From positions 878,501 through 942,500 of the forward strand of contig NZ_CP042466.1 of assembly GCF_008330225.1 (NCBI RefSeq): 64,000 bases of DNA. The letters are read 5' to 3'. The notes under the pieces are model-generated. The model saw nothing but the letters and a program-made list of their open reading frames with translations. It searched no databases and was not told the origin of the DNA. The position numbers and the translations under genes are program-made. Of the stretch, positions 1-64,000 are shown piece after piece. Origin of the DNA: Geobacter sp. FeAm09. Its GTDB lineage: Bacteria; Desulfobacterota; Desulfuromonadia; Geobacterales; Pseudopelobacteraceae. Positions within the stretch are counted from its first letter, which is position 1. The number at the start of each line of letters is the position of its first letter.

Positions 1-853
1 GACAAGTTCACTGCTCTTCAACGTGACAACGCTCGCCTACATGGCGTCCATGGTTGTCTTCTTCGCATTCCTCGCCAGCAAGAACAAGGCCATCGGCCTG
101 ACCGGCAGCCTGCTGGCCTATGCCGGCTTCGCCGTCCAGACCCTGGCCATTGCCATGCGCTGGAAGGAGTCCTACGACATGGGGTACGGCCACGCCCCCC
201 TGTCCAACCTGTACGAGTCGGTGGTCTTCTTCTCCTGGACCATCATCCTCATCTACATGTTCATCGAGATGAAGTACAAATACCGCATCGTCGGCGCTTT
301 CGTGGTTCCCTTTGCCCTGCTGGGCATGGCCTGGGCCCAGCTCGGCATGCGCAGCGGCATCGAGCCGCTGGTGCCGGCGCTCCAGAGCAACTGGCTGCTG
401 TACCACGTGGTCACCTGCTTCCTCGGCTATGCGGCCTTTGCCGTGGCCTGCGGCATCTCCATCATGTACCTGGTCAAGGCCAAGAGCGAAGAGAGCGGGG
501 GGGGCGCCGCCGGCGGCCTCATGGGCATGTTTCCGCCCATCCGGGTGCTGGACGACCTGAATTATCGCGCCATCATGATCGGTTTCCCCCTGCTCACCCT
601 GGGCATCATCACCGGCGCGGCCTGGGCCAACTACGCCTGGGGCACCTACTGGAGCTGGGACCCCAAGGAAACCTGGTCCCTCATCGTCTGGTTCGTGTAC
701 GCCGCGTTTCTCCACGCCCGCTTCACCCGCGGCTGGGTCGGCAAGCGCGCCGCCTGGCTCTCCATCATCGGTTTCGCGGCCACCATCTTCTGCTACCTGG
801 GGGTCAACCTGTTCCTGTCCGGCCTCCACAGCTACGGCAGCTCGAAGATGTAG
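1..853 (+). CDS. ccsB: Cytochrome c biogenesis protein CcsB/CcsA family (5' end clipped by 2 bases)
   Basis: This is an integral membrane haem-handling protein of the system II cytochrome c maturation pathway, which passes haem to apocytochromes outside the membrane. The reading frame is open to the window edge. The first base, G, fits as the last base of an ATG, giving Met-Thr-Ser-Ser-Leu-Leu-Phe-Asn and about 284 residues; an internal GTG at 23 would start too late. The protein is almost wholly hydrophobic with about eight membrane segments. Near residues 215-230 it has the tryptophan-rich haem-binding WWD signature (WGTYWSWDPKETW), and conserved histidines sit in flanking helices, for example in LLYHVV. 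A strong terminator follows. The family call is firm; which ccs name it takes depends on the upstream gene, which is outside the window. Confidence 0.93.
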   Translation, partial: TSSLLFNVTTLAYMASMVVFFAFLASKNKAIGLTGSLLAYAGFAVQTLAIAMRWKESYDMGYGHAPLSNLYESVVFFSWTIILIYMFIEMKYKYRIVGAFVVPFALLGMAWAQLGMRSGIEPLVPALQSNWLLYHVVTCFLGYAAFAVACGISIMYLVKAKSEESGGGAAGGLMGMFPPIRVLDDLNYRAIMIGFPLLTLGIITGAAWANYAWGTYWSWDPKETWSLIVWFVYAAFLHARFTRGWVGKRAAWLSIIGFAATIFCYLGVNLFLSGLHSYGSSKM

Positions 854-915
854 CAGGCTATTGTGTTGTTTCGGCAACATTTTAGGTGATTTTGTCCAGC
901 GACTATGGTTATATG

Positions 916-943
916 AGCCGGGAATGCTATTCCCGGCTTTTTT
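916..943 (+). terminator. Rho-independent terminator after ccsB
   Basis: A perfect 10-bp stem (AGCCGGGAAT / ATTCCCGGCT) with a 3-nt loop is followed by six T. The T run ends one base before the ATG of the next gene. Confidence 0.85.
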
Positions 944-1926
944 ATGAACAAACCAACCATTTCCATCATCATTCCGGTCAAACCCGGTTTCAGCGTGACG
1001 GCCGCCCAGCGGCTGGCGGCGGTGGAGTACCCGCGTGACCGGTACGAGATCATTGTCGCCGAGGGATACAGTCCGAGCCGCCAGAGGAACAGGGCGGCGG
1101 CGCAGGCCCGGGGGGAGATCGTCTGCTTTCTGGACGACGACTCCCTCACCGCCCCCGATTTTCTGACCACCGTCGCCAAACATTACGAGAACCCGCAGGT
1201 GACGGCCGTGGGCGGCCCGTCCCTCACCCCGGCCAGCGATTCCATCCTGCAACGGAGCATCGGCGCGGCCCTGGCCTCGGCCCTGGGGGGGGCGGGATGC
1301 GCAACCGCTACCGGGCCTGGGGCGAGGCGCGCCTGACCGACGACAGCGAGCTGATCTTGTGCAACCTGAGTTTCCGCAGGGAGCGTTTTTTGGCTTTCGG
1401 CGGCCTGGATGAGCGGCTCTACCCCAACGAAGAGAACGAACTCCTGGACCGGATGCTGCATGCCGGGGAGGGGCTGGTCCACGACCCGCATCTGGCGGTC
1501 TTCCGCAGCCAACGTCCCACCTGGCGTCTGCTTTGCCGCCAGTTTCTGAACTACGGCCGGGGCCGGGCCGAACAGACCGTCATCAGCAGGCGTCTCCGGC
1601 CGGTAAGCCTGCTGCCGGCCCTGTTCATGGCCTACGTGCTGCTGGTGCCGTTTTTCCCGGTGTCACCACTCTGGCTGCCCCTGGCCTGTTACGGGCTCCT
1701 GTTGCTGGCCGTTTCCGCCGGGGAGGCGGGCCGGGCTCGCAGCCTGGGGATGTTCGTGCGCCTGCCGTTCATCTACGCCATCATCCACCTGGCTTATGGG
1801 GCCGGGCTCTGGTGGGGGGCACTGGGCGCCCTCCCGGGCAGGCGGCCCAAACCGGGGGGCGAGGTGACCCTGCGCCAGGTGAAGGGGCTGACCGGCCCGC
1901 CGGCAGCGCCAGCAGCCGCAAAATAA
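944..1926 (+). CDS. Family 2 glycosyltransferase, frame broken in a G8 run
   Basis: This is a GT-A fold inverting glycosyltransferase, probably acting on a lipid-linked or surface glycan. The N-terminal frame (944-1336) carries the beta-strand start ISIIIPVKP and the nucleotide-sugar motif FLDDDS. The second frame (from 1297) continues with ELILCNLSFRR, the FGGLDERLYPNEENELLDRM region and two or three C-terminal membrane segments. The frames join if one G is added to the G8 run at 1285-1292, which reads Leu-Gly-Gly-Gly-Gly-Met-Arg-Asn and yields 327 residues. The ATG at 944 abuts the upstream terminator and has no Shine-Dalgarno sequence. A sequencing deletion is the simplest reading; a true pseudogene cannot be excluded. 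Confidence 0.8.
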
Positions 1927-1960
1927 TGCATATCAAGTGTTTGGATACAAGGGGGACACG

Positions 1961-2911
1961 GTGAGTATGGAGTTGAGCATTGTCGTGCCGATCTACAACG
2001 AGGAGGAGAACGTGGCGGCGCTCTACGGGAGCATTCGTGACGCCCTGGCCCGGACCTCCCTCGACTACGAAACCATCTTTGTGGACGACGGTTCGAGCGA
2101 CGGCTCGTTCAAACTGTTGAAGGAGATCGCCGCCCAGGACCAACGGGTGAAGCTCCTGCGCTTCCGCCGCAATTTCGGCCAGACCGCAGCCATGGCCGCA
2201 GGATTCGACGCGGCCAAAGGGGCGGTTATCATCCCCATGGATGGCGATCTCCAGAACGACCCGGCCGACATCCCCCGCCTTCTGGAAAAGCTCCACGAGG
2301 GGTATGACGTGGTCTCAGGATGGCGCAAGGAGCGCAAGGATACTTTTGTAACCCGCAAGATCCCCTCCCTGCTGGCCAACTCTCTCATCTCCGCCCTGAC
2401 CGGCGTGCACCTACATGACTACGGCTGCACCCTCAAGGCCTACCGCCGCGAGGTGCTGGACGGCATCAACCTCTACGGCGAGATGCACCGCTTCGTGCCG
2501 GCCCTGGCCTCCCAGGTGGGGGCAAAGGTCACGGAGTTGCCGGTCAACCACCGCCCGCGCCTGTACGGCAAGAGCAAGTACGGCATCTCCCGGACCCTGC
2601 GGGTGGTGCTGGACCTGATGACGGTCAAGTTCCTGCTGGCCTACTCCACCAAGCCGATCCAGCTCTTCGGCAAGTGGGGGATCTATACCCTGCTGGCCGG
2701 CTGCCTTTCCGGCGGTACCACGCTGTACATGAAGCTCTTCGAGAACGTGAGCATGAACCGCAACCCGCTGCTGATCCTCACCGCCTTCCTGCTGTTCATG
2801 GGGGTGCAGTTCATCGTCCTGGGGCTCTTGGGGGAACTGAACGCCCGGACCTACTTCGAGTCCCAGGGCAAGCCGATCTACGTGATCAGGGATAGGGTCA
2901 ACCTTGGCTGA
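1961..2911 (+). CDS. Family 2 glycosyltransferase, polyprenyl-phosphate (DPM/ArnC-like) type
   Basis: It probably transfers a sugar from a nucleotide donor to undecaprenyl phosphate at the cytoplasmic face of the membrane. The N-terminal GT-A domain opens with LSIVVPIYNEEEN, has VDDGSSDGS for the nucleotide and DGDLQNDP as the metal-binding DxD region. The acceptor-side segment RLYGKSKYGI is typical of dolichol-phosphate-mannose-synthase-like enzymes. Two C-terminal membrane helices follow, as in ArnC/GtrB. I chose GTG 1961 because AAGGGGG lies just upstream; ATG 1967 and ATG 1937 are alternatives in the same frame. The next gene overlaps it by 8 bases, which implies translational coupling. 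Confidence 0.88.
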   Translation: MSMELSIVVPIYNEEENVAALYGSIRDALARTSLDYETIFVDDGSSDGSFKLLKEIAAQDQRVKLLRFRRNFGQTAAMAAGFDAAKGAVIIPMDGDLQNDPADIPRLLEKLHEGYDVVSGWRKERKDTFVTRKIPSLLANSLISALTGVHLHDYGCTLKAYRREVLDGINLYGEMHRFVPALASQVGAKVTELPVNHRPRLYGKSKYGISRTLRVVLDLMTVKFLLAYSTKPIQLFGKWGIYTLLAGCLSGGTTLYMKLFENVSMNRNPLLILTAFLLFMGVQFIVLGLLGELNARTYFESQGKPIYVIRDRVNLG

Positions 2912-4091
2912 TGGCGGGCTGAGAATCCTCATGGTGGCGCCGACCCCCTACTTCGCGGACCGGGGGTGCCATGTGCGCATCTTTGAGGAGGCCCGCGCCC
3001 TGCGCACCCTGGGGCACGACGTGCGCATCGCCACCTACCACATCGGCCGGGACCTGCCCGGCATCCCGGTGCTGCGCATCCCCCGCATACCGTGGTACAA
3101 CCGGCTGGAAGCCGGTCCTTCCTGGCACAAGCTCTACCTCGACTTTTTGCTGCTCTGCAAGGCCGCCGCTTATAGCCTGCGTTTCCGCCCCCAGGTCATC
3201 CACGCCCACCTGCACGAAGGAGCCGCCATCGGCTGGCTGCTCAAGCTCATGACCCGCGTTCCCCTGGTCTTCGACTACCAGGGGAGCCTCAGCGGCGAAT
3301 GCATCGACCACGGCTTCTTCAGGGCCGACTCCCGGGTGGCCCGCATTTTCCGCTGGGTGGAGCGGTTCATCAACAACCGTGCCGACCGGATCGTCACCAG
3401 TTCCACTGCCGGGTACACCGACCTGAGAGCAAACTGGGGGGTGGTGCCCGAACGCCTCGTCTCCGTCATTGACGGCGTGGATACGGACCAGTTCCGTCCC
3501 CACGACCGGCAGGAGGCGCGCAGCCGCCTGGGAATCGCCCCGGATGAGCCGGTGGTGGCCTACCTGGGCCTCATGAGCGCCTACCAGGGCACGGACCTGC
3601 TCCTGGACGCCATAGCGCTCCTGAAAGCGCAGGGGGTGCATGCCCGGTTCCTCATCATGGGCTTCCCCGTGGAGCGCTACCGGGCCATGGCCGAGGCCAA
3701 GGGGATCAACGACATGATCACCTTCACCGGCAAGGTGGATTACCGGGAGGCGCCACTCTTTCTTTCGGCGGCGGACCTGGCCGTCTCACCCAAGCTGTCG
3801 TTGACCGAGGCCAACGGCAAGCTCTTCAACTACATGGCCTGCGCCCTGCCGGTGGTGGTCTTTGACACCCCGGTCAACCGGGAGATCCTGGGGGATACGG
3901 GCATCTATGCGCCCCTGGGCGATACCGCCGCCTTTGCGGCCCGCGTCGCGGCCCTGCTGGCAGACCAGGAGGGCCTGAAAGGGAGGGGTGAGAGGGTGCG
4001 GTCCAAGGCGGTCCACGATCACGCCTGGCAGGCCCGGGGGGCTCTTTTAGCCGAGGTTTACCGGACGGTTACAGCCGTCGACCGCCACTAA
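2904..4091 (+). CDS. Family 4 (GT-B) glycosyltransferase
   Basis: This is a retaining GT-B glycosyltransferase of about 395 residues. The N-terminal acceptor domain has the usual start (LRILMVAPTPYFADRG, then HVRIFEEARALRTLGHDV). The C-terminal donor domain follows from about residue 190 with SVIDGVDTDQFRP, then the glycan-donor stretch EANGKLFNYMACALPVVVFD. The start is a TTG overlapping the stop of the preceding gene, so the two are probably co-translated. With its neighbours it forms a short glycan-building cluster; donor and acceptor cannot be told from sequence. Downstream is the tRNA-Gly gene. Confidence 0.87.
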   Translation: MADGGLRILMVAPTPYFADRGCHVRIFEEARALRTLGHDVRIATYHIGRDLPGIPVLRIPRIPWYNRLEAGPSWHKLYLDFLLLCKAAAYSLRFRPQVIHAHLHEGAAIGWLLKLMTRVPLVFDYQGSLSGECIDHGFFRADSRVARIFRWVERFINNRADRIVTSSTAGYTDLRANWGVVPERLVSVIDGVDTDQFRPHDRQEARSRLGIAPDEPVVAYLGLMSAYQGTDLLLDAIALLKAQGVHARFLIMGFPVERYRAMAEAKGINDMITFTGKVDYREAPLFLSAADLAVSPKLSLTEANGKLFNYMACALPVVVFDTPVNREILGDTGIYAPLGDTAAFAARVAALLADQEGLKGRGERVRSKAVHDHAWQARGALLAEVYRTVTAVDRH

Positions 4092-4135
4092 ATGGCCATA
4101 AACAGGGGGCCGTTGAAAAAAAGTAACAAAAAATA

Positions 4136-4164
4136 TTGACACGCGAGCCTGATTTTGGTAGAAA
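4136..4164 (+). promoter_or_regulatory. Sigma-70 promoter of tRNA-Gly
   Basis: TTGACA at 4136-4141 and TAGAAA at 4159-4164 are separated by exactly 17 bp. The tRNA begins 14 bases after the -10 box. Confidence 0.7.
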
Positions 4165-4178
4165 TCAAAGCTCACCAC

Positions 4179-4254
<76 letters not shown>

Positions 4255-4265
4255 AAGATAGCCAA

Positions 4266-5768
4266 CTACCTCAGGTAGTTATCAGGATACAGCCCCTGAC
4301 TTTGACCAAAACTTTGACCAAAAGCGATGGCCATGGCAGGGGCTTCTGCTATTTGCAGCGGTATGGCAGGCAACGCCATTTTCTGCCGGTATCGCTCTGG
4401 AAACGCAGTCCGCAACTCCTCCAGCGCCAGGAAATCATCCCCTAAGTAGTCCAGAATCTCCTGCCGTTCCTCGACCAACCCCTTGCGATACCTGCCGTAC
4501 ACTTCGTCAATCATCTTTTTGGTCGAGTGTCCCATCAGGTCCACCAGCCGGTTCTTGTTCACCCCGATCAAGAGCGCCCACTGTACGAAGGTATGCCGTG
4601 ATGCATAGGGAACCCTGTTTTCGATGCCAGCCTGCCTGATCGCCTTGTCCCAGACCGTTTTGCGGAAAGAATCGTAATTGAACGGTCCCCCATCCTTCAT
4701 GGTCAACAGAAAGGCTTGGGCCGGGAGTTCAAGGTCATCCTCGAATCTGATGATCCGGTTGGAAGTCGATGAAGCGGCTGCCTGTTCCGCCAATCTCTTC
4801 AGCTTGGCGGACAGGGGAATCTCGCGCTTGCGGTACCAGTTCTTGGGCTTGAACTTCAGGTGGCTCTTACCGTCCTTGTCACGGACCACCGCGCACCTCA
4901 CCTGAATGGTCACGTCCTTAACATGCCGTTTCTGCAGTCCCTCCAACTCGCTGCCAATCATCCCCATCAGCAATAGTTCCATCACCACATGGTAGTGGGG
5001 ATCAACACAGGCCAGCAGCTTGAGCCATTCCGGCAGCAGGAACACGTCCCTCGTGGAGCACGCCTCATCACCATCATCTGCCAAGGCCGCCTTTCGCTCC
5101 TTCTCCTGAACGGCCTTATCCTTAATCTCATCATACTTGGCTGAGATGCCTTCGAACGGATTGTGCAGGAACCAGTTGTGATCGTTGACAGCCGCACTCC
5201 ATACCTTGGACATGGGAATCAGGAGATTCTTGATGCGCTTCACGGATAGGTTGCCCTGAGAACCCTTGCTCCTCTTCAAATTGTCAATGAACAGTTCGAT
5301 TTCCGTAGCCGTGATTTTGGAGAAGGGCATCTCACCAAAATACGGCAGGATTCTCGAATTCAGCGCTTCCCGGTAATCCCGCTGCTTGGTGATCGAGGCA
5401 AAGGTCGGGATCTTACGAGCCATCCAGCCCTCTGCATAATCACGGAACAGGACGTGTTCCGCTTCCGGCTGGTAATCATTCCCTTCCAACTGGGTGAAGT
5501 GTTCTTTGGTCCGAGCGTCAAGCCAGTAAAACGATTTGGAGAAAGAGAACGTCCGGCGCTTGATTTTTTCGCCCACCTTGTCCATAAACTCGCAGAGTTC
5601 TTCCCAGTTTTCCGGGGTATCCTCCCGGTCGGTCGGGAACCGCAGGCGCTGCTTGAAATAGTTCATCGAAATATAGATGAACCGCGACCCTTTCATGGTG
5701 TACAGGCTACCGAACTCGGGCTTTCTGTGCCATGGTTTCTTCATTTCCGTTGCAACTGTCTTCTTCAT
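4266..5768 (-). CDS. Tyrosine site-specific integrase
   Basis: This 500-residue recombinase presumably integrates the island at the tRNA-Gly 3' end. It has an N-terminal arm-type region, a SAM-like core-binding domain (about 105-190: FRDYAEGWMARK, then TEIELFIDNLKRSKG) and a C-terminal catalytic domain. Visible catalytic residues are Arg in YASRHTF (the usual His of HxxR is Tyr), the GH of LMGHSTKKMIDEVY, and the final Tyr in VYGRY. The first catalytic Arg, normally after TG(L/M), is Ile here (MGMIGSELEGL). AAAGGATC lies about 8 bases before ATG 5768. The gene points towards the tRNA and ends beside attL. Confidence 0.9.
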   Translation of the reverse strand: MKKTVATEMKKPWHRKPEFGSLYTMKGSRFIYISMNYFKQRLRFPTDREDTPENWEELCEFMDKVGEKIKRRTFSFSKSFYWLDARTKEHFTQLEGNDYQPEAEHVLFRDYAEGWMARKIPTFASITKQRDYREALNSRILPYFGEMPFSKITATEIELFIDNLKRSKGSQGNLSVKRIKNLLIPMSKVWSAAVNDHNWFLHNPFEGISAKYDEIKDKAVQEKERKAALADDGDEACSTRDVFLLPEWLKLLACVDPHYHVVMELLLMGMIGSELEGLQKRHVKDVTIQVRCAVVRDKDGKSHLKFKPKNWYRKREIPLSAKLKRLAEQAAASSTSNRIIRFEDDLELPAQAFLLTMKDGGPFNYDSFRKTVWDKAIRQAGIENRVPYASRHTFVQWALLIGVNKNRLVDLMGHSTKKMIDEVYGRYRKGLVEERQEILDYLGDDFLALEELRTAFPERYRQKMALPAIPLQIAEAPAMAIAFGQSFGQSQGLYPDNYLR

Positions 5769-5849
5769 CCTATGATCCTTTCATATTCAGGTACCCCCTC
5801 TCGGCTGATTTCGTTTGCCGGACAAGAATACTCTTGCATATGTGGGCCA

Positions 5850-6095
5850 TCAAGCTCGAAATTTCAAACGCGCCCGATTTGGTTTTTTCGTTGATAGGAG
5901 TGGCCTTTCCGGGACCGGTTTTGGCGCCAGTGCCCGCATCAAGTTCGCAACGTACTCAGGCCCCCACGGAAAACGGTATATGCGGCCATCGTGAAGGTAA
6001 TGCTCTCCTTCCACAAGCTTCCCATCTCTCAGCCAATTGCGAACGGTGTTTAGGCAAATACCCATCCTTTGCGCAAAGGTGCCTAAATCTAGCAT
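5850..6095 (-). CDS. AlpA/excisionase-like helix-turn-helix protein
   Basis: This is a small DNA-binding protein of about 81 residues from ATG 6095. The core has a winged-helix arrangement typical of excisionases: FAQRMGICLNTVRNWL, then LVEGEHYLHDGRIYRF, where an HTH that chooses the sequence is followed by a wing ending in an Arg-Phe strand. A basic tail follows (KKPNRARLKFRA). It lies 80 bases upstream of the integrase on the same strand, the usual place for a directionality factor. The frame stays open up to 6293, but that would run through a terminator hairpin at 6240-6271, so a start near 6095-6140 is likelier. No clear Shine-Dalgarno sequence decides it. Confidence 0.62.
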   Translation of the reverse strand: MLDLGTFAQRMGICLNTVRNWLRDGKLVEGEHYLHDGRIYRFPWGPEYVANLMRALAPKPVPERPLLSTKKPNRARLKFRA

Positions 6096-6239
6096 TTCGA
6101 GGCTATCCACGTTATTCGGTTTTTCGGCCAAGCCATTTCTCAAATTTCTGAACCCCTGGAGCAGATGGGGGTGGTAAAAAAACTCCCTACCATCTATATC
6201 AGTAGGGTGTCCATTTTTTTGGGGGGGCTTAAACGCAAA

Positions 6240-6271
6240 AACCCCCGCAAGGCTTGTGCCCTGCGGGGGTT
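6240..6271 (-). terminator. Terminator for leftward transcription from the second recombinase
   Basis: A 10-bp stem (AACCCCCGCA / TGCGGGGGTT) encloses a 12-nt loop. On the minus strand it is followed by a run of T, so it should stop transcripts coming from the recombinase gene at 6456-7421. Confidence 0.75.
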
Positions 6272-6455
6272 CGATGTGAAACATTATAGACAAGTACAGC
6301 AGCTACTGATAACCTCGAAGTGGGAGTTTGCCGCCGAACGCCAATAAACGATCAACTCAATCTCGCCTTACGGGCATGATTTACTGCTGTATGAATCTCT
6401 TGTCATCCTGCCTCAGCCAGCTCTAAGCCGGTGACGCTATAATACGATCATATTC

Positions 6456-7421
6456 CTATTTTCCGAAAACATAGTGTTCGGTGATCGAAATTCGATGGTG
6501 CCCCATTTCCGCCGAGACCACCCCCAAGGCTTTTTCGTAGGAAACGCCACGCCCCAAGAGATCGGAAAAACGCTCCTGCGCAAAATTCCACCTCAGTCCG
6601 TGGGACGAATTAAAGGTTTGGCTCGTGGCGGCGGCAGCTGCTTTGAGCTCTGTACGATAAGCCTTGTGCCCTATTGCGAACTCTCCATTTTTCAAGATAT
6701 GGCTTTGCAGTGCGGAGTAGGCGTGTTGCGACACCGTGGTGGTCAATACGGCGCCACCCTTACATATGTACTCTATCTGTCCGCGCAGTTCTCCCGTGTA
6801 TTTATCTATTACCAGTCCTTTCAGCTGATCCGGCGAAATGCGGCTGGCAGCGGTAATGCGCAGGCCCCCCTCGCGTTGTATCTCCGCAGCCAACCGCCCG
6901 ATGTCTGTTCTCAGGGCCGCAATCAAAGACGTCGGGTCAGAATAGTTCCTCGTCCCCTCGAACCTATGCAATTCTGCTCGCGCCTCTGGCCGGAGCGCCG
7001 CTACCGCGGCGCGATAACTAAAATCTTTTTCAACCCCCCGTACTGCCTGGGAGAATTTTACCTGGGCTTGCTCAAGCTTGCTGAAGGCCGCGGAATAACC
7101 ATTCCAGTGGCTCAGAGAAACCCCGAGATCAATTTTTTCGGCCAAAAAAGCGGCAACATGGGCGCTGGTTATCTTTTCAACGTCCTTGATTCCATCAACT
7201 TCGCGCGCCCATTTGGCAAGTTCCACGCATTTGTCGAAATACCCTTCATTGGTGCCGTTGTTGTGGATGCTTGTTAGGGTTGCTACGGCACTCGAAGTTG
7301 CGGATTCCCCACGATCCATCAGGTATGAACGGGCTTCTTGTTTGTCGGCAAATTTTGATGTTCCAACACCATTAATTTCTTGAAATAATCTACCAACTTG
7401 AGAATTAAAGTTTCCACGCAT
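6456..7421 (-). CDS. Second tyrosine recombinase/integrase-like protein
   Basis: This is a recombinase of about 321 residues. The catalytic set can be followed: the first Arg region REGGLRITAASRISPDQL, a Lys in EYICKGGAVL, HxxR as SSHGLRWNFAQERF, and the final GH and Tyr in MGHHRISITEHYVF. The N-terminal half (about 45-150) looks like a core-binding domain (ITSAHVAAFLAEKI). ATG 7421 is preferred over GTG 7427 because AAAGGGGG lies 5-6 bases upstream. It is unlike the tRNA-proximal integrase and reads away from the palindrome array. Its partner site is unknown; that array is a candidate. Confidence 0.8.
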   Translation of the reverse strand: MRGNFNSQVGRLFQEINGVGTSKFADKQEARSYLMDRGESATSSAVATLTSIHNNGTNEGYFDKCVELAKWAREVDGIKDVEKITSAHVAAFLAEKIDLGVSLSHWNGYSAAFSKLEQAQVKFSQAVRGVEKDFSYRAAVAALRPEARAELHRFEGTRNYSDPTSLIAALRTDIGRLAAEIQREGGLRITAASRISPDQLKGLVIDKYTGELRGQIEYICKGGAVLTTTVSQHAYSALQSHILKNGEFAIGHKAYRTELKAAAAATSQTFNSSHGLRWNFAQERFSDLLGRGVSYEKALGVVSAEMGHHRISITEHYVFGK

Positions 7422-7550
7422 GTGCACCCCCTTTCTGCCTGTAATTTATAGACCCGACAGGCGGCGGAAGACGGGTTAAGAACCAGCCTGTTCTGTCCCT
7501 TGTGGGACGAGGAAGGCTTCACCTCTGCTGCTCTGCCGGCAAACCGCCAC

Positions 7551-7763
7551 GGCCCGGTAGTCAGCCGGGCCGGCAACCTCGCCGGCGAGGTTGCGAATTC
7601 GACACATGGGAGGACGCGATTTCTGCGAATTGAAGTGACTTGTTAGCCGTTTTGTCTGACGACAAAACGGCTAACTTGACATGGCGCAACTCCGCGCCTA
7701 TTGTGAATTCACAACACCCAACGACCTATTGTCCAGTGAGAGTGTTGGACACTCTCACTGGAC
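7551..7763. repeat. Array of five inverted repeats between divergent genes
   Basis: Five perfect inverted repeats lie within 213 bp. They are 7551-7571 (7-bp arms, 7-nt loop), 7573-7594 (22-bp gapless palindrome), 7642-7675 (15-bp arms, 4-nt loop), 7701-7714 (14-bp gapless palindrome) and 7731-7763 (15-bp arms, 3-nt loop). Their sequences are unrelated. The last ends 17 bases before ATG 7781. They may be operators, a recombination site or a transfer/replication origin; sequence alone does not decide. Confidence 0.85.
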
Positions 7764-7780
7764 AAAAAAAGGACAAAAAA

Positions 7781-8230
7781 ATGATACTGTCAGATGAAGT
7801 GACGAAAAAGGGATTGGCATGGCTTTCCCGGCAAACGGCCGCCATGCGTATTGAGGTTTTCAGGTTGGCGATGAATCTACGAAGGGAAACCTTGAACAGG
7901 CTGCGGGCTACGGCGAATGTCGATGCGAAGAATTCACCCGAGATAGAAGAACAGTCGTTGTTGACTGCCATCCAGAAGATGAGGCAACCAAGACTGAAGT
8001 CAAGCGATGCGCTTGAAGAGATTGCCGCCAGAAGGGCGGCATCTGCCAAAAGCAGCAAAAACAAAAAAAGTCCCAAAACGGACTTGCTCATAACCCTCAT
8101 GCCCGAGATCATAAAGCTGCGGGAAACAGGGATGAGTTATGCGGAAATCGCCAAAGCGCTCAAACGGAAAACCAGGAAAGGTATATCAAAATCCCTTATC
8201 CAATCGGTATGCGTTAACTATAACAAGTGA
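7781..8230 (+). CDS. Hypothetical protein with C-terminal helix-turn-helix-like segment
   Basis: I do not recognise this 149-residue basic protein. The N-terminal half is helical and charged (LAWLSRQTAAMRIEVFRLAM). The middle is a Lys/Ser-rich linker (AKSSKNKKSPKTD). The C-terminal 45 residues (MPEIIKLRETGMSYAEIAKALKR) look like the HTH of plasmid or ICE mobilisation accessory proteins and small regulators. AAAAAGGAC just upstream of ATG 7781 sets the start. Its position directly after the palindrome array suggests it may bind those sites. A mobilisation accessory role is inference, and no relaxase is present. Confidence 0.6.
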   Translation: MILSDEVTKKGLAWLSRQTAAMRIEVFRLAMNLRRETLNRLRATANVDAKNSPEIEEQSLLTAIQKMRQPRLKSSDALEEIAARRAASAKSSKNKKSPKTDLLITLMPEIIKLRETGMSYAEIAKALKRKTRKGISKSLIQSVCVNYNK

Positions 8231-8917
8231 GCCTCCGTCGGTAGCAACCAGGCTCTAACTGATAAGCAATAAACTCAGGGCAATATGTCCTAAGTTGCTT
8301 AGTGAAAACCCTGGAATTTATGAATTGGCAAATCTGAAATCGTCGGAATATCCGACGGTCAGTACCAATGCGTATTTTGTTCGATAGCTTTTTAAAGTGG
8401 ACTGAACGAAGTCAATTTTGGGTGGGCTTGAGGTGCTGTAGGCGCACTACTCCCTTTGATGATTCTGAATTGAGATCCCTGGCGCGATATGCCGAGACAT
8501 ATAATGGCCGGGAACGACTCTCCAAGAGGAGATAATCTGCGGGGTCAAGAACCCAGAAAGTTTCGCAGACGAAAGGTATCTTCACTATACGGGTTTTTCG
8601 CAGAATTTCAACCTCAAAATCCCCTCTACCAGCCCGTAAAAGTACGTAATGTCAACAATAATCGAGTAGGCTCAAGGCTTACAGAGCAGAAAAAAATCGA
8701 TTCATAGGGGTGCGCCTCAGTGAAAAGGTCAGCCCGGACGCCGATGTCGGGTTAACTTGTAGCCGATTCACACTGACCAGACAGGCAAATGTCCTGAGCT
8801 TGGTTGAGGCAAGCCGTGAATTGATTGTACTCACGCAGTTTCTGTATGCCCGCCTTGTCTCCAGGCCATAGATTGTCGGCATGTCGCTGAAATGAATCAG
8901 GATGGAAGGTGGGGAGT
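8231..8917. other. Gene-poor gap in the island
   Basis: This stretch of about 690 bases has no convincing gene. Short frames here lack Shine-Dalgarno sequences and family signatures. It may hold decayed sequence. Confidence 0.5.
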
Positions 8918-9271
8918 TTACTTTTTGATTCCAGTCAGAAGACCTTTTATTGTTGCAAGGAATATTTTTTGTTCTTTCTCGCTGAGACTCCTGATTTTCA
9001 TTAATGCCATCATAAGGTCATCTCGTTCTACCTTTGCTTGATTAATATCAATTAGCTGAGGTAGCGGCACATCCAGACTGATTGCCATGCGGCGAAAAAT
9101 GCCGATTGAGGCATTAGCCTTGGCATTCTCGATGTTTGAAATGTATGTGGGATGGACTCCGGCTAATTCGGCAAGTCGTTCTTGTGAGATTCCGTGAGCT
9201 TTTCGGAAGTCGCGTACTCGATACCCCAACAATTTTAAAAACTCTTTTTCTTCATTTCCCATGTCTTCCAT
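8918..9271 (-). CDS. XRE-family transcriptional regulator
   Basis: This 117-residue protein has a Cro/C1-type HTH at about residues 12-66 (VRDFRKAHGISQERLAELAG, then THPTYISNIE-like spacing as VHPTYISNIENAKA). The short C-terminal helical tail (SEKEQKIFLATIKGLL) probably dimerises. Such regulators in islands often control excision or a neighbouring toxin or restriction operon. Starts at 9271 (ATG) and 9262 (ATG with GGAAG close upstream) are both possible. Two near-identical 12-bp direct repeats lie just upstream and could be its autoregulatory operators. Confidence 0.88.
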   Translation of the reverse strand: MEDMGNEEKEFLKLLGYRVRDFRKAHGISQERLAELAGVHPTYISNIENAKANASIGIFRRMAISLDVPLPQLIDINQAKVERDDLMMALMKIRSLSEKEQKIFLATIKGLLTGIKK

Positions 9272-9274
9272 GGG

Positions 9275-9352
9275 TTAGAGAATAGTCTAAGCCAGCTTCA
9301 ATATTAACAGATAAAAGTAGAAAATTATTTTGTAAAAAAGTTAGACAATAGT
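9275..9352. promoter_or_regulatory. Possible operator direct repeats upstream of the XRE gene
   Basis: TTAGAGAATAGT (9275-9286) and TTAGACAATAGT (9341-9352) match at 11 of 12 positions in an AT-rich region upstream of the leftward XRE gene. An operator role is inference. Confidence 0.35.
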
Positions 9353-9535
9353 ACATATTATATTTGCTCATTAACAACATACATGATACAAAGATGACTG
9401 AGATCAGGAAGGAATCACCGCCAGGGCGGCAAGATAAACGAAATGAAAACATGCTGCAGTTCATCAAACAGACTGAGAACAACCGGCCTGGACGGCATCC
9501 ACAATAAGACTCTGATCCGGGATGAGGGAAGTGAT

Positions 9536-9847
9536 ATGGGACCTTCAAAGTTGGCAAAATTTTTCGGATACTTCATCATTTGGCTTTTTGCACTGGTGCT
9601 TATCGGTGGGCTTTTTGGTGCTGGTGGTTTTGCACTAGTTATCCTGGGAACTATAATAATCGGCCCCATTGCTCTGATCAGGGCGTTTAATGCTAAGCCA
9701 TACCCCAAGTATGAATTTGATGACAGTTCCATTAAGGTCGTTAATGAAGAGATTGAACCGGAACCGATGATGGCTACTAACGAAAGATCTATTTGGGCAG
9801 GAGATTTCAATACAAGCGTTACCCAAAGGATGTTCTTCGAAGATTAA
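9536..9847 (+). CDS. Small membrane protein (paralogue of the protein at 11064)
   Basis: This 103-residue protein has an unknown function. Residues about 7-45 form a membrane hairpin: FFGYFIIWLFALVLIGGLFG, then AGGFALVILGTIIIGPIALI. An acidic soluble tail follows. GAGGGAAG upstream supports ATG 9536; the frame is open further upstream but without a better start. The hairpin resembles that of the protein encoded at 11064-11675 (shared pattern GGLFGxxGxxxVI). The two genes flank a pair of related lipoprotein-type genes, so the block appears to be a duplicated cassette. Confidence 0.65.
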   Translation: MGPSKLAKFFGYFIIWLFALVLIGGLFGAGGFALVILGTIIIGPIALIRAFNAKPYPKYEFDDSSIKVVNEEIEPEPMMATNERSIWAGDFNTSVTQRMFFED

Positions 9848-9890
9848 TAAGCACATTGAACGGTACAACTCGGAGCAATTGGAGAATTCA

Positions 9891-10532
9891 TTGAAAAAGA
9901 GCATATTTGCATGCATCGCCCTAGCAATTGTGGCAATTGCAGGCTGCGCAACCGGCTCAAGAGATACCATCCCTGCGTTGGTTATCAATAACGAATCGTT
10001 CGCTACCATCCCGGTGTCCACTCCGATTCTGTTCATTGACAACAAAAAAGTGAACCTGCCTCCGAAATACAAGGAAAACTGGCCACCAGACATCCCAGGG
10101 GTAAAAATTGCCTCTGAGATACCTTACAGCTACAGCGGGTTCGAGAGCCACCGTCCCGAATATGATTTCGTCACCTACCCAGCCCTTCAAGTCGCTCAGG
10201 TGAAGGACTCTGGCGCTGTATTTGCGGTCAGGGAATCATTCTTCACTGTGCAGTCTACGTCTGGTATAGGTGCTGTCGGCGACACCGTCCTCGTTGGCGG
10301 GGTAATAACGGTAGCTCAGTTTGTCCCTGGCGTTGGCAGCGTAGTAACCAGCATGCTCCAAGGCATGGGAACAACAAACTCCGCTTCGGTCACAAACAGC
10401 TCGTTCGACATTAAGCATGCGCTTTACGACGTTCTGTACCCAGATGGTAAGAAAGCTGTTTATCATTGCGGGAACGTTGAAGTGTTTGACTGTCGTGCGC
10501 GATTGATTGCAGCATTGAAGAACCGTCACTGA
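9891..10532 (+). CDS. Hypothetical lipoprotein with conserved Cys-containing C-terminus
   Basis: This is a 213-residue exported lipoprotein of unknown function. TTG 9891 is chosen because GGAG lies 6 bases upstream and it gives a compact signal peptide (KKSIFACIALAIVAIAGC) ending in a lipobox Cys. A hydrophobic, Gly/Val-rich segment (GAVGDTVLVGGVITVAQFVP) occupies about 130-160. The C-terminus has DGKKAVYHCGNVEVFDC, two cysteines ten apart that could form a disulfide, and ends LIAALKNRH. The adjacent gene at 10547 repeats the second half of this protein, including the same ending. Confidence 0.7.
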   Translation: MKKSIFACIALAIVAIAGCATGSRDTIPALVINNESFATIPVSTPILFIDNKKVNLPPKYKENWPPDIPGVKIASEIPYSYSGFESHRPEYDFVTYPALQVAQVKDSGAVFAVRESFFTVQSTSGIGAVGDTVLVGGVITVAQFVPGVGSVVTSMLQGMGTTNSASVTNSSFDIKHALYDVLYPDGKKAVYHCGNVEVFDCRARLIAALKNRH

Positions 10533-10546
10533 TAAGGGCACAGTAC

Positions 10547-10932
10547 ATGCTCGTTACCTACCCCCAACTTCATGTTGACCAACTGATCAAATCGGGCGCG
10601 GCAGCAGGTATCTATGAATACTTCTACACCAAGGATGCGCCCAGCAGCGGCACCAGCAATCTTGCCGTAGCCACCGTGCTGGAAGGCGGGGGCATGGCAG
10701 CAGCCAAAGTAGGCGCACTCGCCAGTAGCGCTGCCACCGGCATGCTGGTAGGCATTAGCTCCGGATTCACCAGCGGTAGCACCGGTGCTTCGATAAAGTC
10801 AGCCGTAGCGGACATCCGATCTATTGGGTGACACACGCCGACGGCACGAGAGTCATCTACCATTGCGACCTAGAGATCAAATCTCTTGACTGTCGCAACC
10901 TGCTGCTGGTCGCCCTCAAAAACAGGCATTGA
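10547..10932 (+). pseudogene. Truncated, frameshifted paralogue of the preceding lipoprotein
   Basis: The reading frame from ATG 10547 starts LVTYPQLHVDQLIKSGAAAG, matching FVTYPALQVAQVKDSGAVFA of the preceding protein. It therefore lacks the signal peptide and the first 80-90 residues. Near 10812 the homology shifts by one base. The new frame reads HPIYWVTHADGTRVIYHC and ends LLLVALKNRH, matching HALYDVLYPDGKKAVYHC and LIAALKNRH. The shift is not in a homopolymer, unlike the broken genes outside the island, so real decay after duplication is likely. As it stands the open frame stops at 10831 after 94 residues. Confidence 0.75.
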
Positions 10933-11063
10933 AAACAAACACCATCGAGAGTTCCTTCTGTCGCAAGCCAGCAAATAGATGCGCCATTGGGTTCGCAACA
11001 CTATGAACATATCGAAAATAAAGAAGTTTTGAAACCATTTACTGAGCAAGACTAGGAGGATAC

Positions 11064-11675
11064 GTGGCTCAAGAATACGGATTTGATGCCTCTGGTGCTC
11101 AACCAAAAGGCGCTGCTAAGGTGCTAGGTGCCATCTTCTTGTGGATTGTATTAGCTGTCTTTGCTGGTGGGCTGTTTGGGCCGAGCGGTTTAGTTTTTGT
11201 AATCATTGCAATTGCAATTTCGATCTTCATCGGAAATAAAAAATGCGCTCTTTGCGGCTGTGGGGTTAATAAAGATACTTCACGCGATATCCCTGACTTT
11301 GAAGGTCTCACTTGGTCTCTGAGGCCGTATCCCACTTCTGTCGGAAGAATTTGTGAGAAGTGCGATCCTGAGGTCAAGAAGCATGAACAGGCATATGACG
11401 AGGCCATGAAGCGTGCTGCGGAATATGAAACATGGCCAGAGACATACAAGGGGAGAATCCCCGTCTCCAATGGTTCGGAGAAGGAACCGCTAAAGTCAGA
11501 CTGGATCAAAGGGAAGGAAAACGCAAAAAATCAGTTAATCATAACAGCAGCTTATATGCATTCCGACTGCAACGCGATTATAAAGTTAAGGTTTACTCAA
11601 CAACAGGAATCAAGTGGCAATTACAACTATACGGCATGGCAAGCTATTGGTATTCCATGCAAATTAGCATTATAA
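11064..11675 (+). CDS. Membrane protein with cytoplasmic zinc-ribbon-like cysteines
   Basis: This is a 203-residue protein of unknown function. AGGAGGA upstream fixes GTG 11064. Residues about 17-58 form a membrane hairpin (VLGAIFLWIVLAVFAGGLFG, then GLVFVIIAIAISIFIG) resembling the hairpin of the protein at 9536. After it come paired cysteines: CALCGC, and ICEKC about 45 residues later, which could form a zinc ribbon. The C-terminal part is soluble. Its placement beside a lipoprotein gene in both halves of the duplicated block suggests the two kinds of protein work together at the envelope. Confidence 0.62.
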   Translation: MAQEYGFDASGAQPKGAAKVLGAIFLWIVLAVFAGGLFGPSGLVFVIIAIAISIFIGNKKCALCGCGVNKDTSRDIPDFEGLTWSLRPYPTSVGRICEKCDPEVKKHEQAYDEAMKRAAEYETWPETYKGRIPVSNGSEKEPLKSDWIKGKENAKNQLIITAAYMHSDCNAIIKLRFTQQQESSGNYNYTAWQAIGIPCKLAL

Positions 11676-12151
11676 ACCAGCACCATGAGGCGTATGCCAA
11701 ACTAAGCAGAGGACACATGAAGAAAATCGTGTTGGCTCCTCTTGCAACCGTCCGCCTGTGTATTCCTTAGATGTTTCTTTGGTTGTACATCCCCTGCCTG
11801 TAATCTCATCAGATCAAATCCTCCTCCCTGATTCCCAAACTTTCCCGCGCCACTTCAACTATCTGAGCAGTTCCGAAAAGCGCATTGCGTTGAGACCGCG
11901 CGTTTGTCCTCTATAGGGATTATCAGCAATCTTTATCCCAGCAGGTTGGTACTATGAATCTTCATGTCATGAAAATTAATCATAAAAATTGATTCAGGTG
12001 GATATTTGGCCAAAAATCTGGTATGTGTGGCTAATTGCAACATGCTAATAATGCTGATAAAATTTGCCGAGACCGGAGCCGTTGAATTGAGTTTGACGTG
12101 AAGAATACCGGAGCGGTTATCCTTGTCTCTGACAAAACAATGAGTTAACAA
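11676..12151. other. Intergenic region upstream of the restriction-like operon
   Basis: I see no gene or RNA in this 476-base stretch. The promoter of the operon starting at 12152 should lie in its AT-rich right part. Confidence 0.5.
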
Positions 12152-13696
12152 ATGTCGATAATCATAGAAAAGTTGGCTAGGATTCGTGCAGGAGGGGCAA
12201 TTCGCTACATGGATCTTTTCGCAGGGTGTGGAGGTATCTCCCTCGGTTTCCTAACAGCGGGCTTTTCACCTGTATCCTTTGTAGAAATTGATGAGTGGGC
12301 CGCAGCTTCACATCGGACGAATATTGCTGATAGCAATAGCGCATTAGCTGGACAGCATCATGTCGCGCGAGATATTACAACTGAAGATCCTGAAACCATT
12401 TTTGCCGACCTAGAGCTTACTGGGGCCGTTGACCAACAGATAGACGTTCTTGTAGGTGGCCCCCCATGCCAAGCTTTTGCGCGAGTTGGGCGTGCAAAAT
12501 TGCGTGAACAAGCATACCGTCGCGCCGAAGAAACAGCTGATTTTGCTTTTCTCGTTGATGGGCGAGTAAGTCTTTGGCGGCGATACGTGGAGTATGTGCG
12601 AGCTACAAGGCCTATAGCGCTTCTAATGGAAAATGTGCCTGATATCCTTAATCACGGTCACATAAATGTTGCCGAACTTATTGCCAGATCGTTATCCGAT
12701 GAAGGTTATGAAGTTCGTTATACCCTGTTAAACGCATCTTGGTACGGGACCCCCCAGACTCGGGAACGAATGATCCTTGTTGGGTATCACAGAGAAACGG
12801 GCTTAATTCCACAATTTCCCGTTCCGACACATCATGTTGTTCTCCCCAGAGGGTACGAGGGCACAAAAAACACCGCCAGAAAGGTATTAATCCGCCATGG
12901 TTCAGATCACCACGTTTATATATCTGATCCATCCCCGACACTTCCCGCGGCAACAACTGCACGCGAAGCTCTTGCTGATTTGCCCTCGATATATGCTCTG
13001 AATCTCTTTCAGAAGGGGCACTTGAAACGCGGACGAAAAGATCCTGCTGAACCGTGCATTTACACTTCTCAGGAGCCGACGACGAAATGGTCACGCCTCA
13101 TGAGACATTGGGATGGTTTTGGTACAACTGACCACACAACGGGGCATGTAATACGATTTCTACCCCGCGACTATAAGATTTTTGCTGAGTTGGAAAATGG
13201 GTGGGAATATCCGGAGATATGGCAGCACGTTGAAAATAAGATTTCAGCTTGGCTCCAGGACCGAAGCAGACGTGGTCTTTCGACAGATTACCGGAACCCG
13301 GATGTCAAAGACTTTATGGAGAGTTGGCGCATTCCGTATGACAAAGACAAATTCCCGAACAAATGGTGGGTCCTTGAAGCTGAGAAACCAGTACGCACGC
13401 TGTTAGCACATTTAGGTAAAGATTCGTACTCCCATATCCATTTTGACCCGGCACAAGCAAGAACAATATCTATCCGTGAAGCAGCAAGACTCCAAGGGTT
13501 CCCAGACGGCTTTAAATTCTGCGGATCAATGAATCCCGCCTTCAAACAGATTGGAAATGCTGTGCCTCCACTATTCGCCTATGCGTTGGCTGTTGCAATG
13601 AAATCTACGATAGGTGCTCCTGTGGATGATGACATCAGGGTTCGTTTGTTGGAATTGGAACAATCTCTAATACAAATAACGGAGGGAACCACGTGA
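12152..13696 (+). CDS. DNA (cytosine-5-)-methyltransferase
   Basis: This 514-residue enzyme would methylate cytosine C5 in a specific DNA site using S-adenosylmethionine. The motifs appear in canonical order: motif I DLFAGCGGISLGF (about 23-35), motif IV GGPPCQAF with the catalytic Cys, motif VI MENVPDI, motif VIII QTRERMILVG, and motifs IX-X in the C-terminus (AARLQGFPDGF, QIGNAVPP). The region between VIII and IX, the target-recognition part, is long. It heads a tightly packed operon and overlaps the next gene by 4 bases. With Vsr at the operon end it is likely the protective arm of a restriction-like system. Confidence 0.95.
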   Translation: MSIIIEKLARIRAGGAIRYMDLFAGCGGISLGFLTAGFSPVSFVEIDEWAAASHRTNIADSNSALAGQHHVARDITTEDPETIFADLELTGAVDQQIDVLVGGPPCQAFARVGRAKLREQAYRRAEETADFAFLVDGRVSLWRRYVEYVRATRPIALLMENVPDILNHGHINVAELIARSLSDEGYEVRYTLLNASWYGTPQTRERMILVGYHRETGLIPQFPVPTHHVVLPRGYEGTKNTARKVLIRHGSDHHVYISDPSPTLPAATTAREALADLPSIYALNLFQKGHLKRGRKDPAEPCIYTSQEPTTKWSRLMRHWDGFGTTDHTTGHVIRFLPRDYKIFAELENGWEYPEIWQHVENKISAWLQDRSRRGLSTDYRNPDVKDFMESWRIPYDKDKFPNKWWVLEAEKPVRTLLAHLGKDSYSHIHFDPAQARTISIREAARLQGFPDGFKFCGSMNPAFKQIGNAVPPLFAYALAVAMKSTIGAPVDDDIRVRLLELEQSLIQITEGTT

Positions 13697-15672
13697 TTTT
13701 CACCGTCTTGAGAAGGTTACAACATTCTGAGCTGGGTATGTTCCATGCCTACCGGAAATTAGGAAAAGAAGGATCAAAACAACGTGCCGTGAACTTTGAC
13801 GGTGATGTCGTTGATCGCGTTTTTCCATCTGCAAAAGATACGGATAAGATTCTCATTGATTGTACGTACCAGCAGGACGCGTCCACCATTGATACAGTTC
13901 AACAATGGTTGAAAAGGCAGGATAAAAACTGGCGCTTCGAAGGTAACTGCCCGAAGAGCGACTATTACAACTTTGTCGAGCCTGGGTGTTTGTTCGCGAT
14001 GACTGTTGATGCAGGCGTGACTCCTGCCAAGGCCTCATGGGTGGTCATTCCGAATACCGCGCCATCGTATAGGATTATACTTGATCACGCTGAAAGTGGC
14101 GGATTGGCGTCAGCCAGCATGATAGCGTTGTATGGTGACGAGTGTGCCCATGTTCGCAGAGTACTTGGTTCTCATTACCCCGATCTTTTCGAGGAGGCCC
14201 CTGGTATGTTCCTGAAAAAAGATGATAATGAAAATGACATGGCACCGGATCCGGTGGGCACATTTCATATGCTTGCCAACGCAGGACATGACCTCCAGTC
14301 TGCTATTGCTGATCTTGTGGATAATGCCATTTCTGAAGGTGCCACATCTATTGATATTACTTTCCCAAATCCGAACAATGGTGGTCGATGGATGTGCATT
14401 CGTGACAATGGCGATGGGATGTCACCGGAGGAACTTCGGAAAGCAATGATTGTAGGCAAACGACGGGCCTATGACCCCCGTAATCTGGGACGGTATGGCT
14501 TCGGACTGAAGGGAGCTTCTTGGTCTCAGGCGGACACTTTGACAGTTATGAGTAAGAAGAATGGAGTGGTGAGCAATCTCACATGGGATAAGGAACACTT
14601 GGAACGCACGGGGCGATGGGCGGTACTTGACGATCCTATCCCGGAACAATATATGTATGCCGCCACACTGAGTGGTGTTGCAGGTACATCTGTATTACTA
14701 ACTAACATGCGTCCCCCTGCCAAAACTCCAGCTGTCAGAGGTGTTGATCCATATAATGTTGAAGTCGCTGAAGTCCACAAGCACCTGGGACTGGTTTTCC
14801 ACCGATTCCTGACGGGGGATGCACGTGGACATAATCCAGTCGCCATCATGATTAATGGTGTGCATGTGACGCCAAACAACCCCCTGCTGCATCCACTGAC
14901 AAAGCAACATGCCCAAAAACAGATAGAGTGTCAAACAGGTGATAAGACCCCACCTGCAAAAATCACCTTGCAAGCGCACGTTCTCCCGACCGAGGAGCAA
15001 ATAAAGCAGCATCATGCCCAGGAGGGCGAGGTTGCAGTGAGGTCAGAGCTGGAAAGGCTATCTCTCGGGGGAAGAATGAACGAGAACCAAGGCCTATACT
15101 TTTATCGATTAGATCGGCTCATCAAGTGGGGAGGCTGGTGTGGCGTATTTGCTGAAGACGAGCACACAAAACTACTGAGGGTGGCGGTTGATTTTGAACG
15201 GGATGCAGATGATGCAATGAAGGTCAATATATCGAAACGTGAAGTTCAGTTATCGGTAAGACTACGAGAGGCGATAAAGGAGGCAGTAAAAGAGGGACGC
15301 GCCGATGCCAGAAGCCGTTATGACAAAAAGCCTGCCAAACCACAGAAGCCAACTCCCAATGACAAGAATAATGCTCCTACACCGTCGCCGAATGGAGGAA
15401 CAGGTGGCCCACAACCGCCGACACCTGCAAATGTGACAACAGGTGGATCCAGGCGTCCGACTCCTGCCCCTGCAGATCAAGTTATTTTCCGTATAGTTGC
15501 AATGGAAGGAAAATGGCAAAAAAGCCAGGGGTTCCTGAAAGAAACGATGATCCAGGTAAACGAGAACTTCTTACCACTGGTGTCTTTGGTTCAAACCATA
15601 GAGAACAACTCGGAAGCGAAAAAAGCACTCGCCGAGTTCCTTGACACGCTGGATGTTCAAGCTAATGCCTGA
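13693..15672 (+). CDS. MORC-like GHKL ATPase of a restriction-linked system
   Basis: This 659-residue protein has a GHKL ATPase domain at about 185-330. The N box is SAIADLVDNAI, the G1 box is RDNGDGMSPEEL, and the G2 region is RYGFGLKGASWSQAD. The preceding 180 residues are unassigned. After the ATPase and transducer-like part comes a Pro/Thr/Asn-rich linker (about 545-600) and a short helical C-terminal domain. Prokaryotic MORC-type ATPases encoded next to methyltransferases and nucleases were described by Iyer, Abhiman and Aravind (2008) in restriction contexts. GGAGGG precedes GTG 13693. It probably uses ATP-driven dimerisation to clamp or loop DNA. Confidence 0.88.
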   Translation: MIFTVLRRLQHSELGMFHAYRKLGKEGSKQRAVNFDGDVVDRVFPSAKDTDKILIDCTYQQDASTIDTVQQWLKRQDKNWRFEGNCPKSDYYNFVEPGCLFAMTVDAGVTPAKASWVVIPNTAPSYRIILDHAESGGLASASMIALYGDECAHVRRVLGSHYPDLFEEAPGMFLKKDDNENDMAPDPVGTFHMLANAGHDLQSAIADLVDNAISEGATSIDITFPNPNNGGRWMCIRDNGDGMSPEELRKAMIVGKRRAYDPRNLGRYGFGLKGASWSQADTLTVMSKKNGVVSNLTWDKEHLERTGRWAVLDDPIPEQYMYAATLSGVAGTSVLLTNMRPPAKTPAVRGVDPYNVEVAEVHKHLGLVFHRFLTGDARGHNPVAIMINGVHVTPNNPLLHPLTKQHAQKQIECQTGDKTPPAKITLQAHVLPTEEQIKQHHAQEGEVAVRSELERLSLGGRMNENQGLYFYRLDRLIKWGGWCGVFAEDEHTKLLRVAVDFERDADDAMKVNISKREVQLSVRLREAIKEAVKEGRADARSRYDKKPAKPQKPTPNDKNNAPTPSPNGGTGGPQPPTPANVTTGGSRRPTPAPADQVIFRIVAMEGKWQKSQGFLKETMIQVNENFLPLVSLVQTIENNSEAKKALAEFLDTLDVQANA

Positions 15673-18001
15673 TGTCTTTAACATAATCAGAATCCGCCCC
15701 CCAGTCCCTTCATGGACCGATGGGGCAGAATGGCGGAACTGGTCGCGTCATGAGGAGTACTTGCGATCACTTCCAGCATGGAAACCACATCAAGTGGACA
15801 GTGTCGCGGCTGAGTCCATGAGGATTCTGAGCAAGACGGTCCCTGTGTCACGCTCGGAGTTCCAGTGCCGTGGCTTGGTCGTGGGCTACGTCCAAAGTGG
15901 AAAGACCGCAAATTTCACTGCATTGGCAGCACGAGCTTCAGATGTTGGATACAGGCTGATTATCGTCCTTTCAGGCATCCACGACTCCTTACGTGAACAA
16001 ACTCAGAAACGGCTGAACAAAGAACTGGTGCAGATCGGGGAGAACTGGACCACCCTGACAGATCACGACAATGACTTCTTGATACCACCTAATCCTGATG
16101 GATTCGGCACTGGTGGGACTGTCTTAGTTGTTGCCAAGAAGATCGTACCAGTTCTGAACAGAATCAGCAGTTGGCTCTCTATTGTCGGTGAGAGGATGAA
16201 AGATATTCCTCTCCTCCTTGTAGATGATGAAGCCGATCAGGGCTCCATCAACACGAAGGGCAATCGTCGCGACGTAACCGTCAGTAGTGTCCGGCTTACT
16301 GATGAGAAACTTGATCCAGACACAGCCCCAACCCGGACTAACGCGCTTATACGTTCCATTCTGAACAAATGCCCCCGTGCGACATACGTGGCCTACACAG
16401 CAACCCCATTTGCCAACCTTTTCATCAATCCAGAAGCGTTTGATCGTGAGGTAGGACATGACCTGTTCCCTCGCGACTTTGTTGTTCAACTTCCTCGACC
16501 AGAAGGATACACGGGGACTGAAGAATTATTTGGACCTGCTGCTGCTGAAATGGATGTCTTACGTTCTGTTGCTGACGAGGACGTGCTTAATTTGCGTCCA
16601 AAGCGGAGGAGGAAAGGTACTCCGATTGTAGTCCGGAACCAGGAGCAGTTACCCCAGAGCCTTTGCGATGCCCTTCTGGCATTCTGCATCGCCGGCGCGA
16701 TAAGAACTTTCAGGGGGATCACAGACAAGCCGCACACGATGCTTGTCCACGTGTCACATGAACAGAAAGACCAAATGCGTATTGGAGAGGCCATAAGGGC
16801 TCAATTACGCGCTTGGCGCATGAGCGAGGAAGTCCAGTCGGGATCAATGCTGAATCCCATTCGGTCAGTACTGAAGGATTTTGGCAGGTTTGCGCTTCCC
16901 GATGGCATAACTGAGGAAAATATAATCAAGAAAGCGATTCATATCCTCAAAATCATCGAAGATGTTGCGATTCTGAATTCAACTACAGGTGAGAATCTGC
17001 GTTATGAAGACCGCCCATCCTGTCATCTCATAGCTGTCGGTGGAAATCGTTTGTCACGCGGATTGACACTGGAAGGATTGACAATAGCCTATTTCATACG
17101 CACCACAACTACCGTTGATGCCCTGCTACAGATGTGCCGCTGGTATGGATTCCGGTCCGGGTATGGTGACCTCATTCGCATCTGGACGACTCAAGGCATC
17201 GCGGACTGGTTTGTTGAACTTGCGGTAGTCGAACAAAGTCTTCGGGACAGCATTCTACGACTGGAAAAAGCTGGAAAACGACCAGACCAGATGCAGGTAG
17301 CTGTAAGAGCTCATAGCCACTTATTGCTCACCAGTAACGTAAAAAGTCGCATGGCTGATCATTCGGGGCGGACATGGTCTGCACAATGCCCGCAGACAAT
17401 TTTATTACCCCTGTCAAATCTTTCCATCCTACGCAGAAATATTGATGCAACGTCAAGACTTCTGTCAGAACACCCTCCAACAGTAAATCGTCATGGTGGT
17501 GCCATCGCCTTTGATATCGACGCTACAGCGATAACTACTTATCTTCGGACATTTCAGGGGCATCCTGATGCAATAGCATTCAACAGCGAGGACCTTGCCG
17601 AATGGATTGAAGAGCGCGTTGCAGTTGGCGAGCTTGAAAAATGGACTATTTTCGTGGCCTCACCCGACCGGCAAAATCAAACGGTCATTGGAGACAGGTC
17701 ATACGGTTTAGTAAAACGTAAACCAACTGGCAATTCAGGTATTGGAATTCTCGTTGATCCTCGTCACGAGGGAGTTGACCTGCCAGGTGGGCCAGAACTG
17801 TACCGGAAGGGTAACTCATATAACGCCAATGCAATGCGGGCTAACCGCTCCTCATCAAACGGATTACTTTTGATATATCCTCTGGATCCGATCCCTTTGG
17901 GTGTCACGGCCGAAACTGTAATAGCTCTTGCAGCATCATTGCCTAAGACCGGAGATGACGGTGAAACATACTTCGTCAATAGCGGGGTGCCACGTGGCTG
18001 A
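15665..18001 (+). CDS. Z1-domain superfamily II-like ATPase
   Basis: This 778-residue protein carries a Z1 domain, found in prokaryotic restriction and MORC-linked systems. The Walker A region is VGYVQSGKTANFTALAA, motif Ia-like is LIIVLSGIHDSLREQT, Walker B is LLLVDDEADQGS, and motif III is YVAYTATPFANLF. Later segments resemble helicase motifs V and VI (VGGNRLSRGLTLEGL; LLQMCRWYGFR). It is probably a DNA translocase or remodelling ATPase. ATG 15665 overlaps the upstream stop (ATGCCTGA); TTG 15641 and ATG 15653 are in-frame alternatives. It overlaps the next gene by 8 bases. Confidence 0.92.
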   Translation: MPDVFNIIRIRPPVPSWTDGAEWRNWSRHEEYLRSLPAWKPHQVDSVAAESMRILSKTVPVSRSEFQCRGLVVGYVQSGKTANFTALAARASDVGYRLIIVLSGIHDSLREQTQKRLNKELVQIGENWTTLTDHDNDFLIPPNPDGFGTGGTVLVVAKKIVPVLNRISSWLSIVGERMKDIPLLLVDDEADQGSINTKGNRRDVTVSSVRLTDEKLDPDTAPTRTNALIRSILNKCPRATYVAYTATPFANLFINPEAFDREVGHDLFPRDFVVQLPRPEGYTGTEELFGPAAAEMDVLRSVADEDVLNLRPKRRRKGTPIVVRNQEQLPQSLCDALLAFCIAGAIRTFRGITDKPHTMLVHVSHEQKDQMRIGEAIRAQLRAWRMSEEVQSGSMLNPIRSVLKDFGRFALPDGITEENIIKKAIHILKIIEDVAILNSTTGENLRYEDRPSCHLIAVGGNRLSRGLTLEGLTIAYFIRTTTTVDALLQMCRWYGFRSGYGDLIRIWTTQGIADWFVELAVVEQSLRDSILRLEKAGKRPDQMQVAVRAHSHLLLTSNVKSRMADHSGRTWSAQCPQTILLPLSNLSILRRNIDATSRLLSEHPPTVNRHGGAIAFDIDATAITTYLRTFQGHPDAIAFNSEDLAEWIEERVAVGELEKWTIFVASPDRQNQTVIGDRSYGLVKRKPTGNSGIGILVDPRHEGVDLPGGPELYRKGNSYNANAMRANRSSSNGLLLIYPLDPIPLGVTAETVIALAASLPKTGDDGETYFVNSGVPRG

Positions 18002-18953
18002 ATGGGTCACTGCTGACGCCTGGGCTAACCTCCGGGAAGGGCTTTCCAGCAACCAGATCATTCGCGAATACATCACCAATAATGGCCAACAGACTTCGTG
18101 TGCTCTCGCTGTAGATGATAACGCAAAGCTGCATCTGATGATTCACGTCCCGGATGAGTCAATCCCACTTCCTCCTGATCTTAACAACATAACCATACGT
18201 TACGTGGACATTGATTGTCTTGTTGTAGATGTAGCCGCCGATGCTTCATTGGAAGCAGTCATCAATCCAGTTTTTGATGCGATCATATCCGGATGTGTGG
18301 ACGGACGCCATCCTGTCCAGGTTGTTGCGGATCATCTGGAAAGAATTCGTAAGGCATTTGCTCGTGCTGGATCGGCAATAAGCGAAAACAAGCAGATCGG
18401 TCTTGTCGGGGAACTGATAGTAATGCACCGAATCATTATCCCAGGGATCGGTTATAAAGCTGCTTTCCAATGGAGCGGCCCGCTGGCGGAACGACATGAC
18501 TTTGTTGGAGAGCAGTTACATCTCGAAGTTAAGAGCACCACGAGATCGATGGACCAACATGAAATTTCCCGGTTGGATCAGTTGAGGGTTCCAGACGGCA
18601 AACGACTTCTTCTCGCAAGCATTCAGCTGGAACGTTCAGTAGCAGGTGAATTTACCATTGCAACTTTGCGCGAGGATATCATAGCAGCCTTGGCTGAAAG
18701 TCTATCAGCTGTTGATGATTTCGAGAGGAAAATGGTAGATCTAGGCTGGCATGATGGCCTTGTACAGTCAGGTACGCTGCTGAAATTTAACCTGAGAGCT
18801 TTGAATGTTTTTGCTGTGGAGGGTCAGTTTCCTCGGTTACCAGATGACTACACTCCACCACGAGGAGTCGTGGCAGTAAACTACACCATAAATGTAGCAG
18901 CGTGCCCCATTATGGAACCCGATGCAGTTATGACCCTGGTCGCGACAATGTGA
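17994..18953 (+). CDS. PD-(D/E)XK-type protein, DUF4420 family
   Basis: This 319-residue protein matches the family usually encoded just after Z1 ATPases. The centre has LVGELIVMHRI followed about 35 residues later by RHDFVGEQLHLEVKST, a good fit to a nuclease core with Glu, Asp and ExK. It is presumably the DNA-cutting or DNA-binding partner of the Z1/MORC ATPases. GTG 17994 overlaps the Z1 stop codon. The family identity is good; nuclease activity is inferred from the motif. Confidence 0.85.
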   Translation: MAEWVTADAWANLREGLSSNQIIREYITNNGQQTSCALAVDDNAKLHLMIHVPDESIPLPPDLNNITIRYVDIDCLVVDVAADASLEAVINPVFDAIISGCVDGRHPVQVVADHLERIRKAFARAGSAISENKQIGLVGELIVMHRIIIPGIGYKAAFQWSGPLAERHDFVGEQLHLEVKSTTRSMDQHEISRLDQLRVPDGKRLLLASIQLERSVAGEFTIATLREDIIAALAESLSAVDDFERKMVDLGWHDGLVQSGTLLKFNLRALNVFAVEGQFPRLPDDYTPPRGVVAVNYTINVAACPIMEPDAVMTLVATM

Positions 18954-18985
18954 GTTCAAACCTCCCAGTAATCAGGAAGGACACG

Positions 18986-19495
18986 ATGTTTACAAATAAC
19001 ACCGGCTCAGCTTTTACACTCAGTGGTATGGCAGATGAAGACCTCCTACTGCTGCGTGCAAATCTCGATGCAGAGATGCGGACACGCAAGATAGCCTTTT
19101 CTGTTGGAGAAGTTGGAGAAGTACTTACTATCGAGTATTTCAAGACGACTACAGGGCTCCCCAAACTTCAGAAAGCTCCAACTGGGACAAAGAATGTTGA
19201 CGCTCTATCACGTAACGGTGACCGCTACTCGATCAAAACCATCTGCAAGGGTAAGAAAACTGGAACCGTATACCCTGACTCAGAAAATCCAGACAAGCAG
19301 CTATTTGAGTATTTGCTCATTACGCATCTGACAGATGCTTGGCATCTAAAAACCATTCATCAATTGCCGTGGGATGTCTTTAGAGAAGTACGCTCCTGGG
19401 ATAGGCGGATGAATGCTTGGTATGTTCCAATATCTGGGAGATCACTTTCCGCAGCGACCGCCATATTTGACGGTTCAGTCCTCAGGTATGACTGA
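18986..19495 (+). CDS. Small PD-(D/E)XK-like protein, possible restriction endonuclease
   Basis: This 169-residue protein has AGGAAGGA placed well before ATG 18986. The core reads VGEVGEVLTIEYF, then NVDALSRNGDRYSIKTI. The Glu, Asp and S-I-K positions resemble a compact PD-(D/E)XK nuclease in which Ser replaces the usual Glu/Gln of ExK. The remainder contains an aromatic C-terminus (AWYVPISGRSLS). It lies between the DUF4420 gene and vsr, overlapping the latter by 8 bases, so it belongs to the operon. The most likely role is the site-specific endonuclease paired with the methyltransferase. I do not recognise a named family with certainty. Confidence 0.65.
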   Translation: MFTNNTGSAFTLSGMADEDLLLLRANLDAEMRTRKIAFSVGEVGEVLTIEYFKTTTGLPKLQKAPTGTKNVDALSRNGDRYSIKTICKGKKTGTVYPDSENPDKQLFEYLLITHLTDAWHLKTIHQLPWDVFREVRSWDRRMNAWYVPISGRSLSAATAIFDGSVLRYD

Positions 19496-19919
19496 TATAT
19501 TCACGTCAGCGAAACGCTCTGAAATCATGTCCCGTATCAAAGGGCGTGATACTAAACCTGAACGTGCTGTCCGCTCTCTGCTTCACCACATGGGCTATCG
19601 ATTTCGCCTTAACCGAACCGACCTGCCTGGCAGGCCGGATATCGTTTTGTCTCGTTACAAATCAGTTGTCTTAGTTCACGGCTGTTTCTGGCACAGACAC
19701 GAAGGCTGTCGCTTTGCCTATATTCCAAAGTCCAGAATTGATTTCTGGCATGTTAAGTTCGAATCGAACATTAATCGGGACAATAAGGTCAAGGCCGATT
19801 TGGAGCAGCTTGGTTGGCGAGTAATCATTGTTTGGGAGTGTGAGCTTCGCCAAACAGATGAGCTATGCAGTCGCCTTGATGCCACTTTGAGAGGGTTGGT
19901 ACGACTAGCGGAAGAATGA
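19488..19919 (+). CDS. vsr: Very short patch repair endonuclease Vsr
   Basis: This 143-residue endonuclease nicks 5' of a T:G mismatch left by deamination of 5-methylcytosine. It aligns along its length with the family: RSEIMSRIKGRDTKPE at the start, GRPDIVLSRY with the metal-binding Asp, HGCFWHRHEGC with catalytic and structural His/Cys, FWHVKFESNINRD, and LGWRVIIVWECEL. It overlaps the preceding stop (ATGACTGA) and closes the operon. It should protect the sites modified by the methyltransferase encoded at 12152. In this operon type Vsr-fold proteins may alternatively act as the restriction nuclease. Confidence 0.94.
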   Translation: MTDIFTSAKRSEIMSRIKGRDTKPERAVRSLLHHMGYRFRLNRTDLPGRPDIVLSRYKSVVLVHGCFWHRHEGCRFAYIPKSRIDFWHVKFESNINRDNKVKADLEQLGWRVIIVWECELRQTDELCSRLDATLRGLVRLAEE

Positions 19920-20102
19920 GGCAAATCAGGACCCTCGATGAGTTCCTTCGAAGGGTATTCGAACTCAATGTTAGCGGGTATAACTGATTACCCCATCATG
20001 GGTGCTATTGTTGACCCATGCAAACATTATAGCTTGTTAAAATTACAACGTAGGTGGGTCATGTTTAGACGCCCATCCGGGTCAATATTGTAAGCCCGCT
20101 AA

Positions 20103-20192
20103 CAGATATTGGGCATCAACCCGAATACCCTGAGGACGCGGATGGAAAAACTCGGGATTGAGTTTGGCCGGAAAAAAAGGCACTGGATATAG
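20103..20192 (+). pseudogene. Remnant of a sigma-54 activator C-terminal Fis helix-turn-helix
   Basis: An open stretch reads QILGINPNTLRTRMEKLGI, then EFGRKKRHWI and stop. This is the Fis-type HTH that ends NtrC-family activators. Stop codons interrupt the frame just upstream and no AAA+ domain is present, so only the tail remains. It sits about 235 bases inside the right end of module 1. It may have been carried in or left by an earlier insertion. Confidence 0.6.
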
Positions 20193-20426
20193 GGAGCAAC
20201 GACATGCTGGGACCTCTGACAGAACATCACCCCTGCTAATGTCGGCTTGCATGCGAGTAAGTTGTTTGATCGAAGACTTTGACAATGCTTTGACTAAAAG
20301 CTTAGTATTTAATGCATTCTGCTGAACGTTTGCAAACGAAAATCAGCCGACGAAGAAGATATAACTATTTAATATATTGTTGTTTTAGTAAAATAGGCAC
20401 GGTTTCGACTGACCTCTGAAAATGGC

Positions 20427-20450
20427 TTCGAATCCCGTTTCCCGCTCCAT
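20427..20450 (+). repeat. attachment site copy 2
   Basis: Exact 24-bp copy of the tRNA-Gly 3' end, without the rest of the tRNA. It is followed by a terminator at 20463-20489, as expected behind a tRNA gene, so it may mark an ancestral chromosome junction or the left end of a second insertion. Confidence 0.88.
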
Positions 20451-20462
20451 TTAGAGCGCACG

Positions 20463-20489
20463 AGCCAGGCCAAAAGCCTGGCTTTTTTG
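20463..20489 (+). terminator. Rho-independent terminator behind att copy 2
   Basis: An 8-bp stem (AGCCAGGC / GCCTGGCT) with a 5-nt loop is followed by a T run. Confidence 0.75.
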
Positions 20490-20859
20490 CGTCCTGCGCC
20501 GGACTCCCCCCGCATTCCGCTGCCTTTCTTTTCAAAGCTGTTGCCATGCCGATGTCTGCGTCACAATCAAAAAAATATATCGAAATGATATGCTTAATTT
20601 ATGCACTTTATTGCGTAAAAATAGCAGGATGGAAAGAATTCTTGTTGAATGTCAATTTTTTAACACTACGAAATTACATTGAAAAGTGCGTTTTTGTGAT
20701 GTAGGACAGTGGGAGGGTGTGTTTTGGTGTTCGTTATGTTTGCACAAGACGGGGCCGAGATTGAAGGGCGGAATAATTACGTATCATATCCTTGGAATTC
20801 GGTCCATAAGACAATAAAACTAGGGGCCCGAACCTCACTTTTCAAAGAAAAGATAACGC
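20490..20859. other. Intergenic region, nothing recognised
   Basis: About 370 AT-rich bases with no gene, RNA or clear promoter that I can support. Confidence 0.5.
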
Positions 20860-21111
20860 GTGAATAACGTACTACTGACCTTAGCTTTTCCTCTCATTGC
20901 ATCGACAAGTTTTGCAGAGTCAATTGATCCGCCAATATATAAGCATGGCGACACTTGGTTATACCAAGATACTGTTGAAAAAGGCGCAACCGGTTGGAAC
21001 CAAAGCCGGACAGAGATTACTATTTTACGAACATCCGGCACAAGCATTTACTACACATCCAAACCAAGCGGGTCAACACAACCGCCGCTTGGCAAAAGCT
21101 TATTTTATTAA
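20860..21111 (+). CDS. Short secreted protein, probably a truncated gene
   Basis: The 83-residue product starts with a plausible signal peptide (NNVLLTLAFPLIASTSFAES) followed by a soluble part rich in Tyr, Trp and Thr (HGDTWLYQDTVEKGATGW). The frame ends abruptly after GKSLFY, where such a domain would be expected to continue, so it looks like the N-terminal part of a longer exported protein. The start is a GTG with only a weak AAAGAAAAG upstream. I do not recognise the function. Confidence 0.5.
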   Translation: MNNVLLTLAFPLIASTSFAESIDPPIYKHGDTWLYQDTVEKGATGWNQSRTEITILRTSGTSIYYTSKPSGSTQPPLGKSLFY

Positions 21112-21207
21112 ATTAAATGTTGGGCCGCTAGTGACATCTAATCGTTGTTGTGACTTGACATGTTTACGTCTGAGATAATTTTATCATGACAGAACGGGGG
21201 GCTATAG

Positions 21208-23991
21208 ATGAAATTTTGTGTCCGTTTAATTATCATGATGTTCATGCTGGCTAATGTTTGTGCTACTGCATACGCAGGCAACTATGTCGTTAATGTGTTT
21301 GCCGACACAAACGCCGGCACTCCGGCAGGAAGCGGCGGGGGGACCCCAGGAGATTTGCGTGATGCCATTAATTCTGCCAACACAGCTGGTGGTAGCAATA
21401 CCATTACCTTTAGCGGCGGACCTGCGACCATCCTTTTGAATGGTCCTTTGCCTGCAATAACGAGCGATCTGACTATCGATGGTGGCACAGCAGGCAATAT
21501 TACCATCGATGGCAATAACCTTTACCGCGTCTTTTTTGTAGATTCAGGCACCGTGGTGCTGAAATACCTGAAGCTCCAAAACGCCAAGGCCAAGGGAGGC
21601 AACGGCGGTACCGGTGACGGCGGCGGCGGTGGTGGCGCAGGTCTTGGCGCAGGTCTGTTCGTCAACAAAGCAACGGCCAACGTCACGATTACCAATGTCG
21701 ATTTCATCAACATGAGCGCAGTTGGCGGTAACGGTGGAAACTTTTTTGGCTCGAGCCCGCCTGGTGGTGGCGGCGGTGGCCTCGGCGGGGACGGCGGAAG
21801 CAGCACTGGCAACTTTGGCGCGCCTGGTGGTGGCGGCGTGCTGGGCGCTGGAACAAATACTACCAGTGGCACCAATGGCGCCAATGGTGGTCTGGGTGGC
21901 GGCGGCGGTGGTGGACTTCTTGGTGGGGGAACAGCCGGCACTGGTGGTGCAGCCTATGCTGGCAATACTGCCGGGGGCAGCCCTGCAAGCACGGCTGGCG
22001 GCGCTGGAGGCTTTGGTGGTGGCGGCGGCGGTGCACCTTTAGGAATTGGTGGCGCAGGTGGTTTTGGTGGCGGCGGTGGCGGGACCGGTACCAGTACACG
22101 TGGCGGAGCAGGCGGTCCTGGCGGTGGCGCTGGCGGAAGCGGTGGGGTTAATACGAGTACTCCGGGCGGTTCCCTCGGTTCCGGCATAAGCGGCGGCGGA
22201 AGTGGTTACGGCGGTAATGGGCCCAGTGGTGGTGGCGGCGGCGCTGCCGCCGGTCCGGTGATTTTTATTAATTTGGGGACAGTGGTTGTAGATTTGGCGA
22301 CAGTGACTTCCAGCGGGCACACCGCAACCGGTGGCGCTGGCGGCACATCATATGGTACCGCCGTCAGAGGTTATGACGGGACCGCCTCATCAGCACCGAT
22401 ATTTAACTATGGCGGTACCTACAATACTCTCACAACCACCGGCTCTATCTTCCTGGGACCAGTCGTTACCGGCATAGCTCCTTCCGGCGGTTTTACAACA
22501 GGCGGCACAAGTGTTGTCATTACCGGCGCCGGTTTCACCGGGGCTACGGCCGTTACCTTTGGCGGTACTGCAGCAACATCGTTCACGGTGGACTCAAATA
22601 CGCAGATCACCGCCACCGCGCCTGCTTCATCGGTGAGCACGGTTGACATCACTGTAACGACACCGGAGGGAACCAGCGCTACCGGCGTAGCGGATCAATT
22701 TACCTACGCCAGAGCCGGCCAAAGCATCGGCGCCATTAGTTTCAGCCCAGCCACCCTGGCCGTGGGTGGCGTCACTACCGTGAGTGCCACGGCCACCTCC
22801 GGCCTGGCGGTCACCTTCAGTTCCACCACCTTGGCCGTCTGCACCATCAGCGGCACGACGGTCACGGGGGTTAGCGCCGGCGCCTGCATCATCGCCGCCA
22901 ACCAAACGGGCAACGCCAACTACGGCGCGGCGGTCCAGACGACACAAGAGATCGCCGTCGCCATACCGCTGGCCCTGACCGTGTCGGCTCTCTCCAATGG
23001 CGCCACCACCACCGAAGCCACCCAGAATATCAGCGGCATGATCACCAATCCGGCCAACCTCAAGACACTTACGGTCAACGGCACCACCGTCACCGTCAAC
23101 TCCGACGGCAGCTTCAGCTACCCGGTACAACTGAAGGCCGGGGTCAATACCGTCACGGTCATCGCCACCAGCATCTCCGGGAATACGATCACCGACAGCC
23201 GCACCATCACCTTGGACAGCACGGCACCGATACTGACGGTCACCTATCCGCCGGACAACGGCATCGTCATCCAACAGACCATTACCGTGACCGGCACCAT
23301 TGCGGAACTGCTCAACAGTGCGACCAAGACAACGGCCAAAGAGGTTGCCCAGGACACCACAACGCCGACAGTCACCTACTCGGTCAACGGCTCCACCCCG
23401 CAAACAGCCAGCCAGACCGATACTACCTACTCCTTTGCCGCAACTCTGGGTACCGGCATGAACACCATCAAGGTATTCGCCACCACCAGCGCCGGGCAGA
23501 CGGTGGAGGCCAAGCGGACCGTCAGCTACCAGCCCGCCTTCTCCCTGGCCGTCACCGACCCGGCCACGGACATCCGCACTCCCCTGGGTTCGTACACCCT
23601 GGTCGGCAGTGTCACGGACAACACCACGGCGGTCGGCATCACCATCACCATGGACGGCCAAAGCTACACACCCACGGTGACGAACGGAGTCTTCCGGCAA
23701 CTGCTGGCCTTGAGCAGCGACAAGGTCTACCAGGTGTCGGTTACCGGCGCCGATCAGAACAACAACAGTCTGACGGTACAGCGCAACATCATCCGGGCGG
23801 TCCCGAATTTCACCATCGTGGACGCCTTGCAGGCGTTGCAGATGTCCGTGGGTATCATCGCCCCCACCGCTGACCAGACCCTGCGCCTGGATGTGGCACC
23901 CATGGTGAACGGCGTATCGGTGGGCGACAGCAAGGTCGATATCGAAGACGCAATCGTGATCCTGCGCATGGCCGTGGGGCTGATACAATGA
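21208..23991 (+). CDS. Large secreted glycine-rich protein with IPT/TIG, Ig-like and dockerin-like domains
   Basis: This 927-residue protein is exported by a signal peptide (residues 1-24, ending ATAYAG). Residues about 25-130 resemble the start of a beta-helix (GDLRDAINSANTAGGSNTITF, then LTIDGGTAGNITIDGNN). Residues 130-370 are a very glycine-rich repeat region. An IPT/TIG domain follows (VTGIAPSGGFTTGGTSVVI), then several Ig-like/cadherin-like repeats (about 500-850). The last 65 residues (VDALQALQMSVG, then GDSKVDIEDAIVILRMAVG) look like a dockerin-type paired EF-hand. It is likely a surface adhesin or matrix protein. The downstream lipoprotein may be its anchor. Confidence 0.75.
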   Translation: MKFCVRLIIMMFMLANVCATAYAGNYVVNVFADTNAGTPAGSGGGTPGDLRDAINSANTAGGSNTITFSGGPATILLNGPLPAITSDLTIDGGTAGNITIDGNNLYRVFFVDSGTVVLKYLKLQNAKAKGGNGGTGDGGGGGGAGLGAGLFVNKATANVTITNVDFINMSAVGGNGGNFFGSSPPGGGGGGLGGDGGSSTGNFGAPGGGGVLGAGTNTTSGTNGANGGLGGGGGGGLLGGGTAGTGGAAYAGNTAGGSPASTAGGAGGFGGGGGGAPLGIGGAGGFGGGGGGTGTSTRGGAGGPGGGAGGSGGVNTSTPGGSLGSGISGGGSGYGGNGPSGGGGGAAAGPVIFINLGTVVVDLATVTSSGHTATGGAGGTSYGTAVRGYDGTASSAPIFNYGGTYNTLTTTGSIFLGPVVTGIAPSGGFTTGGTSVVITGAGFTGATAVTFGGTAATSFTVDSNTQITATAPASSVSTVDITVTTPEGTSATGVADQFTYARAGQSIGAISFSPATLAVGGVTTVSATATSGLAVTFSSTTLAVCTISGTTVTGVSAGACIIAANQTGNANYGAAVQTTQEIAVAIPLALTVSALSNGATTTEATQNISGMITNPANLKTLTVNGTTVTVNSDGSFSYPVQLKAGVNTVTVIATSISGNTITDSRTITLDSTAPILTVTYPPDNGIVIQQTITVTGTIAELLNSATKTTAKEVAQDTTTPTVTYSVNGSTPQTASQTDTTYSFAATLGTGMNTIKVFATTSAGQTVEAKRTVSYQPAFSLAVTDPATDIRTPLGSYTLVGSVTDNTTAVGITITMDGQSYTPTVTNGVFRQLLALSSDKVYQVSVTGADQNNNSLTVQRNIIRAVPNFTIVDALQALQMSVGIIAPTADQTLRLDVAPMVNGVSVGDSKVDIEDAIVILRMAVGLIQ

Positions 23992-24020
23992 AACCTGAAA
24001 CTATCAAGGAGGATAATTCC

Positions 24021-24566
24021 ATGAAGAAGTACCTGAAACCGATATGCGTGGGGCTTGCGCTGCTGGCCCTGTACGGCTGCGGCGGAGATGGTGACGGCGG
24101 CCCGGCCCCGATCACGGATAGCTACCTGTTCCCGGCGGGCAAGGCGACCATTACCTTCACCGCCATGAGCACGGCAAAACTGGCCGCTCCCCTCAGCGGC
24201 ATCGACCTGAGTCTTACTCTGCCCCAGGGGATGAGCGTAACCACCGCGTCCGGCGCCTCCGGCCCGATCGCGACCGACTCGGTCACCCCCGGCTCGGCTC
24301 TGACCGGAACAAACCTGGCCTTCGGCACGTATTCGGCAACGACGCGCAAGGTTATCCTGGGCATGGTGACCACGAGCAACAGCTACCGTTCGGGCGAGTT
24401 TCTCCGCCTGACCTGCACCGTTGCCGCCAACACGAGTATCACCCTGGGCGGCCTGAAGACCGGGGCGCCGGTAACGGTGGTAAAGGCCGTGGGGTACGAT
24501 CCGGTGAGCAAGAGCACGGTAACGTTGACCGGTAACATCAAGGTGAACCTGGGGGCGGTGAGGTAA
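24021..24566 (+). CDS. Lipoprotein with possible cohesin-like fold
   Basis: This 181-residue lipoprotein starts at ATG 24021, preceded by AAGGAGG. The signal peptide ends LLALYGC, a good lipobox. The mature part is beta-rich and starts YLFPAGKATITFTAMSTAKL, with LSGIDLSLTLPQGMSV, a pattern seen in cohesin-type domains where a first strand is followed by a lipid-like Val/Leu sheet. It follows, 29 bases behind, a gene whose product ends in a dockerin-like module, so a cohesin-dockerin pair anchoring that protein to the cell surface is attractive. This is inference; the domain could be another beta sandwich. Confidence 0.6.
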   Translation: MKKYLKPICVGLALLALYGCGGDGDGGPAPITDSYLFPAGKATITFTAMSTAKLAAPLSGIDLSLTLPQGMSVTTASGASGPIATDSVTPGSALTGTNLAFGTYSATTRKVILGMVTTSNSYRSGEFLRLTCTVAANTSITLGGLKTGAPVTVVKAVGYDPVSKSTVTLTGNIKVNLGAVR

Positions 24567-24895
24567 GCCAGATTTCCTGCCACTGCTTCCATACAACAAA
24601 ATGACGGGACCGGTGATTGCCAATGTAGTACGGTGATTAGAATTTGACACATTTGCTGGGGTATGATAACTCGGCGTTCCGGGAATAGTATACGCATTAA
24701 CCAGTAGTTTTATATACTGTCTCTGGAACTTTCCTCTAACACTGTTGACCTGTTTACTGTCCCCGCTATGCCCCTGAGCAGGTCAGAATGGGTTGAAATT
24801 GATTGGACTAAACTGGACTGGTAACTGATGGAAGGTGGGTTTAATTGTATGAAATTAATGTTATATTTGGAACTGAATCAATTCTTCTGATATTT
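24567..24895. other. Intergenic region, nothing recognised
   Basis: About 330 bases between the lipoprotein gene and att copy 3, without a supported feature. Confidence 0.5.
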
Positions 24896-24918
24896 TCGAA
24901 TCCCGTTTCCCGCTCCAA
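24896..24918 (+). repeat. attachment site copy 3
   Basis: Exact 23-bp copy of the tRNA-Gly 3' end including the CCA. A strong terminator follows directly. Confidence 0.88.
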
Positions 24919-24920
24919 AC

Positions 24921-24970
24921 AAAAATAAAGGACTTAGCTGCTAGCGGCTAGGTCCTTTATTTTTGTTGTT
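24921..24970 (+). terminator. Terminator behind att copy 3
   Basis: A perfect 14-bp outer stem (CAAAAATAAAGGAC / GTCCTTTATTTTTG) encloses an 18-nt inner segment that can also pair in part. T runs allow termination in either direction. Confidence 0.75.
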
Positions 24971-25074
24971 TTGTTGCAGCAATCCGCTGAAATATGCCTG
25001 ATAAAAGTTATACGTCCGCTGGCCGTTTTGGGGTATGACTTGATTTTTGTCATACAAGGTGGTGAAATGAGTCG

Positions 25075-25812
25075 ATGATTCGTATTGCGATTTGCGACGA
25101 TATACCGGGCGACCTTCAAGGTCTTGTCTCGCTGACCAATCAGTACCTGTCCACAAACGGTCTTGACGCCGAAGTGACAGGGTTTTCCCATCCGGATGCG
25201 CTGCTGACAGCCATTGAGGCAGAGAGCTTTCATCTTTACATACTGGACATCGTTATGCCCATGGTCAGTGGTTTGGAATTAGGCAAAGAAATCCGCCGTT
25301 TCGACCGTGAGGCGCAGATCATCTATGCCACCACCGAGCCGCAGTTTGCCTTGCAGGCATACGCCGCAAGCCCCATCAATTATCTCATTAAACCAATCGA
25401 CAAGCAGCAGTTGTTTGATACTCTGCCCCTCGCCCTCTCTAAAGCGGACCTCGCCGATGAGCAACCTTTTACCGTAAAAACTGCCGACGGTCTGCGGGTG
25501 ATCAAGCTGTCGAACATCTCGTGCTGTGAGTACCACCGTCACGCCGTCATTTTTAGCATCATGAGTGGCGAGGAGGTGTACAGCCGCAGCTTTAGGGAGA
25601 ATTTTTCGGAATACTGCGCGCCTCTTTTGCAGAACAGGCATTTTCTGCAATGCCACACCTCGTTTGTAATCAACATGCGTCGAGTGGAGCGTTTCGCCAA
25701 GGACAGCTTCACTCTTTACGGAGGCAAACTCGTTCCTATTGCGGCAAAGCGATACCCGGCTGTGCGGGATGCCTATATGGATTACCTGACGGCAAAAGGG
25801 GGGAACAGATGA
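25075..25812 (+). CDS. LytTR-family response regulator (AgrA-like)
   Basis: This 245-residue regulator has a receiver domain with Asp8-Asp9, phospho-acceptor Asp58 in YILDIVMP, and Lys in NYLIKPIDK. The C-terminal LytTR DNA-binding domain covers about 140-235 (FTVKTADGLRVIKLSNISCCE, and FLQCHTSFVINMRRV). Proteins of this build usually regulate peptide-signalled or membrane-stress genes in Firmicutes. The gene overlaps the kinase gene by 4 bases (ATGA), forming a pair. Its codon use and family look foreign to the surrounding chromosome. Confidence 0.92.
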   Translation: MIRIAICDDIPGDLQGLVSLTNQYLSTNGLDAEVTGFSHPDALLTAIEAESFHLYILDIVMPMVSGLELGKEIRRFDREAQIIYATTEPQFALQAYAASPINYLIKPIDKQQLFDTLPLALSKADLADEQPFTVKTADGLRVIKLSNISCCEYHRHAVIFSIMSGEEVYSRSFRENFSEYCAPLLQNRHFLQCHTSFVINMRRVERFAKDSFTLYGGKLVPIAAKRYPAVRDAYMDYLTAKGGNR

Positions 25813-27095
25813 TACGGCATTTTCCCGACTTGCTGCGGGCGGTAATCACCGATGTTATGCTGATACTTCTGCTTTGCACCATGGCAATGCCAAAATATAA
25901 AAACAAAGGTGCGTATGTTTTTGCAACGGCTGTTATTCTGGTTGGAAATCTTAGTGCCAACTATTACTTCTATCTTTCCGGAAACTACACCGCCGTATTT
26001 TACGTTGACCTTGCGATGCTGATTGTAATTGGAATTACCCTGAAGCCTCTTTTTACCGATAAAATCATGCAGTGGTGCTTCAGCTATATTACCATGCTTA
26101 ACATTTATGCTGCGGTGGTGTTTTTAAGCTACTCCTTCAGAGGCATTTTCCCAAATCCGAAGTACGGCAATGTTTTTTTACGCCTCATTTTATTTTCGGT
26201 TATTATTTTTGTATTCCACAAGTGGGTGTCCAAGCTGTATCGCAACGTGCTGGATTATTGGCACATCTACATATTGCCCATTGCTGCGCTCTTTGTTTGC
26301 TTTTTAGGGTATTTTTTCGGCGGTGACATTGAAGAAATGCTGACCAATAACTACTTGCCCCTTTTTTTTCTCATCCTTCTGGGCTTGTCGGTATATGTTG
26401 CCATTATCCACTCTCTTAAAACTATAACAAAGCAATACGCAATGCGCGAAGAAAACCGAACTGCACAGTCAGAACGGGAATATCTCCAATTGGCGGCGGA
26501 CGGCATGTCGGAACGGCTTAAATTGATGGAGGAGGTGTCGGCACAAAACAGCCGCACCGCCCACGACCGCCGCCACTTCAACAATGTGATTCTGGAGCTT
26601 TTAGAGCAAGGACAAACCGGAGAGGCCGCCGCGCTGCTGCAAAGTCAAAATCAAGCTGCACCGAAGATCAGCAGGGTTTACTGTGAGAACCACGCTGTCA
26701 ACGCTGCTGTCTGCCACTATGCGGGCATTGCGGAATTGGCGGGCATACCGGCGGAAATTACTTTGGATGTCCCCGGCAACCTGGCTGTGGACGCGCTGGA
26801 ACTTTCCATGGTGGTTTCAAACCTTATGGAAAACGCCATTCAGTCCTGTGAACGCCTGCCGCACAATAGAGCCCCTTCGATCCGCTTCACCTGCCGAAGT
26901 GTGGGACGGCTGCTGCTGGAAATCGAAAACCCCTGTGAGGGGGATACCGCACTTGACGAAAGCGGCCATCCCATCGCCTGCCGCGAAGGCCACGGCATCG
27001 GCAGCAGGAGTGTCGCCGCCTTTGCAAAAAAATACGACGGCGAACTGCTGTATGACATCGAAAACGGCCTGTTCCGGGTGCGTCTTTTGGTGTGA
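25809..27095 (+). CDS. GHKL sensor histidine kinase (AgrC-like)
   Basis: This 428-residue kinase has an N-terminal half with six or seven membrane segments (DVMLILLLCTMAM through LFFLILLGLSVYVAIIHSL), a coiled-coil linker, and a C-terminal GHKL catalytic region. The phospho-acceptor motif is AHDRRHFNNVI, the N box is VVSNLMENAIQSCE, and the G box is GHGIGSRSVAAFAKKYDG. This organisation is that of AgrC/VirS-type quorum or peptide sensors, which phosphorylate LytTR regulators. ATG 25809 overlaps the stop of the regulator gene. No peptide precursor gene is evident nearby. Confidence 0.9.
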   Translation: MIRHFPDLLRAVITDVMLILLLCTMAMPKYKNKGAYVFATAVILVGNLSANYYFYLSGNYTAVFYVDLAMLIVIGITLKPLFTDKIMQWCFSYITMLNIYAAVVFLSYSFRGIFPNPKYGNVFLRLILFSVIIFVFHKWVSKLYRNVLDYWHIYILPIAALFVCFLGYFFGGDIEEMLTNNYLPLFFLILLGLSVYVAIIHSLKTITKQYAMREENRTAQSEREYLQLAADGMSERLKLMEEVSAQNSRTAHDRRHFNNVILELLEQGQTGEAAALLQSQNQAAPKISRVYCENHAVNAAVCHYAGIAELAGIPAEITLDVPGNLAVDALELSMVVSNLMENAIQSCERLPHNRAPSIRFTCRSVGRLLLEIENPCEGDTALDESGHPIACREGHGIGSRSVAAFAKKYDGELLYDIENGLFRVRLLV

Positions 27096-27253
27096 AAGCC
27101 CGGAAGATGCTGGTCGTCGGGAGTTGAATCACGGCGCTAACGTTTTGGGGTGTAAAAATGAGTCTTTTAAGTGTAAAGACTCATTTTTTCCTTTTTTCGC
27201 GATATTCATGGGATCAAATTTACATGACGGCATTGGCTTGTCGGAGGTCCAGC

Positions 27254-28573
27254 ATGAATTATTCCCGAAGAAAATTTATGAAAACGCTCAGCGCCGGCGC
27301 AGGCGCATGCTTTGTGGCGCTGCACACTGCCGGATGCGCATCTATCGCTCCGTCGGTGTCTGGTGCCGCACCCTTGTGGAATGCCGGTGGTTCAAGGAAC
27401 AAGATCGTCGTCATAAGCGACCTCCACCTCGGCATCTCCGACGGGTATAGTGAAACCGTGCAAAACCGCCCGCTGCTCATCAATTTCCTGCAGCGCCTGC
27501 AAAAAACTACGGACGTGCGAGAACTGGTGATAGCCGGCGATTTCCTGGACGAGTGGTTTTTGCCCGTCTATTATCCCGTATATACTGACCAGGCCCAGTT
27601 TTACCGGCAGGTGGTTGCAAACAATCAGGGCGTGTTCGACGAATTGAACAAGGTGATCGACAGCGGAGTAAAGCTGGTCTATGTGCCCGGAAACCATGAC
27701 CTGACGCTGAAGGCGGGCATTTTACAGAAAGCGCTTCCCCGCTTGTTTCAGGCCAGTGACGGTGTTCAGGGGCTTGGCGCCTATTATACCGGCGACAGAA
27801 ACGAGATCGTGATCGAGCATGGGCACCGGTACGATATGTTTTCCGCTCCGGACACGATCAGCAACGCACAGTTGTGCGGCAATGGGAATACCATACTGCC
27901 TGCCGGCTATTTTTACGCCCGTTATGCCGCCACATGGGTGTTGGAAGGGCGTCCGACGGTTGCAAAGAATCTGCCGGAGGTGAAGAACGTACCCGCCCAA
28001 AGCGACACGGACCAGTACGGTGCATATTTGTATTATTCGACTCTCGAAAAGATCTCCATGCAGATGACGCCCAAGGAAAGCCTCGACGCAAAGATATTCG
28101 ACATGCGCATCTCCGGGTTCAACGATGCCTATACGTATCTGGATTTCTATCCGGCGCAGCAGAACGACGGAACGATTTCAGCGCCCGTGCTGTTTAAGAA
28201 CATTCAACGTACCTGGACCGAGCGTCAGAAGCTCAACAAGGTCAAGGTTCCCAACAGCTTCGTTGAGGCGGTATCCGGAGCCGTCGAGCCCGAGTCCTTT
28301 TTCGGGCAGGCAAAGGCGCAGTATCTGGAAAATTCGGCTGAAAAGGTGGATGTGGTTGTGTTCGGACATACCCATGTGCCTTCATATCGGAACGTGGGCA
28401 GCAGTAAATGCTACCTGAACTCCGGGACATGGATAGACCATAACACCGACTATCCTGATGCCGAACGTACTTTTGCCGTTATAACCACCAGCGATAAGGA
28501 TGCTGCCGCACTGTACAGCTTTATGAAGGATGGCTCTGTTATCGATATAACCGTAAGCGTCAGCGATTTGTAG
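27254..28573 (+). CDS. Tat-exported metallophosphoesterase, probable lipoprotein
   Basis: This 439-residue calcineurin-like phosphoesterase should bind two metals outside the cytoplasm. The twin-arginine motif is SRRKFMK, and the signal ends in a lipobox-like HTAGC. Catalytic motifs appear in order: SDLHLG, GDFLDEW, GNHDL, the single His of EHGHRYD, and GHTHVP. Between them is a helical insertion of about 130 residues. GGAGG precedes ATG 27254. The substrate is unknown. It lies downstream of the two-component pair, across about 158 bases, and may be its target. Confidence 0.9.
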   Translation: MNYSRRKFMKTLSAGAGACFVALHTAGCASIAPSVSGAAPLWNAGGSRNKIVVISDLHLGISDGYSETVQNRPLLINFLQRLQKTTDVRELVIAGDFLDEWFLPVYYPVYTDQAQFYRQVVANNQGVFDELNKVIDSGVKLVYVPGNHDLTLKAGILQKALPRLFQASDGVQGLGAYYTGDRNEIVIEHGHRYDMFSAPDTISNAQLCGNGNTILPAGYFYARYAATWVLEGRPTVAKNLPEVKNVPAQSDTDQYGAYLYYSTLEKISMQMTPKESLDAKIFDMRISGFNDAYTYLDFYPAQQNDGTISAPVLFKNIQRTWTERQKLNKVKVPNSFVEAVSGAVEPESFFGQAKAQYLENSAEKVDVVVFGHTHVPSYRNVGSSKCYLNSGTWIDHNTDYPDAERTFAVITTSDKDAAALYSFMKDGSVIDITVSVSDL

Positions 28574-29013
28574 TAATCTTTTGGCTGGGAAACCGTATTC
28601 AGCCAAACTGTTGTTAGATGAAGCGCAATTGCAGATATTGAGGGGAAAATTGGGAGCCAAACTTGAAACGTGGTGGCAAGAAGACCTTGGTCGCGCCTTC
28701 GACTGCCTTACCCAATCAGAAGCTCGGCATCTCGCCAACTCGCCGGATGGTGACACCATCAGAAAAGATTTGTTGCGGAGCAGCAAAATGGAAAGGACCG
28801 AGGCGTATCGGGCAAGAAAGGCGGCATGACGAAATTTTTGAGAATAAAGTCACCCCATCGTTCTTTTGCTGAGTTTTTTCAGGTTGGCTTGTAATCGTAA
28901 CGAAATCTCTGCAAATATTTTGACGGCAACCGCAGGGGTGACAATTGTTAACAGTATAATATTACTGCGTATTGTTGAGACTCGACCTGAAACAAATCAT
29001 TTATCTGGCTAAC
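28574..29013. other. Gap before att copy 4, possible gene remnant
   Basis: A TTG-started frame of 82 codons (28581-28829) lies here but has no Shine-Dalgarno sequence. Nothing else is recognisable in the 440 bases. Confidence 0.45.
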
Positions 29014-29037
29014 TTCGAATCCTGTTTCCCGCACCAT
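29014..29037 (+). repeat. attachment site copy 4 (degenerate)
   Basis: Matches the tRNA-Gly 3' end at 22 of 24 positions (C to T in the T-arm part, T to A before the CCA). It probably marks the right end of the accessory region. Confidence 0.7.
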
Positions 29038-29253
29038 TGGTTCGTGCCGGCAGTTTGGATCTTTTGATCGCTGCCGGCGTTCCTGTTCCTCGAATTCGGT
29101 CTTGCTGCGCCTGCACCGCCGTGCTGAAAAACGGCGTGGCAGCCTCGGACAGAGGACGAGGAACCGCAGCAAGGGCCCCCGATCACCTGGCCATTCCGCA
29201 TTTTTTCCACAGTTGTTACATGTTTTTCAGGGATACTATTTCCGCTAGGTTTA

Positions 29254-29297
29254 GCCGAGCCATGAGGGGCTCGGCGTGCATCCTCGTTCCTGGATGC
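29254..29297 (+). promoter_or_regulatory. Two tandem hairpins in the leader of the next gene
   Basis: GCCGAGCC/GGCTCGGC (29254-29275, 6-nt loop) and GCATCC/GGATGC (29278-29297, 8-nt loop) stack 60-100 bases before ATG 29356. It does not fit a riboswitch class I can name. The whole gap 29038-29355 holds no gene. Confidence 0.4.
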
Positions 29298-29355
29298 GAA
29301 TCGGGGGAATGCCCAGTAGGAAAACACGGTGTGCAAATGAGGTCAGGGGGTGATC

Positions 29356-31302
29356 ATGGCAAAACGGCAGCTACCGGTTATCGGGACGTACGCGGCTACC
29401 ATCACAACGCTCATACTGGCCTTATTCGGCCTGTCGGGCTGCGGAGGTGGGACTAACGCCTCCGGCGGTACGACCTCCACCACGACCACGCTGACGGCAT
29501 CTGCGGCCACGGTAGCCTCCGGCGCCAGCGTCACTCTCACCGCGGCCATTTCACCCACTGACGCCACCGGCACGGTGACCTTCTACGATGGCACCTCATC
29601 CCTGGGAACGGCAACCATCAGTTCCGGTACGGCCAGTTTGGCCACAAGCGCCCTCAGTGTGGGAACCCACACCCTGACCGCCGCCTACGGCGGCTCGGCG
29701 GTCTATGCGTCCAGCACCGCAAGTACTGTGACCGTGACCGTAACGGCAGCCGCCTCGACCGCCATCGACACTTCGACATACGCCGTCTCGGTCGCGGCAA
29801 CGGCAAGCACTTACAGCGCGGCTGACCTCGTCACGAATACCACGTTCGATACCACCGTCATCATCGATTTTACGGCAAATACTGCCCGTCTCTCTTCCGG
29901 TACTGCCCAAGCCATTACCACCGACGGAGTGACGCTGCTCTCCTCGGGCGGAACGAGTATTGCCGTTACCAAAACCACCTACGGCATAACCATCAGTTCA
30001 ACGGTGGCCACCAACGTCATGTATGTCCTTTCGGGGCAGTTGAACGGCACCCTTACGGTGTCCAGCAGCAGCGCCTACCAACTTTACCTCAACGGCGTCG
30101 CCATCGCCGGCACCGCCGGTCCCGCCCTCGACCTGGAATCGACTCAGAAGGTTTTCATCGTCTCGGCAGCGGGGACGACCAATACCCTGGCGGATTCGGC
30201 CACCCGCAGCATGACCATGAAGGCGGCGCTTTACGGCAAGGGGCCGATGGTCTTCGGCGGCAGCGGCATCCTGGGGGTCACCGGGAGCTACAAGCACGGT
30301 ATCTTCAGCAACGACTATGTCCGGGTGTGCAGCGGCACGCTCACGGTGGCGGTGAGTGCAAAGGACGCCATCCGCTCGGTGAACGGCTTTATCTTCGATG
30401 ACGGTATCCTGACCGTTTCCGCCACCGGCACCACGACGGGGGACGAGAGCAAGGGCATCAAGGTGGAAGGCTCGGAAAGCACCGGGGCCGGCAAGGGCTA
30501 TGTGGTGATCAACGGCGGCTACCTCACCGTGACCTCCGTCGGCAAGGGAATCTCAGCCGGGTGGGACATCGACGAGGATGCGACCACGACCGATACCTCG
30601 GATGACCCGTCCCCCTATGTGGAGATCAACAACGGCGTCATCACGGTGACCACTACCGGCACCCCTTATGAATACACCAGCGGCGGCACGACCGTCAGTT
30701 GCAGCCCCGAGGGAATCGAGGGGAAAACAAACCTCACCGTCAACAACGGCTATCTGACCATCAGCACCACCGACGATGCCCTGAACGCCGGAAAAGCCAT
30801 CGTCATCAACGGCGGCTATCTTTACTGCGCCAGTTCGGCCAATGACGCGATTGACTCCAACGGCACCCTGACCATCACCGGCGGCGTCATCGTAGCCATC
30901 GGTTCGTCCGCCCCGGAAGCGGCGTTCGACTGCGACCAGAATACCTTTACCATTACCGGCGGCACCTTTGTGGGTATCGGCGGTACGACGAGCACGCCGA
31001 CCGCAAGCACCAGCAAGCAGTACTCCGTGATCCTCGGCAGCGGGACCAAAGGGACGACCATGGCGCTCAAGGCCGCAGACGGCACGGTCGTCTTCGCCTT
31101 CACGATACCCCAGTCGTATGAGACGATGCTCCTTTCTTCTCCCAACATCACAGCCGGAACAACGTACACGCGCTATACGGGGGGGACCGCTTCGGCGGGC
31201 ACCGTCTTCAACGGGCTGTATGTCAACAGTTTGAGCTACTCCGGCGGCACCGCCGGAAAGAGCTTCACCGTTTCGTCGTACGTGACAAATGCTGGCTCTT
31301 GA
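29356..31302 (+). CDS. Lipoprotein with Ig-like domain and Cthe_2159-like carbohydrate-binding beta-helix
   Basis: This 648-residue exported protein starts at ATG 29356 with CAGGGGG five bases upstream. The signal peptide ends LFGLSGC, a lipobox. Residues about 35-130 form a bacterial Ig-like domain (GASVTLTAAISPTDATGTVT, then VGTHTLTAAYGGS). The remainder resembles the Cthe_2159 polygalacturonate-binding family, with ladders of INNGVITVTTTGT, INGGYLYCASSANDAID and ITGGVIVAIG strands of a right-handed beta-helix. It is likely a surface glycan-binding protein. It lies just outside the accessory modules. Confidence 0.78.
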   Translation: MAKRQLPVIGTYAATITTLILALFGLSGCGGGTNASGGTTSTTTTLTASAATVASGASVTLTAAISPTDATGTVTFYDGTSSLGTATISSGTASLATSALSVGTHTLTAAYGGSAVYASSTASTVTVTVTAAASTAIDTSTYAVSVAATASTYSAADLVTNTTFDTTVIIDFTANTARLSSGTAQAITTDGVTLLSSGGTSIAVTKTTYGITISSTVATNVMYVLSGQLNGTLTVSSSSAYQLYLNGVAIAGTAGPALDLESTQKVFIVSAAGTTNTLADSATRSMTMKAALYGKGPMVFGGSGILGVTGSYKHGIFSNDYVRVCSGTLTVAVSAKDAIRSVNGFIFDDGILTVSATGTTTGDESKGIKVEGSESTGAGKGYVVINGGYLTVTSVGKGISAGWDIDEDATTTDTSDDPSPYVEINNGVITVTTTGTPYEYTSGGTTVSCSPEGIEGKTNLTVNNGYLTISTTDDALNAGKAIVINGGYLYCASSANDAIDSNGTLTITGGVIVAIGSSAPEAAFDCDQNTFTITGGTFVGIGGTTSTPTASTSKQYSVILGSGTKGTTMALKAADGTVVFAFTIPQSYETMLLSSPNITAGTTYTRYTGGTASAGTVFNGLYVNSLSYSGGTAGKSFTVSSYVTNAGS

Positions 31303-31505
31303 TTGTATCTATGGGGATATTCGAACGGTGGGTGGGCACGTAATGGACAACCGCGTTCTCCGGGAAGCCCTTCCCTGAAAAGAGGGTGAAGGGGCTTGCC
31401 TCCAGCCCCATGAAATGAAAGAAAGGGGTGGCTCTTCTCTCGGCCTTGCTGACAGCCGAGAGTCACAGCGCATACCCCTTTCTCTCGAATCCGGCCATCT
31501 CCCAC

Positions 31506-31637
31506 TCACCACAAACGGCTTACCAGAACCATGAGCAGTGGTCCGGCTAGGCAGCAGGCGGTGAGGAGGAGCAGGCCGATGAAAGCGATGGTGATGCCGT
31601 GCAGTTCGTGCGGCTGTCTTTGGCGGCAGGTCGTCAT
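31506..31637 (-). CDS. 43-residue single-span membrane protein
   Basis: This short protein has one membrane helix (ITIAFIGLLLLTACCLAG, then LLMVLVSRLW) after a polar N-terminus (TTCRQRQPHELHG). AGGAGGT lies 8 bases before the ATG, which strongly supports translation. It lies 89 bases downstream of the PPOX gene on the same strand and may be cotranscribed. No function is known to me. Confidence 0.62.
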   Translation of the reverse strand: MTTCRQRQPHELHGITIAFIGLLLLTACCLAGPLLMVLVSRLW

Positions 31638-31726
31638 TGCTGCGTACCTCCTGCTGCCATTATAGCGCAAATGGCACAACACCGGGGATAGGCAAAAAGT
31701 CCCCTCCCCAAGGGGCCAGGCCGTGC

Positions 31727-32098
31727 CTACAGGGTCTGGTCCGCCGCTGCGATGGTGACCGCCAGGGTGGCCCGAGCCCAGGGAAAACGGGCCTTGATCA
31801 CGTCGAAATCCGGGCCGGAGGTGACGAAATTCGCCGTTCCCTTGATCAGAAAGCCGGTACCCGGCCCCTGTTTTCCCGCCACCCGGGAACTGCCCAGGGT
31901 GATCAGCACCTGGTTGTTGTAGGCCACGTTGGCCTCCGTACGCTGCATGTAGCCGGCCGGAATCAAGAGCCGCCCCTCCGGGGATACCATCAGATAGCTG
32001 TTCCATGTGTTGACCATGTGCGGGCCGTCCGGGCCCAGGGTGGCGATAGCCACTACTCCGTCCTGTTTCATCACTTCCGCTAATTTTTCCGGAATCAT
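31727..32098 (-). CDS. Pyridoxamine 5'-phosphate oxidase-like flavin-binding protein
   Basis: This 123-residue protein has the split-barrel fold of the PPOX/FMN-binding superfamily. It opens LAEVMKQDGVVAIATLGPDG, continues with PHMVNTWNSYLMV, and has the glycine-rich strand pair near the middle (RTEANVAYNNQVLITLG). Such proteins bind FMN, F420 or haem. AAGGAGG sits well before ATG 32098. It is transcribed away from the MocR-type regulator at 32209, with about 110 bases between, so that PLP-binding regulator could control it. The substrate is unknown. Confidence 0.82.
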   Translation of the reverse strand: MIPEKLAEVMKQDGVVAIATLGPDGPHMVNTWNSYLMVSPEGRLLIPAGYMQRTEANVAYNNQVLITLGSSRVAGKQGPGTGFLIKGTANFVTSGPDFDVIKARFPWARATLAVTIAAADQTL

Positions 32099-32208
32099 TG
32101 CTGCATCCTCCTTACGTTTGGTATGAGATTCCCTTTGCCGCCTCCGAAAGGGATGGGGTATACTGCTGTCCCTATGGTGCAACTCATCCTTGATCCGCGC
32201 GGGGTGTC

Positions 32209-33612
32209 ATGTTCATCCTGAACCTCCATGACCAGGTTCCCCTGTACCGGCAATTGTACCACCAGATCAGAGAACAGGTCCTGTCGGGGGAGTTGCCGGC
32301 CGGCAGCCGTCTCCCTTCGGTCCGGAATCTTGCCGTCGAGCTTGCCGTCAGCCGCGCTACGGTGGAGAACGCCTACCTGGAGCTGTACGGTGAGGGGTAC
32401 CTCTACAGCAGGCCGCGCAGCGGCTACTTTGTCTCGACCCTGGACAGCGAGCTTGCGCCCCGCTCCCTCGCTCCCGTCTTCCCCCGGCGTACCCCGCTCC
32501 CGGAATCGTCACAATCCTGCGCCTTTGACTTCCACCCCGCCCGGCTCGATCCGGCGAGTTTTCCGGTCGCGCTCTGGCGCCGGCTGTTTCTGGAAACGCT
32601 GAGGAGCTGCGCCCGCGAACTGACCCACTATGGCGACCCCCAAGGGGATTGGGGACTGCGCGTCGCCATCCGCGCCTATTTGGAGCGTTCCCGGGGCGTG
32701 ATGTGCGACCCGGAGCAGATCGTGATCTGCGCCGGCCTGCAGCAAAGCCTGGAGATCGTGGCCGTTCTGCTGAAGGGTGACCACTCCGCCGTAGCGGTGG
32801 AGGACCCGGGTTACCCGTTGCCCCGCTCCCTTTTCTGCAATCATGGCTACCAGGTCCTCCCCCTATCGGTCGGACCGGGGGGGCTCGATCTGGACGCCCT
32901 CCAGTCCGGTGACGGTACGGTCGCCTATGTCACCCCGTCCCACCAACTCCCCATGGGATATGTCATGCCGGTGGCCAACCGGCTGCGACTGATCGAATGG
33001 GCTGCGGTGGGCAACAGAATGATCATCGAGGACGACTACGACAGCGAGTTGCGCTACCACGGCAGGCCGATCCCGTCGTTGCAGGGGCTCCGCCCGTCCG
33101 GGAACATCGTCTATATGGGGACCTTTTCCAAGATCCTTTCTCCGGCTCTGCGGGTGAGCTACCTGGTGTTGCCCCGGACCCTGCTCGCCTCATACCGCCA
33201 ACGCTTCGGCCATTACTTTTCCACCGTTTCGCTGCTGGAGCAGAAGACCCTGGCCTCGTTCATGGAACAGGGGCACTGGGAGCGGCACATCCGGCGGATG
33301 CGCATCATCTGCAAGCGGAAACACGATGCCCTGCTCCACGCCCTGGAACGGCACTTCGACGCCCAGGCCGCCATTATCGGTCAGGGGGCCGGCCTCCACG
33401 TGGCCGTACAGCTCCTGGGGCACGGCCCGGACGAAGCGGAGTTGATCGACCGGGCCCGCCGCAAGGGGGTACGGCTGTTTCCCTTTTCTGCGACCTGCGC
33501 GAAGCCCCCAAGCGGTCCACCCATGGTGTTGCTCGGCTTCGGCGGCATGACCGGCGACGAGATCGAGCAGGGGATCCGGCTCCTGCTTCAGGCATGGCAG
33601 GGCAGTCCCTGA
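32209..33612 (+). CDS. MocR/PdxR-type GntR regulator with aminotransferase domain
   Basis: This 467-residue regulator fuses an N-terminal GntR winged helix (residues 1-75: LYRQLYHQIREQVLSGELPA, LAVSRATVENAYLEL) to a class I aminotransferase-like domain that binds PLP. The PLP Lys lies in GTFSKILSPALRVSY, and the Asp and Arg region is DDYDSELRYHG. Members of this family such as PdxR sense PLP or amino acids and regulate the divergently transcribed gene, here a PPOX-family gene. The start at 32209 lacks a strong Shine-Dalgarno sequence but matches the family. Confidence 0.92.
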   Translation: MFILNLHDQVPLYRQLYHQIREQVLSGELPAGSRLPSVRNLAVELAVSRATVENAYLELYGEGYLYSRPRSGYFVSTLDSELAPRSLAPVFPRRTPLPESSQSCAFDFHPARLDPASFPVALWRRLFLETLRSCARELTHYGDPQGDWGLRVAIRAYLERSRGVMCDPEQIVICAGLQQSLEIVAVLLKGDHSAVAVEDPGYPLPRSLFCNHGYQVLPLSVGPGGLDLDALQSGDGTVAYVTPSHQLPMGYVMPVANRLRLIEWAAVGNRMIIEDDYDSELRYHGRPIPSLQGLRPSGNIVYMGTFSKILSPALRVSYLVLPRTLLASYRQRFGHYFSTVSLLEQKTLASFMEQGHWERHIRRMRIICKRKHDALLHALERHFDAQAAIIGQGAGLHVAVQLLGHGPDEAELIDRARRKGVRLFPFSATCAKPPSGPPMVLLGFGGMTGDEIEQGIRLLLQAWQGSP

Positions 33613-33886
33613 TTCCCCTTGTGTCCCGCGCGATGGGGGAGTCGTCGCATTTCCGGCTCATGTGACCGCTGGCGTTTGCGAATCCTTGCTGTAGAACCAG
33701 CATAGGGGAAAACTGCCCCTGACAACAGGTGCAGTTGTGATTAATTTTACCGGGGCAGACAGGCGCGGTTGCGGGAGGTGGTGATGTATACGAGGAGGGA
33801 CGGCACCGGGTATGGTGCGGGGGGTAAAGTCGTGTATAATAACAATCCGACCCCTGCGGGGTCCAGATCATGTCTTGAGGTTGGAG

Positions 33887-34597
33887 ATGCCCGAACTGTT
33901 CAATACGGTTTCAGATGAAATATTCGCCCGATTCCCCGATTATGTCCGTGGGGTTGTGGTTGCCCACAACGTTGTCAACGGCGTTTCGCCCGCCCCGCTG
34001 GTCGAACTGCTCAGGGAGGCTGAGGGTTCCGTGCGTGAACAGATCGGCACGGCGGAAATAACGGCCCATCCCCGGATCGCCGCTTGGCGGGACGCTTTCA
34101 AAAAAGTGGGGATCAAGGCCAGCGAGTATCGTCCTTCGACGGAGGCCATGGCCCGGCGCGCCTTGCGCAACCAGGAGCTGCCGTGCATCAACGCTCTGGT
34201 GGACATCGGCAACGTCCTCTCCCTCCGCCACCTGGTCTCCATGGGGGGGCATGCCATTGATGTGGTCACCCGGGATATGGTCCTGCGCACGGCCAGCGGC
34301 GAAGAGGAGTTCATCGCTTTCGGCTCGGATCAGGTGGAACATCCGGTCCCGGGTGAGATCATTTTTGCCGAAGGGGCTGCCGTTCTCACGAGGCGCTGGT
34401 GCTGGCGGCAGGCCAACCACACCCTGACCCTGCCGGAAACCACGGCCATCGAATTCAATATCGACGGGCTCCCCCCCGTTTCCCCCGGAGAGGTGGAACA
34501 GATCTGCCGCGAAACCATGGAGCTGGTCCAACGATTCTGCGGCGGGACGTGCCGTTACGGCGTAATCACCCGCCACAACCCAAAGGTGCACCTCTGA
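33887..34597 (+). CDS. B3/B4 domain protein (tRNA-synthetase editing-like)
   Basis: This 236-residue protein consists of a B3/B4 domain, as found in the editing half of the phenylalanyl-tRNA synthetase beta subunit. Recognisable parts are the HPRIAAWRDAFKKVGIK motif, ALVDIGNVLSLRHLVSMGG, and a beta-rich C-terminal half ending in YGVITRHNPKVHL. Stand-alone members may hydrolyse misacylated tRNA. GAGGTTGGAG precedes ATG 33887. The upstream gap (33613-33886) holds no gene. Confidence 0.87.
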   Translation: MPELFNTVSDEIFARFPDYVRGVVVAHNVVNGVSPAPLVELLREAEGSVREQIGTAEITAHPRIAAWRDAFKKVGIKASEYRPSTEAMARRALRNQELPCINALVDIGNVLSLRHLVSMGGHAIDVVTRDMVLRTASGEEEFIAFGSDQVEHPVPGEIIFAEGAAVLTRRWCWRQANHTLTLPETTAIEFNIDGLPPVSPGEVEQICRETMELVQRFCGGTCRYGVITRHNPKVHL

Positions 34598-34740
34598 TAG
34601 GGGGAGGGGCGAAGGGACGTGCCAGGGGGATGACGTCGCCGACAGGGGACGTCCTTGCTTTGTCGGCTAAAATCGTGCCGCACCGCACGGCCTTTCGGGG
34701 AGTCGTCCCCGTGTCGGGGAAAACCATGCAGGTTGAATGA

Positions 34741-34782
34741 AAGCCGCCTTTGTCTGCCGAGTGCCGACGGGCGGCTTTTGTC
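34741..34782 (+). terminator. Terminator downstream of the B3/B4 gene
   Basis: An 8-bp stem (AAGCCGCC / GGCGGCTT) with a 22-nt loop and following T residues, about 140 bases downstream of the stop. The spacing is long, so it could end another transcript. Confidence 0.5.
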
Positions 34783-34914
34783 GTAATGGCCCATGGGATC
34801 GCTATTTGATAGATTGATCAATTTGATAATGATTTTATCAAAATAAAAGTTCCGACGCTGAGCCTTACGGCTATTCTCCTGTATAATCACAGGGGGTTAT
34901 TCGGTTTTTTGCAA

Positions 34915-34930
34915 TGGCACATTCACTGCA
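34915..34930 (+). promoter_or_regulatory. Possible sigma-54 promoter
   Basis: TGGCAC, five bases, then CTGCA fits the -24/-12 consensus with one mismatch and correct spacing. It is 307 bases before the GrlR-like gene; a sigma-54 activator is encoded 1.2 kb further. Confidence 0.3.
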
Positions 34931-35236
34931 TCCTTCTTAAGGGGGCTTTCCCGGGCCACCGGTTCCGTTTGGCAGGGACGGGATGTCAGTCGCGGCGCGG
35001 AAACGCCCGGCCGCCGTCATCCAGCCGTGCTATTTCCCGTGGTTTCCGTCGCTCTGATCAGGTATATATCTGTTTTGCCCGTAAGACATCGGCACGGCGG
35101 GGAGGTGCTCAATGATTCTACGCCGTCCTTTGATGCGTGGCACCAGCAGAATCATGTACGGAACAGCTTGAAAAGACCGGAACCGCTCCGGGACTCTAGT
35201 CGCATCCCGTGCGATTACATATATGGAGGCTTGAAG

Positions 35237-35569
35237 ATGATTGATGGATTGTGGACCGTTGAGGTTATTTCCAATATTAACCTCTCCGGGAAAGGGGTAC
35301 TGGTATTCAGCAATGGGCGGCTCCTGGGAGGGGATGAGGCCTATTACTACACCGGGACCTACGAACTTGAGGGAGAGCAGATACAGGGAAACGTCAATAT
35401 CATTCGTTTTGACCCGGAGAGCATCTCGGTATTCGGCGATATCGACAAATTTTCCCTGATATTCTATGGAGATATTGAAAATGATAGCTTTGTGGCCACC
35501 ACGACGGTCATCAACAACCCCAGCTATCAGTTCAAGATAATCGCAAACAAGCGGGAAGATCTGCCGTAA
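35237..35569 (+). CDS. GrlR-like small regulatory protein
   Basis: This 110-residue protein matches the GrlR fold: MIDGLWTVEVISN, then GKGVLVFSNGRLLGGDEAYY and YYTGTYELEGEQIQGNVN. In enteropathogens GrlR blocks the regulator GrlA, but the fold is widespread and the function here is unknown. ATG 35237 is preceded by GGAGG. No gene is near enough to be its partner. Confidence 0.75.
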   Translation: MIDGLWTVEVISNINLSGKGVLVFSNGRLLGGDEAYYYTGTYELEGEQIQGNVNIIRFDPESISVFGDIDKFSLIFYGDIENDSFVATTTVINNPSYQFKIIANKREDLP

Positions 35570-36172
35570 CGGCATCCCGGCGTTCGCGGTCCGTCCCGCG
35601 GCCCGGCCGCCGGGGTGAGCCGCGCGCCCCGCAGAGGTGTCCCCGGCGCGGCGCCGGTGCGCTGCCGCATGCTCAAGCGGGGCGCATGGTGCCGCCATAA
35701 ACTCGTTGTCACTCGGAAACAGGCATCCGTCGTCAGGAGTCTCCGGATTGAAACCGACTAGCCGCAATTTCAGTGTGAGAGCCATCCAGCCCCCCCATCC
35801 TCCATGTATCATGATGTATACACAACGGCCACGCATCGTTCCACCCCTCCCGGCTCCTGTCGGCGCCCCCGCCGAGGTTGACAATCCTATGGCACTTTGC
35901 AAGTAATAAACGTACATACTTTTCATCGAATATGACGGGGAAGGGGAGCACCATCACGGAGTCATCGGCGACACAGTACGGCGCGGAACTATTCGGCCGA
36001 TCCAGGCGCGTATCGCCCCGTTTTCCCGCGGGCCCCGCGCCGGTACCGGCGGCCCGCCGTGGTGAAGGAGGAAGGAAAGGCGGATCTTTGCGGCGCCCCG
36101 GCAGGTAAGGGGACATAAGCCGGTCGGCGGCCGGCTGCGGTGTGGCGTTGAGCGGAAACGACAAGGGGAGGC
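35570..36172. other. Long GC-rich intergenic region
   Basis: About 600 bases of high-G+C sequence with open frames on both strands but no Shine-Dalgarno sequences or family matches. The regulator gene begins at its right end. Confidence 0.5.
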
Positions 36173-37807
36173 ATGATGAAACTTGGCGATTTGGACTTGC
36201 GGGAGTTGCTTTCCTTCAATCCCGAGGGGGGCGTGATCGAGCTGTTGGGCGAGAGAGCGCTGTTGTTCAACGCGTTCGCCATGGGGCAGTTGCGCAAGGA
36301 GCTTATCGATACCCTGGGGATGTTCGCCGCGCGGAGCATCCTCACCCGCTTCGGCTATGCCAACGGCTGGCGCACGGCCATGAACATCCGCCTCAACATG
36401 CCGGAGGTGTGGAAGGATTCGAAGGACTCGGCCGGTTCGAGGCTCCACTCGCTGACCGGCCTGACCGGGGTCCATCACAATACGCGTACCGACGGGGCGG
36501 GGGGCAGGCCGCTCATCGAATCCGTCTGGGACGACTGCTACGAGGCGGAGCAGCACCTGCTGCACATCGGCCGGGCCGAAGAGCCGGTCTGCTGGTCGGA
36601 GGTCGGGTTTGCCAGCGGTTTTTCGTCCTACGTGGAAGGGAAAGAGGTCGTCTTCATCGAGGACCAGTGCCGCGGCAAGGGGGACGCCACCTGCCACGTC
36701 ACGGCCCGCTACAAGGAGAATTGGGGGCCGGAGGTCGAGCCCCACCTGGTCTACTACCGGATGGAGTCGTCTGCCGCACTGCTGAAGGAGTTGAGCGACA
36801 AACTCCGCTGCACGGAAAACAAGCTGAAAAAACGGCAGAAGCAGTTGGCCTTCCTGGAAGGGGTCGATACCCCGCCCCTCATCATGACCCGCAGCCAGGC
36901 CATGCGCAATGCCGTTGATATCGCCTGGCGCGTGGCCAAGGTCGATTCCGCGGTGATGATCACCGGGGAGAGCGGCGTGGGCAAGGAGCTCATGGCCCAC
37001 TTCATCCACGACCAGTCCGCCCGGGCCGCCCGCCCCTTCGTGGCCGTCAACTGCGGCGCCCTCACCGAGACCCTCCTGGAGAGCGAGCTGTTCGGCCACG
37101 CCAAGGGCTCCTTCACCGGCGCGGACAAGGACCGGGTCGGGCTCTTCGAGGCGGCCGCCGGGGGGACCCTGTTCCTGGACGAGATCGGCGAGGTGTCCCC
37201 CGGCATGCAGGTCAAGCTGCTGCGCGCCCTGCAGGAGCACGAGGTGCGGCGCGTGGGCGAGAACAAGTCCCGCCCCGTCAACGTGCGGGTGGTGGCGGCC
37301 ACCAACCGCAACCTGGCGGACGAGATCACCGCCGGCCGCTTCCGCCAGGACCTGTACTACCGCCTGCGGGTGATCGAGCTGCAGGTCCCCCCCCTGCGGG
37401 AGCGCAACGAGGACATCCTCCCCCTGGCCCGTTTCTTCCTTACCAAGATCGCCCACGGCCAGGGGCGGCCCATCACCGGGTTCACCCCCAACGCCGCCGA
37501 CCAACTGCTCCGCTACGACTGGCCGGGCAATGTGCGGGAGTTGCAGAACGCCGTGGAGTACGCCGTGGCCATGTGCCAGGACAGCCAGATCGACATCAGC
37601 GACCTGCCGTGCGAGTTGCGGGCCATGCTGCTGAAGCCGGTGGTGTCGGGCTGCATCCGTCCCCTGGAGGAGATCGAGCGGGACTACATCCTGGGGGTGC
37701 TCCACGCGGTGGGGGACAACAAGGCCCAGGCCGCCAGCGAGCTGAACATCGGCCTGGCCACGCTCTACCGCAAACTCAAGGAATACGAGGCCCAGGATAT
37801 GACCTGA
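36173..37807 (+). CDS. Sigma-54-dependent activator with XylR_N and V4R sensor domains
   Basis: This 544-residue enhancer-binding protein senses a small molecule through an N-terminal XylR-type domain (about 1-85) and a 4-vinyl-reductase domain (about 110-190, VFIEDQCRGKGDATCHVTARY). The AAA+ domain (about 245-470) has Walker A GESGVGKE, the sigma-54 contact loop GSFTGA (a GAFTGA variant), Walker B FLDEIGE and FRQDLYYRL. The C-terminal Fis HTH ends ASELNIGLATLYRKLKEY. Relatives respond to aromatics and hydrocarbons. GGGAGGC precedes ATG 36173. Its target genes are not evident; the sigma-54-like site at 34915 is upstream. Confidence 0.93.
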   Translation: MMKLGDLDLRELLSFNPEGGVIELLGERALLFNAFAMGQLRKELIDTLGMFAARSILTRFGYANGWRTAMNIRLNMPEVWKDSKDSAGSRLHSLTGLTGVHHNTRTDGAGGRPLIESVWDDCYEAEQHLLHIGRAEEPVCWSEVGFASGFSSYVEGKEVVFIEDQCRGKGDATCHVTARYKENWGPEVEPHLVYYRMESSAALLKELSDKLRCTENKLKKRQKQLAFLEGVDTPPLIMTRSQAMRNAVDIAWRVAKVDSAVMITGESGVGKELMAHFIHDQSARAARPFVAVNCGALTETLLESELFGHAKGSFTGADKDRVGLFEAAAGGTLFLDEIGEVSPGMQVKLLRALQEHEVRRVGENKSRPVNVRVVAATNRNLADEITAGRFRQDLYYRLRVIELQVPPLRERNEDILPLARFFLTKIAHGQGRPITGFTPNAADQLLRYDWPGNVRELQNAVEYAVAMCQDSQIDISDLPCELRAMLLKPVVSGCIRPLEEIERDYILGVLHAVGDNKAQAASELNIGLATLYRKLKEYEAQDMT

Positions 37808-38004
37808 CCGGCGCCTCGGCGAAAAGATTTCCCCTCCTGCGGGGCCCCCCGGAATCGCCGGGGAGCGCCCCGCGCGGCATTCCCTCCGCTGTCACCCGCC
37901 CCGCCAACCGGCAAAAATTTGCTATACTGGTATCGTGAGTACGATGTCACGCAAACGGCACCCCAGGGCTCCCTCCCGAGGCGGGAGGCCCGGATAAGGA
38001 GCGT

Positions 38005-38742
38005 ATGATGATCAGAAGAGCGTTTGACCCGGAACTGGCAACCAGGATCGTCAAGGAGGTCCCGCTGTTTGGCAGCTTCTCCGACCGGGAGATCGCCGCA
38101 CTGCTGGAAAAGACCGCAATCTACAGCTATCACAAGGATGAGATCATCATCCATGCCGACGAACGTCTGGAGCAGATGTACATCATTCTGAAGGGGCGGG
38201 CCAGGGTCGTCGAGCTGTCGAGCAGCGGCGAGGAGCGGGTCATGGCGTTCCGCCACCGGGCCGATTATTTCGGCGATATGGGGCTTCTGGACGGCAAAAC
38301 CGATTTTGCCACGGTGATTGCCGTGGAGCCGTGCAAGGTCCTGTTGATCACGAAGGCCACGTTCGACGAGTTTTTCCTGAACAACAACGAGGCGCTGCGC
38401 CAGGTCATCACCGTGCTGTGCCGCCGCCTGCGGGAAAGCTGGCTCTTCCACAACGTCATCGGGATCAACGATGCCGAGTCGAAGATCAGGGCCACCCTGG
38501 CGCACTACAGCGCGACGCTGGGGACCCGCAACAGCCACGGCATCATCATAAACTCCGTATTCTCCCAGCAGAGCATCGCCGACCGGGTTCAGATCACCCG
38601 GGAAACGGTAACCAGGGTGCTGCGCAAGATGCGGGAGCAGCACGAGATCGAGATGGTGGGGCGGCACTTCAAGCTGATGCCCCCGTTTTTCGACAAGTAC
38701 CGCCAATCCCAACTGTACAGGAACCTCTCCTCCAATTTTTAG
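38005..38742 (+). CDS. Crp/Fnr-family transcriptional regulator
   Basis: This 245-residue regulator has a cyclic-nucleotide-binding-like beta-roll (about 20-135; IIIHADERLEQMYIILKGRA, FGDMGLLDGKTDFATV) and a C-terminal winged helix (QSIADRVQITRETVTRVLRKM). The Fnr-type cysteine cluster is absent, so it is not an iron-sulfur sensor. The effector is unknown. AAGGAGCG precedes ATG 38005, and a strong terminator follows. Confidence 0.9.
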   Translation: MMIRRAFDPELATRIVKEVPLFGSFSDREIAALLEKTAIYSYHKDEIIIHADERLEQMYIILKGRARVVELSSSGEERVMAFRHRADYFGDMGLLDGKTDFATVIAVEPCKVLLITKATFDEFFLNNNEALRQVITVLCRRLRESWLFHNVIGINDAESKIRATLAHYSATLGTRNSHGIIINSVFSQQSIADRVQITRETVTRVLRKMREQHEIEMVGRHFKLMPPFFDKYRQSQLYRNLSSNF

Positions 38743-38754
38743 GCCGTTGACGCG

Positions 38755-38792
38755 CCAGGGGGCCGGATCGCTGGATCCGGCCCCCTGGTTTC
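38755..38792 (+). terminator. Terminator after the Crp/Fnr gene
   Basis: A perfect 15-bp stem (CCAGGGGGCCGGATC / GATCCGGCCCCCTGG) with a 4-nt loop, followed by TT and a short T-rich stretch. Confidence 0.8.
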
Positions 38793-38908
38793 CTTTGTTA
38801 CCCGCCTCTTCTGTCTGCCATCTCGTATTCAGAATTGCAAATGCCTCGGTCGGTCGGCATTCCTGTCAGGCTTCCTCAATGAGGGCCAGCCGGTTGATGA
38901 CGCTCTGC

Positions 38909-39793
38909 CTACACGGTTGCGGACGAGATCTGGGAGGTGTTTTCCGCGCGGAAGGCATCGCTGTTGGAACTGAGCTGCAGGTAGTTTTTCAGCGCCGAAC
39001 CGAGGAGCGCCTGCAGGCTGGAGACGGAGCTGTCGCTGCCGGTGTCCGTCGTGGTGGACGACGAGGAAGCGCTGTTCAGGGCATCCAGCAGCGCCTGGAG
39101 CGTCTGGGCCACGGTATCCCGGGTATCGGTCGAGGATAGGGAGGCCTGGGCCCCGCCCGGCGGTGGCGGCGGAGACGACAGCTTGTCCTGAATCTGGGAG
39201 AACACCTGCTGGGCATCGGTGAGGCTGCCTGATTGCAGGGCATCGCCCAGGCTCTGGAGGTCCTGGCTGAACGGGTCGTCGCTCTGGCCGCCGTTCTGCG
39301 CCGACACGTCCTTCTGGAGCGCCGTCAGGGCCGTCTGGGCGTCGGAGAGGCTGCCCGACGCCAGCGCCGCGCTCAGGGCCTGGAAATCCTGCGCCAGGGG
39401 ATTGGTGTCCGCGGAACCCGTGTCGCCGGTCGAATCTGCGGAACCGGCCGAGTCGGTGGAGAACAGCGAGGCAAGGTCCATCTGCTGCCGGGCGAACTCC
39501 CCCTGGCCCTTCATGTGCTGCTGGATCTTGTCGAGCACCTCCCGGGCATCGGTGAGGCTGCCGGACTGGAGCGCCGTGCCGAGGCTCTGGATGTCCTGGG
39601 CCATGGGGTTGTTGCTGTCGCTGCCTGCGCTGCTTGCGCTGGATTGCGCGGCCTTGTCCGAGGCGAGGGCGGCGTATGCCTTCTGGGCATCGGACAGGTT
39701 GCCCGATTGGAGGGCGGTGCTGATGTCCTGGAAATCCTGGGCAATCTTGGCCAGGTAGCTGGAACTGCTGGAAGAGATACCTGAAATCGACAT
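38909..39793 (-). CDS. Ser/Gln-rich protein with four helical repeats
   Basis: This 294-residue protein has no assigned function and no signal peptide. It contains four copies of a 29-31 residue helical unit at about residues 18-46, 65-94, 134-163 and 176-206, with consensus QDxQxLxxALxSGxLxDAQ. Ser/Thr/Gly-rich linkers separate them. The last third is a Ser/Asp-rich linker and a helix with DALNSASSSST. AGGAGG precedes the ATG. The repeats look like internal duplication of a helix-turn-helix hairpin. Confidence 0.7.
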   Translation of the reverse strand: MSISGISSSSSSYLAKIAQDFQDISTALQSGNLSDAQKAYAALASDKAAQSSASSAGSDSNNPMAQDIQSLGTALQSGSLTDAREVLDKIQQHMKGQGEFARQQMDLASLFSTDSAGSADSTGDTGSADTNPLAQDFQALSAALASGSLSDAQTALTALQKDVSAQNGGQSDDPFSQDLQSLGDALQSGSLTDAQQVFSQIQDKLSSPPPPPGGAQASLSSTDTRDTVAQTLQALLDALNSASSSSTTTDTGSDSSVSSLQALLGSALKNYLQLSSNSDAFRAENTSQISSATV

Positions 39794-40205
39794 GTGAAGA
39801 CCTCCTGCGTGGTGGGATGGGCCGGCCCGGAAACTCCGGCCTGGAACAACTGGCGACGCGCTGTGGTTGCACTATCCGTCCATGGGGACTCCTTTCACGG
39901 TCGGGGCGACATGTTCGTCACAATCGGCCTTTTTTGGTCTCCCGTTCCCGATTATGGGGCGCCCGGCCCGCACCCTTCCCGGAAGCGGCGCCGGCGTCTT
40001 TTGCTCACGATACATATCGTGTGTACGCGCGAAATATGGATGAATTGTGAAAGAAAAAAGAAACTTTTTTGTGCAATGTGGCGTCGCCGCGTCCAGTTTT
40101 CCCTGATTGCTGCATATTTCGTCCATACTTCTCCTCTATCCTTCCGGTAAAGACCCAGAGCACGGCACCGGCATCCGTGACGGCACGGGAGAAGGGATGG
40201 TTCCC
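39794..40205. other. Divergent promoter region
   Basis: It separates the leftward repeat-protein gene from the rightward DUF2844 gene. It contains CACGATACATATCGTG (40006-40021), a 6-bp-arm palindrome that may be an operator. No gene is supported. Confidence 0.45.
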
Positions 40206-40676
40206 ATGAAACGCAGTATCCGAGGCCGATTGGCCTTGCTTGGCTTTGCCGTCGGCATCCTCGTTCTCCCCCGGCAGGGGGCGGCGGCCCTCGGCGGCAG
40301 CGCCGCCTCGGTCGCGTCGGACCGCGCGGCCCTTGCGGCGGTGCATCGCGCCACCACGACCCGCAGCGCCTACACGGTCCAGGAGTTCCAGTCCGATTCG
40401 AGCACCGTGCGGGAATACGTGTCCGCATCCGGCGTGGTGTTCGCCGTTGTCTGGAACGGCCGGGCGCACCCCGATCTCGCCACGCTTCTCGGCGCCTATT
40501 CCGGCGAATATGAGGCCGCCGCGCAGCAAACCGCGCGCAAGCGGGGGCTCCGGCGCCAGCAGGTGCAGTCGGAGGGGGTCGTTGTGGAGAAATGGGGGCA
40601 CATGCGGAATCTGCAGGGGAGGGCCTATGCCCCGGCATTGCTGCCGACGGGGGTAACCATCGATGAAATCAAGTAA
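40206..40676 (+). CDS. DUF2844-domain exported protein
   Basis: This 156-residue protein has a signal peptide (LALLGFAVGILVLPRQGAAA) and a soluble domain with YTVQEFQSDSSTVREYV, FAVVWNGRAHPDLATLLG and a Gly-Arg-rich C-terminus. The family is of unknown function and is nearly always encoded just before a DUF3443 gene, as here (14-base overlap). ATG 40206 is chosen from the signal peptide; ATG 40197 is an alternative. The two products are probably both exported and act together. Confidence 0.82.
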   Translation: MKRSIRGRLALLGFAVGILVLPRQGAAALGGSAASVASDRAALAAVHRATTTRSAYTVQEFQSDSSTVREYVSASGVVFAVVWNGRAHPDLATLLGAYSGEYEAAAQQTARKRGLRRQQVQSEGVVVEKWGHMRNLQGRAYAPALLPTGVTIDEIK

Positions 40677-41895
40677 CGCATGCATGACGCTCCTCGTTGC
40701 CATGGCCCTCGTTGCCGGCTGCGGCTCGGGCAATGGCGCCTCCGGCACCGCCAGCACCACGACCGGCACCACCGATACGACCACCAGCACCACCGCCAGC
40801 GCGAGCAATGTGCTCGCCATCACCGTGAACGGCTCCCTCTGCTCCAGCAGCACATCAGGCTCCTATGTGAACAAGCCGTGCGTCAGCGTGACCATCTGCA
40901 CCCCCGGCACCTCCACTTGCCAGACCATCAGCGACATCCTGCTGGATACGGGCAGCTACGGGCTGCGCATCTTCGGCAGCGTCCTGACCGGGGTGAGCCT
41001 CACCCAGGTCGCCAGCGCCAGCGGCGGGTCGCTGGCCGAATGCGTCCAGTTCGGCGACGGCTCGGCGTTGTGGGGGCCGGTCATGACGGCGGATGTGGTC
41101 ATGGGGGGGGAGTCCGGCGTCCAGATGCCGATCCAGGTGATCAACGCCAGCTTCGGCTCCGCTCCCGCGGCCTGCCGGAGCGCCGACGCCAGCCCGACGG
41201 CGGCGGGCTTCAACGGCATCCTGGGGGTGGGGCTGTTCGCGCGGGATTGCGGCACCGACTGCGTCGGTACGGCCAACAACGGCATGTACTACTCCTGCAG
41301 CGGCACGAGTTGCACCGCCACCGCGGCGGAGCTCGTCAAGCAGGTGCCCAACCCGGTGGCGCTGCTCCCGGTGGACAACAACGGTGTGATCGTGCAGCTC
41401 CCCACGGTGGCCACGGCCGGAGCCGCCTCGGCCACCGGCTCGCTCATCCTGGGGATCGGCACCCAGACCAACAACGTCCCCTCGTCGGTGACCACGTACC
41501 CTGCCGACTCGTCTGCCGAGTTCCGCACGACCTACAACGGCACGACCTATTACAGCTTTCTGGACACCGGCTCCAACGGCCTGTTCTTCCCGGCCACGAG
41601 CCTCCTGTCCGCCTGTGCCGTCTCCGGCTATTCCGGCTGGTTCTGCCCCTCCACGAACACGAGCCTGAGCGCCGTCAATGCCGGGTATGACGGCTCGTCC
41701 ACCGGCACCGTTTCCTTCACGATCGGCAACGCCGTCACCATGTTCAACTCCTCCAACATGGTGTTCCCCGCCCTTGGGGGGAGCATGAGCGGCGGTTTCG
41801 ACTGGGGCTTGCCCTTCTTTCTGGGGAGGAGCGTCTACGTGGGGATCGAGGGGACGGGTTCCACCCTGGGGACCGGGCCGTACTGGGCCTACTGA
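40663..41895 (+). CDS. DUF3443-domain lipoprotein with two aspartic-protease-like DTGS motifs
   Basis: This 410-residue lipoprotein has a signal ending VAGC. After a Thr/Ser-rich linker the domain carries ILLDTGSYGLRIF (Asp95) and SFLDTGSNGLFFP (Asp301). Two Asp-Thr-Gly-Ser loops about 206 residues apart are what a bilobed pepsin-type fold shows. Several Cys pairs occur, consistent with periplasmic or extracellular disulfides. DUF3443 is, as far as I know, not formally a peptidase family. It is cotranscribed with the DUF2844 gene. The protease idea is inference. Confidence 0.8.
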   Translation: MKSSNACMTLLVAMALVAGCGSGNGASGTASTTTGTTDTTTSTTASASNVLAITVNGSLCSSSTSGSYVNKPCVSVTICTPGTSTCQTISDILLDTGSYGLRIFGSVLTGVSLTQVASASGGSLAECVQFGDGSALWGPVMTADVVMGGESGVQMPIQVINASFGSAPAACRSADASPTAAGFNGILGVGLFARDCGTDCVGTANNGMYYSCSGTSCTATAAELVKQVPNPVALLPVDNNGVIVQLPTVATAGAASATGSLILGIGTQTNNVPSSVTTYPADSSAEFRTTYNGTTYYSFLDTGSNGLFFPATSLLSACAVSGYSGWFCPSTNTSLSAVNAGYDGSSTGTVSFTIGNAVTMFNSSNMVFPALGGSMSGGFDWGLPFFLGRSVYVGIEGTGSTLGTGPYWAY

Positions 41896-41929
41896 AGGGC
41901 TCTTCCCGCGACCTTGAAACGGCACTCTG

Positions 41930-42030
41930 GCCACGGAGCCGCAGAGGCTCGGAGAACATCGCACACAGAGAAAAACATGTATATCCCTCTGCTTTCGACG
42001 TTCCTCCGAGTCTCCGTGGCTCCGTGGCAC
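41930..42030. repeat. Dispersed palindromic repeat, copy 1 (short)
   Basis: CCACGGAGCCGCAGAGG on the left and CTCCGAGTCTCCGTGGCTCCGTGG on the right form an imperfect inverted repeat around a non-conserved centre. It relates to the copies near 51.4, 54.6 and 57.6 kb. Confidence 0.7.
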
Positions 42031-42073
42031 ATGTTTTTTCGGTTTGCCCGATCATCGCCGGCGCCGCTGACGC

Positions 42074-42111
42074 AAAACCCCACCGCGGCTCTCCGTCACG
42101 GTGGGGTTTTT
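42074..42111. terminator. Bidirectional terminator between DUF3443 and the response regulator
   Basis: A 12-bp stem (AAAACCCCACCG / CGGTGGGGTTTT) with T runs readable on both strands lies between convergent genes. Confidence 0.78.
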
Positions 42112-42141
42112 GTTGTTGTCTGATCCGGCCGGCCTGGTCGG

Positions 42142-42813
42142 TTACAGTACCTCGAATTTGTAGCCCACGCCGTACACCGAATGGATCAGCTCCACATCGG
42201 GGGCCACGTTGGCGATCTTTTTCCGCAGCTTTTTGATGTGGCTGTCGATGGTGCGGTCACTCACGGTGCGCTGGTCGTGGTAGATCTGGTCCATGAGCTG
42301 CTGCCGGCTGTAGATGCGTCCCGGGCTGGCGACCAGGAACTGCAGCAGCTTGAATTCCACCGCCGTAAGCTCCAGGTCGCTGCCGGTGAGGGTGGCCCGG
42401 TAACGCGACTCGTCCAGGATGAGTCCTTCCGCCTGGATCGTCTGTTCGCTCCCGGCCCGGCGCAGCACCGACTTGACCCGCGCCACCACCTCCCGGGGGC
42501 TGAACGGCTTGCAGATATAGTCGTCGGCCCCCAGTTCGAGGCCGAGCAGGCGGTCGATCTCCTCGACGCGGGCGGTGACCATGATGATCGGCACGCTGGA
42601 GAAGGTGCGGACGTCCTTGCAGATTTCGATGCCGTCGCGGCCCGGCAGCATCAGGTCCAGGAGAATGAGGGTGGGTGCGTGCTCCCGCACCCAGGCGACC
42701 ACATCCAGGCCATTGCCCAGGCGGTGGGCCTCGAAGCCGTTCTGCTGCAGGTAGTCGTGCAGCAGGGCCGCCAGTTTGTCTTCATCTTCGACGATCAGTA
42801 TCTTTCCATTCAT
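42142..42813 (-). CDS. OmpR-family response regulator (BaeR/CpxR-like)
   Basis: This 223-residue regulator has a receiver domain (ILIVEDEDKLAALL; phospho-acceptor Asp53 in LILLDLMLPG; Lys in YICKPFSP) and a winged-helix output domain (VEFKLLQFLVASPGRIYSR, VYGVGYKF). ATG 42813 is chosen because GGGGAG lies 6 bases upstream, and it shares one base with the stop of the kinase gene. With the kinase it probably controls envelope homeostasis; a Spy/CpxP-like chaperone gene lies in the divergent direction. Confidence 0.93.
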   Translation of the reverse strand: MNGKILIVEDEDKLAALLHDYLQQNGFEAHRLGNGLDVVAWVREHAPTLILLDLMLPGRDGIEICKDVRTFSSVPIIMVTARVEEIDRLLGLELGADDYICKPFSPREVVARVKSVLRRAGSEQTIQAEGLILDESRYRATLTGSDLELTAVEFKLLQFLVASPGRIYSRQQLMDQIYHDQRTVSDRTIDSHIKKLRKKIANVAPDVELIHSVYGVGYKFEVL

Positions 42814-44258
42814 CAGCATCTCCCCGTCAACGGTAGTTCTATTCTGAGCCAGACCCCTCCCAGTGGTGAGGGGTGGGCGGTAATGGTCCCTGCATGGGCT
42901 TCGACGATATTGCGGCAGATGGCCAGGCCGAGTCCGGCGCCGCCGGCGGCCCGGTTGCGGGAGGCCTCCACCCGGTAGAGCCGCTCGAACAGCCGCTCCA
43001 GGTCGCTGGGGGGCACGCCGGGGGCCGAATCCTCGATGTCGATGACGGCCTGTTCCGTCCCGCAGGTCAGGCGGACGGCGATCGTGCCGCCCGGATCGGT
43101 ATATTTCAGGGCGTTTTCAAAGATATTGGCGAAAAGCTGGCGCATGCGCTCGGGGTCGCCGAACACCACGTCCTTTTCCTGCCGGGGGATGGCGGCGGTC
43201 ACGGTGATCTCCCGGGCGGCGAACTGGGGGCGGTAGGTGGCGAGCACCGCCGTCAGGAGGGCATCCAGTTCCAGTTCCTCCTTGCGGTAGGTCAGCGCGC
43301 CCACGTCCGAGAGGGAGAGCTGGTAGAGGTCGTTCACCAGGTGTTCCAGGCGCAGGACCTCCCCGTGGAGGGAGTCGATGGCCTCCGGGGTCGCCGGGCG
43401 GATGCCGTCCTGAACCGCCTCGATTTCGCCCCGCAGGATGGCCAGGGGGGTGCGCAGTTCGTGGGAGATGTCGGCCACCCACTGGCGCCGCGTCTGCTCG
43501 TTCTTTTCCAGGGTCAGGGCCAGGGAGTTGAAGCCCCGGGCAAGCTGGCCCAGTTCATCCGCCGACGCTATGGGCACCCGGGTGGCGTACTCCCCGGACG
43601 CAAGCCGCTCCGTGGCCGCGGCCAGGGCCTTGATCGGCCGGACCAGGCGGGTTGCCAGGGGAAGGGCGAGCCCCGCGGCCAAGAGTACGATGGTGCCGGC
43701 TATGAGGCTCAAGGCCGATTGCACGTCCTTGAGAAAGCGGCGCTGGAAGTCGTCGGGAAGCCGCTTGTGGGGCAGGAACCCCAGGTAGCCCACGGTCTTG
43801 TTGTTGTATTGCAGCGGTTTGAGGGTCGCGTCGGCCGGGGTCTCCGGCGGGGCGAAGATGGGGTGCTTGTTCGCGTCCAGCAGGAGGAACAGCCGGCCGA
43901 TCTCCCGGGGGAGGTGGTCCGGGGGGAATTGCCGCGGTTCCCGGCCTCCCTCGCCCAGGTGGGGGCCGCCCTTCGGCCTCTCCTCGGGGGGGCGGGGGTG
44001 CCCCTGCTGAAAGGTCTCCATGAGGAGCCGGAACCACTGCTCCGGGTCGTTCTTCAGGTAATCCCAGCTCCCCTGGGCAGCATAGCCCGCCTCCAGGCGC
44101 ACCGCCAGCCGGGCGAACTGGGTCTGCTCCACGCTGTGCAGGTAGCGCCGGAACCCCTGCTCCACGGTCCACTGCATGATGAAGAACGTGCTGAGCACGG
44201 TCAGGATGGCGGCCGCCAGGATCACCAGGAAGAGGCGGTAGGCGATGCGGATCTTCAT
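42813..44258 (-). CDS. Membrane sensor histidine kinase (BaeS-like)
   Basis: This 481-residue kinase has a first membrane helix at about 8-30 (LFLVILAAAILTVLSTFFIM), a periplasmic domain to about 170 with a Pro/Gly-rich stretch, a second helix (SLIAGTIVLLAAGLALPLA), a HAMP domain, and HisKA with ADISHELRTPLAI. The HATPase domain has NIFENALKYT, DSAPGVPPSDLERLFERLYR and GGAGLGLAICRNIVEAH. ATG 44258 is preferred from domain fit; a longer start at 44342 is possible. It is paired with the response regulator downstream. Confidence 0.92.
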   Translation of the reverse strand: MKIRIAYRLFLVILAAAILTVLSTFFIMQWTVEQGFRRYLHSVEQTQFARLAVRLEAGYAAQGSWDYLKNDPEQWFRLLMETFQQGHPRPPEERPKGGPHLGEGGREPRQFPPDHLPREIGRLFLLLDANKHPIFAPPETPADATLKPLQYNNKTVGYLGFLPHKRLPDDFQRRFLKDVQSALSLIAGTIVLLAAGLALPLATRLVRPIKALAAATERLASGEYATRVPIASADELGQLARGFNSLALTLEKNEQTRRQWVADISHELRTPLAILRGEIEAVQDGIRPATPEAIDSLHGEVLRLEHLVNDLYQLSLSDVGALTYRKEELELDALLTAVLATYRPQFAAREITVTAAIPRQEKDVVFGDPERMRQLFANIFENALKYTDPGGTIAVRLTCGTEQAVIDIEDSAPGVPPSDLERLFERLYRVEASRNRAAGGAGLGLAICRNIVEAHAGTITAHPSPLGGVWLRIELPLTGRC

Positions 44259-44493
44259 GAACCTCGGAATCCCCTTGTCTGATACGTCGTTTTGCCGGAC
44301 AAACGGCGTCGGCACTAAACCGGTTGGCCTGATTATTACCACAAACCGCGGGCAAGGACCACCTTCAGAATTGTATGCCCGCTTTTTTCATAATTGTTAC
44401 ATATTTCGACCATATTGGCTTGTTAGCTTTTTTCCATGGTTACGGGCGGATTTTATTCCGTGCAGGACAACGGGTCGCGGAAAGGAGCGAAGG

Positions 44494-44759
44494 ATGGGAA
44501 TACGTGGTATGAAACGGGCGGGCGCCCTGCTCGTGGCGGGGATCGTGGTTTCGGCCCCGGCGTGGGCCAGTGTGGGGCCCAGTTCCGGCGAGCGCCGGGA
44601 CCCCCCCGGGAGGCGTTCGACGCCTGCAAGGGGAAGAGTGAAGGGGACGCCGTGACGATAGTCACCCCCCGCGGGGACACGATCAAGGCAACCTGCAAGA
44701 AGTTCAAGGATACCCTGGCGGCGGCCCCCGAAGGGGCGCCGCCGCCCCCGAAGAATTGA
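44494..44759 (+). CDS. Small periplasmic protein, frame broken in a C7 run
   Basis: An 88-residue exported protein is split over two frames. The first (ATG 44494, AAAGGAG upstream) gives a signal peptide, KRAGALLVAGIVVSAPAWAS. The second frame gives the conserved mature part FDACKGKSEGDAVTIVTPRG, DTIKATCKKFKDTL. Adding one C to the C7 run at 44601-44607 joins them as Asp-Pro-Pro-Arg-Glu-Ala-Phe-Asp. Two cysteines could form a disulfide. The family is common and uncharacterised. It lies next to a Spy/CpxP-like gene, which suggests an envelope-stress role. Confidence 0.7.
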
Positions 44760-44813
44760 AACGGCAGTCCATAACAGCCAAGAATGGTAGGAAGGAACGA
44801 GAGGAGAATCCTT

Positions 44814-45422
44814 ATGAAACGGCAGATCATGGTAGGTGTTTTGCTGGCGGCGACGGCGATCGGCGCCAATGGCGTCTGGGCCGGAGCGGCCGGCGAAGGC
44901 GGACCGAGGGGCATGGACGAGCGGGGCATGGGGGGGCCGGGGATGATGCCGCCGCCTCCGTCCGAGGAGATGGTCGCCCACATGGCCCAACGGCTCAAGC
45001 TGACCGCTGAGCAGCAGACGAAGATCAAGGCGCTGTTTGCGGCCGAGCGGGAAAAGAATGCGCCCCTGCAGCAGAAGATGGCTGAATACCACAAGCAGCT
45101 CCGCGATGCGGCCCATGCCGCGACCTTCGACGAGGCGGCCGTCCGCGCCGTTGCAACGAAGAAGGCCCAGACCGAGGTGGAGCTGGTCGTCGCCTTCGAG
45201 CGGACGCGCAGCCAGGTCAACGCCCTGTTGACCCCGGAGCAGCGCGCCCTTGCCGACAAATGCCCGCCCCCGCCTCCCCAGCGCGGCCAGGGGCCCGAAG
45301 GCCGGTGCCACTGCGGGCACGGACCGGGCCATATGCCGCCGCCCCCCTGCGATGACGGCCCTGGGAAAGACGGCGATCGGATGCCGGGCCCCGGTCCCGG
45401 TCCCGCCGAGGAACGGAAATAG
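44814..45422 (+). CDS. Spy/CpxP-like periplasmic chaperone with metal-binding-like tail
   Basis: This 202-residue protein has a signal peptide and an LTXXQ-type domain: LKLTAEQQTKIKALFAAE, and VNALLTPEQRALADKC, the paired helices of the Spy/CpxP cradle. The tail is rich in Pro, Gly, His, Cys and Asp (GRCHCGHGPGHM), a possible metal-binding extension. AGGAG precedes ATG 44814. It is divergent from the BaeSR-like system, whose relatives induce Spy in envelope stress. Ordinary Spy lacks the Cys/His-rich tail. Confidence 0.82.
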   Translation: MKRQIMVGVLLAATAIGANGVWAGAAGEGGPRGMDERGMGGPGMMPPPPSEEMVAHMAQRLKLTAEQQTKIKALFAAEREKNAPLQQKMAEYHKQLRDAAHAATFDEAAVRAVATKKAQTEVELVVAFERTRSQVNALLTPEQRALADKCPPPPPQRGQGPEGRCHCGHGPGHMPPPPCDDGPGKDGDRMPGPGPGPAEERK

Positions 45423-45507
45423 GGTGACCCAAGGCGTGCCGCCTCCGCCGGGCAGGGGAGGCGGCACGCCCCGATTCTGCGGGTACACGGCGGCACGGGA
45501 GGCTGCG

Positions 45508-45882
45508 ATGGCATTGTTCGGTCAGAGGGAATACGTGCGGGAAACAGACCCGGCCCGGCTCGATATCATGGGCATGGCCGTCACGGAAATAGACCAGGTC
45601 TCTGCCCTGCGAAGCGGGATGGAGCTGGTGACGGGGATCATCGTCATGGCGGTCAGGTGGGGCGGCCCGGCCGACTTGGCCGGGGTGACCACCGGCGACA
45701 TCATCTCCGAGGTGGACGGCAGGCCCACCAGGACCATCAGGGAGTTGACGGAGACCCTGGCCGCCCACGAGGCCCGGACGCCGATCCGACTGCTGTTCCG
45801 GCGCGTCGGCACCTGGCGGTATCTCGCCCTGCCGTACGAAGAGGAGAGCCCGGGCGGCAGCGAAGGCTCCTATTGTTACTGA
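45508..45882 (+). CDS. Single PDZ-domain protein
   Basis: This 124-residue protein is mostly one PDZ domain: GIIVMAVRWGGPADLAGVTT, GDIISEVDGRPT, RELTETLAAHEARTPIRLLF. Such small PDZ proteins act as adaptors for proteases or envelope complexes. No signal peptide is visible. GGGAGGC lies before ATG 45508. It is cotranscribed with or follows the Spy-like gene and is closed by a terminator. Confidence 0.78.
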   Translation: MALFGQREYVRETDPARLDIMGMAVTEIDQVSALRSGMELVTGIIVMAVRWGGPADLAGVTTGDIISEVDGRPTRTIRELTETLAAHEARTPIRLLFRRVGTWRYLALPYEEESPGGSEGSYCY

Positions 45883-45896
45883 TCCATACACCACGG

Positions 45897-45944
45897 CAGG
45901 GCGCCCGCTTCGTTGGCTCATAACGGAGCGGGCGCCCTGTTTCT
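45897..45944 (+). terminator. Terminator after the PDZ gene
   Basis: A perfect 13-bp stem (CAGGGCGCCCGCT / AGCGGGCGCCCTG) with a 17-nt loop is followed by TTTCT. Confidence 0.78.
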
Positions 45945-46012
45945 CAGTCTGTGTGCGCGCCGTTCTCCCCGCGAGGGCCCCCACGCCTTTTCACCGCCGG
46001 CGCAATAATCCC

Positions 46013-46065
46013 TTGACAGTTTTAAATGATCATTTTAAATTAATGTTTAAATCATTTGTTTAAAA
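46013..46065 (+). promoter_or_regulatory. Promoter and AT-rich operator of the TetR-efflux operon
   Basis: TTGACA (46013-46018) and TAAATT (46036-46041) are 17 bp apart. AAATGATCATTT (46024-46035) is a perfect palindrome between them. TTTAAAT-type half-sites repeat to 46065, 20 bases before the TetR start, which suggests autorepression. Confidence 0.65.
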
Positions 46066-46083
46066 CATGTGTCGAGGCGCGCC

Positions 46084-46707
46084 ATGACTAAAAAAGACAG
46101 CGTCACGACCCGGGAAAGACTCCTGGATGCCGCAACCGCGGTGTTCACGGAAGTGGGGTACCGGGGTGCGACCGTGGCCGAGATCTGCAAGAGGGGCGGG
46201 GCCAATATCTCCGCCGTCAACTACTATTTCGGCAGCAAGAAGGCCCTGTACCGGGAGGCGTGGCTCCACGCCTTCGGCGAGGCCATGAAGGCGCATCCCC
46301 CCGATGGGGGGGTGACCGCGGCCGCGCCGGCCGAGGAGCGGCTGCGGGGGCAGGTCGCGGCGATCATGGCGCGGATCGCCGACGGGAACTGCCGGGATTT
46401 CGCCATCGCCCAGATGGAGCTCACCAATCCCACCGGCCTTCTGGAGGACATCATGCGCTCGGAGCTCGTCCCCCTGCGGGACAAGACCCTGGCCGTGGTG
46501 CGGGAACTGCTCGGGCCCCGCGCTTCCGACGTCCAGGTGCAGTTCTGCGAGGTGTGCATCGTCGGCATGTGCGTCAACCCGCTGCTGATGGAAAAGAACA
46601 GGCGCGGGGGCGGCAAGGGCGGCCCCCTGGACGACCTGGAAGCGTTTGCAGACCATGTGGTGAAATTTTCCCTGGCCGGGATGGCAGCCATTCGCGGCCG
46701 GGCATAG
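46084..46707 (+). CDS. TetR-family repressor of the downstream efflux operon
   Basis: This 207-residue repressor has an N-terminal TetR HTH (RERLLDAATAVFTEVGYRGA, ISAVNYYFGSKKALYREA) and a C-terminal ligand domain resembling CecR/YbiH. ATG 46084 is preferred; GTG 46069 is an alternative. It is followed after 15 bases by macA, so repressor and efflux genes share a transcript. A promoter with an overlapping AT-rich palindrome sits just upstream. The ligand is presumably a substrate of the pump; it cannot be named. Confidence 0.9.
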   Translation: MTKKDSVTTRERLLDAATAVFTEVGYRGATVAEICKRGGANISAVNYYFGSKKALYREAWLHAFGEAMKAHPPDGGVTAAAPAEERLRGQVAAIMARIADGNCRDFAIAQMELTNPTGLLEDIMRSELVPLRDKTLAVVRELLGPRASDVQVQFCEVCIVGMCVNPLLMEKNRRGGGKGGPLDDLEAFADHVVKFSLAGMAAIRGRA

Positions 46708-46722
46708 AAACGGATCGGTTCA

Positions 46723-47946
46723 ATGACAAAGACAGCGCGTAATCGGATTATCATCACCCTGGGCATCGTCGTGCTCCTTGCGGGCACGGTGCTTTTGGTC
46801 AGGCATTTCTTCTTCGCCACGCCCAAGGTTACCTATGTCACCGCCGGCGCCGCCCGCATGGACATCGAGGAGAGCGTGCTGGCCAGCGGCATCCTCAAGG
46901 CCTTCAAGACGGTCGAGGTGGGCGCCCAGGTGTCCGGGCAGCTGAAGACGCTGCACGTGGCCCTGGGGGACAAGGTCAAGAAGGGGCAGCTGCTGGCCGA
47001 GATCGACTCGGTGACCCAGTTGAACTCCCTCAAAGACGCGGAGGCCCAGGTGGAGAACCTGCGCGCCCAGAAGCGCTCCTCCCAGGCGCTCCTGAAACAG
47101 TATACCCTGGCCTGGCAGCGCCAGAGCCAGATGGCGGCCAAGGATGCCGGTTCCCAGGCGGACCTGGAGAGCGCCCAGGCGTCGCTGGACAGTACGCGCC
47201 ACACCATCGCCTCCCTGGATGCCCAGATCAAGAAGGCGGTGATCGCCGTGGACACGGCCAAGGCCAACGTGGGGTACACCCAGATCAGCGCGCCCATCGA
47301 CGGGGTCGTCATCTCCATCGATACGGAGGAGGGGCAGACCGTGGTCTCCACCCAGACGGCCACCACCATCATCACCCTGGCCACCCTGGACACCATCACC
47401 GTGAAGGCCAAGATCTCCGAGGCGGACGTCATGCGGGTCAAGCCCGGCCTGACCACCTATTTCACCCTGCTGGGGGATGCGGATACCCGCTATTACAGCA
47501 AGCTGCGGGCCATAGAGCCGGGACCGGTTTCCAGCAGCACCAGCAGTAGCAGCAGCTCCAGCAGCAGTTCCAGCAGCTCCAGCAGCACCAGTTCGTCGGC
47601 GATCTATTACTACGGTCTGTTCGAGGTCCCCAACCCGGACAACAAGCTGCGGGTCTCCATGACCGCCCAGGTGTCCATCGTGCTGAACCAGGCGAAGAAC
47701 GCCCTGTGCATCCCCGCCTCGGCCCTGGGGGACAAGCTCAAGGACGGCCGCTACACGGTGCGGCTCCTGCGCAACGATGTGCCGGAAACCCGCACCATCC
47801 GGGTCGGCATCAACAACAGCGTCTACGCCCAGGTGCTGGAAGGGTTGCAGGAGCGGGACAAGGTCGTGGTGGGGGACAGCACCTCCGTGCCGGCGACCAC
47901 CACCAGCCAGCATCCCGGCGGGCCGCCGCCGGGGGGGAGGCGCTGA
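46723..47946 (+). CDS. macA: MacA-type periplasmic adaptor with a poly-Ser tract
   Basis: This 407-residue membrane fusion protein should link the MacB transporter to the outer-membrane channel. It has a membrane anchor (IIITLGIVVLLAGTVLLV), lipoyl half-motifs around GAQVSGQLKTLHVALGDKVK and TQISAPIDGVVISI, a helical hairpin (about 100-175), and the beta-barrel/MP domains. At about residues 269-292 a run of Ser and Thr, nearly all AGC/TCC/ACC codons, interrupts the barrel before the strand SAIYYYGLFEVPN, which I do not expect in MacA. The stop precedes macB by 2 bases. Confidence 0.92.
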   Translation: MTKTARNRIIITLGIVVLLAGTVLLVRHFFFATPKVTYVTAGAARMDIEESVLASGILKAFKTVEVGAQVSGQLKTLHVALGDKVKKGQLLAEIDSVTQLNSLKDAEAQVENLRAQKRSSQALLKQYTLAWQRQSQMAAKDAGSQADLESAQASLDSTRHTIASLDAQIKKAVIAVDTAKANVGYTQISAPIDGVVISIDTEEGQTVVSTQTATTIITLATLDTITVKAKISEADVMRVKPGLTTYFTLLGDADTRYYSKLRAIEPGPVSSSTSSSSSSSSSSSSSSSTSSSAIYYYGLFEVPNPDNKLRVSMTAQVSIVLNQAKNALCIPASALGDKLKDGRYTVRLLRNDVPETRTIRVGINNSVYAQVLEGLQERDKVVVGDSTSVPATTTSQHPGGPPPGGRR

Positions 47947-47948
47947 CC

Positions 47949-49906
47949 ATGCCACGGCCATTGCTCGAACTCTCCCGGCTGGGGCGCAGCTTCGTCACCG
48001 GCGGGCAGGAGATCCCGGTGCTCAAGGGGATCAACCTGGCCATCCATGCGGGGGAGATGGTCGCCATCGTGGGGGCCTCCGGCTCGGGGAAGTCCACCCT
48101 GATGAATATCCTGGGATGCCTGGACCGCCCCAGCGAGGGGAGCTACACGGTCAACGGCCAGGAGACCGGCGCCCTGTCCGGGGATGAGCTGGCCCGGCTG
48201 CGGCGGGAATATTTCGGCTTCATCTTCCAGCGCTACCACCTCATGCCGCACCTGAGCGCGACCCAGAACGCCGAGATCCCCGCGGTCTATTCCGGGGTCG
48301 CCAAGGCCCCGCGCCGGGAGCGGGCCCATGAACTGCTGGTGCGCCTCGGCCTGGGGGACCGGGTGGACCATCGTCCCAACCAGCTTTCGGGCGGCCAGCA
48401 GCAGCGGGTGAGCATCGCCCGGGCGCTCATGAACGGCGGCGACGTCATCCTGGCCGACGAGCCCACCGGCGCCCTGGACAGCAAAAGCGGCCAGGAGATG
48501 ATGAACATCCTCCACGAACTGCACGGACGGGGCCACACCATCATCCTGGTCACCCACGACATGCAGGTGGCGGGCAACGCCGAACGCATCATCGAGATCA
48601 GCGACGGCGAGATCATCCGGGACCAGCCCAACCCGAAGGCGCCGGCCAAGGAGAAGACCTCCCTGCCGGAGAAAGAGCGCGCCGAGGGGGAGGGCAACCC
48701 GCTCCAGGCCCATTGGGGGCGGTTCGCCGAGGCGTTCAAGATGGCCCTCATCGCCATGGCCTCCCACCGGATGCGGACGCTCCTCACCATGCTGGGCATC
48801 ATCATCGGCATCACCTCGGTGGTCTCGGTGGTGGCGCTGGGGCAGGGGGCGCGCCAGAAGGTGATCAACGACATCAGCTCCATGGGCACCAACGTCATCG
48901 ACATCTATCCCGGCAACGACTGGGGGGACGAGGACGCCGGCAGCATCTACACCCTGGTGCCGGCGGACATGGAGGCGCTCAGGTCCCAGGTCTACGTGGA
49001 CAGCGCCACCCCGGGCACCAGCGGCAGCCAGCTGGTGCGCTACCGCAACATCAAGGCCAGCGCCTCCATCAGCGGCGTCGGCGAACAGTACTTCCGCGTG
49101 CGCGGCTACGAGATCGCCAAGGGGGCGGCCTTCGACGCCGAGGATGTGAAGCGGCAGGCCCAGGTGGTGGTGATCGACCAGAACACCAGCAAAAAATTCT
49201 TCCCCCGGGAAGAGCCCATCGGCAAGATCCTCTTCCTCGGCACGCTCCCCTGCCAGGTCATCGGGGTGACCAAGGAGAAGGAGAGCGCCTTCGGCAACAA
49301 CCAGAACCTGGAGATCTGGATGCCCTACAGCGCCGCCATGAGCAGGCTTCTGGGACAGACCTACTTCAGCTCCATCACGGTCCGGGTGCGGGAGGGGGTC
49401 TCCAACCAGATCGCCGAGCAGAGCATCATCAAGCTGCTCAAGCAGCGTCACGGCATCAAGGACTTCTACACCAACAGCAGCGACAGCATCCTCAAGACCG
49501 TGAAGAAGACCACCGCCACCCTCACCCTGATGATCTCGGCCATTGCCGTGATCTCGCTCATCGTGGGGGGATCGGGGTCATGAACATCATGCTGGTCTCG
49601 GTCACGGAGCGCACCCACGAGATCGGCATCCGCATGGCGGTGGGCGCCCGGCAGAACGACATCATGCAACAGTTCCTCATCGAATCGGTGCTGGTCTGCC
49701 TCATCGGCGGCTCCATCGGCATCGTGCTCTCCTATGGCGTGGGGGTGGTCTTCCATATGTTCGTCACGAGCTTCACCATGAAATTTTCCATTTTTTCCAT
49801 CGTTTCGGCATTTCTCTGCTCATCCATGATCGGGGTCATGTTCGGCTTCCTGCCGGCGCGCAACGCCGCCCGGCTCGACCCGATCGAAGCGCTGGCACGG
49901 GAGTAA
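47949..49906 (+). CDS. macB: MacB ABC transporter, frame broken in a G6 run
   Basis: This is an ATP-driven tripartite efflux transporter of about 652 residues. The ATPase part has Walker [10 protein letters not shown], signature [10 protein letters not shown], Walker [13 protein letters not shown] and H-loop VTHDM. A first membrane helix ([20 protein letters not shown]) and the periplasmic domain follow. The C-terminal three helices occur in another frame ([20 protein letters not shown] to IEALARE). Adding one G in the run at 49566-49571 joins Val-Gly-Gly-Ile-Gly-Val-Met-Asn. The break is most likely a sequencing deletion. Confidence 0.9.
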
Positions 49907-49911
49907 CGACC

Positions 49912-51624
49912 ATGATGATCCGATACCGCGCGCCGCACTGCCGGGCGCTGGCCCTGCTGCTCGCCGCCGCCCTGATGACGGGGGGGTGCAGCCTGCTGCC
50001 CCGCAGCGATTATGCGCCCCCCCAGGTCAATCTGCCCCGCCAGTGGCAGGGAGCGACCACCACCGGCACGGCGGTGGCCGCCGGGAAGCAGTGGTGGCAG
50101 GGGTTCAACGACCCGCTGCTGGACGAGTTGATCGAGCGGGCGCTCACCACCAACAACGACCTGGCCGTGGCCGCCATCAAGGTCCGCCGGGCCCAACTCA
50201 CCGCCCGGCTGACCAACACCAACCTGACCCCCTCCGTGAGCGTCGAGGGGAGCAGCAGCATCAGCCGGGACCTGAAGAACCACGCCGATACCCAGTCCCA
50301 CAGCATCACCGGGTCGCTGAGCTACGAGGTGGACCTGTGGGGCAAGCTTGCCGCCGCGCGGGACGCCAGCCGCTGGGAGGCCGAGGCCACGGAGGTGGAC
50401 CGCCAGAGCACGGCGTTGTCGCTCATCGGCACCACGGCGGCGGATTACTGGCAGGTCGCCTACCTGAACCAGCTCATCACCCTCGGCGAGGCGAGCATCG
50501 CCTATGCGGAAAAGACCCTGGAGCTGGTGGAGGTGAAATACCGGGCCGGCGCCGTCTCCAGCCTGGACCTGATCCAGGCCCGACAGACCGTGGCCACCCA
50601 GAAGGCCGACCTGGCCTCGCTCCTGCGCCAGCGGGCCGAGGCGCGCAACGCCCTGGCGATCCTGTTTGACCAGGCGCCGCAGAACAGCGTGCCGGAACGG
50701 CAGCGGCTCCCGGACGGCCCGCTGCCCGCCGTGGAGGCCGGCCTGCCCGCCAGCCTGCTGGGGCAGCGGCCCGACGTGCACGCCGCCGAACTGCGCCTCA
50801 AGGAATACCTGGCAAATGTGGACAATACGCGGGCCAGCTACTATCCGGCCCTCACCCTGACCGGCAGCCTGGGGAGCAGCAGCACCAGCCTGGCGAACGT
50901 GCTGCAGAACCCGGTCGCCGCCCTGGGCGCCGGCCTGACCCTGCCGTTTTTGCAGTGGAACACCATGCGGTTGAACGTGAAGATCTCGGAGTCCCAGTAC
51001 GAGCAGGCGGTGGTCTCGTTCCGGCAGACCCTGTACGCGGCCCTGAGCGACGTGGAGAACGCCCTGGCGGGACGCACCCAGTATGAAGCGGAGGGGAAAC
51101 GGTTGGAAGAGGCGCTGGCGCTGGCGCAGCGGTCCGAGGAGTTGGCCGGGATCCGCTACCGCGCCGGCTATACCGCGGTGCAACTCTGGCTGGACGCCCA
51201 GGAGAGCCGGCGCAGCGCCGAAAAGAGCCTGGCGGCGAACCGCCTGAACCGGCTCAAGAACCTCATGACGCTCTACCAGGCGTTGGGGGGGAGATGGGGA
51301 AGGCTGCACCAGCCCCGGAATGACAAGTACGAACAGCACATTCAACATCCGCCACAGAGACACGGAGACACAGAGGTTCACAGAGAAAAGCTGAGAAACA
51401 TAGAGAAAAGCAGGACATCATCGGGGAAGAGCAACGTTGGAATTCGCTGTTTTTGTGTGCCGTGCTCCTGGTCTTCTCTGTGTCTCTGCGTCTCTGTGGC
51501 AGATGTGTCTTTTGCTTTTTACCGGTTAAGCCCCCGCATCAATGCTGGACGAACGCGAAGCTCCCCCCCAGGGTGGCGTAGGCGTTCATCATCCTGTCCA
51601 GCCCTTTCTTTTCCTGCTCCGTAA
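49912..51624 (+). CDS. Outer-membrane efflux lipoprotein (NodT/OMF family) with abnormal C-terminal extension
   Basis: This protein forms the outer-membrane channel for the MacAB pump. It has a signal peptide with lipobox (MTGGC), PPQVNLPRQWQ, WWQGFNDPLLDELIERAL, and the typical repeated helical hairpins (LVEVKYRAGAVSSLDLIQAR; IRYRAGYTAVQLWLDAQ). The family normally ends near LYQALGGGW, here LYQALGGRW at about residue 461. The frame then continues about 105 residues through a dispersed palindromic repeat and antisense to the next gene. That tail is therefore not expected to be functional. A G7 run at 51286-51292, if one base short, would end the protein near 51393. Confidence 0.85.
   Translation: MMIRYRAPHCRALALLLAAALMTGGCSLLPRSDYAPPQVNLPRQWQGATTTGTAVAAGKQWWQGFNDPLLDELIERALTTNNDLAVAAIKVRRAQLTARLTNTNLTPSVSVEGSSSISRDLKNHADTQSHSITGSLSYEVDLWGKLAAARDASRWEAEATEVDRQSTALSLIGTTAADYWQVAYLNQLITLGEASIAYAEKTLELVEVKYRAGAVSSLDLIQARQTVATQKADLASLLRQRAEARNALAILFDQAPQNSVPERQRLPDGPLPAVEAGLPASLLGQRPDVHAAELRLKEYLANVDNTRASYYPALTLTGSLGSSSTSLANVLQNPVAALGAGLTLPFLQWNTMRLNVKISESQYEQAVVSFRQTLYAALSDVENALAGRTQYEAEGKRLEEALALAQRSEELAGIRYRAGYTAVQLWLDAQESRRSAEKSLAANRLNRLKNLMTLYQALGGRWGRLHQPRNDKYEQHIQHPPQRHGDTEVHREKLRNIEKSRTSSGKSNVGIRCFCVPCSWSSLCLCVSVADVSFAFYRLSPRINAGRTRSSPPGWRRRSSSCPALSFPAP
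51350..51506. repeat. Dispersed palindromic repeat, copy 2
   Basis: GCCACAGAGACACGGAGAC at the left and GTCTCTGCGTCTCTGTGGC at the right are inverted. It lies in the 3' part of the efflux channel reading frame. Confidence 0.8.
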
Positions 51625-52345
51625 TGGTCCGTACCCGCTCGCTCGATTTCCCGATGCAGGTGAGGGTCGCCGTGCGCGCCTTGATCAGGGCGCGCATGAT
51701 GTCGTAGGTGCGTTGGTCCACCGGGGTGTCGAAATACTCGCCCACCTTGCCGGGGGATTTCTCCTGCTTGACGGCCGTGGCCGGCAGGGTGAAGGTCCTG
51801 GCGTCCGCCTTGATCCTGAAGCCGGTGATGTCCAGGGGGCGCTTGCCCACGGACTGGATGCAGAACTTGGGCCAGACGGTCCCGGACACCTCCACCAGGT
51901 AGAGGAAAAGCCCGTCGCTGAACCGGTCCCGGGGGGTGGATTCGTCCAGGTAGCGCAGGGGGCTCTGGCGCGTGTCCGCCTCCTTCCTGATGCCGGGCAG
52001 CTTGCGGGCCTGGGGCATGGCGGCCAGTTGCTTGCGCAGCTCCTCGTATTCCGGCGAGTTTTTGGGCGCCTTGCTCAGCTGCATATGGGCCGTGGAGTAG
52101 TCCCCCTGGCTTACCGCCTCGCGGACGGCATCCGCGGCCGGCTTGGCGGTGGCCTTGGCGATGATGTCCGCCTTGTCGGTTTCGGAGACCACCACGGTCG
52201 TCTGCGTATCCCTGGGGGAGCGGGGCGTTGTTTCGTTCTGTTTGAAGTACTGGTTGAGGGCGAAGAAGACGAGCGGCAGCAGGAAGGCGATGCAGACAAA
52301 GATGATGGCGTAACGGGTGTCTTCGGACAGCTTTGTTTTGAACAT
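51539..52345 (-). CDS. Hypothetical membrane-anchored protein
   Basis: This 268-residue protein has an N-terminal membrane helix (YAIIFVCIAFLLPLVFFAL) and an otherwise soluble part with no family I recognise. The centre has SPLRYLDESTPRDRFSDGLF and LVEVSGTVWPKF. The C-terminal region is helical with an EKKGLDRMMNAYATLGG end. It is probably anchored in the inner membrane facing the periplasm. It ends 33 bases from the palindromic repeat. The ATG and composition support a real gene. Confidence 0.65.
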   Translation of the reverse strand: MFKTKLSEDTRYAIIFVCIAFLLPLVFFALNQYFKQNETTPRSPRDTQTTVVVSETDKADIIAKATAKPAADAVREAVSQGDYSTAHMQLSKAPKNSPEYEELRKQLAAMPQARKLPGIRKEADTRQSPLRYLDESTPRDRFSDGLFLYLVEVSGTVWPKFCIQSVGKRPLDITGFRIKADARTFTLPATAVKQEKSPGKVGEYFDTPVDQRTYDIMRALIKARTATLTCIGKSSERVRTITEQEKKGLDRMMNAYATLGGSFAFVQH

Positions 52346-52440
52346 CGGCGGTTCCTTCGCTGGGGACGATGGTTGCTGCTTCAGGTCGTTTTATACCCTT
52401 AATGAGAGAAAATAGCCAGAGTGAATGGGGCGGGGGGGCG

Positions 52441-53250
52441 TCAGAGGCAGGCCCCGATCCTGCGGAGCGCTTCCAGGGCCCCGCAGGGGATGGACAGGTG
52501 GGGGGCGTCGATCTCCGCCTCCCGCGGGTTGATGCGGATGACCGTGGTGCCGGGCAGGGCGCCGAGCCGTTCCGACAGGCGCCGGATGGTGGGGAGCGCC
52601 CGCCCGGCACCCAGCTCGATCACCACGGTGCGCCGGCCGCGGCTCTCTTCCCGGAACCGGTCGAAGCGCCGTTCCTGTTCCGCGGTGCGTTCGGACAGCC
52701 AGGCATCGTCCCCGAACATGAGGATATTGGGGCGGCTCACGGCGTTGCAGGCGATGCAGCGGGGGATGGCGCGGGCCCGCATGGTCTCGGGGTTGACCGG
52801 AATCTCCCCGGTATTGGCCCAGATGCGCCGGCTGCACGGGATGGTGCACTGCAGCCAGTGGATCGAGCCGTGCACCTCCAGGATGCGCTCCTCCGGGTAG
52901 CCCCCCTTCTGGAACTGGCCGTCCACGTTGGAGGTCACCACGAAGGAGGCGGCCCGGTTCCGTTCGATCCACCCCCGCATGAGGGCGAAACCCTCGTGGG
53001 GGACGGTGGCGCGGTACAGGGTGGTGCGGTGGCCGTAAAAGCCCCAGCCGAAGGCCGGGTCCCGGTGGAAATGTTCGGGGTTGGCCGCCTCCTCGAAGGA
53101 GAGGCCGAGACGGGCGTAGGGGGGATAGGCGCGCCAGAACCCCTGGTCGCCGCGGAAGTCGGGCAGGCCGGAATCGACCCCCATGCCGGCGCCGGCGGTG
53201 ATGATGATCGCCTCCGCCTCCCCGATCGCTGCCGCCGCCCGTCGGAACAT
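52441..53250 (-). CDS. Sir2-family NAD-dependent protein deacylase
   Basis: This 269-residue enzyme removes acyl groups from lysine using NAD+. Visible motifs: TAGAGMGVDSGLPDFRG (NAD binding), VVTSNVDGQF, catalytic His in LEVHGSIHWLQC, a Cys4 zinc site (CTIPC and CIAC), NILMFGDDAW, and ELGAGRALPTIRR. The zinc cysteines are complete. The first glycine loop has Gly-Met-Gly-Val in place of the usual Gly-Ile-Ser. It is leftward and lies downstream of the DUF1015 gene by 10 bases, probably cotranscribed. Confidence 0.92.
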   Translation of the reverse strand: MFRRAAAAIGEAEAIIITAGAGMGVDSGLPDFRGDQGFWRAYPPYARLGLSFEEAANPEHFHRDPAFGWGFYGHRTTLYRATVPHEGFALMRGWIERNRAASFVVTSNVDGQFQKGGYPEERILEVHGSIHWLQCTIPCSRRIWANTGEIPVNPETMRARAIPRCIACNAVSRPNILMFGDDAWLSERTAEQERRFDRFREESRGRRTVVIELGAGRALPTIRRLSERLGALPGTTVIRINPREAEIDAPHLSIPCGALEALRRIGACL

Positions 53251-53260
53251 GGCCGTCCCG

Positions 53261-54502
53261 TCAGGAGAGGAGGTGCACGAAGAGGCCGCTGCGCAGCTTG
53301 GGCTCGAACCAGGTGGATTTGGGGGGCATGATGCGGTCCTGGTCGGCCAGCTCGATCAGTTCGCGGATCGACGTGGGAAAGAGGGAGAAGGCCACGGCAT
53401 GCTCGCCCGAATCCACCAGCTTCGCCAACTCCTCGTTCCCCCTGATGCCGCCCACGAAATGGATGCGTTTGTCGGTGCGGGGGTTGCCGATGCCCAGGAC
53501 CGGGTCCAGCAGGTGGTTCTGGAGGATCGATACGTCCAGGCGGCCGACCGTGTCCGACTCGTCCACGACGGCGTCGCGGGCATGGAGCTGGTACCAGTGC
53601 CCCTCCAGGTACATGCCGAACTGGTGCCGCTCGCACGGCACGACCGGGACCGGGGAGGGGAGGATGGTGAAGTCCCGCTCCACCCGGGCCATGAATTCGG
53701 CCGCGGTGCGGCCGTTCAGGTCCTTGACGGCCCGGTTGTAGGGCATGATGTTGAGCTGGGTCTCGGGGAAGATGACGGTCAGGAAGACGTTGTACTCCTC
53801 CCGGCCGGTGTGTCCCGGGTTCTTTTCCCGGCGCAGTTCGCGCACCCGGCCGGCGGCGGCGCTGCGGTGGTGGCCGTCGGCCACGTACAGGCGGGGGATG
53901 GCGGCGAACAGGCCGGTCAGCCGGCCGATGAGCGCCGGGTCGGCGACGATCCAGAGGGTATGGCTCACCCCGTCGTCGGTGGTGAAGTCGTATTCGGGAG
54001 GGGCGGCCGCGATCCCCGCGATGAGCGCCTCGATCTCCGCGCTGGAGCGGGAGAGGTAGAAGACCGGCTCGTCGTTGGCGTCCAGGCAGTCGATGTGCCT
54101 GACCCGGTCGTCCTCCTTGTCGGCCCTGGTGAGCTCGTGCTTCTTGATCACGCCGGACTGGTAGTCGTCCACGCTGGTGCAGGCCACCAGGCCGGTCTGG
54201 GTGATCTCTCCCATGCGCTGGCGGTAGACGTAGAAGCATTCCCGGTCGTCCTGGACCAGGACGCCGCGCCGGACGAAGTCGGCCAGGTTCTGCCTCCCCT
54301 GCGCATAGACCGGCTCGTCGTGGGGATCGGTGCCGGCGGCCAGGTCGATCTCCGGCCGGGAGATGTGGAGGAAGCTGTTGGGGTTGCCGGCCGCCATGCG
54401 CCGGGCCTCTTCCACGTTCATCACGTCGTAGGGGAGGGCCGCAACCTTGTCGGCCAGTTCTTTGGGAGGGCGCAGGGCCCGGAACGGTTTGATGAATGCC
54501 AT
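53261..54502 (-). CDS. DUF1015-family protein
   Basis: This 413-residue protein matches the DUF1015 family along its length: FIKPFRALRPPKELADKVAA, PYDVMNVEEARRMA, IDCLDANDEPVFYLS, YVADGHHRSAAAGRVR, and FPTSIRELIELADQ, then IMPPKSTWFEPK. The catalytic-looking DGHHR loop is conserved in the family, which is related to ParB/Srx-like nucleotidases, but the function is unproven. ATG 54502 fits the family start. It is followed by the Sir2 gene. Confidence 0.9.
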   Translation of the reverse strand: MAFIKPFRALRPPKELADKVAALPYDVMNVEEARRMAAGNPNSFLHISRPEIDLAAGTDPHDEPVYAQGRQNLADFVRRGVLVQDDRECFYVYRQRMGEITQTGLVACTSVDDYQSGVIKKHELTRADKEDDRVRHIDCLDANDEPVFYLSRSSAEIEALIAGIAAAPPEYDFTTDDGVSHTLWIVADPALIGRLTGLFAAIPRLYVADGHHRSAAAGRVRELRREKNPGHTGREEYNVFLTVIFPETQLNIMPYNRAVKDLNGRTAAEFMARVERDFTILPSPVPVVPCERHQFGMYLEGHWYQLHARDAVVDESDTVGRLDVSILQNHLLDPVLGIGNPRTDKRIHFVGGIRGNEELAKLVDSGEHAVAFSLFPTSIRELIELADQDRIMPPKSTWFEPKLRSGLFVHLLS

Positions 54503-54554
54503 GGTAAAACCTCGTGGTCGTATAACGTTATGCGCGCATAACCCCGGAGAAAGG

Positions 54555-54704
54555 CTGACACCTGCCACAGAGACACAGAGACGCAGAGGTACACAGAGAA
54601 AGGCAAAAAGTTTTATTGCGGTAAACCGTCATCAAGAGTCTTTGTTTATGCTTGCCTTGCTCCTGGTTTTCTCTGTGTCTCCGTGTCTCTGTGGCGGATG
54701 TCAG
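54555..54704. repeat. Dispersed palindromic repeat, copy 3
   Basis: Ends CTGACACCTGCC and GGCGGATGTCAG are inverted (11 of 12). Inside, CACAGAGACACAGAGACG and its inverse TGTCTCCGTGTCTCTGTG pair. The centre matches copy 4 in reverse orientation. Confidence 0.85.
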
Positions 54705-54728
54705 TCTTTCCGAATTATCGCTTGAGAA

Positions 54729-55593
54729 TCATTGGAAATACCTGCGCGCCCCGATGAAGCGCCGCTCGAAATAGCTCTCGTCCACCGCCGACACCTTGAT
54801 GTCCTCGCCGCGGCGGGGGGCGTGCACGAACTTGCCGCTCCCCACGTAGATGCCCACGTGGCTGATGCTGTCGGTGGAGGAGCCGAAAAAGAGCAGGTCC
54901 CCGTCCCGCAGGTCATCCTTGGCCACCTGGTCGCCGGCCTTGAACTGGTCCCGGGAGGTCCGGGGGATGCTGAGGCCGCACAGGTTGTAGACCGCCCGCA
55001 CGAAACCGCTGCAGTCCATGCCGTCCACCACGTTCTCCCCGCCCCAGCGGTAGGGGATGCCCACGAAGCGTTCGGCGGTGCGGGCGGCGATGGCGCCCAT
55101 GTCCCGGTCGCCCCGCGCCGGTTTCTGGCGCCCCCCCTCCGCGACCTTGCCGGTCCGGGCCGTGCCCTTGTCCCGCGCCGTTTTGGCGCCCGTGGTCGCA
55201 CGGGGGCGGTGATCTCTTCACCGGCCGGTTTCTGCCACTCCGGGTCCCGGGGGCGGGCAAAGACGATCTCGTTGGGGGGGCGATGTAGTAGCCGCCGATG
55301 AGCCGGTCCGCCACCAGCCGTTTCGCCGCGGCGCGGGCCTTGTCCCTGGTGGCGAAATCGCCGAAGCGCACGGCGTAGATGCCGTTGTCCTTGCGGAAGT
55401 AAAACGCCTCGATCCCCTTTTTCTGGAGGGTGTCGGTAAAGCGCTCCGCGTTTTTGACGTCGGCGAAGGCGCCCATCTGGATGGCGTACCCCAGGCGGTT
55501 GAGCCCCGCTGGGGCGGCGTGCCCGCAACCCGGGCTGGAAAGGAGGAAGATGGCGAACAGGACGGCGATGGCTGGTTTGCAGGTAGAGAACAT
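54729..55593 (-). CDS. Lipoprotein with SPOR and NlpC/P60 domains, frame broken twice
   Basis: This is probably a peptidoglycan hydrolase of about 288 residues. The N-terminal frame has a signal peptide with lipobox (SSPGC) and a SPOR domain (YAIQMGAFADVKNAERFTDT to GGYYIAPP), which binds denuded glycan strands. A second frame gives NEIVFARPRDPEWQKPAGEE. The third gives the NlpC/P60 domain: GMDCSGFVRAVY with the catalytic Cys, and HVGIYVGSGKFVH with the His. The three frames join if one C is added to the C7 run near 55275 and one to the C5 run near 55205. Sequence error is likely. Confidence 0.85.
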
Positions 55594-55902
55594 GGCTCGA
55601 AGACGGTCTTTTTGTTTGTGACGTGATGAAAAGGGTTGAATGGCACCAGTATCCATAATTGGCCGCCGGGAGTAAAGAACTTTTTGTCCCGGCGGCGTCG
55701 CGGCGCCGCTTTGCCGCGGACGGCCCGGGGAGCGGCCCCCCGGTGAACGGCCGCGTGTCGCCGGCGGCGCAGCTCTGCGGCAACGGTTCTTCCCGAAGCC
55801 GAAAAATAAATCATTTGCGTAAACGCTGTTTTAGGGGTAATATAACAAAAGGAAATTATTGTGTAATATGGCTAATGCGCCCTTGTGGAGAAGGGGGATA
55901 TC
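55594..55902. other. Divergent intergenic region
   Basis: About 310 bases between the leftward NlpC/P60 gene and the rightward FlaG-like gene. It ends in an AT-rich segment (55800-55870) that should carry the rightward promoter. No gene is supported. Confidence 0.5.
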
Positions 55903-56289
55903 ATGACGACAGACCCGGTAACGCTGGGCGGGGCGGTGACGGTGGCCGATACGGCCATGGTCGTCGGTTCGGCCTCGGGCGGGGGCGATGCCGCCGCCAC
56001 GGCTGGGGAAAGCCGCACGGCCGGTACGGAGGCGAAGGGCTCGACCGCCACGCTGGTCGGCGATACGGTGACCCTCCAGGGCAAGACCCGAAAAGACACG
56101 ACCAACGACGGCGCCAAGGAGATCGGCCGGATCGGCGCGGTGGTGTTCTCCTACAACGACAAGGGAGACCTGCGCATCCGGTTCATGGACAGCGCCAACG
56201 CGCTGGTGTACCAGACGCCGCCGGTCATGCTGGCCCGCATGGCGGACATCATGATGCGTCCCGATTCCTCGGTGAGCGCCCGGGTGTAG
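55903..56289 (+). CDS. Small protein with FlaG-like C-terminal domain (tentative)
   Basis: This 128-residue protein has a low-complexity Gly/Ala/Thr N-terminal half and a C-terminal segment VVFSYNDKGDLRIRFMDSAN, ALVYQTPP, MLARMADIM. The pattern of a strand pair, a Gly turn and a final PP-helix resembles FlaG-type flagellar proteins. The match is weak and there are no flagellar genes near. GAGAAGGGGG precedes ATG 55903. A bidirectional terminator follows. Confidence 0.5.
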   Translation: MTTDPVTLGGAVTVADTAMVVGSASGGGDAAATAGESRTAGTEAKGSTATLVGDTVTLQGKTRKDTTNDGAKEIGRIGAVVFSYNDKGDLRIRFMDSANALVYQTPPVMLARMADIMMRPDSSVSARV

Positions 56290-56321
56290 CACGCGGCCCC
56301 CATACCACCACCCGCAGGAAG

Positions 56322-56366
56322 AACAAAGCCGTTCTCCGGTTGCCCCGGAAGAACGGCTTTGTTTTG
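56322..56366. terminator. Bidirectional terminator between the FlaG-like gene and prfB
   Basis: A 14-bp stem (AACAAAGCCGTTCT / AGAACGGCTTTGTT) with T runs on both strands lies between convergent genes. Confidence 0.85.
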
Positions 56367-56385
56367 TCGGACCTCCCCGCCGTGG

Positions 56386-57505
56386 CTACTCCGCGTCGGC
56401 GGTCTGGCGGCGCACCCCCATGAGGTAGGCCACCACGAAATCCTCCAGGGCCCCGTCCAGCACCGCGTCCGGGTTGCCCGATTCCACCCCGGTCCGCAGG
56501 TCCTTGACCATCTTGTAGGGGTGGAGCACGTAGGAGCGGATCTGGCTCCCCCAGCCGATCTCCTTCTTCTCCGCGGCGATCTCCGAGGCCTTGGCGGTGC
56601 GCTCCTCCACCTCCCGCTCGTAGAGCTTGGCCCGCAGCACCTTCATGGCCGTGGCCCGGTTGAGGATCTGGCTCCGCTCGCTCTGGCAGGCCACCACGAT
56701 GCCGGTGGGCAGGTGGGTGATGCGCACGGCCGAGTCGGTGGTGTTGACGTGCTGGCCGCCGGCGCCGCTGGAACGGTAGGTGTCCACCCGCAGGTCCGAA
56801 TCGGCGATCTTGATGCTGATGTCCTCCTCCTCGATCTCGGGAAAGGCGAATACCGAGGCAAAGGAGGTGTGGCGGCGGGCGTTGCTGTCGAAGGGGGAGA
56901 TGCGCACCAGGCGGTGGATGCCCGCCTCGGCCTTGAGATGGCCGTAGGCGTACTCGCCGGCGACGCTGAAGGTGGCCGACTTGATGCCCGCCTCGTCCCC
57001 GGCCTGGTAGTCGGTGATGGCGGTTTTCCACCCCTTCTTCTCGCAGTAGCGCAGGTACATGCGCAGCAGCATTTCGGCCCAGTCCTGGGATTCCGTCCCC
57101 CCTGCCCCCGGGTTGATGGAGATGAAGCAGGAGTTGCGGTCATGGGTGCCGGAGAGCATGCGCTGGAATTCCGCCGCCTCCACACCCTGTCGGAGGCGCT
57201 CGTTCATCTCCCGCACCTCGGCCAGGGTCTCCTCGTCCTGGGCCTCTTCGCCCAACTCGATCATCACCCGCACGTCGTCCAGTTGCCGGACGAGGGTGTC
57301 CCAGCTCTGGAGGAGCTTTTCCAGGGCGGTGCGCTTGCGCAGGACCTCCTGGGACCTGTCCACGGCATCCCAGAATCCGGGTGCCGCGATCAGCGATTCG
57401 ATCTCCTGGAGCGCTTCCCGTTTGGCATCTATGTCAAAGAGACCCCCGAAGTTTGGCGATCCGTTCCTCAAAGTCCTGCATTCTTGCCACTTCTTCACGA
57501 AACAT
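56386..57505 (-). CDS. prfB: Peptide chain release factor 2, with programmed +1 frameshift
   Basis: This 372-residue factor terminates translation at UGA and UAA. The first 23 codons (Met-Phe-Arg-Glu-Glu-Val-Ala to Leu-Arg-Gly-Ser-Leu) are in one frame and end at an in-frame TGA at 57436-57434. The main frame continues at Asp-Ile-Asp-Ala-Lys-Arg-Glu. The catalytic GGQ is in SSGAGGQHVNTTDSA, and the codon-recognition SPF tripeptide is in VRISPFDSN. AAGGAG precedes ATG 57505. The frameshift site is the classical self-regulating one of the family, and is not an error. Confidence 0.96.
57430..57448 (-). promoter_or_regulatory. Programmed +1 frameshift site of prfB
   Basis: The minus strand reads GGGGG TCT CTT TGA C. 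A Shine-Dalgarno-like GGGGG lies 3 bases before the slippery CTT, and the stop TGA is followed by C, the poor termination context typical of prfB. Low RF2 makes the ribosome shift and so make more RF2. Confidence 0.93.
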
Positions 57506-57537
57506 GTTCTCGTACTCCTTGATGATTATTATAAGCA

Positions 57538-57686
57538 CACCTGCCACGGAGACACAGAGACACAGAGAAAACCAGGAGTAAGACAAGCAAAAAAACAACG
57601 ATTCCCGACGATGGTTTTACCCTGAAGACGCCTTTTGCTTTTCTCTGTGAACCTCTGTGTCTCCGTGTCTCTGTGGCAGATGTCAG
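57538..57686. repeat. Dispersed palindromic repeat, copy 4
   Basis: Ends ACACCTGCCACGGAGACA and GTGTCTCTGTGGCAGATGT are inverted. The stop codon of lnt (57683-57685) lies inside the right end. The centre corresponds to copy 3 in the opposite direction. Confidence 0.85.
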
Positions 57687-59253
57687 TCTTTCCGCTCTAA
57701 CCGCTTCTCTCGCCTGAACCGGGCGAACAGCACCACGCCCAAGGACAGGATAGCACAGAACCAGGCCGGCGCGTCGCCTATTTTCAGGTACAGGGAATCG
57801 CCGCTGCCCGGCTGGACCTCGCCGGTGCACACCGCTTCCTGGAAGATGCCGCTCATGGCGCTGATGTGGCCGTTCTGATCGACGATGGCGCTGATGCCGG
57901 TGTTGGCGGCCCGGACCAGCGGCGTGCGGGTCTCCACGGCGCGGAACACCGCGATGGAAAAGTGCTGGTAGGGGGCCGAGGAGCGGCCGTACCAGGCGTC
58001 GTTGGTGATGTTCACCAGGAGGCGGGCGCCGTTGTTCACGTACTCACGGGCCAGCTCGGGAAACACCCCCTCGTAGCAGACCAACAGGCCCGCCCGGCTC
58101 TTGCCCACGTCCAGCGGTGTAGCCCGCTCGCCGGGCGAGAAGTCGCCGATGCCCACCACCAGCTTGTTGACGAAGGGGAGCAGGCGTTTGAGCGGCACGT
58201 ATTCCCCGAAGGGCACCAGGTGCAGTTTGTCACCCCGGGCGCGGGTCTCGCCGCTGGGGGCGACGACAAAGGCGCTGTTGAGAAAGGTGCGGGTGCCGCC
58301 ACGCAGTTCGTGGGCCGGGCTGCCGAAGAGCACATAGGCGTTGATCTCCCGCGCCAGGGACCGGATGCGCTCCGCCTGGCGGAATTCGTCCTGGAAGAAG
58401 AACGGCGCGGCGCTCTCCGGCCAGACCACCAGATCGGCCCCGCCACGGGCGGCCTCGCGGGTGAGCCGTTCGTAGATATCCATGGTCCGCCCCTGAAAGG
58501 CCGGGCTCCACTTCACGTCCTGATCGATGTTCCCCTGGATCAGGGCCACCCTGAGGGGCGGGGCGGCGCTTTTGTCCAGCCCGTTCAGGCGGCTGAAGCC
58601 ATAGAAGAGGGTGGCGGCGAACAGGATCAGGAGCAGCAGGGCGCTCTTGGCGGGATAGGGGACGCTGGCCCCGGAAACCGCCCGCAGCACCCGGTACAGG
58701 ACCACGTTGGCCAGCACGATCAGCAGGGTGATGCCGTACACGCCGCTCAAGTCGGCAATCTGGATCAGCGGCAGGACGCGGTACTGGGAGTGCCCCAGCA
58801 TGGCCCAGGGAAAGCCGGTGAGCAGGAAGGAGCGGAGGAAGTCCAGGGCCACCCAGGCCACCGGCAGGGTGAAGACCGGCTTGATCCCCCCAGTTCCCCA
58901 TAGCGGGCGATCAGGGTGGCCAGTCCGTAAAACAGGGCCAGCCAGGCCGCCAGGGCGAGGTAGAGCGGGATGCTGACCGCCCAGGGGAGGTGGCCGAAGT
59001 GGGTGACGACGATATTGATCCAGTACAGGATGAGGACGTAGGCGGCCAGGCCGCAGGTAAGGCCCAGGCGGAAGGCTGTGCGCGGGGACGTCCCTTCCAG
59101 GGAGATCATGAGCGGTATCAGGGCGACCCAGGCCAGGAAGGAAAACCCGGCCGTGGGAAAGGAGAGGGCGATCAGGACGCCGGAGGCCAGGGCAAAGAGC
59201 CCGGGCCGGTCGAAGCACGCCGCCAGTCGGGTCCGCAGGGAGGAAGAGGTCAC
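57683..59253 (-). CDS. lnt: Apolipoprotein N-acyltransferase, frame broken in a G6 run
   Basis: This 523-residue inner-membrane enzyme N-acylates the lipid-modified Cys of lipoproteins. The N-terminal frame has membrane segments ([20 protein letters not shown], then [11 protein letters not shown]). The other frame continues with [30 protein letters not shown] and the nitrilase fold catalytic residues: Glu in [12 protein letters not shown], Lys in [12 protein letters not shown], and Cys in [14 protein letters not shown]. Adding one G to the run near 58891 joins Leu-Gly-Gly-Ile-Lys-Pro. The start GTG 59253 overlaps the corC stop by 4 bases. Confidence 0.93.
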
Positions 59254-60106
59254 TCGTCACCCTGCTCTCTGCCGTCTGCCGGGCTCAGACGTGCGATGCG
59301 GACCTGTTTCACCTTGCGCTCGTCGGCGTCCAGGATGGTCAGGTGCAGGCCGGCCCCCGCCATGGTGTCGCCGATGGCGGGGATCTTGCCGGTCAGGTGG
59401 AAGATCAGGCCTCCCACGGTGTCGAACTTGTCCCGTTCGATCGCCACGTCGAAGTGGTCCTCCAGGTCCTCCACCGGCATGCGGGCATCGGCGGTGATGG
59501 AACCGTCGCTATTGACGGCGAAGAGTTCATCTTCCCGGTCGTACTCGTCCTGGATGTCCCCCACGATCTGTTCCAGCAGGTCTTCGATGGTGATCAGCCC
59601 CGAGGTGCCGCCGTACTCGTCGATGACGATGGCCAGGTGGACCCGTTTGCGCCGGAACTCCTGGAGCAGTTGTTCCAGGTCCTTGGTTTCGGGGATGAAA
59701 TAGGGGGGCGGATGATGGTGCGCACCTGGAGCTGCTCCTGGCCGTTGCCCCAGAATTTGAGCAGGTCCTTGGCGTAGAGCAGACCGATGATGTTGTCGGT
59801 GGTGTTCTCGTACACCGGGATGCGGGAGTGGCCGCAGGCGATGATGGTTTCCAGCATCTCGGGGATGCCGGCCTCCACATTGACGCAGGCCATGTCGGTG
59901 CGGGGGACCATGATCTCGCGCACCACCGTGGTGCGCAGCGAGAAGATGGAGCGGATCATCTCGCTCTCCTCCTCGTTGACCAGCCCTTCCTCCTCGGTGG
60001 CCTCGATGAAGTCGTGGATCTCCTCTTCGGTGATCTTTTTGCGTCCGGTCACGAACCGGGTTACCAGGTCGATGAAACCGGACTTCTTACTGCCGCCTTC
60101 TTCCAC
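59250..60106 (-). CDS. corC: CorC/HlyC-type CBS-domain transporter-associated protein, frame broken in a C6 run
   Basis: This is a cytoplasmic protein of about 285 residues with two CBS domains and a C-terminal CorC/HlyC domain, linked to Mg2+/Co2+ transport or membrane stress. The first frame has [53 protein letters not shown] and ends near RTIIRPP. The second continues with [20 protein letters not shown], and the CorC domain ([19 protein letters not shown]). Adding one C near 59706 joins Pro-Pro-Tyr-Phe-Ile-Pro. GTG 60106 follows AAGGAGGGG. It overlaps lnt. Confidence 0.92.
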
Positions 60107-60293
60107 TTCTTTCCCCTCCTTCGGCAGGTTGGTGAAAAACAGCCATCTCGCCGCCTTCCTCGAAAACCCTTTCGTGCGGCGTAGCGCCCGGCCTTCGCAG
60201 CCAAAGCTGCTTCGGCGGAGTAGGCCTGCTACGCCTCCTCAGGGTTCTCTCCGGGTGAGACGATCTGACTATTTTTGACCAACCTTTGTATAG
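60107..60293. other. Intergenic region with hairpin
   Basis: CCTTCGCAGCCAAAGCTGCTTCGG (60193-60216) is an imperfect hairpin resembling dispersed GC-rich repeats. No gene is supported. Confidence 0.4.
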
Positions 60294-60923
60294 TTATCCG
60301 AGCAGTTTGAATAAAAATAACACAATCAGGGTGAGCCCCGCCCCGAGGCACGAGCCCGCCACCACCTCGCCCGTGGTGTGGATGCGCATGAACAGCCGGG
60401 AGTGGCTGACCATGAGCGCCAGGGCGATGGACAAGAGCGAGATCAGCGGGTCCCGGGAGTTGAGCGAGGCCGCCGTGGCGATGGAGAAGGCCACGGCGGC
60501 ATGGCCGCTGGGGGCGCCGCCGTGCAGGGGGGTCCCCTTGCCGATCAGCCCCTTGAGCATGATTACGACGATGATGACGATCAGGATCGAGACCATGGTC
60601 CCGATGTCCGAGGGTGCGCCGAACATGGCGAGAACCTCCCCGTATGGCGGCAGGATGTACTTGGCCAGGATCAGGTAGCCCATGATGGCGGCCCCGCAGG
60701 CGGCCACCAGGACCGCGCCGGCCGCCGTGTCCTTGGCTATCTTGGCCAGGTGGTTGTAGCCGGGGGACACCAGGTCCACCACCGCCTCCACCGCCGTGTT
60801 GATCAGTTCGGCGAAGAGCACGAACAGGATCGAGAGCGCCAGCAGGGCGAATTCCAGGGGGGTCACCCGCAGGAAGAGGGCCGCAAGGAGCACCACGCCG
60901 GCGGCGATGAAATGGTTGCGCAT
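60294..60923 (-). CDS. dgkA: Diacylglycerol/undecaprenol kinase fused to PAP2 phosphatase
   Basis: This membrane protein of at least 209 residues has a DgkA-type kinase part (FVLFAELINTAVEAVVDLV, a DgkA signature) with helices before and after, then a PAP2 phosphatase domain (GAPSGHAAVAF, and SHSRLFMRIHTTGEVVAG). The family's usual N-terminal helix (FIDSVNCAIEGIIHAARAEKH) is coded in the same frame upstream of ATG 60923, back to about 61001, but I find no ATG, GTG or TTG there. A non-standard start (GTA at 61001 is aligned where ATG would be expected) or a base error is likely. The protein probably phosphorylates or recycles lipid carriers. Confidence 0.88.
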   Translation of the reverse strand: MRNHFIAAGVVLLAALFLRVTPLEFALLALSILFVLFAELINTAVEAVVDLVSPGYNHLAKIAKDTAAGAVLVAACGAAIMGYLILAKYILPPYGEVLAMFGAPSDIGTMVSILIVIIVVIMLKGLIGKGTPLHGGAPSGHAAVAFSIATAASLNSRDPLISLLSIALALMVSHSRLFMRIHTTGEVVAGSCLGAGLTLIVLFLFKLLG

Positions 60924-60997
60924 GTGTTTTTCTGCGCGAGCCGCGTGGATGATCCCTTCGATGGCGCAGTTGACCGAATCGATGAACCGGTCGGGCT

Positions 60998-61459
60998 TTA
61001 CGGGTTCAGGAACCCTTCCTTCTTCAGAAGATTGAATAACTCCCTCTCCTTCTTTTCCATTCGCGCCGCTTCGGCCTCGCCGCTCCGTTCGTGGTCGTAG
61101 CCGCGCAGGTGCAGGATGCCGTGCAGCAGCAGGAAACAGAGCCGGTCGAAGGTCTCCATCCCTCCCTCGGCCGCCTCGCGGGCCGCGGTGTCCGCCGAGA
61201 TGACCACGTCCCCCAGGGCGTGGGGCGCGATGCCGGCGAATTCCCCCTCCTGGAGGGAGAAGGAAATGACGTTGGTGGGGCGGTCCTTGGCCAGGTACTC
61301 CCGGTTGATGACGCGGATGGCGCGGTCGCCGACGATGGAGACGGACAGCTCGGTCTCGTCAGGACATGCCAAGGCGCTTAAGATCCTCTCCGCCGCCTTT
61401 CTTAGGCGGGGCGCCATGATCCGGTGCCGTCTCTGGCGGTTGTTCAGCTGTATCTGCAC
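60998..61459 (-). CDS. ybeY: Endoribonuclease YbeY
   Basis: This 153-residue metal-dependent endoribonuclease takes part in 16S rRNA maturation and ribosome quality control. The zinc motif is HGILHLRGYDH. Other family features are IRVINREYLAKDRPTNVISF and SLQEGEFAG. The N-terminal Met-Gln-Ile-Gln-Leu-Asn-Asn-Arg-Gln-Arg-Arg matches the family start, so the gene begins 101 bases inside pgpH. It is the second gene of the cluster and is followed by dgkA. Confidence 0.94.
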   Translation of the reverse strand: MQIQLNNRQRRHRIMAPRLRKAAERILSALACPDETELSVSIVGDRAIRVINREYLAKDRPTNVISFSLQEGEFAGIAPHALGDVVISADTAAREAAEGGMETFDRLCFLLLHGILHLRGYDHERSGEAEAARMEKKERELFNLLKKEGFLNP

Positions 61460-63806
61460 TCGCGTGGTCTCCGTTTCCCGGCTTGCCGTGCTCGCCGGTT
61501 TTATGCTCGGCCTTCTTCTGGCCGCTGCTCCGCTTGTAGGCCGGCTCGGGGTAGTCGATCCGGTGGTGGAAGATGCCGTTTAAGATGCGGTTGAAGCTCT
61601 TGGCGATCTCATGGAGGTTCTTGAGGGTCAGTTCGCACTCCTCCAACTGGCCGTCCATGAAGATGTTGTTGATGATCTTCTGCACCATCCCCTGGATGCG
61701 GTCCGGGGTGGGGTTGACCAGGGTGCGGGACGCCGCCTCGACGCAGTCGGCCAGCATGACGATGCCGGCCTCCCGGGTCTGGGGTTTGGGGCCGGGATAG
61801 CGGAAGTCCTTCTCCTCCACCGTCTGGCCGTTGGCCTCGGCCTGGGTCTTGGCCCGGTCGTAGAAGAACTTGATCAGCCCGGTGCCGTGGTGCTGACGGA
61901 TGATGTCGGTGATCGGCTGCCCCAGGTGCCGCTCCCGGGCCAGCTCCGACCCCTCCTTGATGTGGGAGATCAGGATCAGGGCGCTCATGCTGGGGGTCAG
62001 TTTGTCGTGGCGGTTCTCCTCCCCCCCCAGGTTTTCGACGAAATAGAGCGGCTTGGAGATCTTGCCGATGTCGTGGTAATAGGCGGCCACCCGCGCCAGG
62101 AGCGGATTGGCGTTGATGGACTCGGCGGCCGACTCCACCAGGTTGCCCACCACCACGCTGTGGTGATAGGTGCCGGGCGCGCGCACCATCAGGTCCCGCA
62201 GGAGCGGGGAGTTGAGGTTGGCCAGTTCCAGGAGCTTGATGTCGGTGGTGTAGTGGAACAGCGTCTCGATGAGCGGGATGAAGCCGGACACGAGCCCGGC
62301 GCTCAACACGCCGCTCACCAGGGCGAAAAAGACCACGTAGAGCGTCTGCATGCCGAACAGGGTGGCGCTGGAGGTCTGAAAGGCGAGGGCCATGGCCAGG
62401 TTGACCACCGACACCTTGAGGCCGGCGGTGTAGATGGTGCTCCGGTCGGAACACTGGCGCACCCCGTGGGCCCCCACGATGCTTCCCAGGAGGGTGTAGA
62501 TCACCACCGTCATGTTGCTGTCGAACATGATCCCCAAAAGCGGGGCCAGGATGGCGCAATAGACCAGGGCCACCTCGGAGTTGATGAAGATGCGCACGAT
62601 CATGGGGCCGGCGGCAAAGGGGAACAGGTAGAAGAAGGAGGCGGTGTCGATGTCCGGGAAGACCGGGCCGAGGCCGTGGGTGATGAGGATGGCGATCTTG
62701 AAGAGCAGGAAGCTGCCGATGATCAACAGCGATATGATCAGGATGTCCTTGTTGGTCGGATTGAACTTGCGGATGTTCTTCAGGGCGAAACGGTAGGGGA
62801 AATAGAACAGCACCACGATCAGGGCGAAGATGCCGACGGCCGAAGAGAGGCGGCTGCCGCCCCGGTTCTCCTGGAAGATGGTTTGCAGTTTGTGGGCCTG
62901 TTCGGGACTGATCCGCTCCCCGATCCGGACGATCATCTCGCCCTTCTGGACCTTGAAGAGCACCGGCCTGACCGTCTCCATGGCCGTCTTGGCCCGGGCC
63001 TCCGACGCCTCGCGGTTGTAGAACAGGTTGGGCAGGAGGATGCGGGCGAGCACGTGGGCGATGGCGCTCCCGTCGGTGCGGTCGTTCTGGCCGGAAAACT
63101 GCCAGGAGAGCACCAGCCTGCGGGCTTCACGGATCTCGGTGAACTCCAGGGCCACGTCGCTGTCCTCCACGAGCTGGCCGTTGTCGTTGATCAGTTCCAC
63201 ACCCCTTCTGGTGTCGGTCTGAAAGGCCTTGCCGTCCAGGACGATCCGGCGGCGGTACAGGTCGTTCACCATGCGGCCGGCGTCGGCCAGAAACACCTTG
63301 TCCGCGGCGATGTGGGTGAAGGCGTGGACCTCCGCCTCGTTCAGCTCCGTATCCAGAAGCGGCACCAGGAGGGCGCGCCACGCGTCGGTGCTCTTCTGGC
63401 TTTTGGCCGCCCGTTCCTTGCGGACCGCGCCGACCACCTGCTCGAGCTTGCCGATGATGTAGGAGGGGACGCGGTCGCTCACGTTGTAGACCACCGGCGC
63501 GCTGTTGCCCGCCTCCTTGCGGCGCTGCTCGGTCAGGGCGTGGTCCTCCACCAGGTAGTCCTGGGGGGCGCGGATGTCGGAGGTGGCGATGTCCCCCGGC
63601 TTGAATTCGGCCGAGTGGAACCGCTGCCCCGGGAGCAGGATGAGGGTCAGGAGGAGGGCGGTCGTCACGAGGAGGATAAACCTGTTCCGACGGGCCGTCA
63701 GGGGGTTGGAGAACCTTCTCACGATCACGTCCAGGAGGTTCGATCCCAGTTTGCTCAGGTATGTCAGCGTATGTTGGCCCTGATTATCGGCAGGTTGATG
63801 GGGCAT
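61359..63806 (-). CDS. pgpH: PgpH-type 7TM-HDED/HD-domain phosphohydrolase
   Basis: This 815-residue membrane protein belongs to the family that includes the cyclic-di-AMP phosphodiesterase PgpH. It has a membrane helix near residue 45, a large extracellular domain to about 320, seven membrane segments (about 320-500), and a cytosolic HD domain with GTYHHSVVVGNLVE, YYHDIGKI, and RQHHGT. The C-terminal tail is basic and Pro-rich and overlaps ybeY by 101 bases in another frame. It heads the leftward cluster to prfB. Whether cyclic-di-AMP is made here cannot be seen. Confidence 0.92.
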   Translation of the reverse strand: MPHQPADNQGQHTLTYLSKLGSNLLDVIVRRFSNPLTARRNRFILLVTTALLLTLILLPGQRFHSAEFKPGDIATSDIRAPQDYLVEDHALTEQRRKEAGNSAPVVYNVSDRVPSYIIGKLEQVVGAVRKERAAKSQKSTDAWRALLVPLLDTELNEAEVHAFTHIAADKVFLADAGRMVNDLYRRRIVLDGKAFQTDTRRGVELINDNGQLVEDSDVALEFTEIREARRLVLSWQFSGQNDRTDGSAIAHVLARILLPNLFYNREASEARAKTAMETVRPVLFKVQKGEMIVRIGERISPEQAHKLQTIFQENRGGSRLSSAVGIFALIVVLFYFPYRFALKNIRKFNPTNKDILIISLLIIGSFLLFKIAILITHGLGPVFPDIDTASFFYLFPFAAGPMIVRIFINSEVALVYCAILAPLLGIMFDSNMTVVIYTLLGSIVGAHGVRQCSDRSTIYTAGLKVSVVNLAMALAFQTSSATLFGMQTLYVVFFALVSGVLSAGLVSGFIPLIETLFHYTTDIKLLELANLNSPLLRDLMVRAPGTYHHSVVVGNLVESAAESINANPLLARVAAYYHDIGKISKPLYFVENLGGEENRHDKLTPSMSALILISHIKEGSELARERHLGQPITDIIRQHHGTGLIKFFYDRAKTQAEANGQTVEEKDFRYPGPKPQTREAGIVMLADCVEAASRTLVNPTPDRIQGMVQKIINNIFMDGQLEECELTLKNLHEIAKSFNRILNGIFHHRIDYPEPAYKRSSGQKKAEHKTGEHGKPGNGDHASADTAEQPPETAPDHGAPPKKGGGEDLKRLGMS

Positions 63807-63939
63807 AGGGGGTCGTTGGTCCGGCTGGCCCCGCTGTGGGGTCCATGCAATATAAGTATTTGAAATAAGATTTAAATATACCTTGCATGAACCGCAGTGT
63901 CAATACAGCTCTTTATGTGGCGGGGGGAGGGGGCGGTTT

Positions 63940-64000
63940 TTACACCAGGCTTATGTCCGCGGCCGTGATCTCCACGTCGGGCCATCCCTCGTAGAGCCAC
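63940..64000 (-). CDS. C-terminal end of an unidentified gene (partial)
   Basis: The minus strand reads WLYEGWPDVEITAADISLV then stop at 63942-63940. The beginning lies outside the window. Its position upstream of pgpH would suit a further member of the cluster, but the ending does not match the PhoH proteins usually found there. Confidence 0.45.
   Translation of the reverse strand, partial: WLYEGWPDVEITAADISLV

What the first reader, a model, noticed from the sequence alone, without database searches (positions are those of the whole stretch)
12152..19919. Six-gene methyltransferase-MORC-Z1-DUF4420-nuclease-Vsr operon
All six genes are coupled (overlaps of 4-8 bases, one gap of 32). C5 methyltransferase, GHKL/MORC ATPase, Z1 ATPase and DUF4420 protein match the restriction-linked MORC systems outlined by Iyer and colleagues in 2008, whose mechanism is largely untested as far as I know. 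The additional small nuclease-like gene makes this a complete candidate defence operon on a mobile island.
Basis: partly seen in the sequence, partly recalled or inferred. Interest (0 to 1): 0.75.

Follow-up and report, generated by a model that had tools for sequence, protein, structure and literature searches.

The report
Methylation-guarded MORC–Z1 restriction operon
A mobile DNA island carries six overlapping genes that look like an energy-driven anti-virus system, using a movable, so far unnamed domain that probably tells unmarked foreign DNA from the cell's own methyl-marked DNA, plus an extra cutter related to enzymes that attack methylated DNA.

Summary
In detail: six co-directional genes (12152-19919), with overlaps of 4, 8, 8 and 8 bases and one 32-base gap, encode a C5-methyltransferase, a MORC ATPase, a Z1 helicase, a DUF4420 nuclease, a small nuclease (ORF5) and Vsr. 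They are cargo of a 16-kb tRNA-Gly island whose empty site is seen in three same-genus genomes. Iyer 2008 and Miller 2022 described the core in kind; it is not a strict MZA system (no MzaA or AIPR in the operon, scores far below cut-offs). Two things are new here. (1) The MORC's N-terminal ~165 residues are a domain without a Pfam match. Elsewhere it stands alone beside MZA or DISARM-like genes, or is fused to a PD-(D/E)XK nuclease or a HerA partner; in each locus opened a C5-methyltransferase and Vsr are present. I infer that it reads the unmodified target site. (2) ORF5 is a BisI-family relative: fold match Z 14.8, catalytic E/D/K kept, an Arg-Met pair on the BisI methyl-binding motif. It is accessory and also occurs with a very different methyltransferase. 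Most likely: an ATP-dependent, methylation-guarded restriction system with an add-on, possibly 5mC-dependent, nuclease. No activity was shown.

The parts
12152..13696 (+). C5-cytosine DNA methyltransferase, ~500-aa type (514 aa)
   Evidence: PF00145 E=1.8e-56; motifs intact; 60% identical to the Azospirillum L004 MTase
13693..15672 (+). MORC-type GHKL ATPase with an extra N-terminal domain (659 aa)
   Evidence: PF13589 at residues 201-313; MzaB 160.1 bits vs cut-off 850; MORC2 is the best solved relative, E=7.1e-8
13693..14190 (+). N-terminal domain 'ORF2N' (~165 aa), proposed target-recognition module
   Evidence: No Pfam match (stand-alone relative L007); matches stand-alone rhizobial proteins, hhalign E=5.8e-7 on shallow alignments; fused or alone elsewhere
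15665..18001 (+). Z1 superfamily-2 helicase/ATPase (778 aa)
   Evidence: PF10593; MzaC 354.7 bits vs cut-off 1500; Walker A/B intact
17994..18953 (+). DUF4420 PD-(D/E)XK nuclease (319 aa)
   Evidence: PF14390; E140, D169, E178xK180 invariant in 7 of 7 aligned rows
18986..19495 (+). ORF5, BisI-superfamily PD-(D/E)XK nuclease (169 aa)
   Evidence: mREase_II 155.7 bits; family profile vs Eco15I E=5.6e-5; model pLDDT 91.5, NhoI Z=14.8, Eco15I Z=14.1
19488..19919 (+). Vsr mismatch endonuclease (143 aa)
   Evidence: TIGR00632 148.1 bits, above cut-off; solved Vsr 1cw0 E=9.7e-33
4179..4253 (+). tRNA-Gly(GCC), integration site of the island
   Evidence: ARAGORN, Rfam
4228..4254 (+). left attachment repeat (27 nt, tRNA 3' end)
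   Evidence: direct repeat D2
20424..20450 (+). right attachment repeat, 96% identical to the left
   Evidence: in three same-genus genomes the tRNA end runs straight into sequence matching 20424 onward
4266..5768 (-). tyrosine integrase of the island
   Evidence: PF14659, PF12167 above cut-off; PF00589 E=2e-5, below cut-off

Best explanation
The operon is an ATP-dependent, cytosine-methylation-guarded restriction system carried on a mobile island. The C5-methyltransferase marks a short site in the host. The N-terminal domain of the MORC protein (ORF2N) reads the unmarked form of the same site on incoming DNA; this loads the MORC ATPase clamp, engages the Z1 helicase as an ATP-driven motor, and lets the DUF4420 nuclease cut. 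Vsr repairs T:G mismatches left when host 5-methylcytosine deaminates, so that self sites are not lost. ORF5 is an accessory BisI-type nuclease, most likely set to cut DNA that carries dense or foreign 5-methylcytosine, which would close the escape route of phages that modify cytosine. Shown here by computation: gene content, catalytic residues, homology of ORF2N to separate proteins and fusions, BisI fold of ORF5, island and empty site. Inferred: every step of recognition, motor action and cleavage, and the substrate of ORF5.
For: Families and motifs. ORF2N is a separate gene between MTase and Vsr in rhizobia and sphingomonads and is fused to a PD-(D/E)XK/NOV_C nuclease beside MTase and Vsr in Deinococcus and, as an overlapping three-gene run, in G124, a genome of the window's own family: the layout of a simple restriction enzyme, so ORF2N is the likely reader. 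All 17 loci with ORF2N also hold MTase and Vsr hits (in L008 the MTase is a fragment; 15 of the 17 were found through ORF5, so they are not independent), and so do the 3 found later with ORF2N itself and opened, L058, L059, L062. Precedent: CglI/NgoAVII pair a C5-MTase, a B3-domain nuclease and a Z1-domain ATPase; cleavage needs ATP hydrolysis (PMC4267653). ORF5: NhoI Z=14.8 and Eco15I Z=14.1 against about 10 for PvuII; Arg-Met at the (H/R)(V/I/T/M) methyl-binding motif, which fits in 33 of 34 rows, window included; window ORF5 groups with that of L020 (89/91, 73% identity) although the L020 methyltransferase is very distant and lacks the long variable region, so ORF5 is not tied to one methyltransferase.
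Against: No experiment. ORF2N has no detectable solved relative and its model is poor (pLDDT 45), so DNA binding is inferred from context only. Five relatives with AAA+DUF2357 engines have the same ~500-aa MTase type but no detectable ORF2N, and the five unnamed MORC-Z1-DUF4420 loci L063-L067 have none either, so other readers must exist. In ORF5 the BisI Gln of QxK is Ser in 32 of 34 rows, and the Eco15I Arg98 position is not Arg in the window (alignment, uncertain there), so activity or 5mC-dependence could be lost. A 5mC-dependent nuclease beside a 5mC methyltransferase risks suicide unless their sites differ.
Confidence: 0.6

Rival explanations
1. ORF5 is the ordinary restriction enzyme of the MTase: it cuts the same site when unmethylated, and MORC, Z1 and DUF4420 only help or form a second layer.
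For: Small PD-(D/E)XK protein beside an MTase; PvuII, a conventional enzyme, is the next best fold match; 29 of 34 ORF5 loci have a C5-MTase hit.
Against: L003, L004 and L059 keep MTase, MORC, Z1, DUF4420 and Vsr without an ORF5 hit; an ORF5 of 73% identity sits with a very different MTase in L020, though equal specificity of the two MTases is not excluded; the BisI methyl-binding pair is kept.
Confidence: 0.2
2. ORF5 works with Vsr as a repair pair at deaminated 5mC sites rather than in defence: BisI enzymes tolerate T:G mispairs in their site (PMC11347163, section 26).
For: Vsr lies within 200 bases of ORF5 in 25 of 34 loci; in the window they overlap by 8 bases.
Against: Vsr works without such a partner in E. 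coli (recalled); a double-strand cutter at mismatches would be harmful; 5 of 34 ORF5 loci have no Vsr hit, and in L026 and L029 the neighbouring Vsr is on the other strand.
Confidence: 0.1
3. ORF2N is a protein-docking domain that ties the engine to the methyltransferase or Vsr, not a DNA reader.
For: No fold or family could be assigned; in the loci opened it travels with the same partners.
Against: Its fusion to a nuclease beside MTase and Vsr leaves no other evident reader for that nuclease.
Confidence: 0.2
4. The locus is simply a divergent MZA system.
For: MzaB, C and D are the best named matches of ORF2, ORF3 and ORF4; a rhizobial relative does have an AIPR/MzaE gene.
Against: Scores 160/850, 355/1500 and 62/420 against NCBIfam cut-offs; no MzaA match in the operon and no AIPR match among its six ORFs.
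Confidence: 0.15

Closest known systems
MORC-Z1-novel RE fold-DCM-VSR neighbourhoods of Iyer, Abhiman and Aravind 2008 (PMC2292703; parts 1-2 of 4 of its main section read)
   Same: MORC ATPase, Z1 SF2 helicase, RE-fold nuclease with E-D-ExK, cytosine methylase, Vsr
   Different: An extra N-terminal domain on the MORC and a BisI-type nuclease gene are not mentioned in the parts read; figures not seen
Putative Z1/DUF4420/C5-MTase defence system of PMC9523054 (Nat Commun 2022; section 11 read; the text prints 'DUF4220')
   Same: The three core genes; its type I also has six genes and is associated with repair endonucleases
   Different: Identity of its three extra type I genes is not in the text held; its type II has AIPR, the window does not
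MZA (mzaABCDE)
   Same: Homologues of MzaB, MzaC, MzaD
   Different: No MzaA or MzaE match; an MTase, ORF5 and Vsr instead; far below curated cut-offs
CglI / NgoAVII R-M systems (PMC4267653; abstract and passages)
   Same: C5-MTase plus Z1-domain SF2 ATPase plus a sequence-reading domain; ATP needed for cutting
   Different: The nuclease there is PLD-type fused to a B3 domain; three genes, with no MORC or DUF4420 among them
BisI family (NhoI, Eco15I; PMC11347163, section 13 part 2 and sections 22, 23, 25, 26 read)
   Same: Fold, E/D/K, (H/R)(V/I/T/M) position
   Different: Ser for Gln in QxK; sits in an MTase operon; activity untested
HEF_HK / Response_reg_2 systems with C5-MTase and Vsr (PMC8011034; passages only)
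   Same: Loci such as L020-L023, with the closest ORF5 relatives, have a like layout: MTase, ~700-837-aa ORF (in L020 with HATPase domains at both ends), a 414-467-aa protein, then ORF5 and Vsr
   Different: Other engine and a very distant MTase. I grouped these loci with that paper by layout: in Pfam neither the HEF_HK nor the Response_reg_2 model appeared for the L020 proteins, and the L022 protein hit Response_reg only below cut-off

Membership tests
Iyer-type MORC-Z1 restriction operon | MORC GHKL ATPase with intact ATP-binding motifs and S5-domain motif GhXhhpXXRhl | tested here: met
   DLVDN, DNGDGM, GRYGFGLK; GLYFYRLDRLI, read by eye in the translation, fits the motif printed (my search pattern did not code that motif properly and found none)
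Iyer-type MORC-Z1 restriction operon | SF2 helicase with C-terminal DThhQXuRhFG motif | tested here: met
   PF10593 E=7.3e-60; DALLQMCRWYG at 485, two departures from the motif (A for T, Y for F)
Iyer-type MORC-Z1 restriction operon | RE-fold nuclease with E-D-ExK, plus DCM and VSR | tested here: met
MZA | MzaB, MzaC, MzaD at or above NCBIfam cut-offs | tested here: not met
   160.1 vs 850, 354.7 vs 1500, 62 vs 420 bits
MZA | MzaA and MzaE in the operon | tested here: not met
   the MzaA model's 5 hits in the genome all lie outside the window (the model is unspecific, it also rings in 10 of 14 control genomes); no AIPR match among the six ORFs
BisI family of modification-dependent endonucleases | BisI/PvuII-like PD-(D/E)XK fold | tested here: met
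BisI family of modification-dependent endonucleases | catalytic Glu, Asp and QxK | tested here: inconclusive
   E45, D72, K84 in 34 of 34 rows (window plus 33 loci); Q replaced by S in 32, A in 1, T in 1
BisI family of modification-dependent endonucleases | (H/R)(V/I/T/M) internal methyl-binding motif | tested here: met
   R141-M142 aligned to Eco15I His-Val by HMMER, two MAFFT runs and hhalign; fits in 33 of 34 rows (L030 has Thr for Arg)
BisI family of modification-dependent endonucleases | cleavage of GCNGC only when methylated | not testable with these tools
   needs purified protein
EcoRII-N / B3-like DNA-binding domain (for ORF2N) | sequence or fold match to EcoRII-N or B3 domains | tested here: inconclusive
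   no Pfam match and no EcoRII-N or B3 chain in the PDB profile searches; hhalign to a stand-alone EcoRII-N protein gave nothing; model too poor to search
PMC9523054 type I six-gene system | Z1, DUF4420 and C5-MTase core | tested here: met
   against the text
PMC9523054 type I six-gene system | the three additional genes | not testable with these tools
   not named in the text; figure and supplement not seen

The most novel reading that the evidence does not exclude
ORF2N is an undescribed portable reader of unmethylated target sites that, with one group of C5-methyltransferases and Vsr, forms a common chassis onto which nature bolts at least four restriction engines (MORC-Z1-DUF4420, DISARM-like DrmA/DrmB/NERD-helicase, a HerA partner, a single PD-(D/E)XK nuclease); joined to a BisI-type 5mC-dependent nuclease it makes a two-sided gate that attacks DNA with too little or too much cytosine methylation.
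Probability: 0.3. Interest if true: 0.8.

Novelty: new variant of a known kind. Interest (0 to 1): 0.6.

Why it matters
Iyer 2008 ties eukaryotic chromatin MORCs to prokaryotic ones in restriction operons, and how the bacterial ones are aimed at DNA is, to my knowledge, open. A MORC with its own proposed recognition domain, whose relatives occur alone or on a simple nuclease, makes that directly testable. If ORF2N sets specificity, engines could be compared on one target, and the domain's nuclease fusions in G124 or Deinococcus offer a minimal test enzyme. A BisI-type nuclease kept beside C5-methyltransferases in loci from several phyla (titles) is a puzzle, because such enzymes have the potential for conflict with conventional modification (PMC11347163 section 25).

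Tried and rejected
EcoRII-N/B3 identity for ORF2N: suggested to me by eye, but no support from hhalign, PDB profiles or a model good enough to search; left open. Viral contigs: no relatives of Z1, ORF5 or ORF2N in three scans. MzaA in the operon: none. RNA features in 4000-31000 at gathering score: only the tRNA. ORF2N in the AAA proteins of the DUF2357 loci: no hit. The AAA-DUF2357, HerA and DISARM-like engines were identified from one or two representatives each, the others grouped by BLAST; L027 was called DISARM-like on that basis alone. 'NurA-like' for the C-terminal part of the L026 protein is my reading by eye; Pfam gave only a sub-threshold DUF1127 match and PADLOC none, so I do not use it. 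The label-shuffle test for the two DrmA/B rows is uninformative (500 of 500 shuffles as low); only the supported branches speak. Dropped rows: L024 and L046 (contig edge, fragment) from the ORF5 tree, L046 from the residue counts; L047 had no ORF5 hit with the profile although one search listed it on 25 residues; the Rhizobium sp. T1473 plasmid (H30, H41) was not opened because its match scores equal those of T1470, which was; G557 was not opened.
Full report
Observation. The six genes exist as described and are tightly coupled: overlaps of 4, 8 and 8 bases, a 32-base gap, then an 8-base overlap. Pfam names five (MTase, HATPase_c_3, Z1, DUF4420, Vsr); the remaining one (ORF5, 169 aa) matches only DUF6998 below its cut-off but PADLOC's methyl-directed mREase_II at 155.7 bits. 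Signature residues are present.

Setting. The operon lies in a low-GC stretch (0.49 against 0.64 outside) beside tRNA-Gly(GCC) at 4179-4253 with an integrase at 4266-5768. The 27-base tRNA end 4228-4254 recurs at 20424-20450 (96%), and less well at 24892 and 29011. I looked for the left flank in 20 genomes, the window's own included, and took stretches from four of the five other same-genus genomes. In three of these four (G115, G117, G114) the sequence runs from the tRNA end directly into sequence matching window 20424 onward, i.e. the site is empty; in G118 nothing past the tRNA aligned. The fifth, G116, had matches to the tRNA part only and was not taken. So the operon is the cargo of a 16.2-kb integrated island. 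The organism was not identified.

The MORC protein has a second part. The GHKL domain starts near residue 200; the first 186 residues match no Pfam family. In rhizobia and sphingomonads the MORC protein lacks this part, and a separate ~190-aa gene between MTase and Vsr carries it (hhalign E=5.8e-7 on shallow alignments; then 17 loci by an iterated profile). Fusions to MORC: window, L003, L004, L059. Fusions to a PD-(D/E)XK/NOV_C nuclease: L058 Deinococcus (E=1.2e-9), L062 from G124 of the window's own family (E=7.9e-16) and, weakly, L003 (E=7.2e-5 with filters off) (NOV_C match for L058 and L003; for L062 the nuclease part rests on PADLOC TmtA matches like those of the other two). One fusion in L026 sits beside a HerA helicase gene. 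It stands alone beside DISARM-like DrmA (724.5 bits) and DrmB (244.2 bits) in L031, with the related L032 grouped by BLAST. In each locus opened that has the domain, a C5-MTase and a Vsr are present (17 of 17, of which 15 were found through ORF5 and one, L008, has an MTase fragment; plus L058, L059, L062). The domain is rare: 2 of 395 genomes of the window's phylum sample, one being the window's own, and 4 of 297 in the order of the L037 genome. I infer that it is the target reader; the MTase, ORF2N-nuclease, Vsr loci are the best argument. I could not assign a fold.

Engine exchange. In a tree of 31 methyltransferases, the two DrmA/B-type loci fall at two separate places among the MZA-type loci, forced by well supported branches (2 changes). 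I read this as a change of engine while MTase, ORF2N, Vsr and ORF5, all present in L031 and L032, stayed. With only two such rows the label shuffle says nothing. The base of the ~500-aa MTase group is unresolved in that tree, and the window's branch with L004 has 80/100 support.

ORF5. A genome scan with its family found 28 loci; with seven plasmid loci a profile confirmed ORF5 in 34 (27 + 7). A C5-MTase hit is in 29 of 34, a Vsr hit in 29 of 34, and Vsr lies within 200 bases in 25 of 34. ORF5 was in 1 of 141 genomes of the window's order, its own. The family profile hits Eco15I (E=5.6e-5; NhoI 0.71, not significant). The AlphaFold model (pLDDT 91.5) matches NhoI (Z 14.8, rmsd 2.4, 140 residues) and Eco15I (Z 14.1, rmsd 2.3, 141 residues), then PvuII at about 10. 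E45, D72 and K84 are in 34 of 34 rows (window plus 33 loci), but the BisI Gln is Ser in 32. R141-M142 falls on the His-Val that in Eco15I and NhoI touches the internal methyl group (motif (H/R)(V/I/T/M); PMC11347163 section 23; alignments). I placed that His-Val in the printed chain by an offset of five residues, which also puts Arg98 on an arginine; that Arg is not kept in the window. Window ORF5 groups with that of L020 (Gallionella; 89/91, not a starred branch; 73% identity), whose MTase is very distant and has no long variable region. This speaks against a one-to-one R-M pair, though equal specificity of the two MTases is not excluded.

Relation to print. Iyer 2008 (two of four parts of its main section) describes the MORC/Z1/RE-fold/DCM/VSR core. 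PMC9523054 (2022, section 11) describes a Z1/PD-(D/E)XK/C5-MTase putative system with a six-gene type. PMC4267653 (abstract and passages) reports for CglI and NgoAVII that a Z1-domain ATPase, stimulated with its B3-domain nuclease by unmethylated sites, is needed for cutting. The window is not an MZA system by the tests above. In my searches I saw no paper on the ORF2N domain or on a BisI-type gene in such operons (the library lacks most subscription papers, one search returned unrelated papers, and a domain without a name cannot be searched by word). The main text of one BisI paper, PMC8281217, does not use the word operon. 'BisI' and 'very short patch repair' co-occur in 5 papers; I opened one, where 'BisI' matched only an author's name; the other four, two of them restriction-enzyme reviews, were not opened.

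Judgement. A real and probably working restriction-type defence operon of a known kind, with two features that I did not find described: a movable candidate reader domain and a BisI-type accessory nuclease.

Noticed in passing
window 24892-24918 and 29011-29037: Two further, weaker copies (85% and 81%) of the tRNA-Gly end, suggesting older or stacked integrations downstream of the island; a 25-nt inverted repeat abuts the first (24918-24967).
   Followed up: partly
window 21208-24566: Glycine-rich 927-aa protein with TIG and Glucodextran_B domains followed by a 192-aa protein with no Pfam match.
   Followed up: partly
window 25075-27095: LytTR response regulator followed by a protein with a GHKL HATPase_c_5 domain, then a calcineurin-like phosphoesterase at 27158-28573.
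   Followed up: no
window 8918-9271: HTH_3 (Xre-type) regulator on the minus strand inside the island, a possible control gene.
   Followed up: no
L037:1-1779: The gene next to DUF4420 in this rhizobial locus is AIPR/MzaE, so the locus combines MzaBCDE homologues with MTase, ORF2N, Vsr and ORF5; like genes are grouped by BLAST at the same place in six further loci.
   Followed up: partly
L020:5504-6475 and L023:314-1330: Methyltransferases of these loci have SPECT where the window enzyme has PPCQA, and no long variable region.
   Followed up: no
L010, L011, L045: Exiguobacterium loci with ORF5 relatives carry large proteins with sigma-70 region 4 (Pfam for L010 and L011; L045 by BLAST); PMC9523054 calls mzaA a sigma factor.
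   Followed up: no
L043: Sphingomonas koreensis locus holds both the AAA-DUF2357 pair and genes grouped by BLAST with DrmA, DrmB and NERD-helicase beside one MTase, Vsr and ORF5.
   Followed up: no
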